A stretch of 49,095 nucleotides of DNA from an uncultured Verrucomicrobiota bacterium. GTDB taxonomy: Bacteria; Verrucomicrobiota; Verrucomicrobiia; Opitutales; Seribacteraceae. The translations under genes were made by a program, and so were the position numbers. Below are positions 1 to 49,095 of this stretch, piece after piece (position 1 is the first letter of the stretch; every line of letters begins with the position of its first letter). The notes under the pieces were generated by a model that did no database searches, was not told the DNA's origin, and was given only the letters and a program-made list of their open reading frames with translations. Location: positions 1-49,095 of the forward strand of contig CACHJU010000016.1 of assembly GCA_902580225.1 (NCBI GenBank), read 5' to 3'.

Positions 1-26
1 TAGTCTCATTGCGTAGATAAAAATAT

Positions 27-2270
<2,244 letters not shown>

Positions 2271-2348
2271 TTATGGAATTAATAGAAAAGTTAAATTATT
2301 AGAATTTTTTCAACAAGCAAACAGGATTTAATTTTAATGCGAATAAAA

Positions 2349-2990
2349 TCAAGAAATTATTTTAAAAAAATTTCTTAATTTTGAATGATCTTTGACTCCA
2401 GGTAGTCGCTCAATCCCACTATTCACGTCTATTATTTCAGCTTGTGAATCTTTCAAAGCAGTTCCTATGTTTTTCTCAGATAAACCACCGGCAAGAATCC
2501 AGTTCTTATTAGAGTAAGCTTTTTTCCATTTAGAAAAACTTTTCCAATCCGAACATTTTCCTGTACCTCCGAATTTTTCTTCCACATAAGCATCCACCAA
2601 AAATGTATTCGCTAAAGATAAAATTTCTTCAGGGAAATTAACTCCAGTTGGCAATCTGGGTGCGAGCCATAAATCCTCGGAACCAACTAAATTTGTCCAT
2701 TCCTCAATTTGTTTTCTCGAAAAATCATAAGGGAAATGAAACTGAAATTTCTCAAAACCATGATCGAGCATCTTTTTTACAAAATTAATTTCCGGAATCA
2801 CCTCTACTGCCACCATTTGTTTTGGATTTAATTGAAGTTCTTTTTTTAAATTTTCAACTTCACTCAATTTGATCTTTCTAGGAGAATTTTCATGCAAAAT
2901 GAATCCAAGCTTTTCAGCTCCCAACTTTATAGCCAACTCAGCATCTTCTGAATTGGTTATTCCACAAACTTTTACTGAGATGGAATTCAC
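2349..2990 (-). CDS. trpF: Phosphoribosylanthranilate isomerase TrpF
   Basis: Catalyses the Amadori rearrangement of phosphoribosylanthranilate in tryptophan synthesis. The 213-residue TIM barrel starts with the family signature VKVCGITN (catalytic Cys) and ends with DVNSGIERLPGVKD, which holds the second catalytic Asp and the phosphate-binding region. The only in-frame start close to the conserved N-terminus is GTG at 2988-2990. It follows the cobA-hemD stop by 6 bp, so the two are almost certainly co-transcribed. No other trp gene lies in the window, so it is separated from the rest of the tryptophan pathway here. The middle of the protein is fairly divergent, but both signature ends are intact. 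Confidence 0.93.
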   Translation of the reverse strand: MNSISVKVCGITNSEDAELAIKLGAEKLGFILHENSPRKIKLSEVENLKKELQLNPKQMVAVEVIPEINFVKKMLDHGFEKFQFHFPYDFSRKQIEEWTNLVGSEDLWLAPRLPTGVNFPEEILSLANTFLVDAYVEEKFGGTGKCSDWKSFSKWKKAYSNKNWILAGGLSEKNIGTALKDSQAEIIDVNSGIERLPGVKDHSKLRNFFKIIS

Positions 2991-2996
2991 GACATT

Positions 2997-4541
2997 CTAT
3001 TTTGAAAAATAATCAATTAAAGCTTTAAGCATCGATGCAAGCGTTGCTTCCTCAGACTCAATATCAACTGAAAGTTTATTTTCTTTCAAAGTTTGGGTTG
3101 TTTGAGGACCTAAACTTGCATGGATGGGTAATCGAGCCCCTTTGTCTAATTTTAAATCCTCTTCTTGCTCAATAAAAGAAAGGGCAGCAGAAGAACTTGC
3201 AAAAACAATAGCATCGGCACCTGAATTAACAAAATCATCCCGATCCGGAGCGTCAATTACATCCGCAAAGTCAGTCTGATAGATAGGTAATGTGTCCACT
3301 ATAGCATGACCCAGTGTTTCCAATAAGCCGATTAATACTTCCCTATTTCGATTTCCAGTCACGACCAAAACATTGGCACTGTCTAATGAATCCGTCGCCA
3401 CTAGTTCTTGAGCAAGGTCTTCCGCCGAAGATCTTTTAGGAATCAATTCAACTTCCAAATTAAACTTGCGAACTACATCTGCTGTTGCTTCTCCAACACA
3501 GGCAATTCGCATTGGACCAAAGCTTCTTATATCACCAAAAGCTTTAAAAAATACATCGAAAAACTCGCTTGCTCCGTTTGCACTGGTAAATACAACCCAT
3601 TCGTAGGTTGCAATTCCCGCAAAACTTTCTGCAATGAGATTCCTGTCTTCCTGTGGTAATATTTTTATTAATGGAAGTTCGAGAACCTCCGCCCCTTTTT
3701 CCTCCAGTAAGACTTTTAATCGGCTAACTTGACCTACAGGTCGGGTCACAACAATCCGCCTTCCAAATAATGGGCGCTGTTCGAACCAATTATTTTTGCC
3801 ACTCAATCCAACGGAGTTGCCAACAAAAATAATGGCAGGAGCCTCCAGCATTTCCCTCTTCGCATCTTCGACAAGGTTACCAAGATTAGTTATTACTTTT
3901 TGTTGGTTAGCCAAGGTTCCTTGGCTCACGATAGCTGCCGGTTTCTCAGGAGAAAGTCCGCCTACTAATAATTTTTGCGTAATTTCCTTAAGTTTTCCCA
4001 TTCCCATGTAGATGCAAAGAGTTCCACCGACTTCTGCAAATTTTGCAAAATCCACGCGAAGAGATTCTTTTTCTAAATCTTCATGACCGGTTAAAAAAGA
4101 AATGGATGACCCATACTCACGATGAGATAAAGGAATTCCAGAATAAGCAGCACAGGCAAGGGCAGCGGTTACCCCGGGAACAATTTCATATGGAATTTCC
4201 TTTTCGTCCAAAACCATCATTTCTTCGGCACATCTTCCAAATACAAAAGGGTCTCCTCCCTTTAAACGAACCACACTTTTTCCCCCTTTGGCTTTTTCAA
4301 CTAAAATTTTGCCAATTTCTTCCTGTGTCATCGTATGACGACCGGGACTCTTACCAACATCAATTTGTTCGCAACTTTCAGATAACCCTTTACGAAGTTC
4401 AGAATTGGCCAAATGATCAAATACTAAAACATCACATTTCTGGATTAAACTTAAACCCTTAACCGTTATCAATCCAACATCACCAGGACCTGCTCCAATT
4501 AAAAAAACTTTTCCAATTTGTTGATTATCTAATGTAGCCAT
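2997..4541 (-). CDS. cobA-hemD: Fused uroporphyrinogen-III C-methyltransferase / uroporphyrinogen-III synthase
   Basis: Two enzymes of tetrapyrrole synthesis in one 514-residue chain. Residues about 10-250 form the SAM-dependent methyltransferase (SUMT): IGAGPGDVGLITVKG near the start, then GRHTMTQEEIG and VVRLKGGDPFVFGR. This half makes precorrin-2 for siroheme or cobalamin. Residues about 262-514 form uroporphyrinogen-III synthase, which closes the ring; it begins near RRIVVTRPVGQ and contains VVFTSANGASEFF. The ATG start overlaps the end of hemC by 13 bp, which indicates translational coupling with the enzyme that supplies its substrate. CobA-HemD fusions are known in several phyla. HemD domains diverge strongly, so that half rests on position and a few motifs. 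Confidence 0.95.
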   Translation of the reverse strand: MATLDNQQIGKVFLIGAGPGDVGLITVKGLSLIQKCDVLVFDHLANSELRKGLSESCEQIDVGKSPGRHTMTQEEIGKILVEKAKGGKSVVRLKGGDPFVFGRCAEEMMVLDEKEIPYEIVPGVTAALACAAYSGIPLSHREYGSSISFLTGHEDLEKESLRVDFAKFAEVGGTLCIYMGMGKLKEITQKLLVGGLSPEKPAAIVSQGTLANQQKVITNLGNLVEDAKREMLEAPAIIFVGNSVGLSGKNNWFEQRPLFGRRIVVTRPVGQVSRLKVLLEEKGAEVLELPLIKILPQEDRNLIAESFAGIATYEWVVFTSANGASEFFDVFFKAFGDIRSFGPMRIACVGEATADVVRKFNLEVELIPKRSSAEDLAQELVATDSLDSANVLVVTGNRNREVLIGLLETLGHAIVDTLPIYQTDFADVIDAPDRDDFVNSGADAIVFASSSAALSFIEQEEDLKLDKGARLPIHASLGPQTTQTLKENKLSVDIESEEATLASMLKALIDYFSK

Positions 4542-5380
4542 AATAAAATTTCATTATGAATATCCTCCAATGACTTTTTCTCAATTTTAAGGCTTTGAAT
4601 ACCACAATCTTCATGGTAAAAAAATAAATTATTTCCAACCACATGGACTCCCAGTGCAACCTGACAACCTCCATCCAATCGATCCAAAATTGAACGTTCT
4701 ATCTTTACCGCACGGCTGGTTTCCCTGTCATCAAGAACCGAGAATTTGTTACATTCAACGGCTCGAACTTGTATTGCAATTGCAGCCTGTCCGGGAGCAG
4801 GAACCATTTGATTAACCGGTAATTTTTCAAAAATTAGTCCTGGGTAATGCCGAATGCCTAAACGGGAGAGTCCGGCAGCGGCAAGAATGGTTCCGTCGGC
4901 GTCATGATCAATGGCTATTTTGCGAAGCCTGGTTTCCACATTCCCGCGAAGTTCCTTCCATCTGACGTTAGGAAATCGATTGTTCAGCTGAGCTCTCCTT
5001 CGAGGACTACCCGTGGCTATAATCTGCGGGACCGTAATGTTTTCCCTCAAAACTAATACATCACGAGCATCCTCTCGAACAGGAAAAGCAGCCAATTCTA
5101 AGCCGGATGGGTTTTCAGTTGGAACATCTTTTGCACTATGAACCGCTAAATCTGCCCGACCGTCTATCAAGGCATTCTCCAACTCTTTTGTAAATAAACC
5201 TTTGCCCCCTTTTTCCTGCAACGACCATTCTAATTGCCGATCACCAGTTGTGGACATCGGGACAAGATTAATATCCCGATCCATAATGTTTTTAACCAGT
5301 CCGGCTACCCAGTTTGCCTGCTTTAATGCAAGGGGACTTTTCCTTGTCGCTAAAAATAGACTACTTTTGGAGGCAATCAT
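4529..5380 (-). CDS. hemC: Hydroxymethylbilane synthase (porphobilinogen deaminase) HemC
   Basis: Polymerises four porphobilinogens into hydroxymethylbilane, the substrate of the HemD domain encoded next. Family motifs are present: LATRKSPLALKQA at the N-terminus, KGLFTKELE, DLAVHSAKDVPT and GSPRRRAQL. The cofactor-attachment cysteine is C239 in LDGGCQVALG. The protein has 283 residues, shorter than the usual 300-315. The shortfall is in C-terminal domain 3, which keeps only about 44 residues after the cofactor Cys. The start ATG at 5378-5380 gives the expected N-terminus. It lies 69 bp after ilvC and overlaps cobA-hemD by 13 bp. Confidence 0.96.
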   Translation of the reverse strand: MIASKSSLFLATRKSPLALKQANWVAGLVKNIMDRDINLVPMSTTGDRQLEWSLQEKGGKGLFTKELENALIDGRADLAVHSAKDVPTENPSGLELAAFPVREDARDVLVLRENITVPQIIATGSPRRRAQLNNRFPNVRWKELRGNVETRLRKIAIDHDADGTILAAAGLSRLGIRHYPGLIFEKLPVNQMVPAPGQAAIAIQVRAVECNKFSVLDDRETSRAVKIERSILDRLDGGCQVALGVHVVGNNLFFYHEDCGIQSLKIEKKSLEDIHNEILLWLH

Positions 5381-5449
5381 ATGTATCGGTAGCCTAATAT
5401 GCCCTGAGGCAATAGTTTTCTTAGGCCATAAGCAAATAAATCAAAAAAT

Positions 5450-6478
5450 TTACGAGTAAGAAGCCTGTGCCCCCTTAATATTCTTTTTTGGAATCCAAGA
5501 CATTAATTGACGCAAGCGTTGTCCGGTTTCTTCGATGGGATGTTTTTCACCATCTTCTAAGAGTTTATTATACTTAGGAAGACCAGCTTGGTATTCTTTA
5601 ACCCATTCCTTGGCAAACTTACCTGACTGGATTTCTTTGAGAATTGATCTCATAGATTTCTTAACATTTCCATTGATCACTCTTGGTCCACGGGTCACAT
5701 CACCAAATTTTGCAGTTTCAGAAATCGAAAAACGCATTCCGGCAATTCCAGATTCAATCATTAAATCCACAATAAGCTTAAGTTCATGGAGACATTCAAA
5801 ATAAGCCATTTCAGGAGCATAACCTGCTTCAATTAAAGTTTCAAATCCAGCCTCAACCAATGCCGAAGCTCCTCCGCAAAGAACCGCTTGCTCACCAAAA
5901 AGATCCGTTTCAGTTTCTTCTTTAAAGCTTGTTTCCAGAATTCCGGCTCGAGCGGCACCGATACCTGCAGCCCATCCAAGTGCAATCGCCTTGGAATCCC
6001 TTGAGGAACCCTTTAAAACTGCTATCAAAGATGGAACTCCCTTCTTTTCTTTATATTGAGAACGAACTACATGCCCGGGACCTTTCGGTGCGACCATGAT
6101 AACACTGACTCCACGGGGTGCTTTGATAAGTCCAAAATGGATTGCAAAGCCATGAGTGAAAAGAAGAGTTTTTCCTTTGGACAGGTTAGGCTTAATTTCT
6201 TGTTCATAAACCTCCGCTTGTTTCATATCGGGCACACCGATCATGATGACATCAGCTTTTACCGTAGCTTCAGCCACACTCATTACTTCAAATCCATGCC
6301 TTTTAGCAACTCGAATTGACTTACTTCCTTTATACAAGCCGATGATTACATTGCATCCGCTTTCCTTCAAATTCAAAGCATGAGCGTGTCCTTGGGATCC
6401 GTATCCTATTACGGCTAACGTTTTTTTCTTAATGGCTGATATTTTAGCCTCTTTTTGAGTGTATACTTTCGCGGGCAT
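5450..6478 (-). CDS. ilvC: Ketol-acid reductoisomerase IlvC
   Basis: Converts acetolactate or acetohydroxybutyrate to the dihydroxy acid in valine, leucine and isoleucine synthesis, using NAD(P)H and magnesium. The dinucleotide motif [14 protein letters not shown] lies near residue 25, followed by the [15 protein letters not shown] region and the C-terminal catalytic domain with [12 protein letters not shown] and [19 protein letters not shown]. Length matches the short class I enzymes (about 340 residues). I chose the ATG at 6476-6478 (MPAKVY). A TTG two codons upstream is the only alternative. It sits 50 bp after ilvN on the same strand, the classical ilvN-ilvC order, but no ilvB or ilvD is nearby. 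Confidence 0.97.
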
Positions 6479-6528
6479 GGCCAATTTTATGTGTGGTTAT
6501 TGTTTGAGTTAGTGGAAAAAATGAAATG

Positions 6529-7014
6529 TCAGTTTTCAGAGCGTCCCCTCCTTAAAGAAACAGTTCCTGTACGAGCAAGTTCAACAATACCGAAGGGCTC
6601 AACTAGTTCGAGAAATGCGATAATTTTATTTTGGTTTCCGGTCGCTTCTATCACAAGAGTGTCTTTTGCCACATCGATAATCTTACCACGAAATACATCG
6701 CAGATTTGAGTAACCTCTGAACGATTGGATGAATTCGCTTTTACTTTTACTACAACCAATTCTCTTCCAACACTTTCAGAACCCACAAAATTTTCAATAT
6801 CAATCACATCAATTAGCTTATCAAGTTGTTTAATGCACTGGTCTAGAGATTTTTCATCACCATTAAGAGTAGCGGTAATTCTTGAGCGACCTTTCTGATG
6901 AGTGGGCCCAACATTTAGTGTATCGATATTGAAACCACGACCGCTGAATAAACCGGCAATTCGGGCCAGAACACCAAATTTATTTTCTACAAGAACAGAA
7001 ATTATGTGACGCAT
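6529..7014 (-). CDS. ilvN: Acetolactate synthase small (regulatory) subunit IlvN/IlvH
   Basis: Regulatory subunit of acetohydroxyacid synthase, carrying the ACT domain that senses valine. The protein starts with the typical MRHIISVLVENKFGVLARIAGLF ACT strand-helix-strand, followed by GRGFNIDTLNVGPT; the C-terminal half is the ACT-like domain of the long family form. The open frame extends 33 bp further upstream to 7047, but that extension runs into the encoded CCA end of the tRNA-Val gene. The conserved start is the ATG at 7012-7014, giving 161 residues. The catalytic subunit gene ilvB is absent from the window. The start codon is only 20 bp from the tRNA, so the tRNA and this gene are probably on one transcript. 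Confidence 0.96.
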   Translation of the reverse strand: MRHIISVLVENKFGVLARIAGLFSGRGFNIDTLNVGPTHQKGRSRITATLNGDEKSLDQCIKQLDKLIDVIDIENFVGSESVGRELVVVKVKANSSNRSEVTQICDVFRGKIIDVAKDTLVIEATGNQNKIIAFLELVEPFGIVELARTGTVSLRRGRSEN

Positions 7015-7034
7015 GTGGGTTATAAAAGAGAGAG

Positions 7035-7111
<77 letters not shown>

Positions 7112-7179
7112 AATGTGTAAATTTAAAAATCTGTTCACACTAATGATAAGCCTCTATGTGGCAAGCGTGAATAATTCCT

Positions 7180-7995
7180 CTATTTTAGCTTAACCCGAAC
7201 TTTCTTAGGACCAAGAACTGGTTTAGGGAAAGATTTATAATTTTTGTTTACCTGACTCGATTGGGATTGGAAACTACTTAAGGGGGAAACTTTCCCTGCC
7301 GTGGATGAAGATTCAATTTTCTTTGGACCTAACCAATAGCTTGACCGACCAGAACCAGAATTTTTCTGACTCGAAGGAATAAAGCCCCTAACATTTGAAG
7401 ACCCCAATTTCTTTTCAGATGAACTCAAAGGTAAATTTTTTGAACCTGCTTTTTGAACGGGAAAACCGGGTTCACTCGGTCTCCCTTTCCGAAATTGAAA
7501 TCGGTTGATATCTCGTAAAGAAATATTATTTACTTTATTCATCCAATCATCCACACGCTTTCCAAGCTGTGCATAGTAAGCGTCACGAAATTCAATTGAA
7601 GCAGCGGCTGGACTGCTATCAATATTATTTTCAGTAATTGCCCTTTTTAAATTTTCCGAGGCATAGTTTTGATTGTGAGGAAGTTTAACCTCAATATTCG
7701 ACGTTTTAATGCGTTCCTCACCTAAGATTTCTTTTCCTTGGACTGGGTATCTTTTTCCCCCAAAAGGTGAAAATTTACTAGGCCATTCCCTTACGGAGAA
7801 ACGCTTATTCGAAAAGGAATTTATTCGACTTGATGTAATTTTCTTCGAAGACAAAGCGTTTATCTTGCCATCAAAGGTCCGAACCCTTTTCGTAAAGTCA
7901 TTCTCTCGTTGCTGGCCAAAACACAAAGGGATCAATAGCAGAAACCAAAAAAGAAGATAAAAAAATGAAATTCTCGACATTTTATGAACAAACAT
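7180..7995 (-). CDS. Secreted Ser/Lys-rich protein of unknown function
   Basis: Not recognised. The 271-residue protein starts with a clear signal peptide: a few charged residues, the hydrophobic stretch ISFFYLLFWFLLLIPLCF, then GQQREN at the probable cleavage site. An inner ATG at 7978-7980 (MSRISFF) would give a more standard signal peptide and may be the true start. The mature part is rich in Ser, Lys, Pro and Asn and low in complexity. It has repeated short motifs such as GPKK (twice in the last 60 residues) and FSPFGGKRYP-like stretches. No transmembrane segment follows the signal peptide and no known domain is visible. Export and a flexible, basic surface role are all that can be inferred. 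It lies upstream of the tRNA and is divergent from thyA. Confidence 0.7.
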   Translation of the reverse strand: MFVHKMSRISFFYLLFWFLLLIPLCFGQQRENDFTKRVRTFDGKINALSSKKITSSRINSFSNKRFSVREWPSKFSPFGGKRYPVQGKEILGEERIKTSNIEVKLPHNQNYASENLKRAITENNIDSSPAAASIEFRDAYYAQLGKRVDDWMNKVNNISLRDINRFQFRKGRPSEPGFPVQKAGSKNLPLSSSEKKLGSSNVRGFIPSSQKNSGSGRSSYWLGPKKIESSSTAGKVSPLSSFQSQSSQVNKNYKSFPKPVLGPKKVRVKLK

Positions 7996-8059
7996 AAATA
8001 TAATTTGTAATGAAATTTAACTCAAACAAATATTTTCAACTCTTTTAGGCTATCTGTAA

Positions 8060-8854
8060 ATGAAGAACTATCTAAATCTCATTTCGAGAGTTATCGAAAA
8101 TGGAGTTTATCGAAATGACCGAACCGGAACATGTACTTGGTCCGTTTTTGGAGAGCAAGAACGCTTCCGTCTGGATAATGGGTTTCCTCTTCTTACTACA
8201 AAAAAACTTCATATCCGTTCAATTATCCATGAATTACTTTGGTTTATTAAAGGAGATACAAATGTTAAATATCTTCAGGAAAATAAAGTTCGAATTTGGG
8301 ATGAATGGGCAGATGAAAATGGCGATTTGGGAAGAGTGTACGGTGCCCAATGGACAAATTGGGCCAGGCCAGATGGCACTCATGTTAATCAAATCAATGA
8401 TGTTATTGATTCCATCAGGAATAATCCAGATAGCCGACGTCACATTGTTTGTGCTTGGAATCCCGGGGAGTTGCATCTCATGGCTCTACCCCCCTGTCAC
8501 GCTCTATTTCAATTTTATATAGCAAACGGCAAAATTAGTTGTCAACTTTACCAAAGGAGTGCTGATATTTTTTTGGGAGTGCCTTTCAATATAGCTTCCT
8601 ACAGTATTCTGACCATGATGATCGCAAAAATTTGCGATCTCCAAGCTTTCGAATTTGTTCATACCTTCGGGGATTTGCACCTATATGCAAACCACAAAGA
8701 ACAAGCTGATATCCAACTTAGGAGGAATCCGAGAAACCTGCCCGAATTAAAAATTCACGGAGATCAAAGAGAAATTACTGATTTTAAATTCGAGGACTTT
8801 GAGCTAATTGGTTACGATCCACACTCCTCAATTAAAGCACCCATTGCAATTTAA
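8060..8854 (+). CDS. thyA: Thymidylate synthase ThyA
   Basis: Methylates dUMP to dTMP with methylenetetrahydrofolate, giving dihydrofolate that the next gene product recycles. At 264 residues it has the length of the E. coli enzyme, and the nucleophile falls at C146 in [10 protein letters not shown]. Other signatures are NRTGT-like [14 protein letters not shown] near the N-terminus, [25 protein letters not shown] and [14 protein letters not shown]. The start ATG is preceded by no obvious ribosome-binding site, like most genes here. The folA ATG follows its stop after 1 bp, so the two form a tight operon. The upstream gene is divergent, leaving 64 bp for promoters. Confidence 0.98.
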
Positions 8855-8855
8855 T

Positions 8856-9320
8856 ATGGCACTTTTTAAAGCAATTGCCGCAGTTTCCCTTAATGGCGTA
8901 ATCGGAAAAAACGGAGATCTGCCTTGGCGGATACCAGGAGAATTAAAATGGTTTAAAAAAATTACCATGGGACACATTATAGTAATGGGACGTAAAACCT
9001 GGGATTCACTTCCCTGTGCTCTTCCCGGGAGAGAAAACTGGATACTATCACGCTCCAGTTTTAATCCTAAAAACGCTTGTGTCTTCAACACTTTTCAGGA
9101 AATTGAAAAAGAAGCCGATGCCCGAACTGTTTTTATCATTGGTGGCGGAGAAATATACTCTTCCTTTCTGCCAAGATGTAATGAACTTTTCCTTACTGAA
9201 GTGCAACAGATCGTGGAAAATGGTGATGCTTTTTTCCCCGAATACAAAAAAGAGTTTGAAATAAACGAAAAAATAGTAACTGAAAATGAATTTATTCTTC
9301 GCAAGTGGGTAAGGAAATAA
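8856..9320 (+). CDS. folA: Dihydrofolate reductase FolA
   Basis: Reduces dihydrofolate to tetrahydrofolate with NADPH, closing the thymidylate cycle with thyA. The protein has 154 residues from the ATG at 8856-8858. The family signatures are AAVSLNGVIGKNGDLPWRIP (catalytic acid region), MGRKTWDSLP, WILSRS, and IIGGGEIYSSFLP (cofactor loop). The open frame begins 48 bp earlier inside thyA, but the conserved N-terminus starts at MALFKAIAAVS, directly after the thyA stop. Its 3' end converges on the DUF420 gene with 14 bp between them and no obvious terminator. Confidence 0.96.
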   Translation: MALFKAIAAVSLNGVIGKNGDLPWRIPGELKWFKKITMGHIIVMGRKTWDSLPCALPGRENWILSRSSFNPKNACVFNTFQEIEKEADARTVFIIGGGEIYSSFLPRCNELFLTEVQQIVENGDAFFPEYKKEFEINEKIVTENEFILRKWVRK

Positions 9321-9334
9321 AATAAATAGATCGA

Positions 9335-9937
9335 TTAATAGTAAGGCCTCAAAAGAATGTAAACTACCGGACCCGTGATTGCTACATAGAGCCATACAGG
9401 AAAAACCTTTTTGGCTAATTTCCGGTGTTTCTGAAACTGATTTGTAAATCCATATACGAAGTTAAGTAATATAAAAGGCAGACTTAAAGCTGCTAAAAGA
9501 ATATGGGAAAGTAATATGAAAAGATAAACATTTCTCATTGACCCGGCAGTTACTTTTTCTTCCAGACTTAGAACACCATCTTTATTAAGGTCACCATATT
9601 TAGTTTCCGAGGTGGTAAAATGATAAACGACATAGGATAGGAGAAAAATCAGGGAAAAACACATAGCTCCATATATCCATCTTTGATGGTTGATAACATT
9701 TCCTGACTTTATTGAAATAATTGCCATTATCAAAGATAAGGCGGCTAAGGAGTTTAATATCGCATGAAAAGGAGGTAGCAAATGCAAGCTTACCCCCTCG
9801 GGAAGATCAATCTTGACTTCTCTCATTAAAGCAACCAAAAACAAAACCGCGGCAGAAACAATCCACACTAGAATAGTTAATTTTTTAGCTAAAGATTGGT
9901 TTTGGGGTTTTTGTAAATGCTCTTGTAAAGAATTCAT
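9335..9937 (-). CDS. DUF420 membrane protein with an EF-hand-like loop
   Basis: A 200-residue inner-membrane protein of the DUF420 family, commonly found next to cytochrome oxidase genes and suspected to help oxidase assembly. Five hydrophobic segments are visible (about 20-38, 55-76, 88-107, 137-160 and 180-199). The family pattern is present: LPPFHAILNSLAA early, then NVYLFILLSHILLAALSLPF and HRKLAKKVFPVWLYVAITGPVVYIL. Between the third and fourth segments is the sequence DLNKDGVLSLEE (116-127), which fits a 12-residue EF-hand calcium loop. It is the last of three minus-strand genes with SCO and the YtkA-like protein, all divergent from the oxidase operon. The DUF420 assignment is good; the molecular role is not established. 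Confidence 0.82.
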   Translation of the reverse strand: MNSLQEHLQKPQNQSLAKKLTILVWIVSAAVLFLVALMREVKIDLPEGVSLHLLPPFHAILNSLAALSLIMAIISIKSGNVINHQRWIYGAMCFSLIFLLSYVVYHFTTSETKYGDLNKDGVLSLEEKVTAGSMRNVYLFILLSHILLAALSLPFILLNFVYGFTNQFQKHRKLAKKVFPVWLYVAITGPVVYILLRPYY

Positions 9938-9946
9938 AGAATGCCT

Positions 9947-10852
9947 TTAAGAACCGAATTCAAAATCAAATGGTATAAAAAGTTCCTCGTCAATGGTAGT
10001 TTTTACCTGTGCCCATAGACGATAAATTCCACTTTTGGGTGCAGTAAAACTGAATGAAAGAGGTCCATTATAAATCGTATTTTGCGAACTGGGAATTTCA
10101 TCAGTAATCGGGTGAAGATGGGCAAATCCACTAAGATTTTCATCAAACGCAACCATATGAGCAAATGCTCCCATAACAGGATGAAAGTTAATATCCCGAT
10201 CCATCTCATCCGAGGCTTTCAAAATAATAATCTTTTGTTGATCCGTTGAAGCTTTCTTATCTTCTGTCAATTCGAATTTTAGATTCTTTAAATAATAGGT
10301 GAGGTTTTCAGTTCGTTGATTCGAATTACTTTTTTCACCTTTAGCTTCGAATGATGTTGATAATAAAACTCTTCTTGGACTTTTAATAGGAATAAAATCA
10401 AGAAAAACAGAATATTTACCGGCAAGCTTGGGAGTGAGCGAAAAATGCCAAACCCCGTCATATAAAGTGTCCGCAACCGGATGAATGTGATGGTAATCAT
10501 CAAGTGACTCGTCAACCGCCAAAAGATGAATTTTCTTGGTATGGCTTAATGCTACATCGTTTGAGGTGAGAGGCGACCCATCAGCCTGCTCTATCTTAAT
10601 TTCAAATTGACATTCTTTATCTGTAACAATTGAGTCCACACTTCGAAAATCAATCTTCATTGGCCATCTTCTCACAGATAAATCGACAAACCCGGTTTCA
10701 TCAGAACCGCAGTAATCCAATTCACCCTCTTCGTTGTATGTTTCTTCGTGCAAAAAATCACAGGGTTCGACTGGCATACTACGCACTATAAAAAAAGCAA
10801 AGATAAAAGGGATGCTTAAGAGCAGAGATTTGTAGAGGTGATTTGTTTTCAA
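9947..10852 (-). CDS. Exported protein with two YtkA-like domains and HxHP motifs
   Basis: A 301-residue exported protein. A hydrophobic segment (about 8-25) is followed by a periplasmic part with two similar halves. Each half has a His-rich motif: HHIHPV at 121-126 and HLHPI near 245-249. Each motif is followed by a beta-rich stretch ending in a pattern typical of YtkA-like domains (GVWHFSLTPKLAGKYSVFLDF and SFSFTAPKSGIYRLWAQV). The paired His-x-His-Pro motifs suggest metal binding, perhaps copper, which fits a site between the SCO protein and the oxidase genes. The start appears to be TTG at 10850-10852; the next ATG falls after the signal segment and would remove it. Cysteines are scarce. 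The function is inferred only. Confidence 0.65.
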   Translation of the reverse strand: MKTNHLYKSLLLSIPFIFAFFIVRSMPVEPCDFLHEETYNEEGELDYCGSDETGFVDLSVRRWPMKIDFRSVDSIVTDKECQFEIKIEQADGSPLTSNDVALSHTKKIHLLAVDESLDDYHHIHPVADTLYDGVWHFSLTPKLAGKYSVFLDFIPIKSPRRVLLSTSFEAKGEKSNSNQRTENLTYYLKNLKFELTEDKKASTDQQKIIILKASDEMDRDINFHPVMGAFAHMVAFDENLSGFAHLHPITDEIPSSQNTIYNGPLSFSFTAPKSGIYRLWAQVKTTIDEELFIPFDFEFGS

Positions 10853-10869
10853 ACTTTAAGGATTTAAAA

Positions 10870-11805
10870 TTATTGGGTAGCTTTTGTACCATACTGTAAA
10901 CGGGATAGAAAATCCTCAACTCGCCAGTTTCTGCCAGGTACTTGATAAACAATCTGTCTTCTTGAATTAATAATCATAGTTCGCATAGTATGATCAAGAG
11001 GTTGATTTTCATCTATTTCTCGTAGAATCCCAAATTGACGGGAAAGGTCATCAATGACCGTTTTCTTGGAGGTGCAAACTTTAAAGTTATCTTCCCCCAA
11101 GCTGTACCCACGTACATAGGATTTAAGCACTCCAGGAGAATCAAATAAAGGGTCTAAAGTAATAGAAAGAAATTGAATGTGGGGTATTTGTATTTTTTTT
11201 GCCAAATCCTGCAATTTTTTCATTTTCATAGTCGCAGCAGGACACATATCCGCAACCGAACATCTAGAAAAGATAAAATTCATAACCGTTACTGAACCGT
11301 CAAAAAAATCGGTAGTAACAACCTCTCCATTTTGATCGTAAAGAGCAAATGGCGGTAAATTATCACCAACTGTCCGGATCATTGAATCACCCATCGCTAA
11401 AGTATCTCTCCTCAAAAGGCGATTAATATTATTGACCCTTATTCGTTCAGCGGTTTCATCAGGCCAAACATTGTGGAGTAAAAAAGTTTTTCCCTCAGTA
11501 GGAGAAAATGTTTCTTGTATTTTTCCTCTGAAAATCTTTTTTTGAGACAAAATTGCAAAATCACCAGGTTGTACAATAAGATTATGATGACTCCCAATCC
11601 CACCCGTAAATTTTGTAGACAAATCATTGCTTCTCGCTAACATCTCAACTTTTACTGAGCTTTTATTAGCATCCATCGACAAAATCTTACCCCGAAAAGA
11701 ACTTTCCGATATCCCAAGAGTTTTATTTGTGGAATTTTCTACTGAACAGGAAAAAACCAAAAGGGTAATTATGGATAAACAAATTTTAGAAGACAAATTT
11801 TGCAT
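10870..11805 (-). CDS. SCO1/SenC-family copper chaperone lipoprotein
   Basis: Thioredoxin-fold copper chaperone or thiol reductase thought to metallate the CuA site of cytochrome oxidase subunit II. The 311-residue chain has a signal peptide with a lipobox-like end (LLVFSC), so it is probably membrane-anchored. Residues about 36-120 form a small beta-rich domain that may resemble the CusF-like domain fused to some SCO proteins. The SCO domain follows, with the metal-binding pair C182 and C188 in CSVADMCP (C-x5-C rather than the classical C-x3-C). The conserved distal histidine is in PLDHTMRTMI. It is transcribed away from ctaB-coxB, and its target CuA domain is encoded by coxB. Confidence 0.9.
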   Translation of the reverse strand: MQNLSSKICLSIITLLVFSCSVENSTNKTLGISESSFRGKILSMDANKSSVKVEMLARSNDLSTKFTGGIGSHHNLIVQPGDFAILSQKKIFRGKIQETFSPTEGKTFLLHNVWPDETAERIRVNNINRLLRRDTLAMGDSMIRTVGDNLPPFALYDQNGEVVTTDFFDGSVTVMNFIFSRCSVADMCPAATMKMKKLQDLAKKIQIPHIQFLSITLDPLFDSPGVLKSYVRGYSLGEDNFKVCTSKKTVIDDLSRQFGILREIDENQPLDHTMRTMIINSRRQIVYQVPGRNWRVEDFLSRLQYGTKATQ

Positions 11806-11994
11806 GAGATTTCTATTATAACATATTCAAGCTTTATCTGTACGCAATTCCAAACCTGTTTGAAAAATTTATCTTCATCAAATTTATAACTTGAAATATG
11901 AAAATTATTACTCAAAATTTACACCTACAGAAACTTTTTGCATACAAATTTAAATCTTTTCTCGTAAATCTGTTAAAGACTCTGAACAAAGGTA

Positions 11995-12007
11995 TTAGAT
12001 AATCTAA
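11995..12007. promoter_or_regulatory. Short palindrome in the SCO / ctaB divergent intergenic region
   Basis: The 278-bp gap between the divergent SCO and ctaB genes must hold promoters for both sides. It contains one perfect inverted repeat, TTAGAT-A-ATCTAA. The repeat lies 77 bp before the ctaB start and could be an operator. The region is very AT-rich, so chance is possible. No clear promoter boxes could be fixed. Confidence 0.3.
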
Positions 12008-12083
12008 CGATATCAATTTTATTAGTTATGACCTTGCTTGCCTCCTAATAAAATATCATTTTACTATATAAGTAATTTCTACC

Positions 12084-13016
12084 GTGAATAGTTACAAAGA
12101 TATAACTGCTAAAGCTGAAGCTCCATCCATACAGCAACCTACTGGTATTTTTCTGCATGGATTGTGGGAACTTACTAAACCTAGACTGAGTCTACTTTCA
12201 GTATTTACATCATCTCTCGGATTTTTGGTACATTTTCCTTTCAATTATCAATTTTCCGTTTTTATTTCATTGACCGTTGGTACTGCACTTGCTGCAGGAG
12301 GTGCCGCAGTTTTGAATCAATGGATGGAAAGAGAAGAAGATTCAATCATGCCTCGAACTTCTAGAAGACCGATACCCACTCAATTGGTTGAACCTGAATT
12401 CGCTCTAGTATTTGGAGTTTTTCTTTCTTCAATTGGTCTTATTGTTTTATGGGTTGGAACAAATCCATGGGCTTGTTCTCTTACATTACTCACATTAGTT
12501 GTTTATTTGCTCATTTACACACCTTTAAAGAAACGTTCTCCATATGCTACTGAAGTTGGTGCCATTTCCGGAGCATTGCCGCCTCTAATTGGTTGGGTTG
12601 CTGCTTCAGGAGAACCTTCAATTTACGGATGGATCCTCTTTGGAATTCTTTTCACTTGGCAATTACCCCATTTTATGGCAATCGCTTGGAATTTCAGGCA
12701 CGACTACTGCAAAGGCGGCTTTAAGCTTCAAAATTTAGGTAATCCAAACGGATACCATCTGGCTCGAAAAAGTTTGTTTTATTCATTCCTTTTAATCGGT
12801 TTTGTTTTTTCTCCATTTTTTGTGGAAAGTTCACAACCAACTCCAGGTTTACTCTATTTTATATCTGCTTTCATTTTATCTATTTATCTACTCATACCAT
12901 CAATTAAATTTTTAATATCATCCGACCGAGACAAATCGGCGAGAAAGCTATTCTTTGTCACAATAATTTATCTACCTTTACTCTTCGCGACATTGGTAAT
13001 CGATCGCTTCATATGA
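12084..13016 (+). CDS. ctaB: Protoheme IX farnesyltransferase (heme O synthase)
   Basis: Adds the farnesyl tail to heme B to make heme O for the oxidase encoded downstream. It is a UbiA-family polytopic membrane protein of 310 residues with about nine hydrophobic segments. Diagnostic motifs are LTKPRLSLLSVFTS, NQWMEREEDSIMPRTSRRP (first Asp-rich prenyl-diphosphate site and following basic region) and YTPLKKRSPYATEVGAISGALPP. The later FTWQLPHFMAIAW segment is also typical. The start is GTG at 12084-12086, without a ribosome-binding site. It is the first gene of the oxidase operon, 15 bp before coxB. No heme A synthase (ctaA) is in the window. Confidence 0.95.
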   Translation: MNSYKDITAKAEAPSIQQPTGIFLHGLWELTKPRLSLLSVFTSSLGFLVHFPFNYQFSVFISLTVGTALAAGGAAVLNQWMEREEDSIMPRTSRRPIPTQLVEPEFALVFGVFLSSIGLIVLWVGTNPWACSLTLLTLVVYLLIYTPLKKRSPYATEVGAISGALPPLIGWVAASGEPSIYGWILFGILFTWQLPHFMAIAWNFRHDYCKGGFKLQNLGNPNGYHLARKSLFYSFLLIGFVFSPFFVESSQPTPGLLYFISAFILSIYLLIPSIKFLISSDRDKSARKLFFVTIIYLPLLFATLVIDRFI

Positions 13017-13031
13017 TAGTTCCCCTGTAAA

Positions 13032-14450
13032 ATGAAAATACTATTCAACAAGTTCTTCTCTTTTTTCGTGATTGCATTGCCCATCACTCTACTGCTCGGA
13101 AGCGGTTGTTCCCGAATTGATCATAAGCAATCAGCACTCGATCCGAAAGGGCTAGTTTCTCAAAATCAATATGACATTTTTATGTTGTCGGTGTGGATTA
13201 CGATTTTTCTCTTCTGTGCTGTAGGTGGCTGCTTACTTTATGTCTTATGGCAATATCGAGCTAAAACACCAGAGGAAGCCATGGAAGTTCCTCCTCAATC
13301 ACATGGAAATTCAAAGATCGAAGTTGGCCTCATTGTTGCGTCCACATTAATTTTAGTTATTTTAGCCGTTCCTACACTTCAGGGTGTTGTTTTGATGAAT
13401 CGAGTTCCGGACCCAGACGATAAACCAACTTTGGAAAAATTAAACTTAGATAGAGACGCCATTGATGGTGCAATCACCGTCAATGTGACCGGAAAGCGTT
13501 TCTTTTGGGTTTTTGAATATCCACAATATGGGATTGTAACTGCTAATGAACTTGTCTTTCCCGCCTCCAAAGCAGTTCGGGTAAATTTGCGGACTGAGGA
13601 TGTCATTCACAGTTTTTGGCTTCCTAAATTAGCAGGGAAAATGGATTTAATGCCAGGCCAAGAAAATTTTTTATGGTTTATAGCAGATCAAGACAAAATC
13701 CTCAGCCGAGTTGATGAAAACGGAAACCAAGTCAAAGCATCCATTGAGAATGCAATGCCTTCTGTTTTTGACGGCAAAATGAGAGAGAAAATATTTACAA
13801 AACAAAAATTTACCGATGAATTTGAAGCAGTAGGTGGTCTTTTTTACGGGCAATGTGCCGAATACTGTGGCAATTCGCATGCTTACATGTCATTTCGTGC
13901 TTTGGCTCAAACAGATAATGACTTTGAATTATGGGTCAAAAAGTTTCAAAATTCCCAAAATCCAAACTTACAACCCGCATCTTACAATCCTGAATTAGAA
14001 TACAAAAAGGATAGCCTTGTTTCTTTTCCCGACAAAAGTTTAGGAGAATCATATGTCCGAGAGTATCGTGCTAAAAAAGCCATAACCAAAGGCCAAGCAC
14101 CTAATCTTTCCAACAATGCTTGGGACAAAGCTCACTCGGACGATTACGAAAAAGGTAAAATTCTTTTTTCAACCCTTCAATGTGTTCAATGTCACGCGGT
14201 CAACAGAACAGGCTTAGGTTCAAAAGGTCCTAATCTTACCCTTTTTGGAATTCGCACTTCTCTTGCGGCAGGATGGATGAGAAATGACGAAGAAAATTTA
14301 GCTAAATGGCTTAAAAACTCAAACGATGTAAAATTTGGTAATTTGATGTGGAATGGGGAAGGTGTTGACGACACCCACCCTCTACGAAACCTTGAAGAGG
14401 ATGACGAGAAAGTCAATCATTTGGTTGCTTATTTACTTGGGCTTAAATAA
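13032..14450 (+). CDS. coxB: Cytochrome c oxidase subunit II with fused cytochrome c domain (caa3 type)
   Basis: Electron-entry subunit of a caa3 oxidase. Residues 1-26 are an export signal ending in a lipobox-like GSGC. Two membrane helices follow (about 47-72 and 97-120). The cupredoxin domain has HSFWLPKLAGK and the CuA site CAEYCGNSHAYM (C275, C279). An unusual segment of about 45 residues (roughly 225-270) separates these two CuA parts. The C-terminal domain binds heme c through CVQCH (C384, C387, H388), with a likely axial Met in FGNLMW. It is 472 residues long. It is followed by coxA after 44 bp. The covalent cytochrome c means a soluble cytochrome c is not strictly needed. Confidence 0.96.
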   Translation: MKILFNKFFSFFVIALPITLLLGSGCSRIDHKQSALDPKGLVSQNQYDIFMLSVWITIFLFCAVGGCLLYVLWQYRAKTPEEAMEVPPQSHGNSKIEVGLIVASTLILVILAVPTLQGVVLMNRVPDPDDKPTLEKLNLDRDAIDGAITVNVTGKRFFWVFEYPQYGIVTANELVFPASKAVRVNLRTEDVIHSFWLPKLAGKMDLMPGQENFLWFIADQDKILSRVDENGNQVKASIENAMPSVFDGKMREKIFTKQKFTDEFEAVGGLFYGQCAEYCGNSHAYMSFRALAQTDNDFELWVKKFQNSQNPNLQPASYNPELEYKKDSLVSFPDKSLGESYVREYRAKKAITKGQAPNLSNNAWDKAHSDDYEKGKILFSTLQCVQCHAVNRTGLGSKGPNLTLFGIRTSLAAGWMRNDEENLAKWLKNSNDVKFGNLMWNGEGVDDTHPLRNLEEDDEKVNHLVAYLLGLK

Positions 14451-14494
14451 CATTGGAATACCGCAAAAAAGAATACCTATAAACTTGCAATATC

Positions 14495-16441
14495 ATGGCT
14501 ACTGAATCACTAAAATATCTTAACCCCGATACCGAAACTGAAATTAAGACCAAGGTTTTTCCAAGGCCAGGTCAGCATGCTTCCGGAATTGTTAGTTGGT
14601 TAACCACTATCGACCACAAGAAGATTGGGATCATGTATGGCGTTTCAGCCCTCTTTTTCCTAATCATAGGTGGGCTTGAGGCACTTCTAATCCGTTCTCA
14701 ATTATGGAATCATAATATGGATGTTCTTTCCAACCGTGAATATAATCAAATGTTTACTATGCACGGAACCACCATGGTCTTCTTGGTGATAATGCCTTTA
14801 AGTGCCGCTTTTTTTAATTTTATTATGCCCCTTCAAATCGGTGCACGAGATGTTGCATTTCCCAGAATGAATACCCTTAGTCTATGGTGTTTTATAGCTG
14901 GTGGAATCACTCTCAATCTAAGTTGGTTTTTCACTGGTGGATCACCTGCAATCGGATGGTTCGGGTATGCTCCCCTTACTGACACCCGATTCGCTGAAGT
15001 GATTGGCGATATGGGTCCAGACTTTTGGATTTTTTCACTTCAAATATTGGGTCTCGCATCTCTACTTGCTTCTTTTAATTTTATTACAACCATTATAAAC
15101 ATGCGGGCACCCGGGATGACAATGATGAGAATGCCCGTTTTTACTTGGATGACATTAATTGTAAGTTTTCTCATTATTCTTGCTTTTCCCGCAATCACGA
15201 TTGCCCTTGTGGAATTAATGTTTGACCGCACCTACGGGACTAACTTTTTCGACTTTCTAGAAGGTGGAAAACCTCATCTTTGGCAGCATTTGTTTTGGAT
15301 TTTTGGCCATCCTGAAGTATATATCCTCATCCTTCCTGCTATGGGAATTGTTTCTGAGATTATTCCTGTTTTCTCCCGAAAACCACTATTTGGATATGGA
15401 TTAATTATTTTCTCCGGTGCTATTATTGGATTTATGGGCTTTGCCGTGTGGAGTCACCACATGTTTACTACCGGGATGGGTATTGTTGCCACATCTGCGT
15501 TTTCGATCCTTACCATGTTAATTGCAATACCAACCGGAATTAAAATATTTAACTGGATTGGCACAATGTGGGAAGGGCGTATTCGATTTGAGACGCCCAT
15601 GCTATTTGCACTTGGATTTATTACTATGTTCATGGTAGGTGGTTTTACCGGAATCATGCATTCCTCCGTTCCTATTGATGCTCAGCATCAGGACTCTTAC
15701 TTTGTGGTAGCTCATTTTCATTATGTTCTTATCGGTGGAGCACTTTTTGGTCTTTATGCAGGCTTTTACTATTGGATTCCTAAAATTAGTGGAAAGATGC
15801 TTAATGAAAAATTAGGTAAATTAGTTTTCACTCTTATGTTCATCGGTTTTAATCTTACTTTCTTCCCCATGCATTATTTGGGAATGATTGGACAGCCTCG
15901 TCGAACCCATAGTTATAATGAGGGACATGGATTTGAAACATGGAATCAAATTGCAACAATTGGAGCTTTCATACTTGGGGTTGGAATTGTTGTGGGTATT
16001 TACCAATTTGTCACAGCCGCTTACAATAAGAAATTAAAACCTGCGGGCAAAAACCCTTGGGATGCTCGGACACTAGAGTGGACATTATCTTCCCCGGTTA
16101 AAGAGTACAATTTCTCCCGTACACCCATTATAAAAGCTCGTGATCAAGCTTGGGAAAATAATTATGGTCCTAAAGAAAATCATTCTGAAAAAGAACCTTT
16201 AGATGATCACGGTGTTCACATGCCGGACAAATCCTGGTATCCACTTTTAACTGGTTTGGGGCTTCTTGGGCTCGTTCTTGGTATGCTTTTTCATCAATCG
16301 GTTGATGTGAATACGGGGGAAATCGTTCGTAACTACATACCAGCTATTATCGGTGGCTCGGTTGCTATTCTGGGTATTATTTTATGGTCTATTGAAGGTC
16401 CTGGTGGCTACCACCTGTTTCCCAAGGAAGAAGAAGAGTAG
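14495..16441 (+). CDS. coxA: Cytochrome c oxidase subunit I
   Basis: Catalytic subunit with low-spin heme and the heme-CuB oxygen-reducing centre. The 648-residue chain has the twelve-helix core and a C-terminal extension with about two more helices, as seen in several caa3 oxidases. Conserved sites are MHGTTMVFL (low-spin heme His), FWIFGHPEVYILILP (CuB His and the His-Tyr cross-link, marking a heme-copper A-type enzyme), VWSHHMFTTGMG (CuB His pair) and VVAHFHYVLIGG (heme His ligands). The extension runs from about residue 530; it starts with a charged loop and ends in an acidic tail, PKEEEE. It lies between coxB and coxC in a compact operon. Confidence 0.98.
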   Translation: MATESLKYLNPDTETEIKTKVFPRPGQHASGIVSWLTTIDHKKIGIMYGVSALFFLIIGGLEALLIRSQLWNHNMDVLSNREYNQMFTMHGTTMVFLVIMPLSAAFFNFIMPLQIGARDVAFPRMNTLSLWCFIAGGITLNLSWFFTGGSPAIGWFGYAPLTDTRFAEVIGDMGPDFWIFSLQILGLASLLASFNFITTIINMRAPGMTMMRMPVFTWMTLIVSFLIILAFPAITIALVELMFDRTYGTNFFDFLEGGKPHLWQHLFWIFGHPEVYILILPAMGIVSEIIPVFSRKPLFGYGLIIFSGAIIGFMGFAVWSHHMFTTGMGIVATSAFSILTMLIAIPTGIKIFNWIGTMWEGRIRFETPMLFALGFITMFMVGGFTGIMHSSVPIDAQHQDSYFVVAHFHYVLIGGALFGLYAGFYYWIPKISGKMLNEKLGKLVFTLMFIGFNLTFFPMHYLGMIGQPRRTHSYNEGHGFETWNQIATIGAFILGVGIVVGIYQFVTAAYNKKLKPAGKNPWDARTLEWTLSSPVKEYNFSRTPIIKARDQAWENNYGPKENHSEKEPLDDHGVHMPDKSWYPLLTGLGLLGLVLGMLFHQSVDVNTGEIVRNYIPAIIGGSVAILGIILWSIEGPGGYHLFPKEEEE

Positions 16442-16471
16442 TTTTTATGTTGTTCCCACATTTTTTAAATT

Positions 16472-17119
16472 ATGAGTGAAGCAGCTGCACACGCTATTGA
16501 TCATCACGAACCGGAAACAAGTACTGGAATTCCTAATAAAAAAGTCCTTATGTGGGCTTTTCTGGGTTCGGACTGCATGTTTTTTGGTACTCTGATCTCA
16601 ACGCATTTAATATATCGTAAAATTTCAGCCACGGTCGGGGGTAACTATCTAGATATCCGCGACATCTTTGATATTGAACTTACTTCATTCAGTACATTCA
16701 TTCTTTTGGCTAGTTCATTGTTCATGGCCTTGGCAGTTTCTGCCATCCATAAAGGGAACTTAAATAGCACTCGATGGATGCTTTTCGGAACAATTGTATT
16801 CGGAGCTATCTTTTTGGCCTGCCAAGTCTATGAGTTCACACATTTCGTACATGCCCCAGGTAATGAACTTACCTTATCCAGCTATCGCGGAGAACCTCAT
16901 GTATTTGGATCCACTTTTTATGTTCTTACCGGTACTCACGGCACTCATGTTGCAATCGGAGTTTTTTGGCTTATTGGATGGTTAGCTTATTCATTCACTG
17001 GAAAAATGAGTGTTGCTCACGCCATTGATGTAGAAATTTGCGGATTGTATTGGCATTTTGTTGATGTCGTTTGGATTCTAATTTTTCCTGTGGTGTATCT
17101 AATGGAATACGCATTCTAA
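16472..17119 (+). CDS. coxC: Cytochrome c oxidase subunit III
   Basis: Membrane subunit of the caa3 oxidase, 215 residues, with five hydrophobic segments as in bacterial short forms. Family features are KVLMWAFLGSDCMFFGTLIS at the start of helix 1, GTHGTHVAIGVFWL in the middle and YWHFVDVVWILIFPVVYL at the end. The conserved Glu of subunit III is probably the one in ACQVYEFTHF. The N-terminal 25 residues are hydrophilic and His-rich (HAIDHHEPE). Its ATG lies 30 bp after coxA and no ribosome-binding site is visible. Confidence 0.95.
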   Translation: MSEAAAHAIDHHEPETSTGIPNKKVLMWAFLGSDCMFFGTLISTHLIYRKISATVGGNYLDIRDIFDIELTSFSTFILLASSLFMALAVSAIHKGNLNSTRWMLFGTIVFGAIFLACQVYEFTHFVHAPGNELTLSSYRGEPHVFGSTFYVLTGTHGTHVAIGVFWLIGWLAYSFTGKMSVAHAIDVEICGLYWHFVDVVWILIFPVVYLMEYAF

Positions 17120-17150
17120 ACCCTTTATTTTTTTTATTGAATTTAATATT

Positions 17151-17864
17151 GTGAGTGGACATTCAGAAGATCCGGTAAAAGAAGAGAGCGAACGTTTTTT
17201 TACTTTTTTCAATTTATCCATGCTTCTTGTTGCCATCACTGGCATCGAAATTGTTATCATCTATGTCAGATCTTTTGACGGGTTAACAATCATCACAGTT
17301 CTTTCGGTATGTTCTGTTATTAAATTCTTTGGTGTGATGACTTGGTTCATGCATTTAAGATGGGATAAGATCCTCAATACTATTCTGTTCTTGATGGGGT
17401 TAGTTATTGCAATTTTTACTTATTTTGCGGTTATCTACATGGCTGATGACACTCCTGTCGTTGAAGAATTCGCAGTGTCCCAGATTGGAAAGAAGTGGGA
17501 ATCCGGAAAAGACTACAAGACAGGTGATTACACCGAAAACAATAATACTTTTTTCGTTGCTAAAGCAGATCACAAATCCGCCAAAATATTCTCAGTCGAA
17601 TCCTCCGTTGACAATAAAAGGGTTCAGATTTGGGAGAAAGTCCAGGGAATTCCGCATCAATTTACATGGAAAGTAAATACAGGAAATTTAATTGAAATTA
17701 ATTCCCTCAAACCCGAAAATCCATTCTTCCATCAATACCATCCCTCACAGACTGACAACATTGAGGGTTCGAAAATCTCACTATTAGCCAAAGCTGTAGC
17801 CGCTGAAGATTTTAGAATCAAGGTCCGTTCAGAGGCATCTTGGGTGGAAGGATTAAATCAGTAG
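17151..17864 (+). CDS. coxD: Cytochrome c oxidase subunit IV-type protein with a C-terminal exported extension
   Basis: Small accessory subunit of the oxidase. The first ~100 residues hold three hydrophobic segments (about 20-40, 44-66 and 76-97) with FFGVMTWFMHLRWDK, typical of the prokaryotic subunit IV (CtaF/COX4_pro). The usual length is 90-110 residues; this protein has 237. The extra ~135 residues are soluble and should lie outside the membrane. Part of that extension, from W116 to W161, follows a pattern like a small aromatic-rich binding module (W-x2-GKDYKTGDYTENNNTFFVAK ... IWEKV), resembling CBM5/12-type folds. The start is GTG at 17151-17153. It is followed by ctaG after 42 bp. Confidence 0.85.
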   Translation: MSGHSEDPVKEESERFFTFFNLSMLLVAITGIEIVIIYVRSFDGLTIITVLSVCSVIKFFGVMTWFMHLRWDKILNTILFLMGLVIAIFTYFAVIYMADDTPVVEEFAVSQIGKKWESGKDYKTGDYTENNNTFFVAKADHKSAKIFSVESSVDNKRVQIWEKVQGIPHQFTWKVNTGNLIEINSLKPENPFFHQYHPSQTDNIEGSKISLLAKAVAAEDFRIKVRSEASWVEGLNQ

Positions 17865-17906
17865 CAGTTTACATTGAAATTTACTACTGAGTTCATCCCC
17901 ATTTAG

Positions 17907-18695
17907 ATGAATTCCCCAGTCACTCTTAGTCATTGGCACACAGAACCAGCACTGATTGGTGGTATACTTTTTATCGCTTGGTGCTATTCCATAATAGTAG
18001 GGCCTTACCGGAGAACTTTCTCTCCTAACCTCCCCTATTCTCAAAAGCACACTCTTTGGTTTTGCGCAAGTATGGTGAGTTTTTATTTAGCGGTGGGTTC
18101 CCCTCTAGATCCATTAGGTGAAAATTTTCTCTTTTTCGCTCATATGATTCAACACAACATTCTTATGTATGTGAGCCCCTTATTTTTACTTCTAGGATTA
18201 CCAAGTGAAATCATTGATAATTACCTTGAAAAAAAGCCGATACTGGAACGCTTTCTAAAATTTATTTTTCATCCAATAATTGCAGGTCTTTTATTTACAC
18301 TTGTTTTTTCTTTTTGGCATATCGGCGAATTTTATGAGGCTGCAATAAGAGATAAAACCCTCCATATGGCGGAGCACTTATCTATGTTTTTTACCTCAGT
18401 TGCAATGTGGTGGCCTTTATGCGGACCTTCCAAAAGAATTCCTCCTTCCAGATATGGTCCACAAATGCTTTATGTGCTTGCAGTGATGTTGGGGCAAACC
18501 CCAATATTTGCCATCCTGACATTTTCTAAAGATGTGCTCTACGACACTTACTTTTATGCGGAACGTGTTATGAACCTGAGTCCGCTCGAAGATCAAAAAA
18601 CTGGTGGAGTCCTAATGAAACTAGCCAATATGATTGTTTCTGTAGGCGTTCTCTCATCTATTTTTTATCGTTGGTCAAAAGAACAAAAAAACTAA
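17907..18695 (+). CDS. ctaG: caa3-type cytochrome oxidase assembly protein CtaG
   Basis: Polytopic membrane protein of the CtaG/caa3 family, thought to help insert copper into the CuB site. The 262-residue chain has about seven hydrophobic segments. Family features are LSHWHTEPALIGGIL at the N-terminus, SPLDPLGENFLFFAHMIQHNILMYVSPLFLLLGLP in the middle (FFAHMIQH being diagnostic), and HMAEHLSMFFTSVAMWWPLCGP later. It closes the oxidase operon and its 3' end converges on pckG with only 10 bp between the stop codons. Confidence 0.9.
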   Translation: MNSPVTLSHWHTEPALIGGILFIAWCYSIIVGPYRRTFSPNLPYSQKHTLWFCASMVSFYLAVGSPLDPLGENFLFFAHMIQHNILMYVSPLFLLLGLPSEIIDNYLEKKPILERFLKFIFHPIIAGLLFTLVFSFWHIGEFYEAAIRDKTLHMAEHLSMFFTSVAMWWPLCGPSKRIPPSRYGPQMLYVLAVMLGQTPIFAILTFSKDVLYDTYFYAERVMNLSPLEDQKTGGVLMKLANMIVSVGVLSSIFYRWSKEQKN

Positions 18696-18705
18696 TTTCT
18701 TCAAT

Positions 18706-20520
18706 CTAGAGTCGAGAAACCAGTAATTCCCTTTCAAAAAGCATTTCTTTCGGTAAAGATTCAGCCAATTGTAAAAACAATTCCTCATGACGAAGGGTTT
18801 GCATACGAAGCTTTTCTGGGTCAATCGACATCAATTTATTCCATTCATCATCTTTAAAATCCAATCCAGACCAGTCTAAATCTTCATGGTGGGGAACCCA
18901 ACCAAGCCTTCCTTCATGAGCACTTCCCTGCCCGGATGATCTTTCCACTATCCAGCGAAGAACCCTCATATTATCTCTAAAACCCGGCCACAAAAAATTT
19001 CCTTCTTCATCTTTACGAAACCAGTTTACATGAAAAATTCGGGGTTTATTTTTAAGTTTTTTCCCCATCTTCATCCAATGCTTAAAATAATCACCCATAT
19101 TATAACCACAAAATGGCAGCATGGCCATGGGGTCACGTCTTAAATTACCCAGAGATCCTTCGGCTGCTGCGGTTGTTTCGGAAGCTAGTGTTGCCCCTAG
19201 GTATACTCCATGATTCCAATTGAAGGATTGATAAACAAGAGGGATGTCAGACATACGTCGCCCACCAAATATAAAGGCTGAAATAGGAACCCCTTTGGGA
19301 TTTTCCCAATCTGGGTCTATTGTTGGACATTGTGAAGCTGGAGCAGTGAAACGGGCATTTGGATGAGCTGCCGGGGATTCCATTTCAGGAGACCATGCCC
19401 GGCCCTGCCAGTCAATTAAACCGTCCGGTACTTTTTCCGTTAAACCCTCCCACCAAACATCACCATCCTCGGTTAAGGCGACATTTGTGAATAAAGTATT
19501 TTCTTTCATCGATTCCATTGCATTGGGGTTTGTCTCCCAGGAAGTACCCGGAGCAACTCCAAAGAAACCAGCCTCAGGATTGATAGCTCGTAATGATCCA
19601 CTTTCATCGGGTCTCAACCATGCGATGTCATCGCCAACGGTTGAGACTTTCCAACCTTTCATGGAATCAGGTGCAACCAACATAGCCATGTTGGTTTTTC
19701 CACAAGCACTGGGAAAGGCACCTGCAACATAGGTCTTTTTACCTTCCGGATTTTCAACGCCAAGAATTAACATGTGTTCGGCCATCCAATCATTATCTCT
19801 CGCCATGCAGGAAGCAATTCGAAGAGCCAAGCATTTCTTACCCAACAAAGCATTTCCACCATATCCACTGCCAAAAGATACTATGGTTCTTTGCTCTGGA
19901 AAATGAACGATGTGGGTGTTTTCCGGATTGCAAGGCCAAGAAACATCTTCTTTCCCATTAGGTAACGGATATCCAACTGAATGGAGGCAGGGAACAAAAA
20001 AGTCTTTCTCCTTGATGAAATCAAGCACCTGATTTCCCATTCGGGTCATAATCTTCAAATTTAAAACCACATAAGGAGAATCAGTTACCTGAACTCCAAA
20101 TTGAGATAATGGCGATCCAAGCGGTCCCATACAAAAGGGAATAATATACATAGTGCGTCCCTCCATTGCTCCTTTAAAAAGTCGCTTCAACTTAGCACGC
20201 ATTTTTCTGGGTTCTTCCCAATTATTAGTGGCACCCGCATCGCCTTTACCATAACTGCAAATAAAAGTTCTACTTTCAACCCTCGCAACATCCCTTGGAT
20301 CCGAGCGTACTAGAAAGCTGTTGGGGCGTTTTTGTTTGTTTAAGGGAATCATGGAACCCTGACTTATCATTAAATCACAAAGTTCGTCCCATTCCCGATC
20401 TGAACCATCACACCACCTAACATTCTTAGGGCCACACATTTCGACCATTTTATCCAACCATTTTAGCAAAGCTTGGTTGTTCGTTTTACTTCGATCGTAA
20501 CTTACTTTATTTGAATCCAT
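18706..20520 (-). CDS. pckG: Phosphoenolpyruvate carboxykinase (GTP)
   Basis: Converts oxaloacetate and GTP to phosphoenolpyruvate, CO2 and GDP, the entry step of gluconeogenesis. At 604 residues it matches the GTP-dependent family rather than the ~540-residue ATP type. The hyper-reactive cysteine and P-loop are in [16 protein letters not shown]. Other typical stretches are [29 protein letters not shown] (positions about 300-330) and [12 protein letters not shown] near the C-terminus. It stands alone, divergent from carA with 137 bp between the starts. Its presence implies growth on substrates such as amino or organic acids that need gluconeogenesis. Confidence 0.97.
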
Positions 20521-20541
20521 AAAACCTAGTCGGTAAGGACG

Positions 20542-20592
20542 AGTAAGTGGTTAGTCAAACATTCCTCACTTTTTTGTTCAAAAACACTTACT
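20542..20592. repeat. Inverted repeat in the pckG / carA divergent intergenic region
   Basis: AGTAAGTG at 20542-20549 is matched by its exact complement CACTTACT at 20585-20592, with a 35-bp spacer. It lies between the divergent pckG and carA starts and could bind a dimeric regulator or be chance. It is followed by a short T run on the plus strand but is too open to be a good terminator. Confidence 0.25.
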
Positions 20593-20657
20593 TTTTACAG
20601 ATTTTTTAAATCAAGTTTGCCAATTTCTTCATGAAGTTGTAACCCAGTAATCTAAAC

Positions 20658-21851
20658 ATGTCTAAACAGAGAAAACATAGAGATGCGATTTTAGCGTTGG
20701 AAGACGGAAGTCTTTTTAAGGGTTTCTCTTTTGGAGCCAAGAAAACTGTTGAAGGAGAAGCTGTCTTTAATACTGCAATAACTGGCTACCAGGAAACTCT
20801 GACTGACCCATCTTATTTCGGACAAATTGTAACCATGACCACTCCCCAAATTGGCAACTATGGAGTAAATTTGGATGACGAAGAATCAGACGGCCCGAAA
20901 GTAGCTGGTTTCGTGGTTCGAGATCTTAGCCCTGTAGTGAGCAACTGGAGGGCTACCGGATCACTTGGTGATTACTTAGAAAAAAATGAAATACCGGGGA
21001 TTTCAGGTGTAGACACTCGGGCAATCACCAAGAAAATTCGAGTGCACGGAGCACTTAAAGCATGCATTAGTACCGAAAACATTAGCGATGAGGAAGCCGT
21101 GCAAAAAGCACGAGAATGGACTGGAATTATAGGTAAAGACTTTGTCAAGAAAGTGACTTGCAAAACAGCATTCACTTGGGATCCTGCAGGAGAAAAGAGT
21201 AAACCATTTACAGTTGTGGGCACCCGTCTTGATTACCCTTATCAAATAGATCTCACCCACCGACTAGTTGCCTTTGATTATGGTGCTAAACGAGCCATTT
21301 ACAAAAATCTTCGAAGGAATGGTTTCGAAGTGATTGTTTTGCCTGCTGACGCCACAGCTCAGGATGCCATTTCACATAAACCTGATGCAATTTTTCTTTC
21401 CAATGGACCCGGAGATCCGTCCGCCCTTGAATATGCACACAAGACCGTTCAGTCTCTTCTTTCTGATTATCCAATCTTTGGGATCTGTCTGGGCCATCAA
21501 ATTTTAACCCATGCCATCGGTGCTAAGACCTATAAATTAAAATTTGGTCATCGTGGGGCTAATCAGCCAGTTCAAAATATAGAATCTAAGAAGGTAGCGA
21601 TTACATCTCAAAATCATGGTTTTGCTTCGGATAAGAAAAAACTTGAAAAAATGGGCGCAATTGTCACTGAGTATAATTTAAACGACCAAACCGTATCCGG
21701 AATGAGACTTAAAGACCGACCCGTTTTCTCAGTTCAATACCACCCAGAAGCTTCTCCTGGACCAAACGATGCAAATCATCTTTTTGAATCATTTCATCAC
21801 TTAGTTACTGAAACCAAAAAAAATCGCCAGAATTCCGTCACTTATTCGTGA
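20658..21851 (+). CDS. carA: Carbamoyl-phosphate synthase small (glutaminase) subunit
   Basis: Releases ammonia from glutamine for the large subunit, feeding arginine and pyrimidine synthesis. The N-terminal small-subunit domain shows ALEDGSLFKGFSFGA, EAVFNTAITGYQETLTDPSY and GVDTRAITKKIR. The C-terminal class I glutamine amidotransferase domain has the nucleophile in GICLGHQIL (about C277) and the His-Glu pair in YHPEASPGPND (about residue 362). Length (397) is normal. The large subunit gene carB is not adjacent; an unrelated deacetylase gene follows after 105 bp. Confidence 0.96.
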   Translation: MSKQRKHRDAILALEDGSLFKGFSFGAKKTVEGEAVFNTAITGYQETLTDPSYFGQIVTMTTPQIGNYGVNLDDEESDGPKVAGFVVRDLSPVVSNWRATGSLGDYLEKNEIPGISGVDTRAITKKIRVHGALKACISTENISDEEAVQKAREWTGIIGKDFVKKVTCKTAFTWDPAGEKSKPFTVVGTRLDYPYQIDLTHRLVAFDYGAKRAIYKNLRRNGFEVIVLPADATAQDAISHKPDAIFLSNGPGDPSALEYAHKTVQSLLSDYPIFGICLGHQILTHAIGAKTYKLKFGHRGANQPVQNIESKKVAITSQNHGFASDKKKLEKMGAIVTEYNLNDQTVSGMRLKDRPVFSVQYHPEASPGPNDANHLFESFHHLVTETKKNRQNSVTYS

Positions 21852-21956
21852 ATGTAAGCCTGTATTTAAATCCACAATAATTTTCTTTTTTCAATCTAGC
21901 TTTAGTGAAAGGATTTCAATTGCACTGATCATTGGGTTTAGGCTACTTCATTTATT

Positions 21957-22904
21957 ATGAAATGTGGTATCGTCTATAATAAAATCTTTGAAGATCATGA
22001 AACTGGTTTGGGTCACCCCGAGCAAAATAAAAGAGCCACTTTTATTTTCAAAAAAATCAAAGAGGCGAATCTTTTAAAATATACTAAAAATATTTCCATT
22101 AAGAAGTGCGAACTCAAAAGCTTATCACTTGTTCATAGTAAAGGTTACCTCCATTCATCGAAAAAAGAAATTGAAAATGGATTAAAATCACTCAGCACAG
22201 GAGATACTCCAATTTGCAAACAGACTTGGGAGGTTGCATCATTTGCCACTGGGGGTGTCCTGAATGCAGTGGAAGAAGTAGTCTCTGGAACACTTAAATA
22301 TGCTTTTTGCATCACCCGCCCACCAGGCCATCATGCAAGCATTAAAAAAGGGATGGGGTTTTGCCTTTTTAATCATGTGGCAGTTGCCACTCGATATGCC
22401 CAAAAAAAACTTGGTATTGGAAAAGTCTTAATTGTTGACTGGGATGTACACCACGGAAATGGAACCCAAAATATTTTTTATGATGATGATTCAGTTTTCT
22501 TTTTTAGCACCCATCAGTCACCCTGGTATCCAGGTACAGGGAATCGCGAAGAAACGGGAACAGGGAAAGGTTTAGGTAGTAATTTAAATTATCCATTTCC
22601 TTCCGGAGCAGGAAGGAAAGAAATTTTAGACTTTGCATTTGCCTCGGAACTTTCCAAAAAAATGGTCCAGTTTAAGCCTGAACTCATAATCATTTCTGCT
22701 GGATTTGATTCAAGAATGAATGATCCTCTCGGGCAATTCCTATTAAATGATCTGGATTTTTTTAACCTCACAAAAATTATTTTGGACATCGCTAAGCAGT
22801 ATAGTGATGGAAGAGTCATTTCAGTATTGGAAGGTGGTTATAATTTGGAAGGATTAGCAACCGCAAGTATCTCTCATCTCGAAGCTTTTATTCAAAATAA
22901 TTAG
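21957..22904 (+). CDS. Histone deacetylase / acetoin-utilisation family zinc amidohydrolase
   Basis: Member of the HDAC superfamily (class II-like bacterial type), which removes acyl groups from amines such as lysine side chains or polyamines. The 315-residue protein keeps the complete active-site set: RPPGHHAS (two catalytic His), DWDVHHGNGTQN (zinc Asp and His), STHQSPWYPGTG, SAGFDSRMNDPLG (zinc Asp) and LEGGYN. It should therefore be active. The real substrate cannot be told from sequence. No acetoin or polyamine genes are adjacent. It is cytoplasmic, with no signal peptide. It may share a promoter with carA, but the 105-bp gap leaves this open. Confidence 0.92.
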   Translation: MKCGIVYNKIFEDHETGLGHPEQNKRATFIFKKIKEANLLKYTKNISIKKCELKSLSLVHSKGYLHSSKKEIENGLKSLSTGDTPICKQTWEVASFATGGVLNAVEEVVSGTLKYAFCITRPPGHHASIKKGMGFCLFNHVAVATRYAQKKLGIGKVLIVDWDVHHGNGTQNIFYDDDSVFFFSTHQSPWYPGTGNREETGTGKGLGSNLNYPFPSGAGRKEILDFAFASELSKKMVQFKPELIIISAGFDSRMNDPLGQFLLNDLDFFNLTKIILDIAKQYSDGRVISVLEGGYNLEGLATASISHLEAFIQNN

Positions 22905-23024
22905 TAAATTCTTATTATTTGTTAATTTGTCCTAATATTGGATATATTAAAATTCTTAGATTAGGTTGAGTAAAATAAAAATTCATTTTTCATAAAGTTC
23001 TGCGACTTCGTCAAAAATTATTTG

Positions 23025-23101
23025 TGCTACCCGAAAAGGAAGGCATTAGCAGGCTTATAATCGAAAAATTTTATAAATGTCGTTTCAGCGGCACTTTTTT
23101 T
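23025..23101 (+). ncRNA. Possible structured RNA / weak terminator between HDAC gene and fucU
   Basis: The 272-bp gap between the deacetylase gene and fucU contains a stem TGCTA/TAGCA (23025-23029 with 23047-23051), then a short hairpin TGTCG-TTTCAG-CGGCA (23078-23093), a C, and seven T. This could be a weak terminator for the upstream gene or the end of a small RNA. The stems are only 5 bp, so support is weak. Confidence 0.25.
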
Positions 23102-23177
23102 GTTTCTTTAGTAACGATATCTTATCTTGGGTGTCGACAACCTTGACTCATAAGAATTAAACTTATAGCTAAATATT

Positions 23178-23630
23178 ATGTTACGAGGAATTTCTCCACT
23201 TCTTAGTCCAGAATTGCTGGAAACACTTTATCGGATGGGTCACCATGACGAGATCATTTTAGGTGATGCTCATTTTCCTGGCGAAAGTTGTAATAAAAGT
23301 ATTATTCGGGCGGATGGATTACGAATTGACCATCTTTTGGATGCCATTCTACCTCTTTTTGTACTCGATCATGTGATCGAACAACCTGTTATGATGATGG
23401 GACCTTTACCCGAGGATAAAGCCAATTCAAAAATTGCAGCCGATTACCAAAAAGTACATGATGGATATGACGAGATTGTTCAAAAACATTATCCTGGCAC
23501 CGCTTCGATCTGCCAAGTGGATAAATATGATTTTTACGACCAAACTCGTAAAGCATTTGCAGTAGTTATGACTGGTGATACCCGAATCTACGCGAATTTA
23601 ATTTTGGCTAAAGGGGTCACCACCTGGTAA
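23178..23630 (+). CDS. fucU: FucU/RbsD-family sugar mutarotase
   Basis: Interconverts anomers of a sugar, in characterised FucU proteins L-fucose. The 150-residue protein starts MLRGISPLLSPELLETLYRMGHHDEIILGDAHFP, with the catalytic His in GHHDEI. It ends with the family tail TGDTRIYANLILAKGV, carrying the Tyr and Asn expected at the sugar site. A central YDFYDQTRKAFAVV stretch is also typical of FucU rather than RbsD. It faces the end of the large minus-strand catabolic operon with 20 bp between stop codons, so it is a separate transcript that may serve the same sugar. The exact sugar is uncertain. Confidence 0.88.
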   Translation: MLRGISPLLSPELLETLYRMGHHDEIILGDAHFPGESCNKSIIRADGLRIDHLLDAILPLFVLDHVIEQPVMMMGPLPEDKANSKIAADYQKVHDGYDEIVQKHYPGTASICQVDKYDFYDQTRKAFAVVMTGDTRIYANLILAKGVTTW

Positions 23631-23650
23631 GCCTCAATCTTTTCCTATTG

Positions 23651-24475
23651 TTAACCTCTCGATTTTCCACCCGAAATATTCACGGTCGTTCCGTGAATGT
23701 AAGACGCACGGTCGGAAGCCAAAAAAACAACTAAATCAGCAACCTCTGATAATTCACCACTCCTGCCAAGAGGAATGGATGAAACACTGCCGTATTTTTC
23801 ACGAAGTTCCTTAGCACTTATTCCTCTTGTATAAGCGAGAGACTCCTCATATGAGGAACTGCGCATAGAAGTGGTTTCCATAATCCCTGGAGCCACTCCT
23901 ACCACCCGAACTCCTTGTCTGCCTAATTCTTTGGACCAGGAACGTGTCATATTATGGTTTGCGGCTTTAGTAGCCGCATAGACACTTTGTCCTTCACTGC
24001 CTTCCAGTCCTGATTCAGATGTCATATTTATCACCACCCCACCGTTTCCAGATGCAAGCATAGCCCGAGCTGCAGCTTGGGCACATAAAAATTGCCCCTT
24101 CACATTCACTGCAAAAACTTTATCCCAAATCTCCTCGGTTAATTCTTCCTTGCCAGTTGGGTCAACTAAGAGCCTCGGAATATTAATTCCCGCATTATTG
24201 ATCAAAACATCAACTTGTCCAAACTTAGCTACTGTTGACTTCATCATTGCTTCAACCTCAATCTTAGAGGTAACATCACAACGGATAAAAATGGCTTCCC
24301 CGGGTCCTCCCTCATTTGCCTCTATAACCGCTTTTGCCCCGACATTCTCTGCAAAATCACCAATCACAACTTTGGCTCCTACCTCTACAAAACCTTTGGC
24401 AACAGAAAGACCGATACCCGAAGCACCTCCGGTTATAATAACCACTTTTTCTTTTAAATTAGTCCAACTCATCAT
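23651..24475 (-). CDS. SDR dehydrogenase, sorbitol-6-phosphate 2-dehydrogenase-like
   Basis: NAD(P)-dependent short-chain dehydrogenase of 274 residues. The cofactor loop is GGASGIGLSV (16-25), followed by INNAGINIPRLLVDP. The catalytic Ser-Tyr-Lys is in MTSESGLEGSEGQSVYAATK (Y-x3-K). The combination of NIPRLLVDP, GLEGSEGQS and the tail YIHGTTVNISGGKSRG resembles, from memory, the Firmicutes sorbitol-6-phosphate dehydrogenases (SorF/SrlD type) that make fructose 6-phosphate. It follows the SorE-like dehydrogenase by 3 bp, the same pairing as in sorbose operons. A related polyol-phosphate or plain polyol could be the real substrate. It is the last gene of the operon. Confidence 0.85.
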   Translation of the reverse strand: MMSWTNLKEKVVIITGGASGIGLSVAKGFVEVGAKVVIGDFAENVGAKAVIEANEGGPGEAIFIRCDVTSKIEVEAMMKSTVAKFGQVDVLINNAGINIPRLLVDPTGKEELTEEIWDKVFAVNVKGQFLCAQAAARAMLASGNGGVVINMTSESGLEGSEGQSVYAATKAANHNMTRSWSKELGRQGVRVVGVAPGIMETTSMRSSSYEESLAYTRGISAKELREKYGSVSSIPLGRSGELSEVADLVVFLASDRASYIHGTTVNISGGKSRG

Positions 24476-24478
24476 TTA

Positions 24479-26293
24479 TTATTTTGTTAAATTTAAGGGG
24501 TAGAAAGCTTGGTAACCCGTGTAAAGTGCTTCCTCTACTTTTCTGGACCATTGCTCACCGTTTCCCGAGAGTTCTTCTGCTCCAAGCTTCAAAGCTTGTG
24601 ATGCCAAGCCTGAGGACAATCTTGCAGCATCCAGAAATGCTTTTGAACTGACATCAACATATGGCAAATCAGGTAATTCGGTAAATGCAAAAAAAGAACC
24701 GAAGGGTTGAGCTTTTTCTACTTCCTCCATCATTTTAGTAACATGATTTAATCCACAGATTCCCTTTACCATCCAGTCAAAACTGACCGGATTTTTTGCC
24801 TGCACCACCATATCATCTGAGTGAGGTTCTGAAGTGTTTGTTAAAAACCAGGGAACATTGGAACCACAGATTTGATGTCGGGAAACATAATGTGCCTGTC
24901 TAGATAAAATAGGGACTTCTAACTCGCCATCCACAAAATTAACCGCTGCGGAACGTGCAAGTTGAAATTCAATAGATTGATATCTGGCCACCGCATCATC
25001 AGCGGTACCTGCTATAAAAACATCTGTAAAACTGGAATTAGAAGAAATCTCGATCAGACCAAATTCTTTTACTGATTTATTCGGAACATGAACCTGACTG
25101 CCTTTCGGTAAGCTTTTCAAATAAATTTCCAAGCGCTCACTATTTTCCTCAAAGCCAAGCAAAGCAGTGGAAGGGTTGTCTGCAAGGCCATTATTACGAA
25201 TCGGATTGTTTGGACCAATATTATGATGCATGGAAAGAATTTGTGATTCCGCTTCTTCCTCAAAAGAATCAAATTTATCGGCCTTTCCAACAGGCATTTT
25301 GATTATGAGTTCAGGATCTGCTGCTCCTGCATAGCTGTTTAAATTCCCCCCTTTCTCAATAATTGCACAGGCTTGATCATAACTCTCCTGAGATGCATAA
25401 TTAGTCCAAATTATATCGGGTTTTCCAAACTCAGTTAGTTTCGAAATAATTGCAGGATTATTCCGATCAATCAATTCAACCCTCGTACCCCGACTTCTTA
25501 AATCGAGAATTAGAGCATACTGGTCCATCTCAGCGAGTTTTGCATCAGATCCGGTAATATATACCACTTTGGGTAATTCATCATCGGGCACACTGGCCAC
25601 AATGGTTAAATTAATCATAGCCATACGAGCCGTCCCGGACAGGTAAGCAAGTATAGATCTTGGTGGAACTCCGTAGACAAACTCACCTTCTTCATTGAAA
25701 GTAAAAATATGTTTGTTCGTTCCAAAATTACAGGCAAAGGGTTCGGCATGAGCCAAAGAAATTAAGCTGGTGTCCTCTTGCGGTTTGACACGGTTGAAAA
25801 GATTACCAAATCCCTGCGAACGAATAAAGGATGGGGCAATGCCTGGCACCGCATTAAAGCGGCGTAAACCCCCTAAATATTGATATGAATAACCCAAGGC
25901 TGCTAACACCCCGGATTCCTTAGGCTGAAAGCTCAATGGATCGATCGGTTCACTAGCATGACCGGGAGTAATTACCACAATATCACCTGGAATAAATCCG
26001 GAATCTAGGGGAGCCTGTATGATTATTTGTAAAGTTTCATGCCCAAGAGCAACCTTTTCTACACCAGATGGAACCCGTGCATGGGAGTCAAATTGGCGGA
26101 TTGCCTTGGCATCGGATGCACACCGGCAATTTCCAAAACTCGCGAGAACAAAATCATTATCAGTGGTGACTGCAGCAGGCAGTTTTACGGACAGCAGTTC
26201 AATTTTATCAGGACCGGTTAAGAAAACACCTTTGTGGATTTCACTTGATTCCTTGAGTAAGGTACTTGTCCGTTCCTGTAATGAAATTGTCAT
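24479..26293 (-). CDS. Large zinc-dependent medium-chain dehydrogenase, SorE-like
   Basis: Medium-chain alcohol dehydrogenase-fold protein of 604 residues. The GroES-like N-terminal half has a probable catalytic zinc site, C58 in CRCASD with H85 and E86 in LGHET; the structural zinc Cys cluster is not seen. A Rossmann-type region follows with VVYITGSDAKLAEMDQYA. The motifs AEPFACNFG and FTDVFIAGTADDAV, and the late GICGLNHVTKM, resemble L-sorbose-1-phosphate reductase (SorE) and related sugar-phosphate reductases. Those enzymes have about 410 residues, so this one carries roughly 190 extra, spread through the middle and C-terminus. It sits 3 bp before the SorF-like SDR and 99 bp after the E1 gene. 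The substrate is unproven; the family assignment is reasonably safe. Confidence 0.75.
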   Translation of the reverse strand: MTISLQERTSTLLKESSEIHKGVFLTGPDKIELLSVKLPAAVTTDNDFVLASFGNCRCASDAKAIRQFDSHARVPSGVEKVALGHETLQIIIQAPLDSGFIPGDIVVITPGHASEPIDPLSFQPKESGVLAALGYSYQYLGGLRRFNAVPGIAPSFIRSQGFGNLFNRVKPQEDTSLISLAHAEPFACNFGTNKHIFTFNEEGEFVYGVPPRSILAYLSGTARMAMINLTIVASVPDDELPKVVYITGSDAKLAEMDQYALILDLRSRGTRVELIDRNNPAIISKLTEFGKPDIIWTNYASQESYDQACAIIEKGGNLNSYAGAADPELIIKMPVGKADKFDSFEEEAESQILSMHHNIGPNNPIRNNGLADNPSTALLGFEENSERLEIYLKSLPKGSQVHVPNKSVKEFGLIEISSNSSFTDVFIAGTADDAVARYQSIEFQLARSAAVNFVDGELEVPILSRQAHYVSRHQICGSNVPWFLTNTSEPHSDDMVVQAKNPVSFDWMVKGICGLNHVTKMMEEVEKAQPFGSFFAFTELPDLPYVDVSSKAFLDAARLSSGLASQALKLGAEELSGNGEQWSRKVEEALYTGYQAFYPLNLTK

Positions 26294-26392
26294 GTTTTGC
26301 TACTAATAAGAATCTTGGAATTGAAAAGGCAACACATTAGAAATGCATATTGATTACACACTTAAGAGCTAAATTGAATTTTGAAAAGCAAA

Positions 26393-28846
26393 TCAAATTC
26401 CTTCTCGATTACGATGAAGAAGTTCATTGGTAGTAGGGTTTGTTGTCAACTGATGACCGGGTAATGGTAGAATTCGCTCGTGGATTGCATCGATTATCCA
26501 TGATGGTTGAGGAAAGTAATCCTCCTCCACTTCCGCACAGGGTGTAATCCAATTTCTTGAACCCACTACCACCGGCGGGGAATCTAAATCATCAAAAGCT
26601 AACTGGCTGATATTAGACGCAATGTCCTGCATAACCGAGCCACGTACACAGGCATCTGAAGACAAAAGAACTTTTCCTGTCTTACGAACCGATTCTATAA
26701 GAGGTTCATAATCCAACGGATTGATCGATCGACAATCAAATACATCACTGGTCATACCATATTTTTGTTCCAGAATTTCGGCTGCTTCTAATGCGCGATA
26801 CATGGTCGCACCCACCGTAATTAAAGTAATATCTTTTCCAGTTCTTCTCTTCGCGGGCAAACCGAAAGGAATTTCATAATACTCTGCAGGTACTTCTTTT
26901 TCAAAAAGTTCGCCAATATCATAAAGCCTCTGACTCTCGAAAAAGATCACCGGGTCACTTCCGGCTAACGCGGTGTTCAGCATTCCTTTCGCATCGTAAG
27001 GCGTACATGGAAAAACTACCTGAAGACCGGGGATATGATTCACGAGTGCACTCCAATCCTGAGAATGCTGAGCTCCATATTTCGAACCCACCGAAACCCT
27101 TAATACAACAGGCATTTCCAGGATACAGGCCGACATACTTTGCCACTTGGCTAATTGATTAAAAATCTCATCTCCTGCCCTTCCCATAAAATCGCAATAC
27201 ATCAACTCCACCAATGCTCGTCCCCCTTCCAAAGCATAACCCACTGCACTGCCCACTATAGCCGCTTCCGATATGGGCGAATTAAACAAACGATGATAAG
27301 GCAAAGATTCGGTCAAACCACGGTAACAAGCAAATGCCCCACCCCAGTCACGGTTTTCCTCACCATAGGCCACCAATGTAGAATCGTGTTGAAAACGATG
27401 AAAAGCAGCCTCAAAAATTGCGTCACGGAATTGATAGACCTTATTTTTCGACACGGGCTTTCCATCAATCAGACCGGCTCTCGATTTTTTAGCTAATGCC
27501 TGAACCCGGGGATTTTCTGATGCAACCAAGGTTAATTCAGGCTTCCGTGAAGGGTCATAATTTTCAACTTTTCTCTTCGAGAACATCAACCCGCCTATTT
27601 TTTCCGAAGCAAGTCTGGGTGAAACATCTAAATCCGAAGCCAATCGACAAGCTTGTGTCATCGCCTTGGTAATATTGGCTTGTTTCTTTTCGACTGCATC
27701 TTCAGTAAGCATACCCGCATCAATTAATTCCTTGGAATATGCATTGATTGGATCCACAGCCTGCCAGGCTTCCACCTCTTCTTTTATACGATAAGAGGAT
27801 GCATCAGAGGGCGAATGACCGGAATAGCGATAAGTAATTGTCTCAAGTAAAACCGGACCGTCCCCGTTCTCAATCAATGCCTTCTTTCGTTTGATCGCAT
27901 CCACCACTGCCAATGGATTATATCCATCCACACGTTCCGCATGCATTGATTGAGGATTCACACCGGCTCCGACACGGGCAAGATAATCGAAAGCCATAGT
28001 TTCACCGGCAGTCTGTCCACCCATACCGTAGAAGTTATTCATGAAATTAAATATGATCGGTAGCCCCCCTTTCATTCCGTTTTCCCAAAGCTCATGAAAT
28101 TGTCGCATCGATGCAAAATTCATGGCCTCCCAGGTCGGGCCGCATCCCATCGAGGCATCCCCAACATTTGAAATTACAATTCCGTCTTTCCGGTTTACTT
28201 TTTTAAAGAGCGCTGCACCCATTGCAATATCTGCAGAACCTCCCACAATCGCATTATTGGGTAAAATTCCGAAAGGGGGAAAGAACGCATGCATGGATCC
28301 ACCCAGTCCTCGGTTAAACCCGTTTTCTCGCCCAAAAATTTCCGCCAAGGCACCATAGAGTAAAAAATTACGAGCCAAGTCTTTAACTGAGTCCGCACCT
28401 TCTTTTTCCACCACTCGGTAACAATCGCCCCCGAGAAAACTCTCCATAATCTCAATCAGGGACTGATCATCTAATTTTCGAATCGAGGACATTCCTTTCG
28501 CCAAAATCTCCCCATGCGAACGATGGGATCCAAGAATATGATCGTCAATTCCAAGAAGAAAAGCTTGACCCACCGAGGATGCTTCCTGTCCGATTGACAG
28601 GTGAGCCGGTCCCTTGTGGTCATACTCGATTCCTTCATAGGAACCCTGGGTTTTGATGGATTGTAGCATATTTTCAAACACGCGAATAAGAAGCATGTCC
28701 TCATACATACCCACCAAAGCTTCAGTCCCGTAGGCTTCTTTTTCTTGGGCAATATCTTGCTTGTACTGATTCAGTGGAATTTCCGCAAATGGAATGGTTC
28801 CGGCTTTACGTTCTTCGGATGGTTCTACTATTTGTGACTTTGGCAT
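26393..28846 (-). CDS. Fused alpha-beta E1 subunit of a 2-oxoacid / acetoin-type dehydrogenase complex
   Basis: Thiamine-diphosphate decarboxylase component in a single 817-residue chain. Residues about 45-415 are the E1 alpha part: [27 protein letters not shown], the thiamine motif [15 protein letters not shown], and [10 protein letters not shown]. Residues about 465-795 are the E1 beta part: [28 protein letters not shown], a central [12 protein letters not shown] and the transketolase-C domain with DCRSINPLD. Fused E1 chains exist for branched-chain and related complexes. The substrate may be pyruvate, a branched 2-oxoacid, acetoin or a sugar-derived 2-oxo compound; sequence alone does not decide. 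The E3 and E2 genes lie directly upstream, so the complex is complete in one operon. Confidence 0.9.
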
Positions 28847-28875
28847 ATCGAAAGGGGTAAGATTTAATAAAAAGG

Positions 28876-30219
28876 TTACCGGACGGCCATGAAGACATCC
28901 TTCATGATTTCAGATGTGGTTGGATGCGGGAAAACAATTTCCTCAATTTCCTCTTCTCGCAATTCAGTTTCTAGCATGGTAACCGCTCCAAAGATCATTT
29001 CTGAACAAGCACCCCCTACCATATGAACGCCTAGTAAACGATTTGTATCCGCGTCAAGTACCACCTTACACATTCCCTTTTCCCCTGGATTTTCAGCAAT
29101 ATAACGGGCATTGATCGCCATTGGAATTTTACCAGTCTTGACCTTAAATCCGCGATCTAATGCTTCCTCCTTGGTCAGTCCGACCACCGCCACTTCCGGA
29201 CTGGTATAAACCACGGCGGGCATAGTATTATGACGCATCAAATCTTTTTGGCCGGAGATATTATGAACCACCACTTCAGCCATTCGGCTGGCGGCATGAG
29301 CGAGCCATGCCTGACCGGTCACATCACCAGCAGCCCATACGCCCGGTAAATTAGTTGCCCCTCGCTCATCCACTTTGACTCCACCTCTTGGATCAAAATC
29401 CAATCCAATTTCCTCTAGACCGAGGTTAGATACATTCGGCTTGCGACCCGTTGCAATAAGGACCAAATCGGACTCAATATCCTTACTTTCTCCTTCAAGA
29501 TTAAAACGAACGGACTTACCTTCAAAACTTTCCACCTTGGCACCAAGCAAAAAGGTAACTCCTTTCTTTTCGAGTTCCTTGCGCAGAATTTCTGCAATGT
29601 CTGAATCCAAGTTTGGACAAATTTCGGGCATTGCCTCCAAAACGGTTACAGATACTCCAACCGATGCATAAACACAGGCAAATTCACAACCAATTACACC
29701 TCCACCGACGATAACTAAATTTTCCGGTAAATTTTCATTATCCAAAATTCCGGTTGAATCTACAATATGATCGGCCTCAATCCCGGGAATAGGTGGAATA
29801 GCTGGAGAAGAACCGGTACAGAGAAGAATATTTTCCGCTTCATGGTTTTCACCATTCACATTAAACCCGCCTTTAATAAGTTTGGCTTCACCTTCGATCA
29901 CCTCTACTTTATTTTTTTTCATTAAGCCTGCAATTCCGTCCCTCATTCGATCCATGACCGAATTTTTATGGGCATGAGCTTTTCCAAAATTAAAGCGTAA
30001 ACCATCGACTTCGACTCCAAAAATAGATCCATGCTTTGCGTGATGATAGGTTTTTGCAGCCTGAAGAAGAGTCTTGGAGGGCACACATCCTTCATTCAGG
30101 CATACTCCACCAAGCTTTTTCTTTTCAACCATGACCACTTTTAGTCCAGCCGAAGCCGCTTTTTTAGCTGCTATGTACCCTGCGGGTCCAGCTCCGATTA
30201 CAGCAAAATCATATTTCAC
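28876..30219 (-). CDS. lpdA: Dihydrolipoyl dehydrogenase (E3)
   Basis: Flavoprotein that reoxidises the lipoyl arm of the E2 subunit with NAD. The 447-residue chain opens with the FAD motif [15 protein letters not shown]. The redox-active disulfide is C40-C45 in [13 protein letters not shown], the NAD-binding loop is [14 protein letters not shown], and the C-terminal catalytic pair is in [10 protein letters not shown]. The start is GTG at 30217-30219. Just before it, the end of the E2 gene supplies AAGGAGAAG, one of the few Shine-Dalgarno-like sequences in the window. It lies 2 bp after the E2 stop and 29 bp before E1. It is probably a dedicated E3 for this complex. Confidence 0.95.
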
Positions 30220-30221
30220 AA

Positions 30222-31574
30222 TTATTCTTCTCCTTCAATTTTTGATGGGTCTTCACCCGGATGTTTTTCTAAATGTTGCACAAAAGTCTGCAAAAATCGG
30301 GCGGCGGGAGCTCCGTCAATGGCTTGATGATCAATCGTAAGACTGAGCGATATCTGATCGACAAAGGAAACCTCTCCGTTTTCTTGTCTCTTTGGTTTTA
30401 AAGTAATTCCACCCACACCAAGGATCGCAATTTCAGGTGGATTCAAAACCGGAGTGAAATTTTCCACACCTAACATTCCAAGGTTGGTCAATGTAAAAGT
30501 TCCTCCCGAAAGCTCATCCGGTTGAATTGTACCTTCGCGACAGGAAACCGCTTTTTTCTTAATTTCAACTGAGAGCTTTTCGAGAGACATTTTCGAGGCG
30601 TCTTCAACTACCGGGACCATGAGTCCACGAGGAGAATCAACTGCGATTCCAAGATGAACTTCATGAAAAACTGCCAACCGGTCACCAAGAAAATGAGCAT
30701 TCATTTCTGGATGGATTTTCAGGGCGGATAAAATTGCCTTGGCGATCAGATCATTAATCGAAACCTTGGACTCCCCGTCAGCTACTCTTTTCTTGCGCAT
30801 CTCTTGACAGGCAGTGGCGTCAAAAGAAGAATGAAGAGTTAATTGAGCGGTTCCTTGAAGAGACTGCATCATACGATCCGCAATAAGTTTACGGATTCCC
30901 TTAACCGCCTCCACATCCGCCCCCTCTACTGAACCGGGTTCACGCATATCTAAAGCCAAGGCCATGCCCGCGATCCCGCTACCCCGCCCCGGAGCTTCCA
31001 ATCCTTCTTGTTGAGCACGAACTCGGGCAGTGGCTGATAAGCGGGGAGCACTCGCAAGAAAAGCATCCACATCCCTTTCAATTACCCGTCCACCTGGACC
31101 GCTTCCCACTAAAATTGCAGCATCAATACCGGACCGATTTGCTTTCTTGCGAGCTCGCGGACTGACTCCCGCAGAGGGGGCACCCGATGAAACTGGTGCT
31201 GCTACCGAAATAACATCTGAGGTGGGCTGAGATGTTGTTTGATCGACCGGTGCAGGTGGGTCTACTGAATCTGTTTCCGCAACCGGAGGTGCAGTTTCAA
31301 CGGAACTGACAGGCCGAAATTCGGCAACATTCTCACCTTCATCCCCAATCACCAAAACATTGGCCAAAACCGGAATATCATCATCCGCCTCCCAAAAAAG
31401 CTCGAGAACTGTTCCGGTCGCGGTTGATTCCAAGTCAAAGCTTGCTTTGTCAGTTTCTATCACGGCAAGAACTTCACCCTCGGCGACGGTGTCACCGGGT
31501 TGAACTTTCCATTCAGTAAGGATACAGCTTTCAACGGATTGTCCCTGTCGGGGCATAATAACTGGAGTTGCCAT
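30222..31574 (-). CDS. Dihydrolipoamide acyltransferase (E2)
   Basis: Core acyltransferase of the complex, 450 residues. Domains in order: one lipoyl domain (about 1-80) with the lipoylated lysine K43 in IETDKASFDL; a Pro/Ser/Val-rich linker (86-135); a peripheral-subunit-binding domain (136-172) with SPRARKKANRSGID and GPGGRVIERDV; a second short linker; and the catalytic domain from about 220 to the end. The active-site His is in LTIDHQAIDGAP, where most family members have DHRxxDG, so Arg is replaced by Gln. The last ten residues are acidic. It follows the DeoR gene by 24 bp. Lipoylation must come from enzymes encoded elsewhere. Confidence 0.94.
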   Translation of the reverse strand: MATPVIMPRQGQSVESCILTEWKVQPGDTVAEGEVLAVIETDKASFDLESTATGTVLELFWEADDDIPVLANVLVIGDEGENVAEFRPVSSVETAPPVAETDSVDPPAPVDQTTSQPTSDVISVAAPVSSGAPSAGVSPRARKKANRSGIDAAILVGSGPGGRVIERDVDAFLASAPRLSATARVRAQQEGLEAPGRGSGIAGMALALDMREPGSVEGADVEAVKGIRKLIADRMMQSLQGTAQLTLHSSFDATACQEMRKKRVADGESKVSINDLIAKAILSALKIHPEMNAHFLGDRLAVFHEVHLGIAVDSPRGLMVPVVEDASKMSLEKLSVEIKKKAVSCREGTIQPDELSGGTFTLTNLGMLGVENFTPVLNPPEIAILGVGGITLKPKRQENGEVSFVDQISLSLTIDHQAIDGAPAARFLQTFVQHLEKHPGEDPSKIEGEE

Positions 31575-31598
31575 AATTTTCTTTTATTAGGTTAAATT

Positions 31599-32378
31599 TT
31601 AAACAACATGAACTTTTACTCCATGTTTAGGTAGAGTTTTTATAAAAGTGGAGGGGAGTTTATGATCACTCAATAAAACATCAATCTTTTGCCAATCTGA
31701 AACTCTCGCAAAAGATACTTTCTCCGCCTTACTCGAATCGGCCAACAGTACCACTTGAGAAGCCTGCTCCATGATCAAAGATTTTACAAATGCTTCATTA
31801 GGGTCTGTGGTGGTAAGACCATTTTTCAGGCAAAATCCCATAGTTCCCATGAAAGCCTTATCGACCCGAACTTGATTCAGCACGGCAGAAGTAAGAGGCC
31901 CCACCATTGTCTGACTTATTTTTCTTAATTCACCGCCGGTTAAAATCACTCGGGGTCCGGAATCTGATAATTCACCGGCTGCCCGTAATGAATTAGTGAC
32001 CACCGTTAAATCATTCCTGTCTTTTAATAAGCGTGCCAAGCATAAGGTAGTACTGCCTCCATCCAAAAAAACAGAGTCATCAGGGCCGATTAAATTATAA
32101 GCTTTTTCAGCTATCGACCTTTTTTGCTTTGAAAATTGACTGGTTTTATCATCAAAAACTGATTCTTCCAAACGGTTTTCCATGCTAACCGCACCCCCGT
32201 GAACCCGTCGTACTTTTCCCTCATCTTCAAGAACTTCAAGGTCCCGACGAATTGTGGCTACAGAAACTTTGAGTTCTCGACGTAAATCCTCCACGCGGGC
32301 AATCCCGCTTTCTCTAACGAGTAAACGAATATGCTCCCTTCTTTGGGGAGCTAAAGTTGGACAGGCTTCACGAATCAT
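31599..32378 (-). CDS. DeoR-family transcriptional regulator
   Basis: Probable repressor of the surrounding catabolic operon, sensing a phosphorylated sugar intermediate as is usual for the family. Residues about 14-55 form the DeoR-type winged helix-turn-helix (LRRELKVSVATIRRDLEVLE). The rest is the sugar-phosphate-isomerase-like sensor with DGGSTTLCLARLL, VVTNSL, LTGGELR and GLTTTDPNEAFVKSLIM. Length (259) is normal. The gene sits in the middle of the operon. Tandem repeats that look like its operator lie 18-35 bp upstream of its start, suggesting autoregulation and control of the downstream E2-E3-E1-SorE-SorF segment. Confidence 0.93.
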   Translation of the reverse strand: MIREACPTLAPQRREHIRLLVRESGIARVEDLRRELKVSVATIRRDLEVLEDEGKVRRVHGGAVSMENRLEESVFDDKTSQFSKQKRSIAEKAYNLIGPDDSVFLDGGSTTLCLARLLKDRNDLTVVTNSLRAAGELSDSGPRVILTGGELRKISQTMVGPLTSAVLNQVRVDKAFMGTMGFCLKNGLTTTDPNEAFVKSLIMEQASQVVLLADSSKAEKVSFARVSDWQKIDVLLSDHKLPSTFIKTLPKHGVKVHVV

Positions 32379-32395
32379 CTTGATCGAATAAGATT

Positions 32396-32413
32396 GTTTT
32401 TGATCGTTTTTGA
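32396..32413. promoter_or_regulatory. Tandem 8-bp repeats, putative DeoR operator
   Basis: GTTTTTGA occurs at 32396-32403 and again at 32406-32413, a direct repeat with a 10-bp period (one helix turn). On the minus strand it reads TCAAAAAC-GA-TCAAAAAC, just upstream of the DeoR start at 32378. A-tract direct repeats of this form are typical DeoR-family operators. No equally good copy was found before pfkB, before the SorE-like gene or before fucU. Confidence 0.5.
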
Positions 32414-32478
32414 AAGAATTGCAACCAAAGAATTGAAATTTAGATCTTTTAACATCACCCGGGGAAGTCTAAAGAAAA

Positions 32479-33681
32479 TCAGAAATTACTGAGAATTAAA
32501 TCACCTAAACCCTTTTGTTTCTCAATAGGAATTTCATTCCATATTTGTTTAAGAGCGGATTCTGGAGAATCCCAGTTCATTTCAAGACAGGCAAAATTCA
32601 AAGCCAGCGCCGCCCCTTTGGAGAGGATTCTTGGTTCAACCCCGGCCTCACAGGCGAGTTTCATGGAACCAAGCAACCGATCTTCCCATCCAAGTTTTCG
32701 GACCGGATCTCGGGTGACTCGATCCACTGGGTCCCTTAAAAAAGGATTGATCATACGAAAAACCGCATCCTCAGCATAGTCTTTAAATCCCGTTGGGGTG
32801 AACAGGGGATCGTCCACTTGGGAAAATTCTCGACACAATCCAACCCCAACCTCCTCAACAAACGCTGTTTTTACGGTTTCTATTAAATCGTTCCTCAGAC
32901 CCGCCTCATGCATGTAAACAATACCCCGTTCCTTACTTAAATATCCCAAAAGGGCATGTACTGCATTATGCCCCAAGAATTTAGTAATGGCAAAAGGTTC
33001 CAATTCTGGCTTAGTATGAAATTGGCTCAAACCCCGGGTAAAATTGTCAGGGATTTTTTCCTCGATCATAATTTCATTGAAAGCTTCGACTAAGAAAGCT
33101 TTCGGAAATCCATTCCCTATCGGGGCTAAGTTTTCCTCCTTAATTCGGTTGGAATCCGTGACCACCGAGCACATCTTTGCGATCACCGTTTCTGAGAAAA
33201 CCACTCTCTGTTCCGATAAATTTCCCAAGTATTGACCACAAGCACTCCGTAAACGTGAAGCTGCACGAGCATCATTTTCAGCTGCATAAATGACTGCGGA
33301 TGGAAGATCCGCTTGATCTAATTTTATCTTCAAACCATCGGCAATGATTTTCGCAACTGAATCCTGTTTGGAGTCGTAGAGTTTAAAACTGGGAAGAGCG
33401 GTACACATTTCCTTAGCCTCGGCAATTGCCTGAACCAGTTTTACCCGGTCTAGGGGAACCCTTGGATTATAAATTTCCACTCCCTCAATTTTTTGGACTC
33501 TCACCCCGTCTGATTCTGCAATATTACAAAAATAAGTACCCCTGGTTTTCCTGACTTGATCGACAATTTGTTGATCAATTTCAGATACAACCAATCTGCT
33601 GTAAGCATTGGCTGAAAAAGCTGCAGGAAGAAAAAGCCCACCCTGAATGGCCCCAAAGCCAAACCCAACAAAAATATCCAT
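32479..33681 (-). CDS. Mannitol-dehydrogenase-family oxidoreductase
   Basis: NAD-dependent polyol or polyol-phosphate dehydrogenase of the long-chain mannitol dehydrogenase family, 400 residues. The N-terminal Rossmann fold begins VGFGFGAIQGGLFLPAAF, a slightly altered form of the GAGNIGRGF-type motif of mannitol-1-phosphate 5-dehydrogenase. The catalytic lysine signature K-x4-N-x2-H is present as K234, N239 and H242 in TKFLGHNAVHALLGYL. Length is close to mannitol-1-phosphate dehydrogenase (about 380) rather than the ~490-residue mannitol 2-dehydrogenase or fructuronate reductase, which favours a phosphorylated substrate. It lies 5 bp after the PHP-like gene and 100 bp before DeoR. Confidence 0.78.
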   Translation of the reverse strand: MDIFVGFGFGAIQGGLFLPAAFSANAYSRLVVSEIDQQIVDQVRKTRGTYFCNIAESDGVRVQKIEGVEIYNPRVPLDRVKLVQAIAEAKEMCTALPSFKLYDSKQDSVAKIIADGLKIKLDQADLPSAVIYAAENDARAASRLRSACGQYLGNLSEQRVVFSETVIAKMCSVVTDSNRIKEENLAPIGNGFPKAFLVEAFNEIMIEEKIPDNFTRGLSQFHTKPELEPFAITKFLGHNAVHALLGYLSKERGIVYMHEAGLRNDLIETVKTAFVEEVGVGLCREFSQVDDPLFTPTGFKDYAEDAVFRMINPFLRDPVDRVTRDPVRKLGWEDRLLGSMKLACEAGVEPRILSKGAALALNFACLEMNWDSPESALKQIWNEIPIEKQKGLGDLILSNF

Positions 33682-33686
33682 ACTTT

Positions 33687-35006
33687 TTATTCAGCCATTG
33701 CCCGGGCAATCAAATTACTCACCTCTCTGGCACCCATCTCAATATGAAGTAAATCCTTCAGTCTTTCATCTCCACGGGGAGAAAACTTTTCTCCAAAAGA
33801 GGCATAAAACTCGTTTTTGGAAGAAACATCCGAAAATTGATTGTTAGCCCAATCACTAAGATACCCCATTCCGGCATATCTTTGCAGTGTTGAATGGGCA
33901 TGAAGTATCCATGAACCTTGTAAGAAAACCGATTGATGGGGGGCCAATTCAGCGGAGTTAAAATCATCGACAAATTTTTGACCGGGACTGTTCATTTCAG
34001 TGCCACCCAGTAAAGGAAGCCCTAAGTCTTTGGTTAATTGAATAACCTGATTCAGATTTTTCAACTTTTGATCCGATTGACCCGGAGTGTAATTACGGTC
34101 AGGAATAATATTAAAAGCAGCCACTCCGCTGGACCGTCCAACCTCCACCAATTCTTCAATTGACTGTTCCCCAGTTGAACATCCATCCAACCAGGTAAAA
34201 GTTGGAATAGCTCCACATAACAGAACAAATTCATTCATTTCCGCCATCTCGGGGAACGAACCGGAATCAGGTCTCACATACCCCGCCCCACCCTGCTTCA
34301 TGGTTTTGGCCCGAATTAAATCCGTGATCGGGCGACCATCAGGCAACTCATTAATATCCTCTTCGGATACTCCAAGTTTATCACTCCAAAATTTTCTAAG
34401 CTCGGATTCATCTGAAAACATCGATGCAGCTTTTCGTGCATAAGCCACGCAAAGATGACGCTCAGTGGCGTTTCCCTTAGGGGTAAGAGGAAGCACATCA
34501 GAATGATAATCAAGAACCAGTGGAGAAAGGAATTGATTTACCCGTTTAACCATAGCCTGATTCCGCTCCGCCGAAGTTGATCTCATATTATCCAGAAAAG
34601 TCTGGGCTTTCTCTGGTATATCAGTGGTGGTGAATCCTGTACCCATATGGTAGCTAATTCCTGGTTCACCCGGGGAATTGATCTCACGATCTGCAAATTC
34701 GGGAACAAAGACACGGGATTCAATACCCACACACCCCTTCAAGTCAAGCAGCCGGCTGGCTTCCCAAAATTCCTCCAATCCATCTAAAACATCAAAGTCA
34801 ACAATCCCACCCATTTCTAAGCCTTCACGCTTAGCTTCCAAAACAAATCGAATCGGTGAATAACCTTTATAATTAAAGGAATAGAAGGTGTGAGCATGGG
34901 CATTTACAAACTTTCCGACCGGTGGAAAATTTTCCTCTCCTGCAAGTTGAGCCAGTGCCTGCCGACGCGTGGATAAATCATAATGGTTTATAATATCTTC
35001 AGTCAT
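33687..35006 (-). CDS. PHP-like TIM-barrel protein with an altered metal motif
   Basis: A 439-residue cytoplasmic protein of uncertain function. Its N-terminal part matches the start of PHP-domain phosphoesterases: NAHAHTFYSF (H37, H39), then SPIRFVLEAKREGLEMGGIVDFDVLDGLEEF and a GIESRVFVPEF segment. In PHP proteins the second motif is TDHD; here it is VDFD (69-72), so one metal-binding His is lost. A later GGTEMNSPGQ may stand for the GSDxH-type site. A lyase or hydrolase acting on a sugar intermediate is conceivable. It is co-transcribed with the PfkB kinase (30 bp upstream) and the mannitol-dehydrogenase-like gene (5 bp downstream), which ties it to carbohydrate use. Confidence 0.6.
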   Translation of the reverse strand: MTEDIINHYDLSTRRQALAQLAGEENFPPVGKFVNAHAHTFYSFNYKGYSPIRFVLEAKREGLEMGGIVDFDVLDGLEEFWEASRLLDLKGCVGIESRVFVPEFADREINSPGEPGISYHMGTGFTTTDIPEKAQTFLDNMRSTSAERNQAMVKRVNQFLSPLVLDYHSDVLPLTPKGNATERHLCVAYARKAASMFSDESELRKFWSDKLGVSEEDINELPDGRPITDLIRAKTMKQGGAGYVRPDSGSFPEMAEMNEFVLLCGAIPTFTWLDGCSTGEQSIEELVEVGRSSGVAAFNIIPDRNYTPGQSDQKLKNLNQVIQLTKDLGLPLLGGTEMNSPGQKFVDDFNSAELAPHQSVFLQGSWILHAHSTLQRYAGMGYLSDWANNQFSDVSSKNEFYASFGEKFSPRGDERLKDLLHIEMGAREVSNLIARAMAE

Positions 35007-35036
35007 TTATTTTTTTAAAAAGAAAATATCGGAAAA

Positions 35037-36074
35037 TTAGCTTTCATCGTCGCCAATGCCGAACTTATCAGCTAAAGCGAGACATTCTTCGAGCGAACGG
35101 AGTCCATCGGTACAGGTCGGGTTGGACATACAGGCAGTGGCAGCACAGGTTCCGGTCAGAAGGCATTTTTCAAGGGGCCAATTCTCGTGTACACCTAGAA
35201 GAACTCCGGAACAGAATGCATCACCTGCTCCAGCTGCACCCTTTATATAACCTTTAGGAAGAGCTAACGAACCCTGTCTTAATTTTTCTCCGGAACGAAG
35301 TTGCCCGTAAGAACCTTCTGGAAAATGAATGGCCACCAGTTCGGTGACTCCGAGTTCAAACAACTTGGCACTGGCTTCCATGACGCCCTCTTCAATTAAT
35401 GTCCCATCCCTGCGCACCTCCACGCCGGTTACTTTACTCGCTTCGATCTCGTTTAGGATGCAATAATCCACTTGTTTCAAAGCCGGGCCAATAATTCTGG
35501 AAAAACGGTCACTGTCCTCGCTAACCACATCAATACTCGTTTTAAAGCCCGCAGACCTTGCTTTGGCAAGCAAGGCGGCTCCGACTGTTCCATGTTCTGG
35601 ATCTTCTGCATCAATCGCATTGAGTAAAAGCAAATAACCTAAATGAAAAATCCGGGCACTACTTCCAGAGAAATCAATATCACTTCCATTCCAAGTCGCA
35701 TTGGCCCCCTGATTATGAAAAAAAGTACGCCGTCCCCCTTCAATTTCTGTCATAACATCAGTGTAAGATGTGGATGTGCCTGGTGAGACCGAAATAAAAA
35801 CGGGATCGATATTATTGGAACGACAATCATCAATAATGTATTCTCCCAATGCATCCTGTCCGACCAATCCCGCCCCAATCAGAGGAAAATCCGCTCCGAG
35901 CTTTGCCAAATCGAGTAAAACATTGTACGGAGAGCCACCTGTTCCTTGTGACTGTCCGGATATATTAGCAAGTTGTTCATGACCTGGGTAGACATCAATC
36001 ATTTTAACTTGGTCTATAATCCAGTTGCCACCTGCAAGTAGTCCACTGCGCTTACTAGGGATTTCTTGATTCAT
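35037..36074 (-). CDS. PfkB-family carbohydrate kinase
   Basis: Ribokinase-fold sugar kinase of 345 residues. It has the glycine-rich GTGGSPYNVLLDLAKLGADFPLIGAGLVGQD region (PfkB signature 1 and substrate loop), a middle lid segment, and the ATP/anion-hole motif AAGAGDAFCSGVLLG with the catalytic Asp. The substrate could be fructose, another ketose, or a deoxy-sugar acid. It is the first gene of the minus-strand catabolic operon, so the main promoter should lie in the 364-bp gap upstream. Its likely role is to trap the sugar as a phosphate for the two downstream phosphate-type dehydrogenases. Confidence 0.88.
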   Translation of the reverse strand: MNQEIPSKRSGLLAGGNWIIDQVKMIDVYPGHEQLANISGQSQGTGGSPYNVLLDLAKLGADFPLIGAGLVGQDALGEYIIDDCRSNNIDPVFISVSPGTSTSYTDVMTEIEGGRRTFFHNQGANATWNGSDIDFSGSSARIFHLGYLLLLNAIDAEDPEHGTVGAALLAKARSAGFKTSIDVVSEDSDRFSRIIGPALKQVDYCILNEIEASKVTGVEVRRDGTLIEEGVMEASAKLFELGVTELVAIHFPEGSYGQLRSGEKLRQGSLALPKGYIKGAAGAGDAFCSGVLLGVHENWPLEKCLLTGTCAATACMSNPTCTDGLRSLEECLALADKFGIGDDES

Positions 36075-36438
36075 TGTAATTTCAAAAGGCTAGGAGTTTT
36101 TTTTAAGAATGCGGAATAGTTTTTCTTAAAATGACAGAAAAAACAAAATTAAAACATAGAAATACTCTATTCCTCACAATCTTAAAATAAAATGTATACC
36201 CAATTGTCTGACTATATAAACTATTTTTAAAACCTTGGTCTCTTTCCAATTAGTAGTAGAAAAATACCTGAGGATAAAAACTAGAACTTTTATCTGATGA
36301 TTGAGTAACTGGGGAACTGTCCAATCTAGAATCGGAGTCTATTTACAAGAACCAGAATTAGAAAGGGATAACCAAGAGACTATAAAAGATTTTGTAAAAG
36401 TGTGATCCAAATTCATAATTCAGTCGTTTTTTTCCATT
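36075..36438. other. Intergenic region upstream of the catabolic operon
   Basis: A 364-bp AT-rich stretch without a convincing gene. It should hold the minus-strand promoter of the pfkB operon and perhaps a plus-strand promoter for the two small ORFs that follow. The only structure noted is a perfect inverted repeat GATAAAA (36275-36281) / TTTTATC (36290-36296), a possible operator. No clear -35/-10 pair could be fixed. Confidence 0.4.
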
Positions 36439-36540
36439 ATGTTAAATGATACACAATGTAAAAGAATAGCCAGATTTATGGTTGTAGTCATTATCACATT
36501 CGCGACAACTGGACTTACAATCATAAATACATTCAATTAA
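36439..36540 (+). CDS. Small single-span membrane protein (33 aa), putative
   Basis: Short open frame, MLNDTQCKRIARF followed by a hydrophobic span MVVVIITFATTGLTIINTF. The basic residues before the span suggest the N-terminus stays in the cytoplasm. No ribosome-binding site precedes it, which is normal for this genome. It is followed after 21 bp by a second tiny membrane ORF, and the pairing makes both more believable. No family is recognised; small subunits of transporters or oxidases are possible. Confidence 0.4.
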   Translation: MLNDTQCKRIARFMVVVIITFATTGLTIINTFN

Positions 36541-36561
36541 TCTCTATCCAAGAAGTATCTC

Positions 36562-36684
36562 ATGCAAAATACAAATTCATACGAGAATTCTGAAAATGTT
36601 GAAAAAAGATTCTTATTTAGCATCACCACAGGTGTTTTTATCACCATTGTAGCAGTTCTCTTCCTCGGTATAATCGCATTGTAA
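36562..36684 (+). CDS. Small single-span membrane protein (40 aa), putative
   Basis: Open frame of 40 codons: a hydrophilic N-terminus MQNTNSYENSENVEKRF followed by one hydrophobic span LFSITTGVFITIVAVLFLGI ending just before the stop. A weak purine-rich AAGAAG lies about 7 bp upstream of the ATG. It lies 21 bp after another small membrane ORF. A long hairpin starting 25 bp downstream could end the transcript. The function is unknown. Confidence 0.45.
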   Translation: MQNTNSYENSENVEKRFLFSITTGVFITIVAVLFLGIIAL

Positions 36685-36709
36685 GATATTTGACCAAATC
36701 CAATATTAT

Positions 36710-36768
36710 TTATACTTCGGTTAGGTGGTAGTCTTTTATCCTACACCAACAGTCATGCCGAAGTATAA
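36710..36768 (+). terminator. Long two-stem hairpin between convergent units
   Basis: TTATACTTCGG (36710-36720) pairs perfectly with CCGAAGTATAA (36758-36768), an 11-bp outer stem. Inside, GGTGGTAG pairs with CTACACC with one bulged G. A T-rich stretch (TATTTTTT) follows on the plus strand. It separates the small plus-strand ORFs from the minus-strand polyphosphate gene, so it is a likely terminator. A mobile palindromic element is an alternative. Confidence 0.5.
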
Positions 36769-36815
36769 CTAATATTTTTTAAATTTTTTGGTGTTGTGGA
36801 ATTTCGCTAGGAGTT

Positions 36816-38315
36816 TCACAAAGCTTTTTCACTAATCTTATTTTCAATTGTCTTTATTACCACATCCATCGCTTTGATTCGGGCAAATCGTTTACAGTTA
36901 CCCTCTATAATGTTCCAAGGTGCAAAAGATGTATGGGTACGCAAAAACATTTCTTCTACCGCTTCTTCATATAATTCCCATCTCTCTCGATTTCTCCAAT
37001 CCTCTTCATGTAATTTCCATTGTTTGGATTGATTTTCTTTTCTTGCTTCAAACCGTTTTAACTGTTCATCCTTATCAATATGTACCCAAAATTTGACTAA
37101 GGCGGTACCATAGTTATGAAAATTTTCCTCCATCTCGTTGATTTCACGAAAAGCCTGCTTCCAGTCATTTTTTTCGCAAAATCCTTCCACTCTTTCGACT
37201 AACACCCGCCCGTACCAAGAACGGTCAAAAATAGTCAAATGTCCGGACTTTGGAAATTCAGTCCAAAACCGCCATAAATAGTGATGGGCTTTTTCCACAT
37301 CATTAGGTGCGGATACAGGGATAACCTCATAACCACGGGGATCCATTTCCTCAGTTAATCTGCGAATATTGCCTCCTTTACCGGCTGCATCCCAGCCTTC
37401 GTACACAATAACCATGGGAATTCGCAAACGATAAAGTTCATTGTGTAATGAATGAATTCTCTTCTGACGAATACTAAGTTTTTCCCGATACTCTTCTTTA
37501 TCAAGCGACAAAGATGTATCTGTTTTTGCGAGGGAAGGAGCGTTTCTGAAGTGTGGAAGAGGATCCGCGGGAATATTGCGTTCAAATTTTATTCCGCTTT
37601 TACGCTTCTCCACTTTATTTCGCAATAACCCAACCAGAGATTCCAAAATCTTAACGGTTGCAGAAAGAAATTTTTTGGTATCAACCTCCTGCCAATGCAC
37701 TCCGTCCTCCACATCGGTTTCCTTAAACATATCTCTGGCAGCTTCTTTATATTCCTCGTATTTATAATGGCGGGCAAGAACCCCGTCATCTACTCTCCAT
37801 GATGTGTTCGGATTATTCCTAAGGGTTTGGAGACGTTCAAACTGTTCCTTTTTTGAAATAGATAGAAAGAATTTAAAGATCACCGTGCCACTGTCCCGCA
37901 ACTGCCTCTCAAAAGAGCGTATATCCGCATAGGCATTTTCTAATTCCTCTTCCTTTAAATTTCCTTCCACCACCTCGTCGAGTAAATTTCGATACCAACT
38001 CCGGTCAAAAATGGCCATCCGCTCAGCGGATGGAGTCCGTCTCCAAAAACGCCATAGAAAAGGACGCAGTTGTTCATCCCGACTGGGCGAAGCAATACAG
38101 GTGACTTTGAATCCACGGGGATCCAGTGGTTGAATGATTTTATTGATCATGGATCCTTTTCCTGCTGCACTCCACCCCTCCACCACAATCAAAACAGGAA
38201 TACCAAACTCCCGGCATTTTCTCTGCAGGTAACCGAATTCTTCGCCCAATTCCTCGATCTTACGCTTTTGAGCCTTTTTTGGCTTTTCTACATCCGCTAT
38301 CAATTGTGCTGTCAT
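36816..38315 (-). CDS. pap: Polyphosphate:AMP phosphotransferase (two-domain PPK2 family)
   Basis: Transfers phosphate from polyphosphate to AMP, making ADP, and so links polyphosphate stores to energy charge. The 499-residue chain has two tandem PPK2 domains, the layout of the class II (PAP) type. Each has a P-loop: EGWSAAGKGSMINKI (about 46-60) and EGWDAAGKGGNIRRL (about 305-319). Each also has the lid motif FDRSWY (FDRSWYRNLL in the first, FDRSWYGRVLVERVEGF in the second). In characterised two-domain enzymes the C-terminal domain is the active one; here both P-loops are intact. It is a single-gene unit with an upstream gap of about 105 bp after the porin terminator. Cytoplasmic. Confidence 0.93.
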   Translation of the reverse strand: MTAQLIADVEKPKKAQKRKIEELGEEFGYLQRKCREFGIPVLIVVEGWSAAGKGSMINKIIQPLDPRGFKVTCIASPSRDEQLRPFLWRFWRRTPSAERMAIFDRSWYRNLLDEVVEGNLKEEELENAYADIRSFERQLRDSGTVIFKFFLSISKKEQFERLQTLRNNPNTSWRVDDGVLARHYKYEEYKEAARDMFKETDVEDGVHWQEVDTKKFLSATVKILESLVGLLRNKVEKRKSGIKFERNIPADPLPHFRNAPSLAKTDTSLSLDKEEYREKLSIRQKRIHSLHNELYRLRIPMVIVYEGWDAAGKGGNIRRLTEEMDPRGYEVIPVSAPNDVEKAHHYLWRFWTEFPKSGHLTIFDRSWYGRVLVERVEGFCEKNDWKQAFREINEMEENFHNYGTALVKFWVHIDKDEQLKRFEARKENQSKQWKLHEEDWRNRERWELYEEAVEEMFLRTHTSFAPWNIIEGNCKRFARIKAMDVVIKTIENKISEKAL

Positions 38316-38420
38316 AAGTTTACAATCTTTTTGTGATCGAATTTCAAATTAGATAAATTCTTTAGCTAATCAACACTCTTTCAAAAAGGAGAGAGGAAAA
38401 TCCGTCACTCTAATTCGCAT

Positions 38421-38452
38421 AAAAAAACCCCGTCCGCAAGCACGAACGAGGC
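38421..38452 (-). terminator. Rho-independent terminator of the porin gene
   Basis: On the minus strand CCTCGTTCG-TGCTTG-CGGACGGGG forms a 9-bp stem (two G-T pairs) directly followed by seven T. It begins 22 bp after the stop of the beta-barrel gene. This is the best-formed terminator on the minus strand of the window. Confidence 0.88.
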
Positions 38453-38473
38453 TTATTAAAGTTACAATTATAA

Positions 38474-39532
38474 TTAAAAAGTTAAGAGAGCTTCCAAATA
38501 AAACTCGTCATAATCGCCAAAACTTACGCTGTCCATACTGGTAGTGCTGTACTCAAGATTAAAAAACAGATTCTGGGTAATGGTGAAAAGAAGTGCAAAA
38601 GTAAAACGATCTGCTTCATGATCTATACCACCACTTTCATAATCTTCATGAGAGTAACGTAAAGTAGCAGCAAGAAAATCGACAAATTGATAGTTGGCCA
38701 TGAACATCATACTCCAATAATCGTCCTTCATGATATCAAAGTTATCATATTCTAAGGCAAGAGTTAGGTCGCCAGGGTTGTAAGCCAAGAAAGTATTAAA
38801 CTGAGAAATGTTACTATTTTTAGAATCAACCTCTTCATGAGCGTATCCTAAGCGTGCCTCAAGTCCAGGTATAATCATAAGAGATGCCGCAATATCCAAT
38901 GCAATATTATCATTGTTAAAATCGTCATTCAACCAATATCCGTCATGTAAACCTACCGATAATCCAAACTTTCCGTTGTTGAAGTTTGCTCGAGCTCCAT
39001 CTTTGTAATTCCTTCGAGTTTTAACAGGTAAAGTTGGAGTAGAAGAAGCTTTGTCTCCAAGTAGGTAAGCATTGGTAACGGCAAACAAACCGGGTGCCTC
39101 GTCAGCTTCATAGCCTAATACGGTAAGTTGACGACCAAAAGAAAGATTGAAATCACGATTGAAAGCATATCTTCCGAACGCTTGTTCCAAAGAAATGTCA
39201 TCCTTATCCATGGCGACATGCAATTCAGCAGTTACTGGAGAAAAATCAAATAAAAAGTCTACATCAGCAGCTGTACTGAATTTTTCAGTCTGAGAGCCAG
39301 AATGTGTGGAATTATTATCAGCATCATCATATGAAAATATAAAATCAACATACCCACGCATAATCACTCGGTTTCCAAGGGCAATCCCAGCAGCACCGCT
39401 TGTGGTGTTAGCTCCTAAAGTAGTTCCTTGTGGAGCAGAAGCTTGTTGCATGGTCATCATACCAGGCATTTGCGCGGATAAAAAACCTCCTGCCAGAAGG
39501 AGCGGAATTAGGCTAAAGAATTTCAATTTCAT
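38474..39532 (-). CDS. Outer-membrane beta-barrel porin-like protein
   Basis: A 352-residue protein with a clear signal peptide (LIPLLLAGGFLSAQ, cleavage after about residue 20) and a Met-rich start of the mature chain (MPGMMTMQQ). The rest alternates short amphipathic strands rich in aromatic and acidic residues with turn sequences (for example GYVDFIFSYDDADNNS and FLAATLRYSHEDYESGG). It ends in a terminal phenylalanine, FYLEALLTF, as recognised by the Bam machinery. This resembles the putative beta-barrel porin families (OmpL-like type). The solute is unknown. A strong terminator follows it, and its isolation suggests monocistronic, possibly high-level expression. Confidence 0.75.
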   Translation of the reverse strand: MKLKFFSLIPLLLAGGFLSAQMPGMMTMQQASAPQGTTLGANTTSGAAGIALGNRVIMRGYVDFIFSYDDADNNSTHSGSQTEKFSTAADVDFLFDFSPVTAELHVAMDKDDISLEQAFGRYAFNRDFNLSFGRQLTVLGYEADEAPGLFAVTNAYLLGDKASSTPTLPVKTRRNYKDGARANFNNGKFGLSVGLHDGYWLNDDFNNDNIALDIAASLMIIPGLEARLGYAHEEVDSKNSNISQFNTFLAYNPGDLTLALEYDNFDIMKDDYWSMMFMANYQFVDFLAATLRYSHEDYESGGIDHEADRFTFALLFTITQNLFFNLEYSTTSMDSVSFGDYDEFYLEALLTF

Positions 39533-39642
39533 AATTTAGTTTGCTTGGGCAATTCCCAAAATCTTGGAAATACGCGGTTGGGTCAAGCCCGAATTCAACC
39601 AAATTATAATCTAAAATAAACTCTTTTTTTTAAGATTGAAGA

Positions 39643-40470
39643 TTAACGAGCGTTTAAATTTCCCTCTAATTCCTCCAGCCTTGATTTTAAATTATCAGAT
39701 AATTTTATTCTGTCTTCTAGACTATCTATCGGTCCATCAAAAAGAACTTGTCCGTTTGGGTCAGTGGCACGAAGGGATTTTTGCCCGTTTTTCTCGATCC
39801 ACTCCAAAGTGCCCTCCTCATCTGTAATCATAACCTGACTATGACTGCTTTGACTGGAAAAAGAATCAATGTTTATTTTAGGATGTAAGGGATCATCCAA
39901 TTGAGGATTAGATGGCGTTTTTCTTGAACTTCCATTATTAGGTATATAGTCGAAAAAAGGATTTGCTGAATACCGATCCATGAAGTCTCTTATGCCTTTA
40001 GGATTATTAAAAAAACCATCTGTTGAGAAGGGATCACGGTTTGAAAAACGATCACTTAATTGAGTATTTTGAGAACCAATTTTTTCAGGCAATTCAATTT
40101 CTCCTAATTTTAAAGTGATTTTTTGTTTTTTCCCTCGCCTTAGAAGAGTGAGAGTAACTTCTTCGATCGGTTTTTTTGAACGGACTAAATATTTAAGCTG
40201 TTCCTGATTGACCAAAATTTGATCATTCAGTTGCAAAAGGAGATCAAATTCCTGAACTCCAGATTGTTCGGCCGGGCTGTTTTTTTCCACCCTTTCCACA
40301 TTCAGGTAAAGGTTTTCAGGAAGGTTGAGTTGATGGCTCAGGTTAGGATTTACTTTTGTTGCGTAAATCCCCAAGTAAGCGATCGTGGTTTTATCAGATA
40401 CATTATCACCCGCGATAAGGGAAAAATTTAATACTGTGACAATGCTTGAAAGTAAAATAATAATATTCAT
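39643..40470 (-). CDS. Exported PDZ-domain protein without a protease domain
   Basis: A 275-residue protein with an N-terminal export signal (IIILLSSIVTVLNFSLIAG). A PDZ domain covers about 28-122: AYLGIYATKVNPNLS, VERVEKNSPAEQSGVQEFDLLLQLNDQIL and VTLTLLRRGKKQKITLKLG. The remaining ~150 residues are hydrophilic, with a predicted coiled C-terminus (LEDRIKLSDNLKSRLEELEG). No serine-protease or metalloprotease motif is present. It is 61 bp downstream of the putative anti-sigma gene, so it may be part of an envelope-stress module, perhaps as a sensor or adaptor. The role is inferred from position. Confidence 0.72.
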   Translation of the reverse strand: MNIIILLSSIVTVLNFSLIAGDNVSDKTTIAYLGIYATKVNPNLSHQLNLPENLYLNVERVEKNSPAEQSGVQEFDLLLQLNDQILVNQEQLKYLVRSKKPIEEVTLTLLRRGKKQKITLKLGEIELPEKIGSQNTQLSDRFSNRDPFSTDGFFNNPKGIRDFMDRYSANPFFDYIPNNGSSRKTPSNPQLDDPLHPKINIDSFSSQSSHSQVMITDEEGTLEWIEKNGQKSLRATDPNGQVLFDGPIDSLEDRIKLSDNLKSRLEELEGNLNAR

Positions 40471-40531
40471 TCTTGGCTTTTACGGGTGAATTAAAAGATT
40501 TGACAAAATGGAAGATCGGGATCTGGACACT

Positions 40532-41101
40532 TCAATATAATTCGAGATCAATCAAATATACTTCCTGTCTAGGGGTCGTAGTTAATATACGAGTGTCCGT
40601 GGCTGGGTGTGTCCATAAAGTTTCGTCTATAAAATGATAACGATATTGACGGGCGGGTAGACCGGTTGCCCGATCAACAATTCCTTCATCAGTTCGTCGA
40701 ATAAGCCGCTCGTAGGTGGACGGATCCAACCAGCCCTCCACTGGAACACCTGAAAAAACCTCAAGTTCTTCTGAAGTTACACCGTGCAAAGGACTCTCTA
40801 AATCTTCAACCATGTTTGATGGTTTTATTGAAGATCCAGAAAAATCATCACTCATAAAATTAGTCAAATATGGATAAATAATGTAAAATGAAAAGAGAAA
40901 AAGAGCGGCGACGCTCATGGGAAGAAAAAAGCGAAAAGAATAAGGAGCGGACTCAATCGGCGGGTTTGAAACTGGCAAATGTTTCATTGCAACCGAACCT
41001 GCTTCGCCCAATGCCTCTTCCACCCGCTCGGAAAATTCAGGGGATGGTTTGCGGGGAGTCAATCCAGACAGTTCTTTTTCAATCTCATCCAATTCTCTCA
41101 T
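40532..41101 (-). CDS. Putative membrane-anchored anti-sigma factor
   Basis: A 189-residue protein with a charged cytoplasmic N-terminus (MRELDEIEKELSGLTPRKPS), one membrane span (FRFFLPMSVAALFLFSFYII, about 57-76) and a periplasmic C-terminal half. No catalytic motif or zinc-binding anti-sigma (HxxxCxxC) signature is present. The 2-bp gap to the ECF sigma gene and the one-span topology make an anti-sigma role likely. The C-terminal region with ARQYRYHFIDETLWTH is not recognised. Sequence alone would not identify it; the call rests on context. Confidence 0.6.
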   Translation of the reverse strand: MRELDEIEKELSGLTPRKPSPEFSERVEEALGEAGSVAMKHLPVSNPPIESAPYSFRFFLPMSVAALFLFSFYIIYPYLTNFMSDDFSGSSIKPSNMVEDLESPLHGVTSEELEVFSGVPVEGWLDPSTYERLIRRTDEGIVDRATGLPARQYRYHFIDETLWTHPATDTRILTTTPRQEVYLIDLELY

Positions 41102-41103
41102 AA

Positions 41104-41622
41104 TTATTTAAGAAAAGGGCCGTCTTCAATTTCACGGGGAACCGAATCCCTCAGTTTTTGTAAAGCATAACGATAGCGTGAGGCCACCGTGTTTTGAGGA
41201 AGTTCAAGGGTGCGTGAAATTTCCTCAAAAGTCATTTCACCCCAAATCTTAAGTGTGAGCACTTCCCCCTGTTCTTTGGGCAATTTTTCGACTGAACGAA
41301 GAAGAGCCTGTACACGCTCACTTTTTTCTAAGCTACGGTCGAAAGAAGAAGACAAAGGCGAATCTAGACTGACCTTTTCCTCCCTAATTTTGCGACGATC
41401 CAAACTTCTTGCCCAATCGATAGCCAATCTGCGGATCGCTCGATAGACCAACCCGGGAGCAACTTCTCCGGTGTGCCCGTACAATCTCCAGATTCGGACG
41501 AACGCTTCCTGAAGCAAGTCTTCTGCATCATCGGGAAAACGGGACTGTTGACGGGCAAATAATAATAATTTACCACCATGTCTACCAAACCAGTCTTTCC
41601 ATATGGGTTCAGATAAATTCAT
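41104..41622 (-). CDS. ECF-type RNA polymerase sigma factor
   Basis: Alternative sigma factor of 172 residues. Region 2 spans about 25-75 with DDAEDLLQEAFVRIWRLY and the DNA-melting helix AIRRLAIDWARS. Region 4 spans about 115-165 with LPKEQGEVLTLKIWGEMTFEEISRTLELPQNTVASR, the helix-turn-helix that reads the -35 element. No extra domain is fused. It leads the sigma, putative anti-sigma, PDZ operon and is likely to activate it. The upstream 315-bp gap separates it from the divergent ebo genes. Confidence 0.92.
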   Translation of the reverse strand: MNLSEPIWKDWFGRHGGKLLLFARQQSRFPDDAEDLLQEAFVRIWRLYGHTGEVAPGLVYRAIRRLAIDWARSLDRRKIREEKVSLDSPLSSSFDRSLEKSERVQALLRSVEKLPKEQGEVLTLKIWGEMTFEEISRTLELPQNTVASRYRYALQKLRDSVPREIEDGPFLK

Positions 41623-41747
41623 CTTACAATAATCTAGCGATACAGGATATTTTCTTTGTCTAAATTTAATTCACTCATCTATATAAATTCAAACAAATTT
41701 GAAAAAAAAATAACTTTTTTTCCAAAAATTTAAAATTGGCATTCTAG

Positions 41748-41834
41748 ATGCAATCACTTCGCGTAAGGGCAAGGTTATTCGAAAGGATGACACAAAATAA
41801 TGTGCGACTCTGGGCTGGGTCGCACATTTTTTTT
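41748..41834 (+). ncRNA. Candidate structured RNA ending in a terminator
   Basis: The 315-bp gap between the sigma gene and eboE has no convincing protein gene, but its plus strand folds well. A 7-bp hairpin GTTATTC-GAAA-GGATGAC (41774-41791) carries a GNRA tetraloop and is flanked by GGGCAA and ACACAAAA. It is followed by an intrinsic terminator. The layout suggests a small RNA or a regulatory leader for eboE, about 100 bp downstream. A 40-codon frame overlaps it but runs through the terminator. The 5' end shown is nominal. Confidence 0.4.
41801..41834 (+). terminator. Intrinsic terminator upstream of eboE
   Basis: TGTGCGAC (41801-41808) pairs perfectly with GTCGCACA (41819-41826) around a 10-nt loop and is followed by eight T, then G and seven more T. 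No plus-strand gene precedes it, so it must end a short untranslated RNA or act as an attenuator. Flanking A and T runs mean it could work in both directions. Confidence 0.8.
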
Positions 41835-41937
41835 GTTTTTTTATCAAAAGCTAATTATTCAATTCGTTAGAACTGGACTTGTATTTAAAAAAGCCTTCAG
41901 GTAAAAATTATTCCTCTGCCTGTCTCTCTGAAACCAT

Positions 41938-43116
41938 ATGAAACTTCCAAAGAATATAGAATTGGCTTATTGTACAAATGTACATCGGGGCAGCACTTGG
42001 GAAGAAACTTTTCATGCTTTGGAAAAGTATGTACTCAAAGTAAAAAGCCTGGTATGCCCGAATCATTCCTTTGCAATTGGTCTTCGTCTTGGAGCAAAGG
42101 CGGCAAAATCACTTATCCAGACCCAAAATCTAACTGCTTTTCAAAAATGGCTTGAGATCAAAAACTGTTACATTTTTACAATCAATGGTTTCCCCTACGG
42201 AAATTTTCACGGTGAACGGGTAAAAGAACAGGTTTACCAGCCCGACTGGTCAGATCAGGACCGGCTCGATTACTCAATTTTACTTTTTGAAATCCTTGAA
42301 AATCTTCTCCAATTCGGGGATGAGGGAAGTGTCAGTACTTTACCAGCTTCTTTTAAGGAATTTCATCCGCCGGGAGAAATTCCAAAAGCCGCTTATAAAA
42401 ACCTCAGTAAATGTGCTCTTGAAATAGAAAGAATTGAAAAGGCAAAAGGACTTGATCTACATCTTGGTCTTGAACCGGAACCATTAGGTTCATTTGAAAC
42501 AACTTCAGAAACCCTGTGCTTTTTTGAACAACTTCATAAGGAAGCTAAGAACGATTACCTCCAAAATGTAATTGGAGTGAATTATGATTGCTGCCACTTG
42601 GCAGTTGAGTATGAAAAGGCAAAAGTAGGGCTCAACCTATTAAAAGAGTCAGGGATTCGTCTGAGTAAAATACATTTAAGCTCCGCACTTCGTGTAAAAC
42701 CGAATAAGGAAAACTTAACTTTCCTGCATTCCTTTGTCGAAAAAATCTATCTTCATCAGGTGGTGGTACGAACAGAAGGAAAGATTTTAAAGCGATATAA
42801 GGACCTGGACATTGCCCTAAAACAAGAGAGCGAGGAGTCAGGGAATAAAGGGGATGAATGGCGGATTCATTTTCACATTCCCCTTCATGCTTCCCCTGAA
42901 AAGCCATTGAGAGATACCAAAGATCATGTTCTCGAAACTCTGGATTGGTTGGCAGAAAATCCATCCGCCTGTCGACACTTGGAAATGGAAACCTACACCT
43001 GGGAGGTGTTGCCGAAGGACCTCCAGTCTGATCAGGTCGTGGATCAGGTGGCCAGGGAATATGATTGGACTCTAAAGGCCCTTAAAAATTGTGGGCTGGG
43101 AAGAGAAAATCATTGA
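41938..43116 (+). CDS. eboE: Ebo-cluster TIM-barrel protein EboE (sugar-isomerase-like)
   Basis: A 392-residue cytoplasmic protein resembling xylose-isomerase-type TIM barrels. It begins LAYCTNVHRGSTWEETFHAL, a start I associate with EboE proteins, and contains FTINGFPYGNFHG. Acidic metal-site-like motifs follow: HLGLEPEPLGSFETT and GVNYDCCHLAVEYEK, then late HFHIPLHASP and HLEMETYTWEVLP. The Glu, His and Asp residues could bind a divalent metal. In cyanobacteria the ebo genes are needed to move scytonemin precursors to the periplasm; the biochemical role of EboE is not known. It is the first gene of the four-gene cluster, 30 bp before eboC. The start lacks a ribosome-binding site. Confidence 0.85.
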   Translation: MKLPKNIELAYCTNVHRGSTWEETFHALEKYVLKVKSLVCPNHSFAIGLRLGAKAAKSLIQTQNLTAFQKWLEIKNCYIFTINGFPYGNFHGERVKEQVYQPDWSDQDRLDYSILLFEILENLLQFGDEGSVSTLPASFKEFHPPGEIPKAAYKNLSKCALEIERIEKAKGLDLHLGLEPEPLGSFETTSETLCFFEQLHKEAKNDYLQNVIGVNYDCCHLAVEYEKAKVGLNLLKESGIRLSKIHLSSALRVKPNKENLTFLHSFVEKIYLHQVVVRTEGKILKRYKDLDIALKQESEESGNKGDEWRIHFHIPLHASPEKPLRDTKDHVLETLDWLAENPSACRHLEMETYTWEVLPKDLQSDQVVDQVAREYDWTLKALKNCGLGRENH

Positions 43117-43146
43117 ACCCCCTGAGTTTTTTTAAATGAAAAGCAA

Positions 43147-44073
43147 ATGAATAAATTCTGGTTGAATGCCTTCATTTTGGCCCGCATTTCCAATTTACCT
43201 ACAGTTTGGACAAATGTATTAGCCGCCTGGGTAATCAATGCGACCGCAAGCCCGGTCTTGAAAATTATTCCCGAAGTTTCAGCTCTTGAGTATTTAGATA
43301 CAATTCTCCTTATTTACCTCATTTTCGGGGCAAGCCTGATATATGCCGGAGGTTGTACTTTAAATGATGCCTTCGATCAAAATTTTGACCGCGAGCATAA
43401 TCCTGGACGGCCATTACCGAGTAATTCAATTTCCATCCGCCAAGTGTGGATTCTTGGGATCTGTGAACTCAGTACGGGCATTGGATTGCTAATAATCGGT
43501 GCGGAATGTCAAAAAATATGGGTACTTATCTTGGCTGGGTTGGTAATTTTTTACGATTTCATTCATAAAAAATGGGCGGGTGGTATTTTAATTATGGGAT
43601 TGTGTCGTTTTTTCCTGTGGATCTCGGCAGCAAGTACAGGAGGGATTTCTCACCTAGCTCCTCAAACCTGGCTGTGGGGTATAGTTCTTACCGGATATAT
43701 AATCGGAATAAGCCTGTTTGCCCGAGGTGAATCTAAAAAAGATAAGTCTCCCTCACAGTATTCTATTTTACTTTTATTTGGCACCCCTCTTTTGGCTCTT
43801 GCCGGTCTGATCTACTGGAACAACCTTGATCCGGTCCGTATTTTTTTAATTAATCTTGTGGGTCTTCTGGCCGCGTGGATTACTTTTAAGGCTGTAATCA
43901 TGATGCGGGGATCCCAAAAGGGAGCTATTGGCAAAGGGATTTCAAGCTTACTGGCAGGAATTTGTGCTCTCGATGCGATTGCCCTTTCTTTCTATGCACC
44001 AGTACTGATTGCCCCCACCCTCTGCTGCTTATCAATTGCAATTCTTCTTCAAAAGAAGTTTGCGGCGACATAA
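43147..44073 (+). CDS. eboC: UbiA-like prenyltransferase EboC
   Basis: Polytopic membrane protein of the UbiA prenyltransferase superfamily, 308 residues with about eight hydrophobic segments. The first Asp-rich motif is NDAFDQNFDREHNPGRPLPS; the second region contains VIFYDFIHKKWAGG. These bind the prenyl diphosphate through magnesium in characterised relatives, so activity is plausible. Its position between an EboE and an EboD homologue identifies it as EboC rather than a quinone-pathway UbiA. The acceptor molecule is unknown. It is followed by eboD after 21 bp. Confidence 0.87.
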   Translation: MNKFWLNAFILARISNLPTVWTNVLAAWVINATASPVLKIIPEVSALEYLDTILLIYLIFGASLIYAGGCTLNDAFDQNFDREHNPGRPLPSNSISIRQVWILGICELSTGIGLLIIGAECQKIWVLILAGLVIFYDFIHKKWAGGILIMGLCRFFLWISAASTGGISHLAPQTWLWGIVLTGYIIGISLFARGESKKDKSPSQYSILLLFGTPLLALAGLIYWNNLDPVRIFLINLVGLLAAWITFKAVIMMRGSQKGAIGKGISSLLAGICALDAIALSFYAPVLIAPTLCCLSIAILLQKKFAAT

Positions 44074-44094
44074 ATGAATTAATAGATTATTATT

Positions 44095-45282
44095 ATGTCT
44101 TCTTCTTACTCCTACATACGCAAAAACATTCGTCTGGATTGTTCTCACAAGGTATTTTTCACCCGCGATTCGTTTTCAACTAAAAATGATACATTAGCTG
44201 AAATCCTCCAACCACACCGCGAAAGTAGAAGAACCAAGGCCTTGGTTTTTGTGGATGAAGGTATCGTAGATGGTAACCCAAATCTTTTGGAAGAAATTTC
44301 ACGGTATTTCCGGGCAAGAGAAGATAATTTACAACTCGTTTGTCCTCCCCAATTCGTAAAAGGTGGAGAACAAGCCAAAAATGACTGGTCCTTAGTTGAA
44401 CACATTTGGACTCTCTTAAATAAACACGCCATGTGCCGGCATTCCTATGTGATTATAATTGGAGGGGGTGCCGCCCTGGACTTAGTTGGATTTGCCGCTT
44501 CCACTGCTCATCGTGGAATTCGCCTTGTCCGCTTCCCAACCACTACTTTAAGTCAGGGTGACGGGGGCGTAGGGGTTAAAAATGGTGTGAATTATTTTGG
44601 AAAGAAAAATTGGGTGGGTACTTTTACAGTGCCTGATGCGGTGGTAAATGATTTTTCTTTTTTACACGGTTTGCCCAAGGTTCAAAAGCGAGCAGGTTAT
44701 GTTGAGGCTATAAAAGTTGCCTTAATCCGAGATCGGTCTTTTTTTGAATTTATTGAAGAAAATGCCGGGCAATTATCTTCTTTTCATAACAAGACACTGG
44801 AACAGGTAATAAGAAAAAGTGCTGCTTTACACCTTGATCATATTGCCAGTTCGGGAGATCCCTTTGAAAAAGGATCAGCCCGTCCTCTCGATTTTGGTCA
44901 CTGGGTCGCTCATAAGCTCGAGCAATTATCGTCATTCAAAATTTGTCATGGCGACGCAGTTGCCATTGGATTAGCGGTTGATCTGACCTACGCCTCAAAA
45001 GTGGGTCTGGTCAAACTCAAGACTACTCAAAGGATATTAGCCCTTTTGAATAAACTTGGCTTCCCCTTGTATAGCAATCTTTTGCACGAGTTGACCCAAG
45101 ACGGAAAACAGGTCATTCTTGAGGGTTTGGAGGAATTTCGCGAACATTTGGGTGGGGAGTTGACCATTACTTTAATCCAGGGAATTGGTGAGGGGATCGA
45201 AGTTCATGCCATGGACCGCAAGGCCATACTCCACTCGGTCGATGATTTACAAAATCTACATCCTTCCCTCAACCACTCTTAA
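44095..45282 (+). CDS. eboD: 3-dehydroquinate-synthase-like protein EboD
   Basis: A 395-residue member of the sugar-phosphate cyclase superfamily. The NAD loop is IIIGGGAALDLVGFAAS, followed by RFPTTTLSQGDGGVGVKNGVN. True dehydroquinate synthases read DSSVGGKTGVN here, so the active-site loop has changed while the Lys is kept. The zinc ligands appear intact: E in YVEAIKVAL, H in DFGHWVAHKLE and H in CHGDAVAIGL. A cyclase reaction on a related sugar phosphate is likely, not the shikimate step. It follows eboC and is almost joined to the EboF-like gene (ATG 3 bp after its stop). Confidence 0.87.
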   Translation: MSSSYSYIRKNIRLDCSHKVFFTRDSFSTKNDTLAEILQPHRESRRTKALVFVDEGIVDGNPNLLEEISRYFRAREDNLQLVCPPQFVKGGEQAKNDWSLVEHIWTLLNKHAMCRHSYVIIIGGGAALDLVGFAASTAHRGIRLVRFPTTTLSQGDGGVGVKNGVNYFGKKNWVGTFTVPDAVVNDFSFLHGLPKVQKRAGYVEAIKVALIRDRSFFEFIEENAGQLSSFHNKTLEQVIRKSAALHLDHIASSGDPFEKGSARPLDFGHWVAHKLEQLSSFKICHGDAVAIGLAVDLTYASKVGLVKLKTTQRILALLNKLGFPLYSNLLHELTQDGKQVILEGLEEFREHLGGELTITLIQGIGEGIEVHAMDRKAILHSVDDLQNLHPSLNHS

Positions 45283-45285
45283 TGC

Positions 45286-46725
45286 ATGACACATGGTTAT
45301 GCCGAACCAAGTGATTCTCCTGAGGATGGCTCTCCTGATCAAGAATGGTCCCGTGTTGCTGTCCTTAATATTGTTGGATTGTGTGGTCGGCATCTTGGAG
45401 AGCATACCCCTTATCTAACCGCCTTTGCTAATCGCTCAGGAGGTGGGTATCAGATTATTGATCCGGTTCTTCCAGCACTTACCTGCTCCGCACAATCAAC
45501 CTACCTGACAGGGAAATTCCCTGAAGCCCACGGCGTGGTCGGAAATGGTTGGTATGATCGTGAGTTAAATGAGCACCACTTTTGGAAACAGTCTAACCGT
45601 CTCGTACAAAGTAGAAAAATTTGGGAAATTCTGAGAGAGAAAAAAACAAATTTCTCATGTGCCAATCTTTTTTGGTGGTTCAATATGCATTCTTCGGTTG
45701 ATTTCTCGATAACTCCACGCCCGCTTTACCGGGCGGACGGCTTTAAAACTTTTGATGTTCACACCCAGCCAATGAATTTACGTGAAAATGTGAAAGCAGA
45801 CTTGGGTAACTTTCCATTCCATGGATTTTGGGGACCAAGGGCAGGATTTGCCTCATCCAAATGGATTGCTGAATCTGCAAAGTGGACAGAGGAAAAATAT
45901 TCCCCGGATTTATCTTTAGTCTACCTGCCTCACCTTGATTATGATCTTCAACGCATTGGGCCCAATCATCCCAAAATCCACAAAGCCCTGAATGAAATTG
46001 ATCAAATCGCCGGAGACCTAATTTCATTTTATGAAAAAAAAGGGATTCGCTTGGCGATTCTTTCGGAATACGGCATTACTGAAGTTCAAAAAGTGATCTA
46101 TCCCAATCGAATATTTCGGAAGAAAGGATGGCTAAGCATAAAGGATGAACTAGGATTGGAATACCTCGATTGTGGAGGTTCACAAGCCTTCGCAATAACC
46201 GATCATCAAATAGCTCATATTTATTTACAGAATGGATCGCCCCAGTTCCGAAAAGAAGTTCGTAACTGCCTTGAAAATATGGAGGGTGTGGAAAAAATTT
46301 TTGAAGGAGATTCAAGAAAAGAAATTGGACTCCAACATCGAAGGGCTGGAGATTTTGTAATCTTTTCAAAAGAAGATTCATGGTTCGCTTATTACCATTG
46401 GCTCGACGATTCACTTGCTCCTGACTTTGCCCGATGTGTTGATGTTCACCGAAAATACGGCTATGATCCGACAGAACTTTTTGTGGATCCAGAAATTCTT
46501 TTCCCAAGCTTAAAAGTTGTAAAAAAAATGATCGGTAAAAAGTTGGGCTTTCGTACGAATATGGATCTTATTCCTCTTGATCCTAGCTTGGTTAAAGGAA
46601 GTCACGGTACCCGTCCATCTGACATTTTGGACTACCCGGTTATCATGGGACATAATACGAATTCATCGGAAACCCTGCTTCCTGCAAATGAAGTCATGGA
46701 TCGTTTGTTAAAACTCTTCCACTAA
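45286..46725 (+). CDS. EboF-like alkaline-phosphatase-superfamily protein
   Basis: A 479-residue protein with the alkaline phosphatase / nucleotide pyrophosphatase fold. The nucleophile region is LPALTCSAQSTYLTGKFPEA, with a Thr as expected. The metal-site motifs are altered: the first reads LNIVGLCGRHLG where an Asp is usual, and the usual SDHGM is replaced by LSEYGIT. The motif YLPHLDYDLQRIGPNHP keeps an Asp and His, and a GSHGTRPSD motif lies near the C-terminus. No signal peptide is seen, so it acts in the cytoplasm. Its place directly behind eboD fits the last gene of extended ebo clusters (EboF). Hydrolase activity should not be assumed. Confidence 0.75.
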   Translation: MTHGYAEPSDSPEDGSPDQEWSRVAVLNIVGLCGRHLGEHTPYLTAFANRSGGGYQIIDPVLPALTCSAQSTYLTGKFPEAHGVVGNGWYDRELNEHHFWKQSNRLVQSRKIWEILREKKTNFSCANLFWWFNMHSSVDFSITPRPLYRADGFKTFDVHTQPMNLRENVKADLGNFPFHGFWGPRAGFASSKWIAESAKWTEEKYSPDLSLVYLPHLDYDLQRIGPNHPKIHKALNEIDQIAGDLISFYEKKGIRLAILSEYGITEVQKVIYPNRIFRKKGWLSIKDELGLEYLDCGGSQAFAITDHQIAHIYLQNGSPQFRKEVRNCLENMEGVEKIFEGDSRKEIGLQHRRAGDFVIFSKEDSWFAYYHWLDDSLAPDFARCVDVHRKYGYDPTELFVDPEILFPSLKVVKKMIGKKLGFRTNMDLIPLDPSLVKGSHGTRPSDILDYPVIMGHNTNSSETLLPANEVMDRLLKLFH

Positions 46726-46783
46726 CTTTATCTTTACCTACTTCGCTTATTTTGTTTAAAAAGCATGATTTTATCATTGCTTC

Positions 46784-46839
46784 TATATAGGAAGAATTCA
46801 AAAAATATCTACTTATATATTTTTCCTATTTATATAGGA
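46784..46839. repeat. Short direct repeats in the eboF-like / moxR gap
   Basis: TATATAGGA occurs at 46784-46792 and 46831-46839 in an AT-rich gap of about 140 bp. The first copy also pairs with a TTCCTA between them. This region should hold a promoter for the moxR genes, and the repeats may be regulatory or chance. Confidence 0.25.
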
Positions 46840-46866
46840 TGTTTTAAATTCAACCCAAATCCTACA

Positions 46867-47892
46867 GTGAGTCCAAGAAAAAAAGCAGAAAATGATGACC
46901 AAGAAATGGCCAAGAAATTGGTGGAAGCGTATGAGAAAATAAAATCTCAGGTTCATCAGGTAATAGTGGGGCAAGACGAAGTTCTCGATCAACTTTTAAT
47001 TGCAATGCTCGCTCGAGGACATTGTTTATTGGAAGGAGTTCCAGGGCTGGCTAAAACATTGATGATCCGTTCACTCGCACAGGCCATTAAACTCAGTTTT
47101 CGCCGAATTCAATTCACTCCAGACCTTATGCCCGCGGACATCACCGGGACTGATATCATTCAAGAAGATAAAAAAACCGGTCATCGTGAGTTGGTTTTTG
47201 AGAAAGGTCCGATATTCAGCCAAATCATTCTGGCCGACGAGATCAACCGCACACCTCCCAAAACGCAGGCCGCATTGCTCGAAGCTATGCAGGAGCACTC
47301 GGTAACGATTGGTGGAGCGACCTACAATTTGGATGAACCCTTCTTTGTTCTTGCCACTCAAAACCCGATTGAACAGGAAGGCACTTATCAACTTCCAGAA
47401 GCACAACGCGATCGATTTCTTTTTCAAGTCATTGTTAAATATCCAAACCGAAATGAAGAAAGGCAAATAATCGAACAAACCACTTCCACTTTTGAGTCGA
47501 AACTGGAACCGGTCATCGATGGTCCGACCCTGCAAAAATGTCAGGAAACAGTTCGAAAGGTGCCAGTTCCAGATCATGTCTATGATTATGTCTTGGATTT
47601 GGTCAGGATGGCCCGGCCAAAGGAGGAAGGTGCGGAAAGCTGGGTTAAAGACTTAATTGATTGGGGACCTGGTCCCCGTGCCTGCCAACAACTTATTTTA
47701 GGCTCCAAAGTAAGAGCACTATTAAAAGGTCGTTTTGCCGCTAAAGTAGAAGATGTTAAGGCCTTGGCTCATCCTGTGCTCAGACACCGTATTGTTCCTA
47801 CTTTTAATGCTGAAGCTGAGGGAATAACGGTAGAGTCAATTATTGACCGATGCGTGGATTCCGTTCCGGAAAAAAAAGAAGCTGTCTTGTAA
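46867..47892 (+). CDS. MoxR-family AAA+ ATPase
   Basis: Chaperone-like ATPase thought to act on partner proteins with vWA domains, such as those encoded next. The Walker A site is [17 protein letters not shown], Walker B is [24 protein letters not shown], and sensor and arginine-finger regions follow ([25 protein letters not shown]). The open frame extends to 46765, but that part encodes a hydrophobic stretch foreign to the family. I prefer GTG at 46867-46869, giving 341 residues; ATG at 46906 (328 residues) is also possible. It starts a MoxR, DUF58, BatA-like operon, with 21 bp before the next gene. The locus type is linked to envelope or oxidative stress tolerance in other bacteria. Confidence 0.93.
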
Positions 47893-47913
47893 CTACTTTG
47901 CTCCGATCCTCGG

Positions 47914-48834
47914 ATGGCCACTGTTACCGACTACCTCGACCCAAAAGATTTATCCCGTCTTGCCAACCATCAAGTACTGGCCAGACGTGTGGTTGAAGGG
48001 TTCTGTTCGGGTCTACATCGTTCCCCTCACAAGGGCTTCAGCGTAGAGTTTAAGCAACATCGGGCGTACACACCCGGAGATGAAATCCGTCGGCTCGACT
48101 GGAAAGTCTTTGCCAAAACTGATCGGTATTATGTTCGTGAATACGAAGAGGAAACTAATTTGCGATGCCACCTTCTACTCGATGCGAGTGGATCGATGTC
48201 TTACGGAGGTGATCAGGAAAAGGGTGTCAGCAAACTGGCTTATGGATCAAGATTAGCCGCCTGTTTCGCCTATCTGGGACTTCAACAAACCGATAATATT
48301 GGCCTGACCACATTCGATTCGAAAGTTCGATCCCTTGTTCCCCCCCGGGGTGGGGCTTCTCATATCAGGCAAGTCATTGATCTTCTCGGAGAGACAAATG
48401 CGGGTGAAGATACAGATCTTGGAAATGTATTTCATGAAATTGCTCCTCAACTTAAAAAGCGTGGATTGGTCGTTATTGTTTCGGATTGTTTTGGAGACAT
48501 CCCATCCATCCTCAAAGGCTTAGCTCATTTTAATCATGCCAAGCATGATGTAGTAATTTTTCAAATTTGGCACCGCGATGAACTTGAATTTCCGTTCCAG
48601 TCCTGGACACGATTCGATTGCTTGGAAAAGGATGGACTTCGTCATACCGTAGATCCTCAACACTTAAGGGAGGCTTATTTAGAAAATCTCAGAGAATATC
48701 GGAATACTTTGGTCAAAGGATGCCATAAGCATAGGGTACAACTTTTTCCAATGACCACCGATGAACCTTATGCTGAAGGACTTGCTTCATTCTTAGCTGC
48801 CCGGGGAAAGGCGGGGATGCCCGTTCACCTGTGA
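47914..48834 (+). CDS. DUF58 (vWA-like) protein
   Basis: A 306-residue cytoplasmic protein of the DUF58 family, the usual partner of MoxR ATPases. The DUF58 hallmark is GFSVEFKQHRAYTPGDEIRRLDWKVFAKTDRYYVREYEEE (about 42-82; quoted in parts: EFKQHRAYTPGDEIRRLDW and DRYYVREYEEE). It is followed by a vWA-type metal motif LLLDASGSMSYGG near residue 90, then a fold with ETNAGEDTDLG and VIVSDCFGD. The DxSxS metal motif is intact. It lies 21 bp after moxR and its TGA overlaps the GTG of the next gene. Confidence 0.92.
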   Translation: MATVTDYLDPKDLSRLANHQVLARRVVEGFCSGLHRSPHKGFSVEFKQHRAYTPGDEIRRLDWKVFAKTDRYYVREYEEETNLRCHLLLDASGSMSYGGDQEKGVSKLAYGSRLAACFAYLGLQQTDNIGLTTFDSKVRSLVPPRGGASHIRQVIDLLGETNAGEDTDLGNVFHEIAPQLKKRGLVVIVSDCFGDIPSILKGLAHFNHAKHDVVIFQIWHRDELEFPFQSWTRFDCLEKDGLRHTVDPQHLREAYLENLREYRNTLVKGCHKHRVQLFPMTTDEPYAEGLASFLAARGKAGMPVHL

Positions 48835-49095
48835 GTTTCTTAAACGGAGCACTTATCTTGGGAACATTAGCAGCCCTCGTCCCTCTTATCATTCATCTAT
48901 TCAACCGCAGCCGTTTCAAAATTATCAGATGGGGAGCCAGTCACCTTCTCGAATCAGTACTTCGTAAAAACCGCAAGCAAATCCAGTTGGAACAATGGAT
49001 CATTCTGATTATCCGTTGTTCAATTCCCATTATTCTAGCTCTTACCCTCGCACGAATGGTAGTTATGAATTGGAATTCATTTCTATTCTTTTTAA
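48831..49095 (+). CDS. BatA-like aerotolerance protein, N-terminal part (cut by window end)
   Basis: The frame starts at GTG 48831-48833, overlapping the DUF58 stop (GTGA), and stays open to the window end (88 codons). It begins MSFLNGALILGTLAALVPLI, then HLFNRSRFKIIRWGASHLL and a second hydrophobic span (IILIIRCSIPIILALTLARM). This is the pattern of the BatA N-terminal domain found in MoxR/DUF58 operons. The membrane span and following region fit a protein anchored by its N-terminus. The rest, often including a vWA domain, is missing. Confidence 0.85.
   Translation, partial: MSFLNGALILGTLAALVPLIIHLFNRSRFKIIRWGASHLLESVLRKNRKQIQLEQWIILIIRCSIPIILALTLARMVVMNWNSFLFFL

Follow-up and report, generated by a model that had tools for sequence, protein, structure and literature searches.

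The window, a stretch of 49,095 nucleotides from an uncultured marine Verrucomicrobiota bacterium of the family Seribacteraceae, carries a nine-gene operon in which a complete E1-E2-E3 set stands among genes for polyol and ketose metabolism. This complex is distinct from the housekeeping pyruvate dehydrogenase (PDH), and the evidence suggests that it is a dedicated one and that a sugar intermediate may go directly to acyl-CoA. For the operon as a whole, we see an even chance that it serves to break down a ketose, polyol or deoxysugar under DeoR control, with the complex acting on a pathway intermediate much as the 2,3-butanediol/acetoin system does. If the complex cleaves such an intermediate to acyl-CoA, it would open a route from sugar to CoA ester that bypasses lower glycolysis and pyruvate; the conservative reading still defines a DeoR-linked second dehydrogenase complex in Verrucomicrobiota.

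Organization of the operon and its gene products

The nine genes form one run on the minus strand (23651-36074), with intergenic gaps of 2-100 bp according to the ORF calls (30, 5, 100, 24, 2, 29, 99 and 3 bp from the PfkB gene to the SDR gene). The first gene encodes a PfkB-family sugar kinase (35037..36074; PF00294, E 9.3e-24; top NCBIfam model IolC_N, 80.9 bits, cut-off 300). It is followed by a 439-aa PHP-family metal hydrolase (33687..35006), which with 20.4 bits did not reach the PF02811 cut-off of 26.4, and by a 400-aa protein resembling mannitol-1-phosphate/mannitol dehydrogenases (MtlD-like; 32479..33681; PF08125, 55 bits). MtlD models gave at most 100 bits with the latter (cut-offs 269-800), and its identity as mannitol-1-phosphate 5-dehydrogenase (MtlD) is unsupported, the best match of 100 of 356 bits missing the equivalog cut-off. 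Then come a DeoR-family repressor (31599..32378; PF00455, PF08220), an E2 acyltransferase with lipoyl, E3-binding and catalytic domains (30222..31574; PF00364, PF02817, PF00198), an E3 dihydrolipoyl dehydrogenase with a GTG start (28876..30219; TIGR01350, 502 bits, cut-off 408.8) and a fused E1 alpha/beta of 817 aa (26393..28846; PF00676, PF02779, PF02780). The last two genes encode a 604-aa zinc-type MDR dehydrogenase with an inserted stretch (24479..26293) and an SDR (23651..24475) that passes the sorbitol-6-phosphate dehydrogenase subfamily model NF004817 (352.3 bits, cut-off 304), its activity being predicted from sequence. On the plus strand, an RbsD/FucU sugar mutarotase (23178..23630; PF05025; NF011949, 135.6 bits, cut-off 141) converges on the operon across a gap of 20 bp.

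With E1_dh, Transket_pyr and Transketolase_C domains in E1, lipoyl and catalytic domains in E2 and an E3 above cut-off, the complex belongs to the 2-oxoacid dehydrogenase superfamily. ORFs and domains thus confirmed the preliminary description in its account of nine co-directional genes with small gaps, an intact E2, E3 and fused E1 amid polyol/ketose genes and a FucU-type mutarotase converging at the end. Its gene labels agreed with Pfam and NCBIfam for all proteins but the MDR, which matched no model of either collection at E 0.01. Neither a transporter nor an isomerase is located within the operon, and therefore a complete pathway cannot be drawn.

The MDR assignment is supported by homologues and the predicted fold. 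Residues C58, H85, E86 and E184 were invariant in a homologue alignment of 13 rows, and a Foldseek search with the predicted fold returned propionyl-CoA synthase with the best E-value, followed by secondary-alcohol and sorbitol dehydrogenases. The predicted model of the PHP protein (pLDDT 89.7) matched the PHP phosphoesterases 2yb1 and 3o0f at E about 1e-9, with further fold matches to 3e0f and 9etk. Its HxH motif and additional candidate metal ligands were invariant in an alignment of 13 rows. By modelled fold and candidate ligands the protein is a PHP phosphoesterase, with a Pfam score below cut-off.

Phylogenetic position of the fused E1

In the E1 tree, E1s of Verrucomicrobiota and of Hyphomicrobiales plasmids formed a single branch (SH-aLRT 100, quick method), separate from PDH, BCKDH and acetoin-annotated references, the rows of which were long-branched. 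This group, defined in the present analysis, is referred to as clade A; the window E1 belongs to it by its branch and by clade-only residues common to the plasmid copies. Clade A has 51 invariant clade-only columns, and several of these residues lie near catalytic sites. R499 and W501 follow E496, and K589, D597 and W598 surround H594. From alignment to PDB chains, together with known E1 biochemistry, E496 and H594 are presumed to be the catalytic residues of E1.

The top NCBIfam models for E1 and E2 were those of PDH, with E1 far below cut-off. The GHS-x-(S/T)D motif seen in PDH and BCKDH references is retained by the operon E1 as GHS-x-SD, whereas the acetoin-annotated E1s of loci L213 and L218 read GHFEGD and GHYAGD, respectively; L216, beside an acetoin-type E2, is similar to the window with GHSKSD.

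Comparison with the housekeeping pyruvate dehydrogenase

The complex could have been the only PDH of the genome, an outcome that the preliminary description had named as one that would overturn its reading. However, the same genome carries separate canonical E1a, E1b and E2 genes (contig C32, locus L062) and a second E3 (contig C1). The canonical E1a and E1b scored 426.8 with TIGR03182 (cut-off 393.85) and 432.4 with NF006667 (cut-off 321), whereas the operon E1 reached 200.5 and 222.3 with these models. The two complexes share domain order and best family models, but the operon E1 is only 38% identical to the E1b of its own genome and far below the equivalog cut-offs, and both coexist. The separate PDH copy, the second E3 and the sub-cut-off scores rule out the housekeeping PDH as the identity of the operon complex.

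A similar picture was obtained for other carriers of the fused E1. Canonical E1b was present in 21 of 32 such family genomes and AceE in 5 others, and beyond the family PFOR exceeded its cut-off in 53 of 64 genomes with a clade A E1, with AceE in 5 others. Another full-length pyruvate-to-acetyl-CoA enzyme was thus found in 84 of the 96 genomes examined.

Comparison with acetoin and L-sorbose systems

In aco operons, which combine acetoin dehydrogenase with 2,3-butanediol dehydrogenase, diol or polyol dehydrogenases adjoin a TPP-type E1-E2-E3 complex. The window likewise has such dehydrogenases next to E1-E2-E3, and plasmid copies of clade A have acetoin-type E2 pieces. In contrast to the acetoin loci on plasmids (L213, L216, L218), the window has a fused E1 of another clade, an E2 of PDH type and, as partners of the complex, a sugar kinase, PHP and DeoR. 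The window E2 is not of the acetoin type, as it has a classical catalytic domain and scored 61.2 of 307 bits with PRK14875.

The operon had also been mapped onto the L-sorbose (Sor) PTS operon, with which it has in common an SDR of the sorbitol-6-phosphate dehydrogenase subfamily and an MDR dehydrogenase. However, the window MDR has an insertion, and the kinase, PHP, MtlD-like and complex genes are additional. This mapping was not upheld: the name SorE comes from the preliminary description, a model so named was matched neither by the window MDR nor by its shorter relative in L055, and the MtlD-like and PfkB proteins were far under the equivalog cut-offs. The absence of a PTS, in turn, was corroborated, with PTS EIIC (PF02378) in 0 of 7 family genomes including the source genome, which is 66.6% complete. 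An L-sorbose PTS pathway is therefore unsupported. Titles and abstract openings of the literature searched contained no description of the operon or of the E1 clade. The L-glucose pathway reported for Luteolibacter involves a different gene set (PMC12632266).

Conservation within the family

Among 21 family loci, window included, E3 was found in 20, MDR and SDR in 19 each, E2 in 18, PHP, MtlD and DeoR in 17 each and PfkB in 15; RbsD/FucU was present in 19. The absences fell at contig ends, except in the rearranged locus L180. The lack of FucU in one other family locus is likewise not explained by a contig end. Since the same order recurs in relatives, the gene set is not due to chance, and the possibility raised earlier that most related loci lack E1-E2-E3 did not materialize, as the 21 family loci keep the complex together with sugar genes.

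A near-palindrome occurs before the PfkB gene in the family. Its copy in the window, a candidate operator (36120..36144, minus strand), is degenerate, and the palindrome was not recovered there even at ≤3 mismatches. In a PWM scan of the window this site scored 24.8 compared with 13.1 for the runner-up, the matrix being partly built from the scored site. Of 226 loci, 5 contained the strict pattern, each of them a family member, and the matrix scan of other families gave nothing convincing (best L141, 20.0).

Gene neighbourhoods outside the family

A sample of 387 Verrucomicrobiota genomes contained 66 with the fused E1; it was absent from all 20 genomes of the same order outside the family, and within its class the source genome was the only carrier in this sample. 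The proposed neighbourhood search gave a divided result. Of 49 clade A loci outside the family, 12 had PHP, MDR and SDR genes next to E1, and several Verrucomicrobiota families had the same kinds of sugar genes beside the complex, arranged in different orders. A different E1, of only about 30% identity, was joined to PHP and MDR in two Planctomycetota loci. However, of the sugar genes included in the search, 25 of the 49 loci had none within 10 kb, some flanks being short. A DeoR gene was near E1 in 39 of these 49 loci and in 17 of 20 clade B loci, in which DeoR stays with the complex and sugar genes are scarce (3/20). Because DeoR-E2-E3-E1 without nearby sugar genes is so common, the locus is more aptly described as a core of DeoR and complex genes that acquires sugar genes than as a polyol operon into which E1-E2-E3 was inserted, as initially described; the linkage itself is real. 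Distant PHP homologue loci contained any E1, E2 or E3 in only 3 of 12 cases, and a close MDR homologue (51%) in genome G059 is located apart from the E1 of that genome.

The clade A E1s on alphaproteobacterial (Hyphomicrobiales) plasmids, with 52-55% identity, carry the annotation of either an acetoin enzyme or an 'alpha-ketoacid dehydrogenase subunit alpha/beta'. Sugar kinases were near E1 in all five plasmid loci opened, and individual loci also encode a psicose-3-epimerase-like protein, RbsD/FucU, a mannitol dehydrogenase and sugar-binding regulators. These loci encode lipoyl and alpha/beta-hydrolase proteins with the acetoin E2 PRK14875 as best model, although the hydrolases of three loci remained below its cut-off (152.9-202.1 of 307). 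The pRL8 cluster of Rhizobium johnstonii 3841 and its kin shares with the window the clade A E1, a PfkB-type kinase, RbsD/FucU and a sugar regulator, but differs in having ABC transporters, a psicose-epimerase-like gene and an E2 divided between separate lipoyl and alpha/beta-hydrolase proteins. The literature searched gave no function for pRL8-type fused-E1 clusters. Plasmid searches returned no homologue of PHP and only weak E. coli matches (5 records) for MDR.

Proposed role of the complex and alternative explanations

In the proposed pathway, the MDR, SDR and MtlD-like dehydrogenases would yield an alpha-hydroxyketone (ketose) or a 2-oxo compound, and the PfkB kinase and PHP phosphoesterase would deal with phosphate, the order of steps being presumptive. 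The fused E1 would cleave the intermediate with thiamine diphosphate, the acyl group would pass via the E2 lipoate to CoA, E3 would yield NADH, and the DeoR repressor probably controls the operon. That the complex is dedicated to a sugar-pathway intermediate, as previously proposed, gains support because its E1 clade is distinct and the plasmid sugar clusters are independent contexts; the frequency of sugar-free loci speaks against it. A more specific version, which we regard as rather unlikely, is a CoA-dependent ketolase that would cleave a ketose (phosphate) between C2 and C3 on thiamine diphosphate to glycolyl- or acetyl-CoA, NADH and a shortened aldose (phosphate). Such an enzyme, of which no description was found in the literature searched, would be analogous to both phosphoketolase and acetoin dehydrogenase, and its clade-only Arg499 and Lys589, next to the presumed catalytic residues, could bind phosphate or hydroxyls.

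The main rival, possible but short of probable, is a sugar-inducible second PDH, in which DeoR senses a sugar phosphate and switches on the extra enzyme along with the sugar genes to handle pyruvate overflow, with pyruvate as the E1 substrate. The PDH models that rank first for E1 and E2, the PDH-like E1 motif and the persistence of DeoR beside complexes of clades A and B even where sugar genes are missing all fit this explanation. However, such an enzyme would be redundant with PDH, AceE or PFOR in most of the carriers examined, clade-only residues adjoin the catalytic positions, and plasmid copies are flanked by acetoin-type E2 pieces. It appears improbable that the substrate of the complex is not the ketose itself but a short compound formed in an aldolase branch. 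Such a compound could be a 2-oxoacid or hydroxyketone that arises from lactaldehyde or glycolaldehyde once a class II aldolase has cleaved a deoxyketose phosphate. Some loci do carry a class II aldolase or a RhaD-type aldolase-SDR fusion, and L045 and L060 a rhamnulokinase-like FGGY kinase (sub-cut-off), but the window operon has no aldolase, and aldolase matches close to E1 were confined to 3 of the 21 loci in the family and 3 of the 49 other clade A loci.

Very improbable is a lack of any pathway link, with a DeoR-complex cassette, probably horizontally acquired, landing among sugar genes and then being inherited. The many DeoR-E2-E3-E1 loci free of sugar genes and the absence of the fused E1 from the other sampled genomes of its order and class noted above would agree with such an event. 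What argues against it is the presence of similar sugar genes, variously ordered, on alphaproteobacterial plasmids, across several Verrucomicrobiota families and, next to a different E1, in the two Planctomycetota loci. The fused E1 is also carried on plasmids of legume symbionts, and the pRL8 copy RL_RS25565 of R. johnstonii 3841 makes the question open to test in a genetically tractable strain.

Operon content and protein identities

ORF calling gave nine minus-strand genes from 36074 down to 23651, separated by 2-100 bp, in the order PfkB kinase, PHP protein, MtlD-like dehydrogenase, DeoR, E2, E3, fused E1, a 604-aa MDR and SDR, with RbsD/FucU convergent with the operon. This arrangement, proposed in the preliminary description, was borne out by ORFs, Pfam and NCBIfam. 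The models also supported all of its gene labels except that of the MDR, which matched no Pfam or NCBIfam model at E 0.01; the PHP match scores under the Pfam cut-off. The MDR could be aligned to shorter MDR relatives and keeps the probable zinc ligands, and its predicted model (pLDDT 84.1) matched MDR enzymes, the top one being propionyl-CoA synthase (6eqo), followed by secondary-alcohol and sorbitol dehydrogenases. Structural matches of the predicted PHP model (pLDDT 89.7) were PHP phosphoesterases. Every operon protein is from a known superfamily; no description of the gene combination and E1 clade was found in the open-licence full texts searched, which exclude most subscription journals. 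The claim that no PTS is present was borne out as far as PTS EIIC shows, which was found in 0/7 family genomes, including the own assembly (2.36 Mb, 66.6% complete).

Directly upstream of the operon, 36816-38315 (-) encodes a protein with two matched PPK2 (polyphosphate kinase 2) stretches, and a PPK2 gene precedes PfkB in 4/5 named relatives. Adjoining FucU, 21957-22904 (+) encodes a histone-deacetylase-family protein, whose position is kept in 14 fetched loci; this family also includes acetoin-utilisation proteins.

Conservation within the family

The five closest PHP relatives (72-87% identical) came from Opitutia, Opitutales and Verrucomicrobia assemblies. The PfkB-to-SDR order was unchanged in four of them, and the fifth contig (L034) stops within MtlD. 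Neighbourhoods were counted by tblastn with one row per locus, giving 21 family loci (window included) from 32 genomes with fused E1. E3 was found in 20 loci, MDR, SDR and FucU in 19 each, E2 in 18, PHP, MtlD and DeoR in 17 each and PfkB in 15. Loss of E1-E2-E3 in relatives had been named as a possible objection; the complex was kept with the sugar genes across these loci, and flank lengths place the absences at contig ends, with two exceptions: FucU in L176, and the rearranged locus L180 (MDR on the opposite strand, SDR not found). A class II aldolase lies between E1 and MDR in three family loci (L169, L170 and L176).

Upstream of PfkB, the near-palindrome GTTTTCCTTGCCATG(C/T)AAAGAAAAA was alignable in 14/14 rows (one a duplicate; L178 not placeable), its right half being degraded in several. 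The degenerate window copy (36120-36144) scored 24.8 and the next best site in the window 13.1, with a matrix built partly from the window copy. This candidate site may be bound by DeoR.

Partners of the complex outside the family

Outside the family, 49 loci were obtained from 65 genomes with clade A E1, the fused E1 alpha/beta group that holds the window E1 (817 aa). DeoR was present in 39, E2 and E3 in 43 each, MDR in 18, SDR in 14, PHP in 13, FGGY kinase in 11, transketolase in 6 and aldolase in 3, counts for which some flanks are short and opposite-strand complex genes, MDR, PHP and SDR were left out. One or more such sugar genes occurred in 24/49 loci and none in 25/49, in a non-random sample in which 9/49 loci were first found through an MDR match. 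MDR also stood beside E1 in 8/16 genomes left out of this count, and a sugar gene adjoins the complex in at least 32/65 genomes. Of the 20 clade B loci (38-40% identity to the window E1), 17 contained DeoR and 3 contained sugar genes. From the neighbourhoods of both clades it is concluded that DeoR is a partner of the complex and that the sugar genes are recurring rather than constant partners.

Clade B (L182-L201) is a second fused E1 group in Verrucomicrobiota, with the order DeoR-E1-E2-E3 and few sugar genes; in 16/17 DeoR-bearing loci, identity of DeoR to whichever of two DeoR queries matched better is 45-57%.

The partners are arranged differently among families. The usual order in f18 and f25 is DeoR-E2-E3-E1-PHP-SDR-MDR, in f25 with a rhamnulokinase-like FGGY kinase next (6/6) and mostly a transketolase (5/6). 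The corresponding order is PHP-MDR-SDR-(two small ORFs)-DeoR-E2-E3-E1 in f26 and DeoR-E2-E3-E1-MDR in f17, where two loci have a RhaD-type aldolase-SDR fusion (L056 6763-8613; L154 9260-11125), of which that in L056 scored 240 bits against the RhaD aldolase-ADH model (cut-off 567.75). An inorganic pyrophosphatase gene, identified by Pfam on the L055 copy, follows MDR in five loci of f18 and f25 (e.g., L055 10913-11524, L060 12031-12642) and is possibly tied to a PPi-linked step.

Distant PHP homologues were compared in 12 loci (9 Planctomycetota, 2 Verrucomicrobiota, 1 Hydrogenedentota). E1, E2 or E3 was present in three (L041, L045, L048), and an MDR of the 525-561-aa class directly follows PHP in six (L040, L041, L042, L044, L045, L048), preceded by FGGY kinase in L041, L042 and L045. 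L045 holds DeoR (opposite strand), E1 (30% identity), E2, FGGY kinase, PHP and MDR, and L048 an E1 piece, PHP, MDR, class II aldolase and SDR. That the same partners adjoin an E1 of ~30% identity speaks for functional linkage; the nine PHP loci in which no complex genes are visible speak for PHP functioning without the complex as well. The 604-aa MDR can also act outside the operon, as a 51%-identical homologue in genome G059 (L051 8073-11447), adjoining a Na/H exchanger gene, lies on a different contig from that genome's clade A E1. The Planctomycetota MDR of L045 (11310-12980, 556 aa) gives two alignments to the shorter L052 MDR, over residues 7-339 and over 328-554, a pattern resembling duplication of the Rossmann part. 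DUF2961 proteins are encoded downstream of the Planctomycetota PHP-MDR pair (L042 13166-14350, L040 13678-14892).

The E1 clade and its plasmid copies

In a quick tree of 90 rows, with long-branched reference rows that drew a tool warning, clade A formed one branch (SH-aLRT 100) that unites 62 rows from Verrucomicrobiota, the window and four duplicates among them, with 4 from plasmids, of which one is noise. Fifty-one columns were >97% invariant in 65 clade A rows, with the residue in at most 1/24 other rows. Several of these clade-only residues flank positions aligned with the Glu and His presumed to be catalytic in PDH E1b, namely R499 and W501 near E496 and K589, D597 and W598 around H594, and may line the substrate pocket. 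Two insertions relative to PDH are partly common to clade B.

Among the best 25 of 776 plasmid records with any match, 16 carried clade A E1 at 52-55% identity, all Hyphomicrobiales; the remaining matches listed were at 32-36%. Five of the 16 were examined for context. R. johnstonii pRL8 and R. indicum encode E1, a lipoyl protein, an alpha/beta hydrolase, a sugar kinase, a sugar-binding regulator, RbsD/FucU, a sugar phosphate isomerase/epimerase and sugar ABC transporters; an Agrobacterium plasmid mannitol dehydrogenase, xylulokinase, a further carbohydrate kinase and lipoyl synthase; Pleomorphomonas xylulokinase and a DeoR-type regulator; and RCAM05350 FGGY kinase genes and mannitol dehydrogenase, its E1 being annotated as two overlapping genes. 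The best models were PRK14875 acetoin E2 for the hydrolases of L209-L211 (152.9-202.1 of 307 bits), and fructokinase (136.3 of 450) and D-psicose 3-epimerase (143.4 of 300) for the L210 kinase and epimerase; as all are under cut-off, they indicate kinships, not identities.

Fused E1 was found in 0/20 same-order genomes outside the family, and the phylum-sample matches other than the own genome were all outside its class. This patchy distribution, together with the plasmid copies, suggests spread of E1 by horizontal transfer.

Possible role of the complex

A role as the genome's sole, housekeeping pyruvate dehydrogenase, raised earlier as an objection, was ruled out by separate E1a, E1b and E2 (L062) and a second E3 elsewhere in the own genome; E1a scored 426.8 bits (cut-off 393.85), E1b 432.4 (cut-off 321) and E2 415.7, slightly below its cut-off of 445. 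Canonical E1b was found in 21/32 family genomes with fused E1 and AceE in 5 others; the remaining 6 are 57-92% complete, five of them <83%. With scoring limited to the top two candidates of each genome, clade A E1 occurred at ≥55% identity in 66/387 phylum-sample genomes, own included. PFOR was over cut-off in 53/64 genomes tested out of the other 65. The 11 without full PFOR included five with AceE (8/11 tested), three with PFOR fragments and one (G399) with a separate E1b-like gene and two (G179, G272) in which nothing was seen. Combined, another full-length enzyme was present in 84/96 genomes.

In 2,3-butanediol/acetoin catabolism, dehydrogenases yield a hydroxyketone that an E1-E2-E3 complex cleaves to an acyl-CoA, and the operon, with dehydrogenases beside such a complex, parallels this anatomy. 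By analogy, its dehydrogenases would form a hydroxyketone-type intermediate and the complex, with a ketose, ketose phosphate or derived 2-oxoacid as substrate, would cleave it to an acyl-CoA. We consider the chances about even that the complex acts in this way on a sugar-pathway intermediate. The strongest rival, a second pyruvate dehydrogenase induced by sugar, appears less likely. The window E1 has GHS-x-(S/T)D, as do PDH and BCKDH references, unlike the acetoin-annotated L213 (GHFEGD) and L218 (GHYAGD); however, L216, which adjoins an acetoin-type E2, also has GHSKSD, and the motif is therefore not decisive.

For its housekeeping PDH E1, the family has canonical E1a/E1b in some members and AceE in others, a switch that mostly follows genus (G290, G315, G316, G318, G319, G321 and G323 versus the own genome, G000), and G290 has both.
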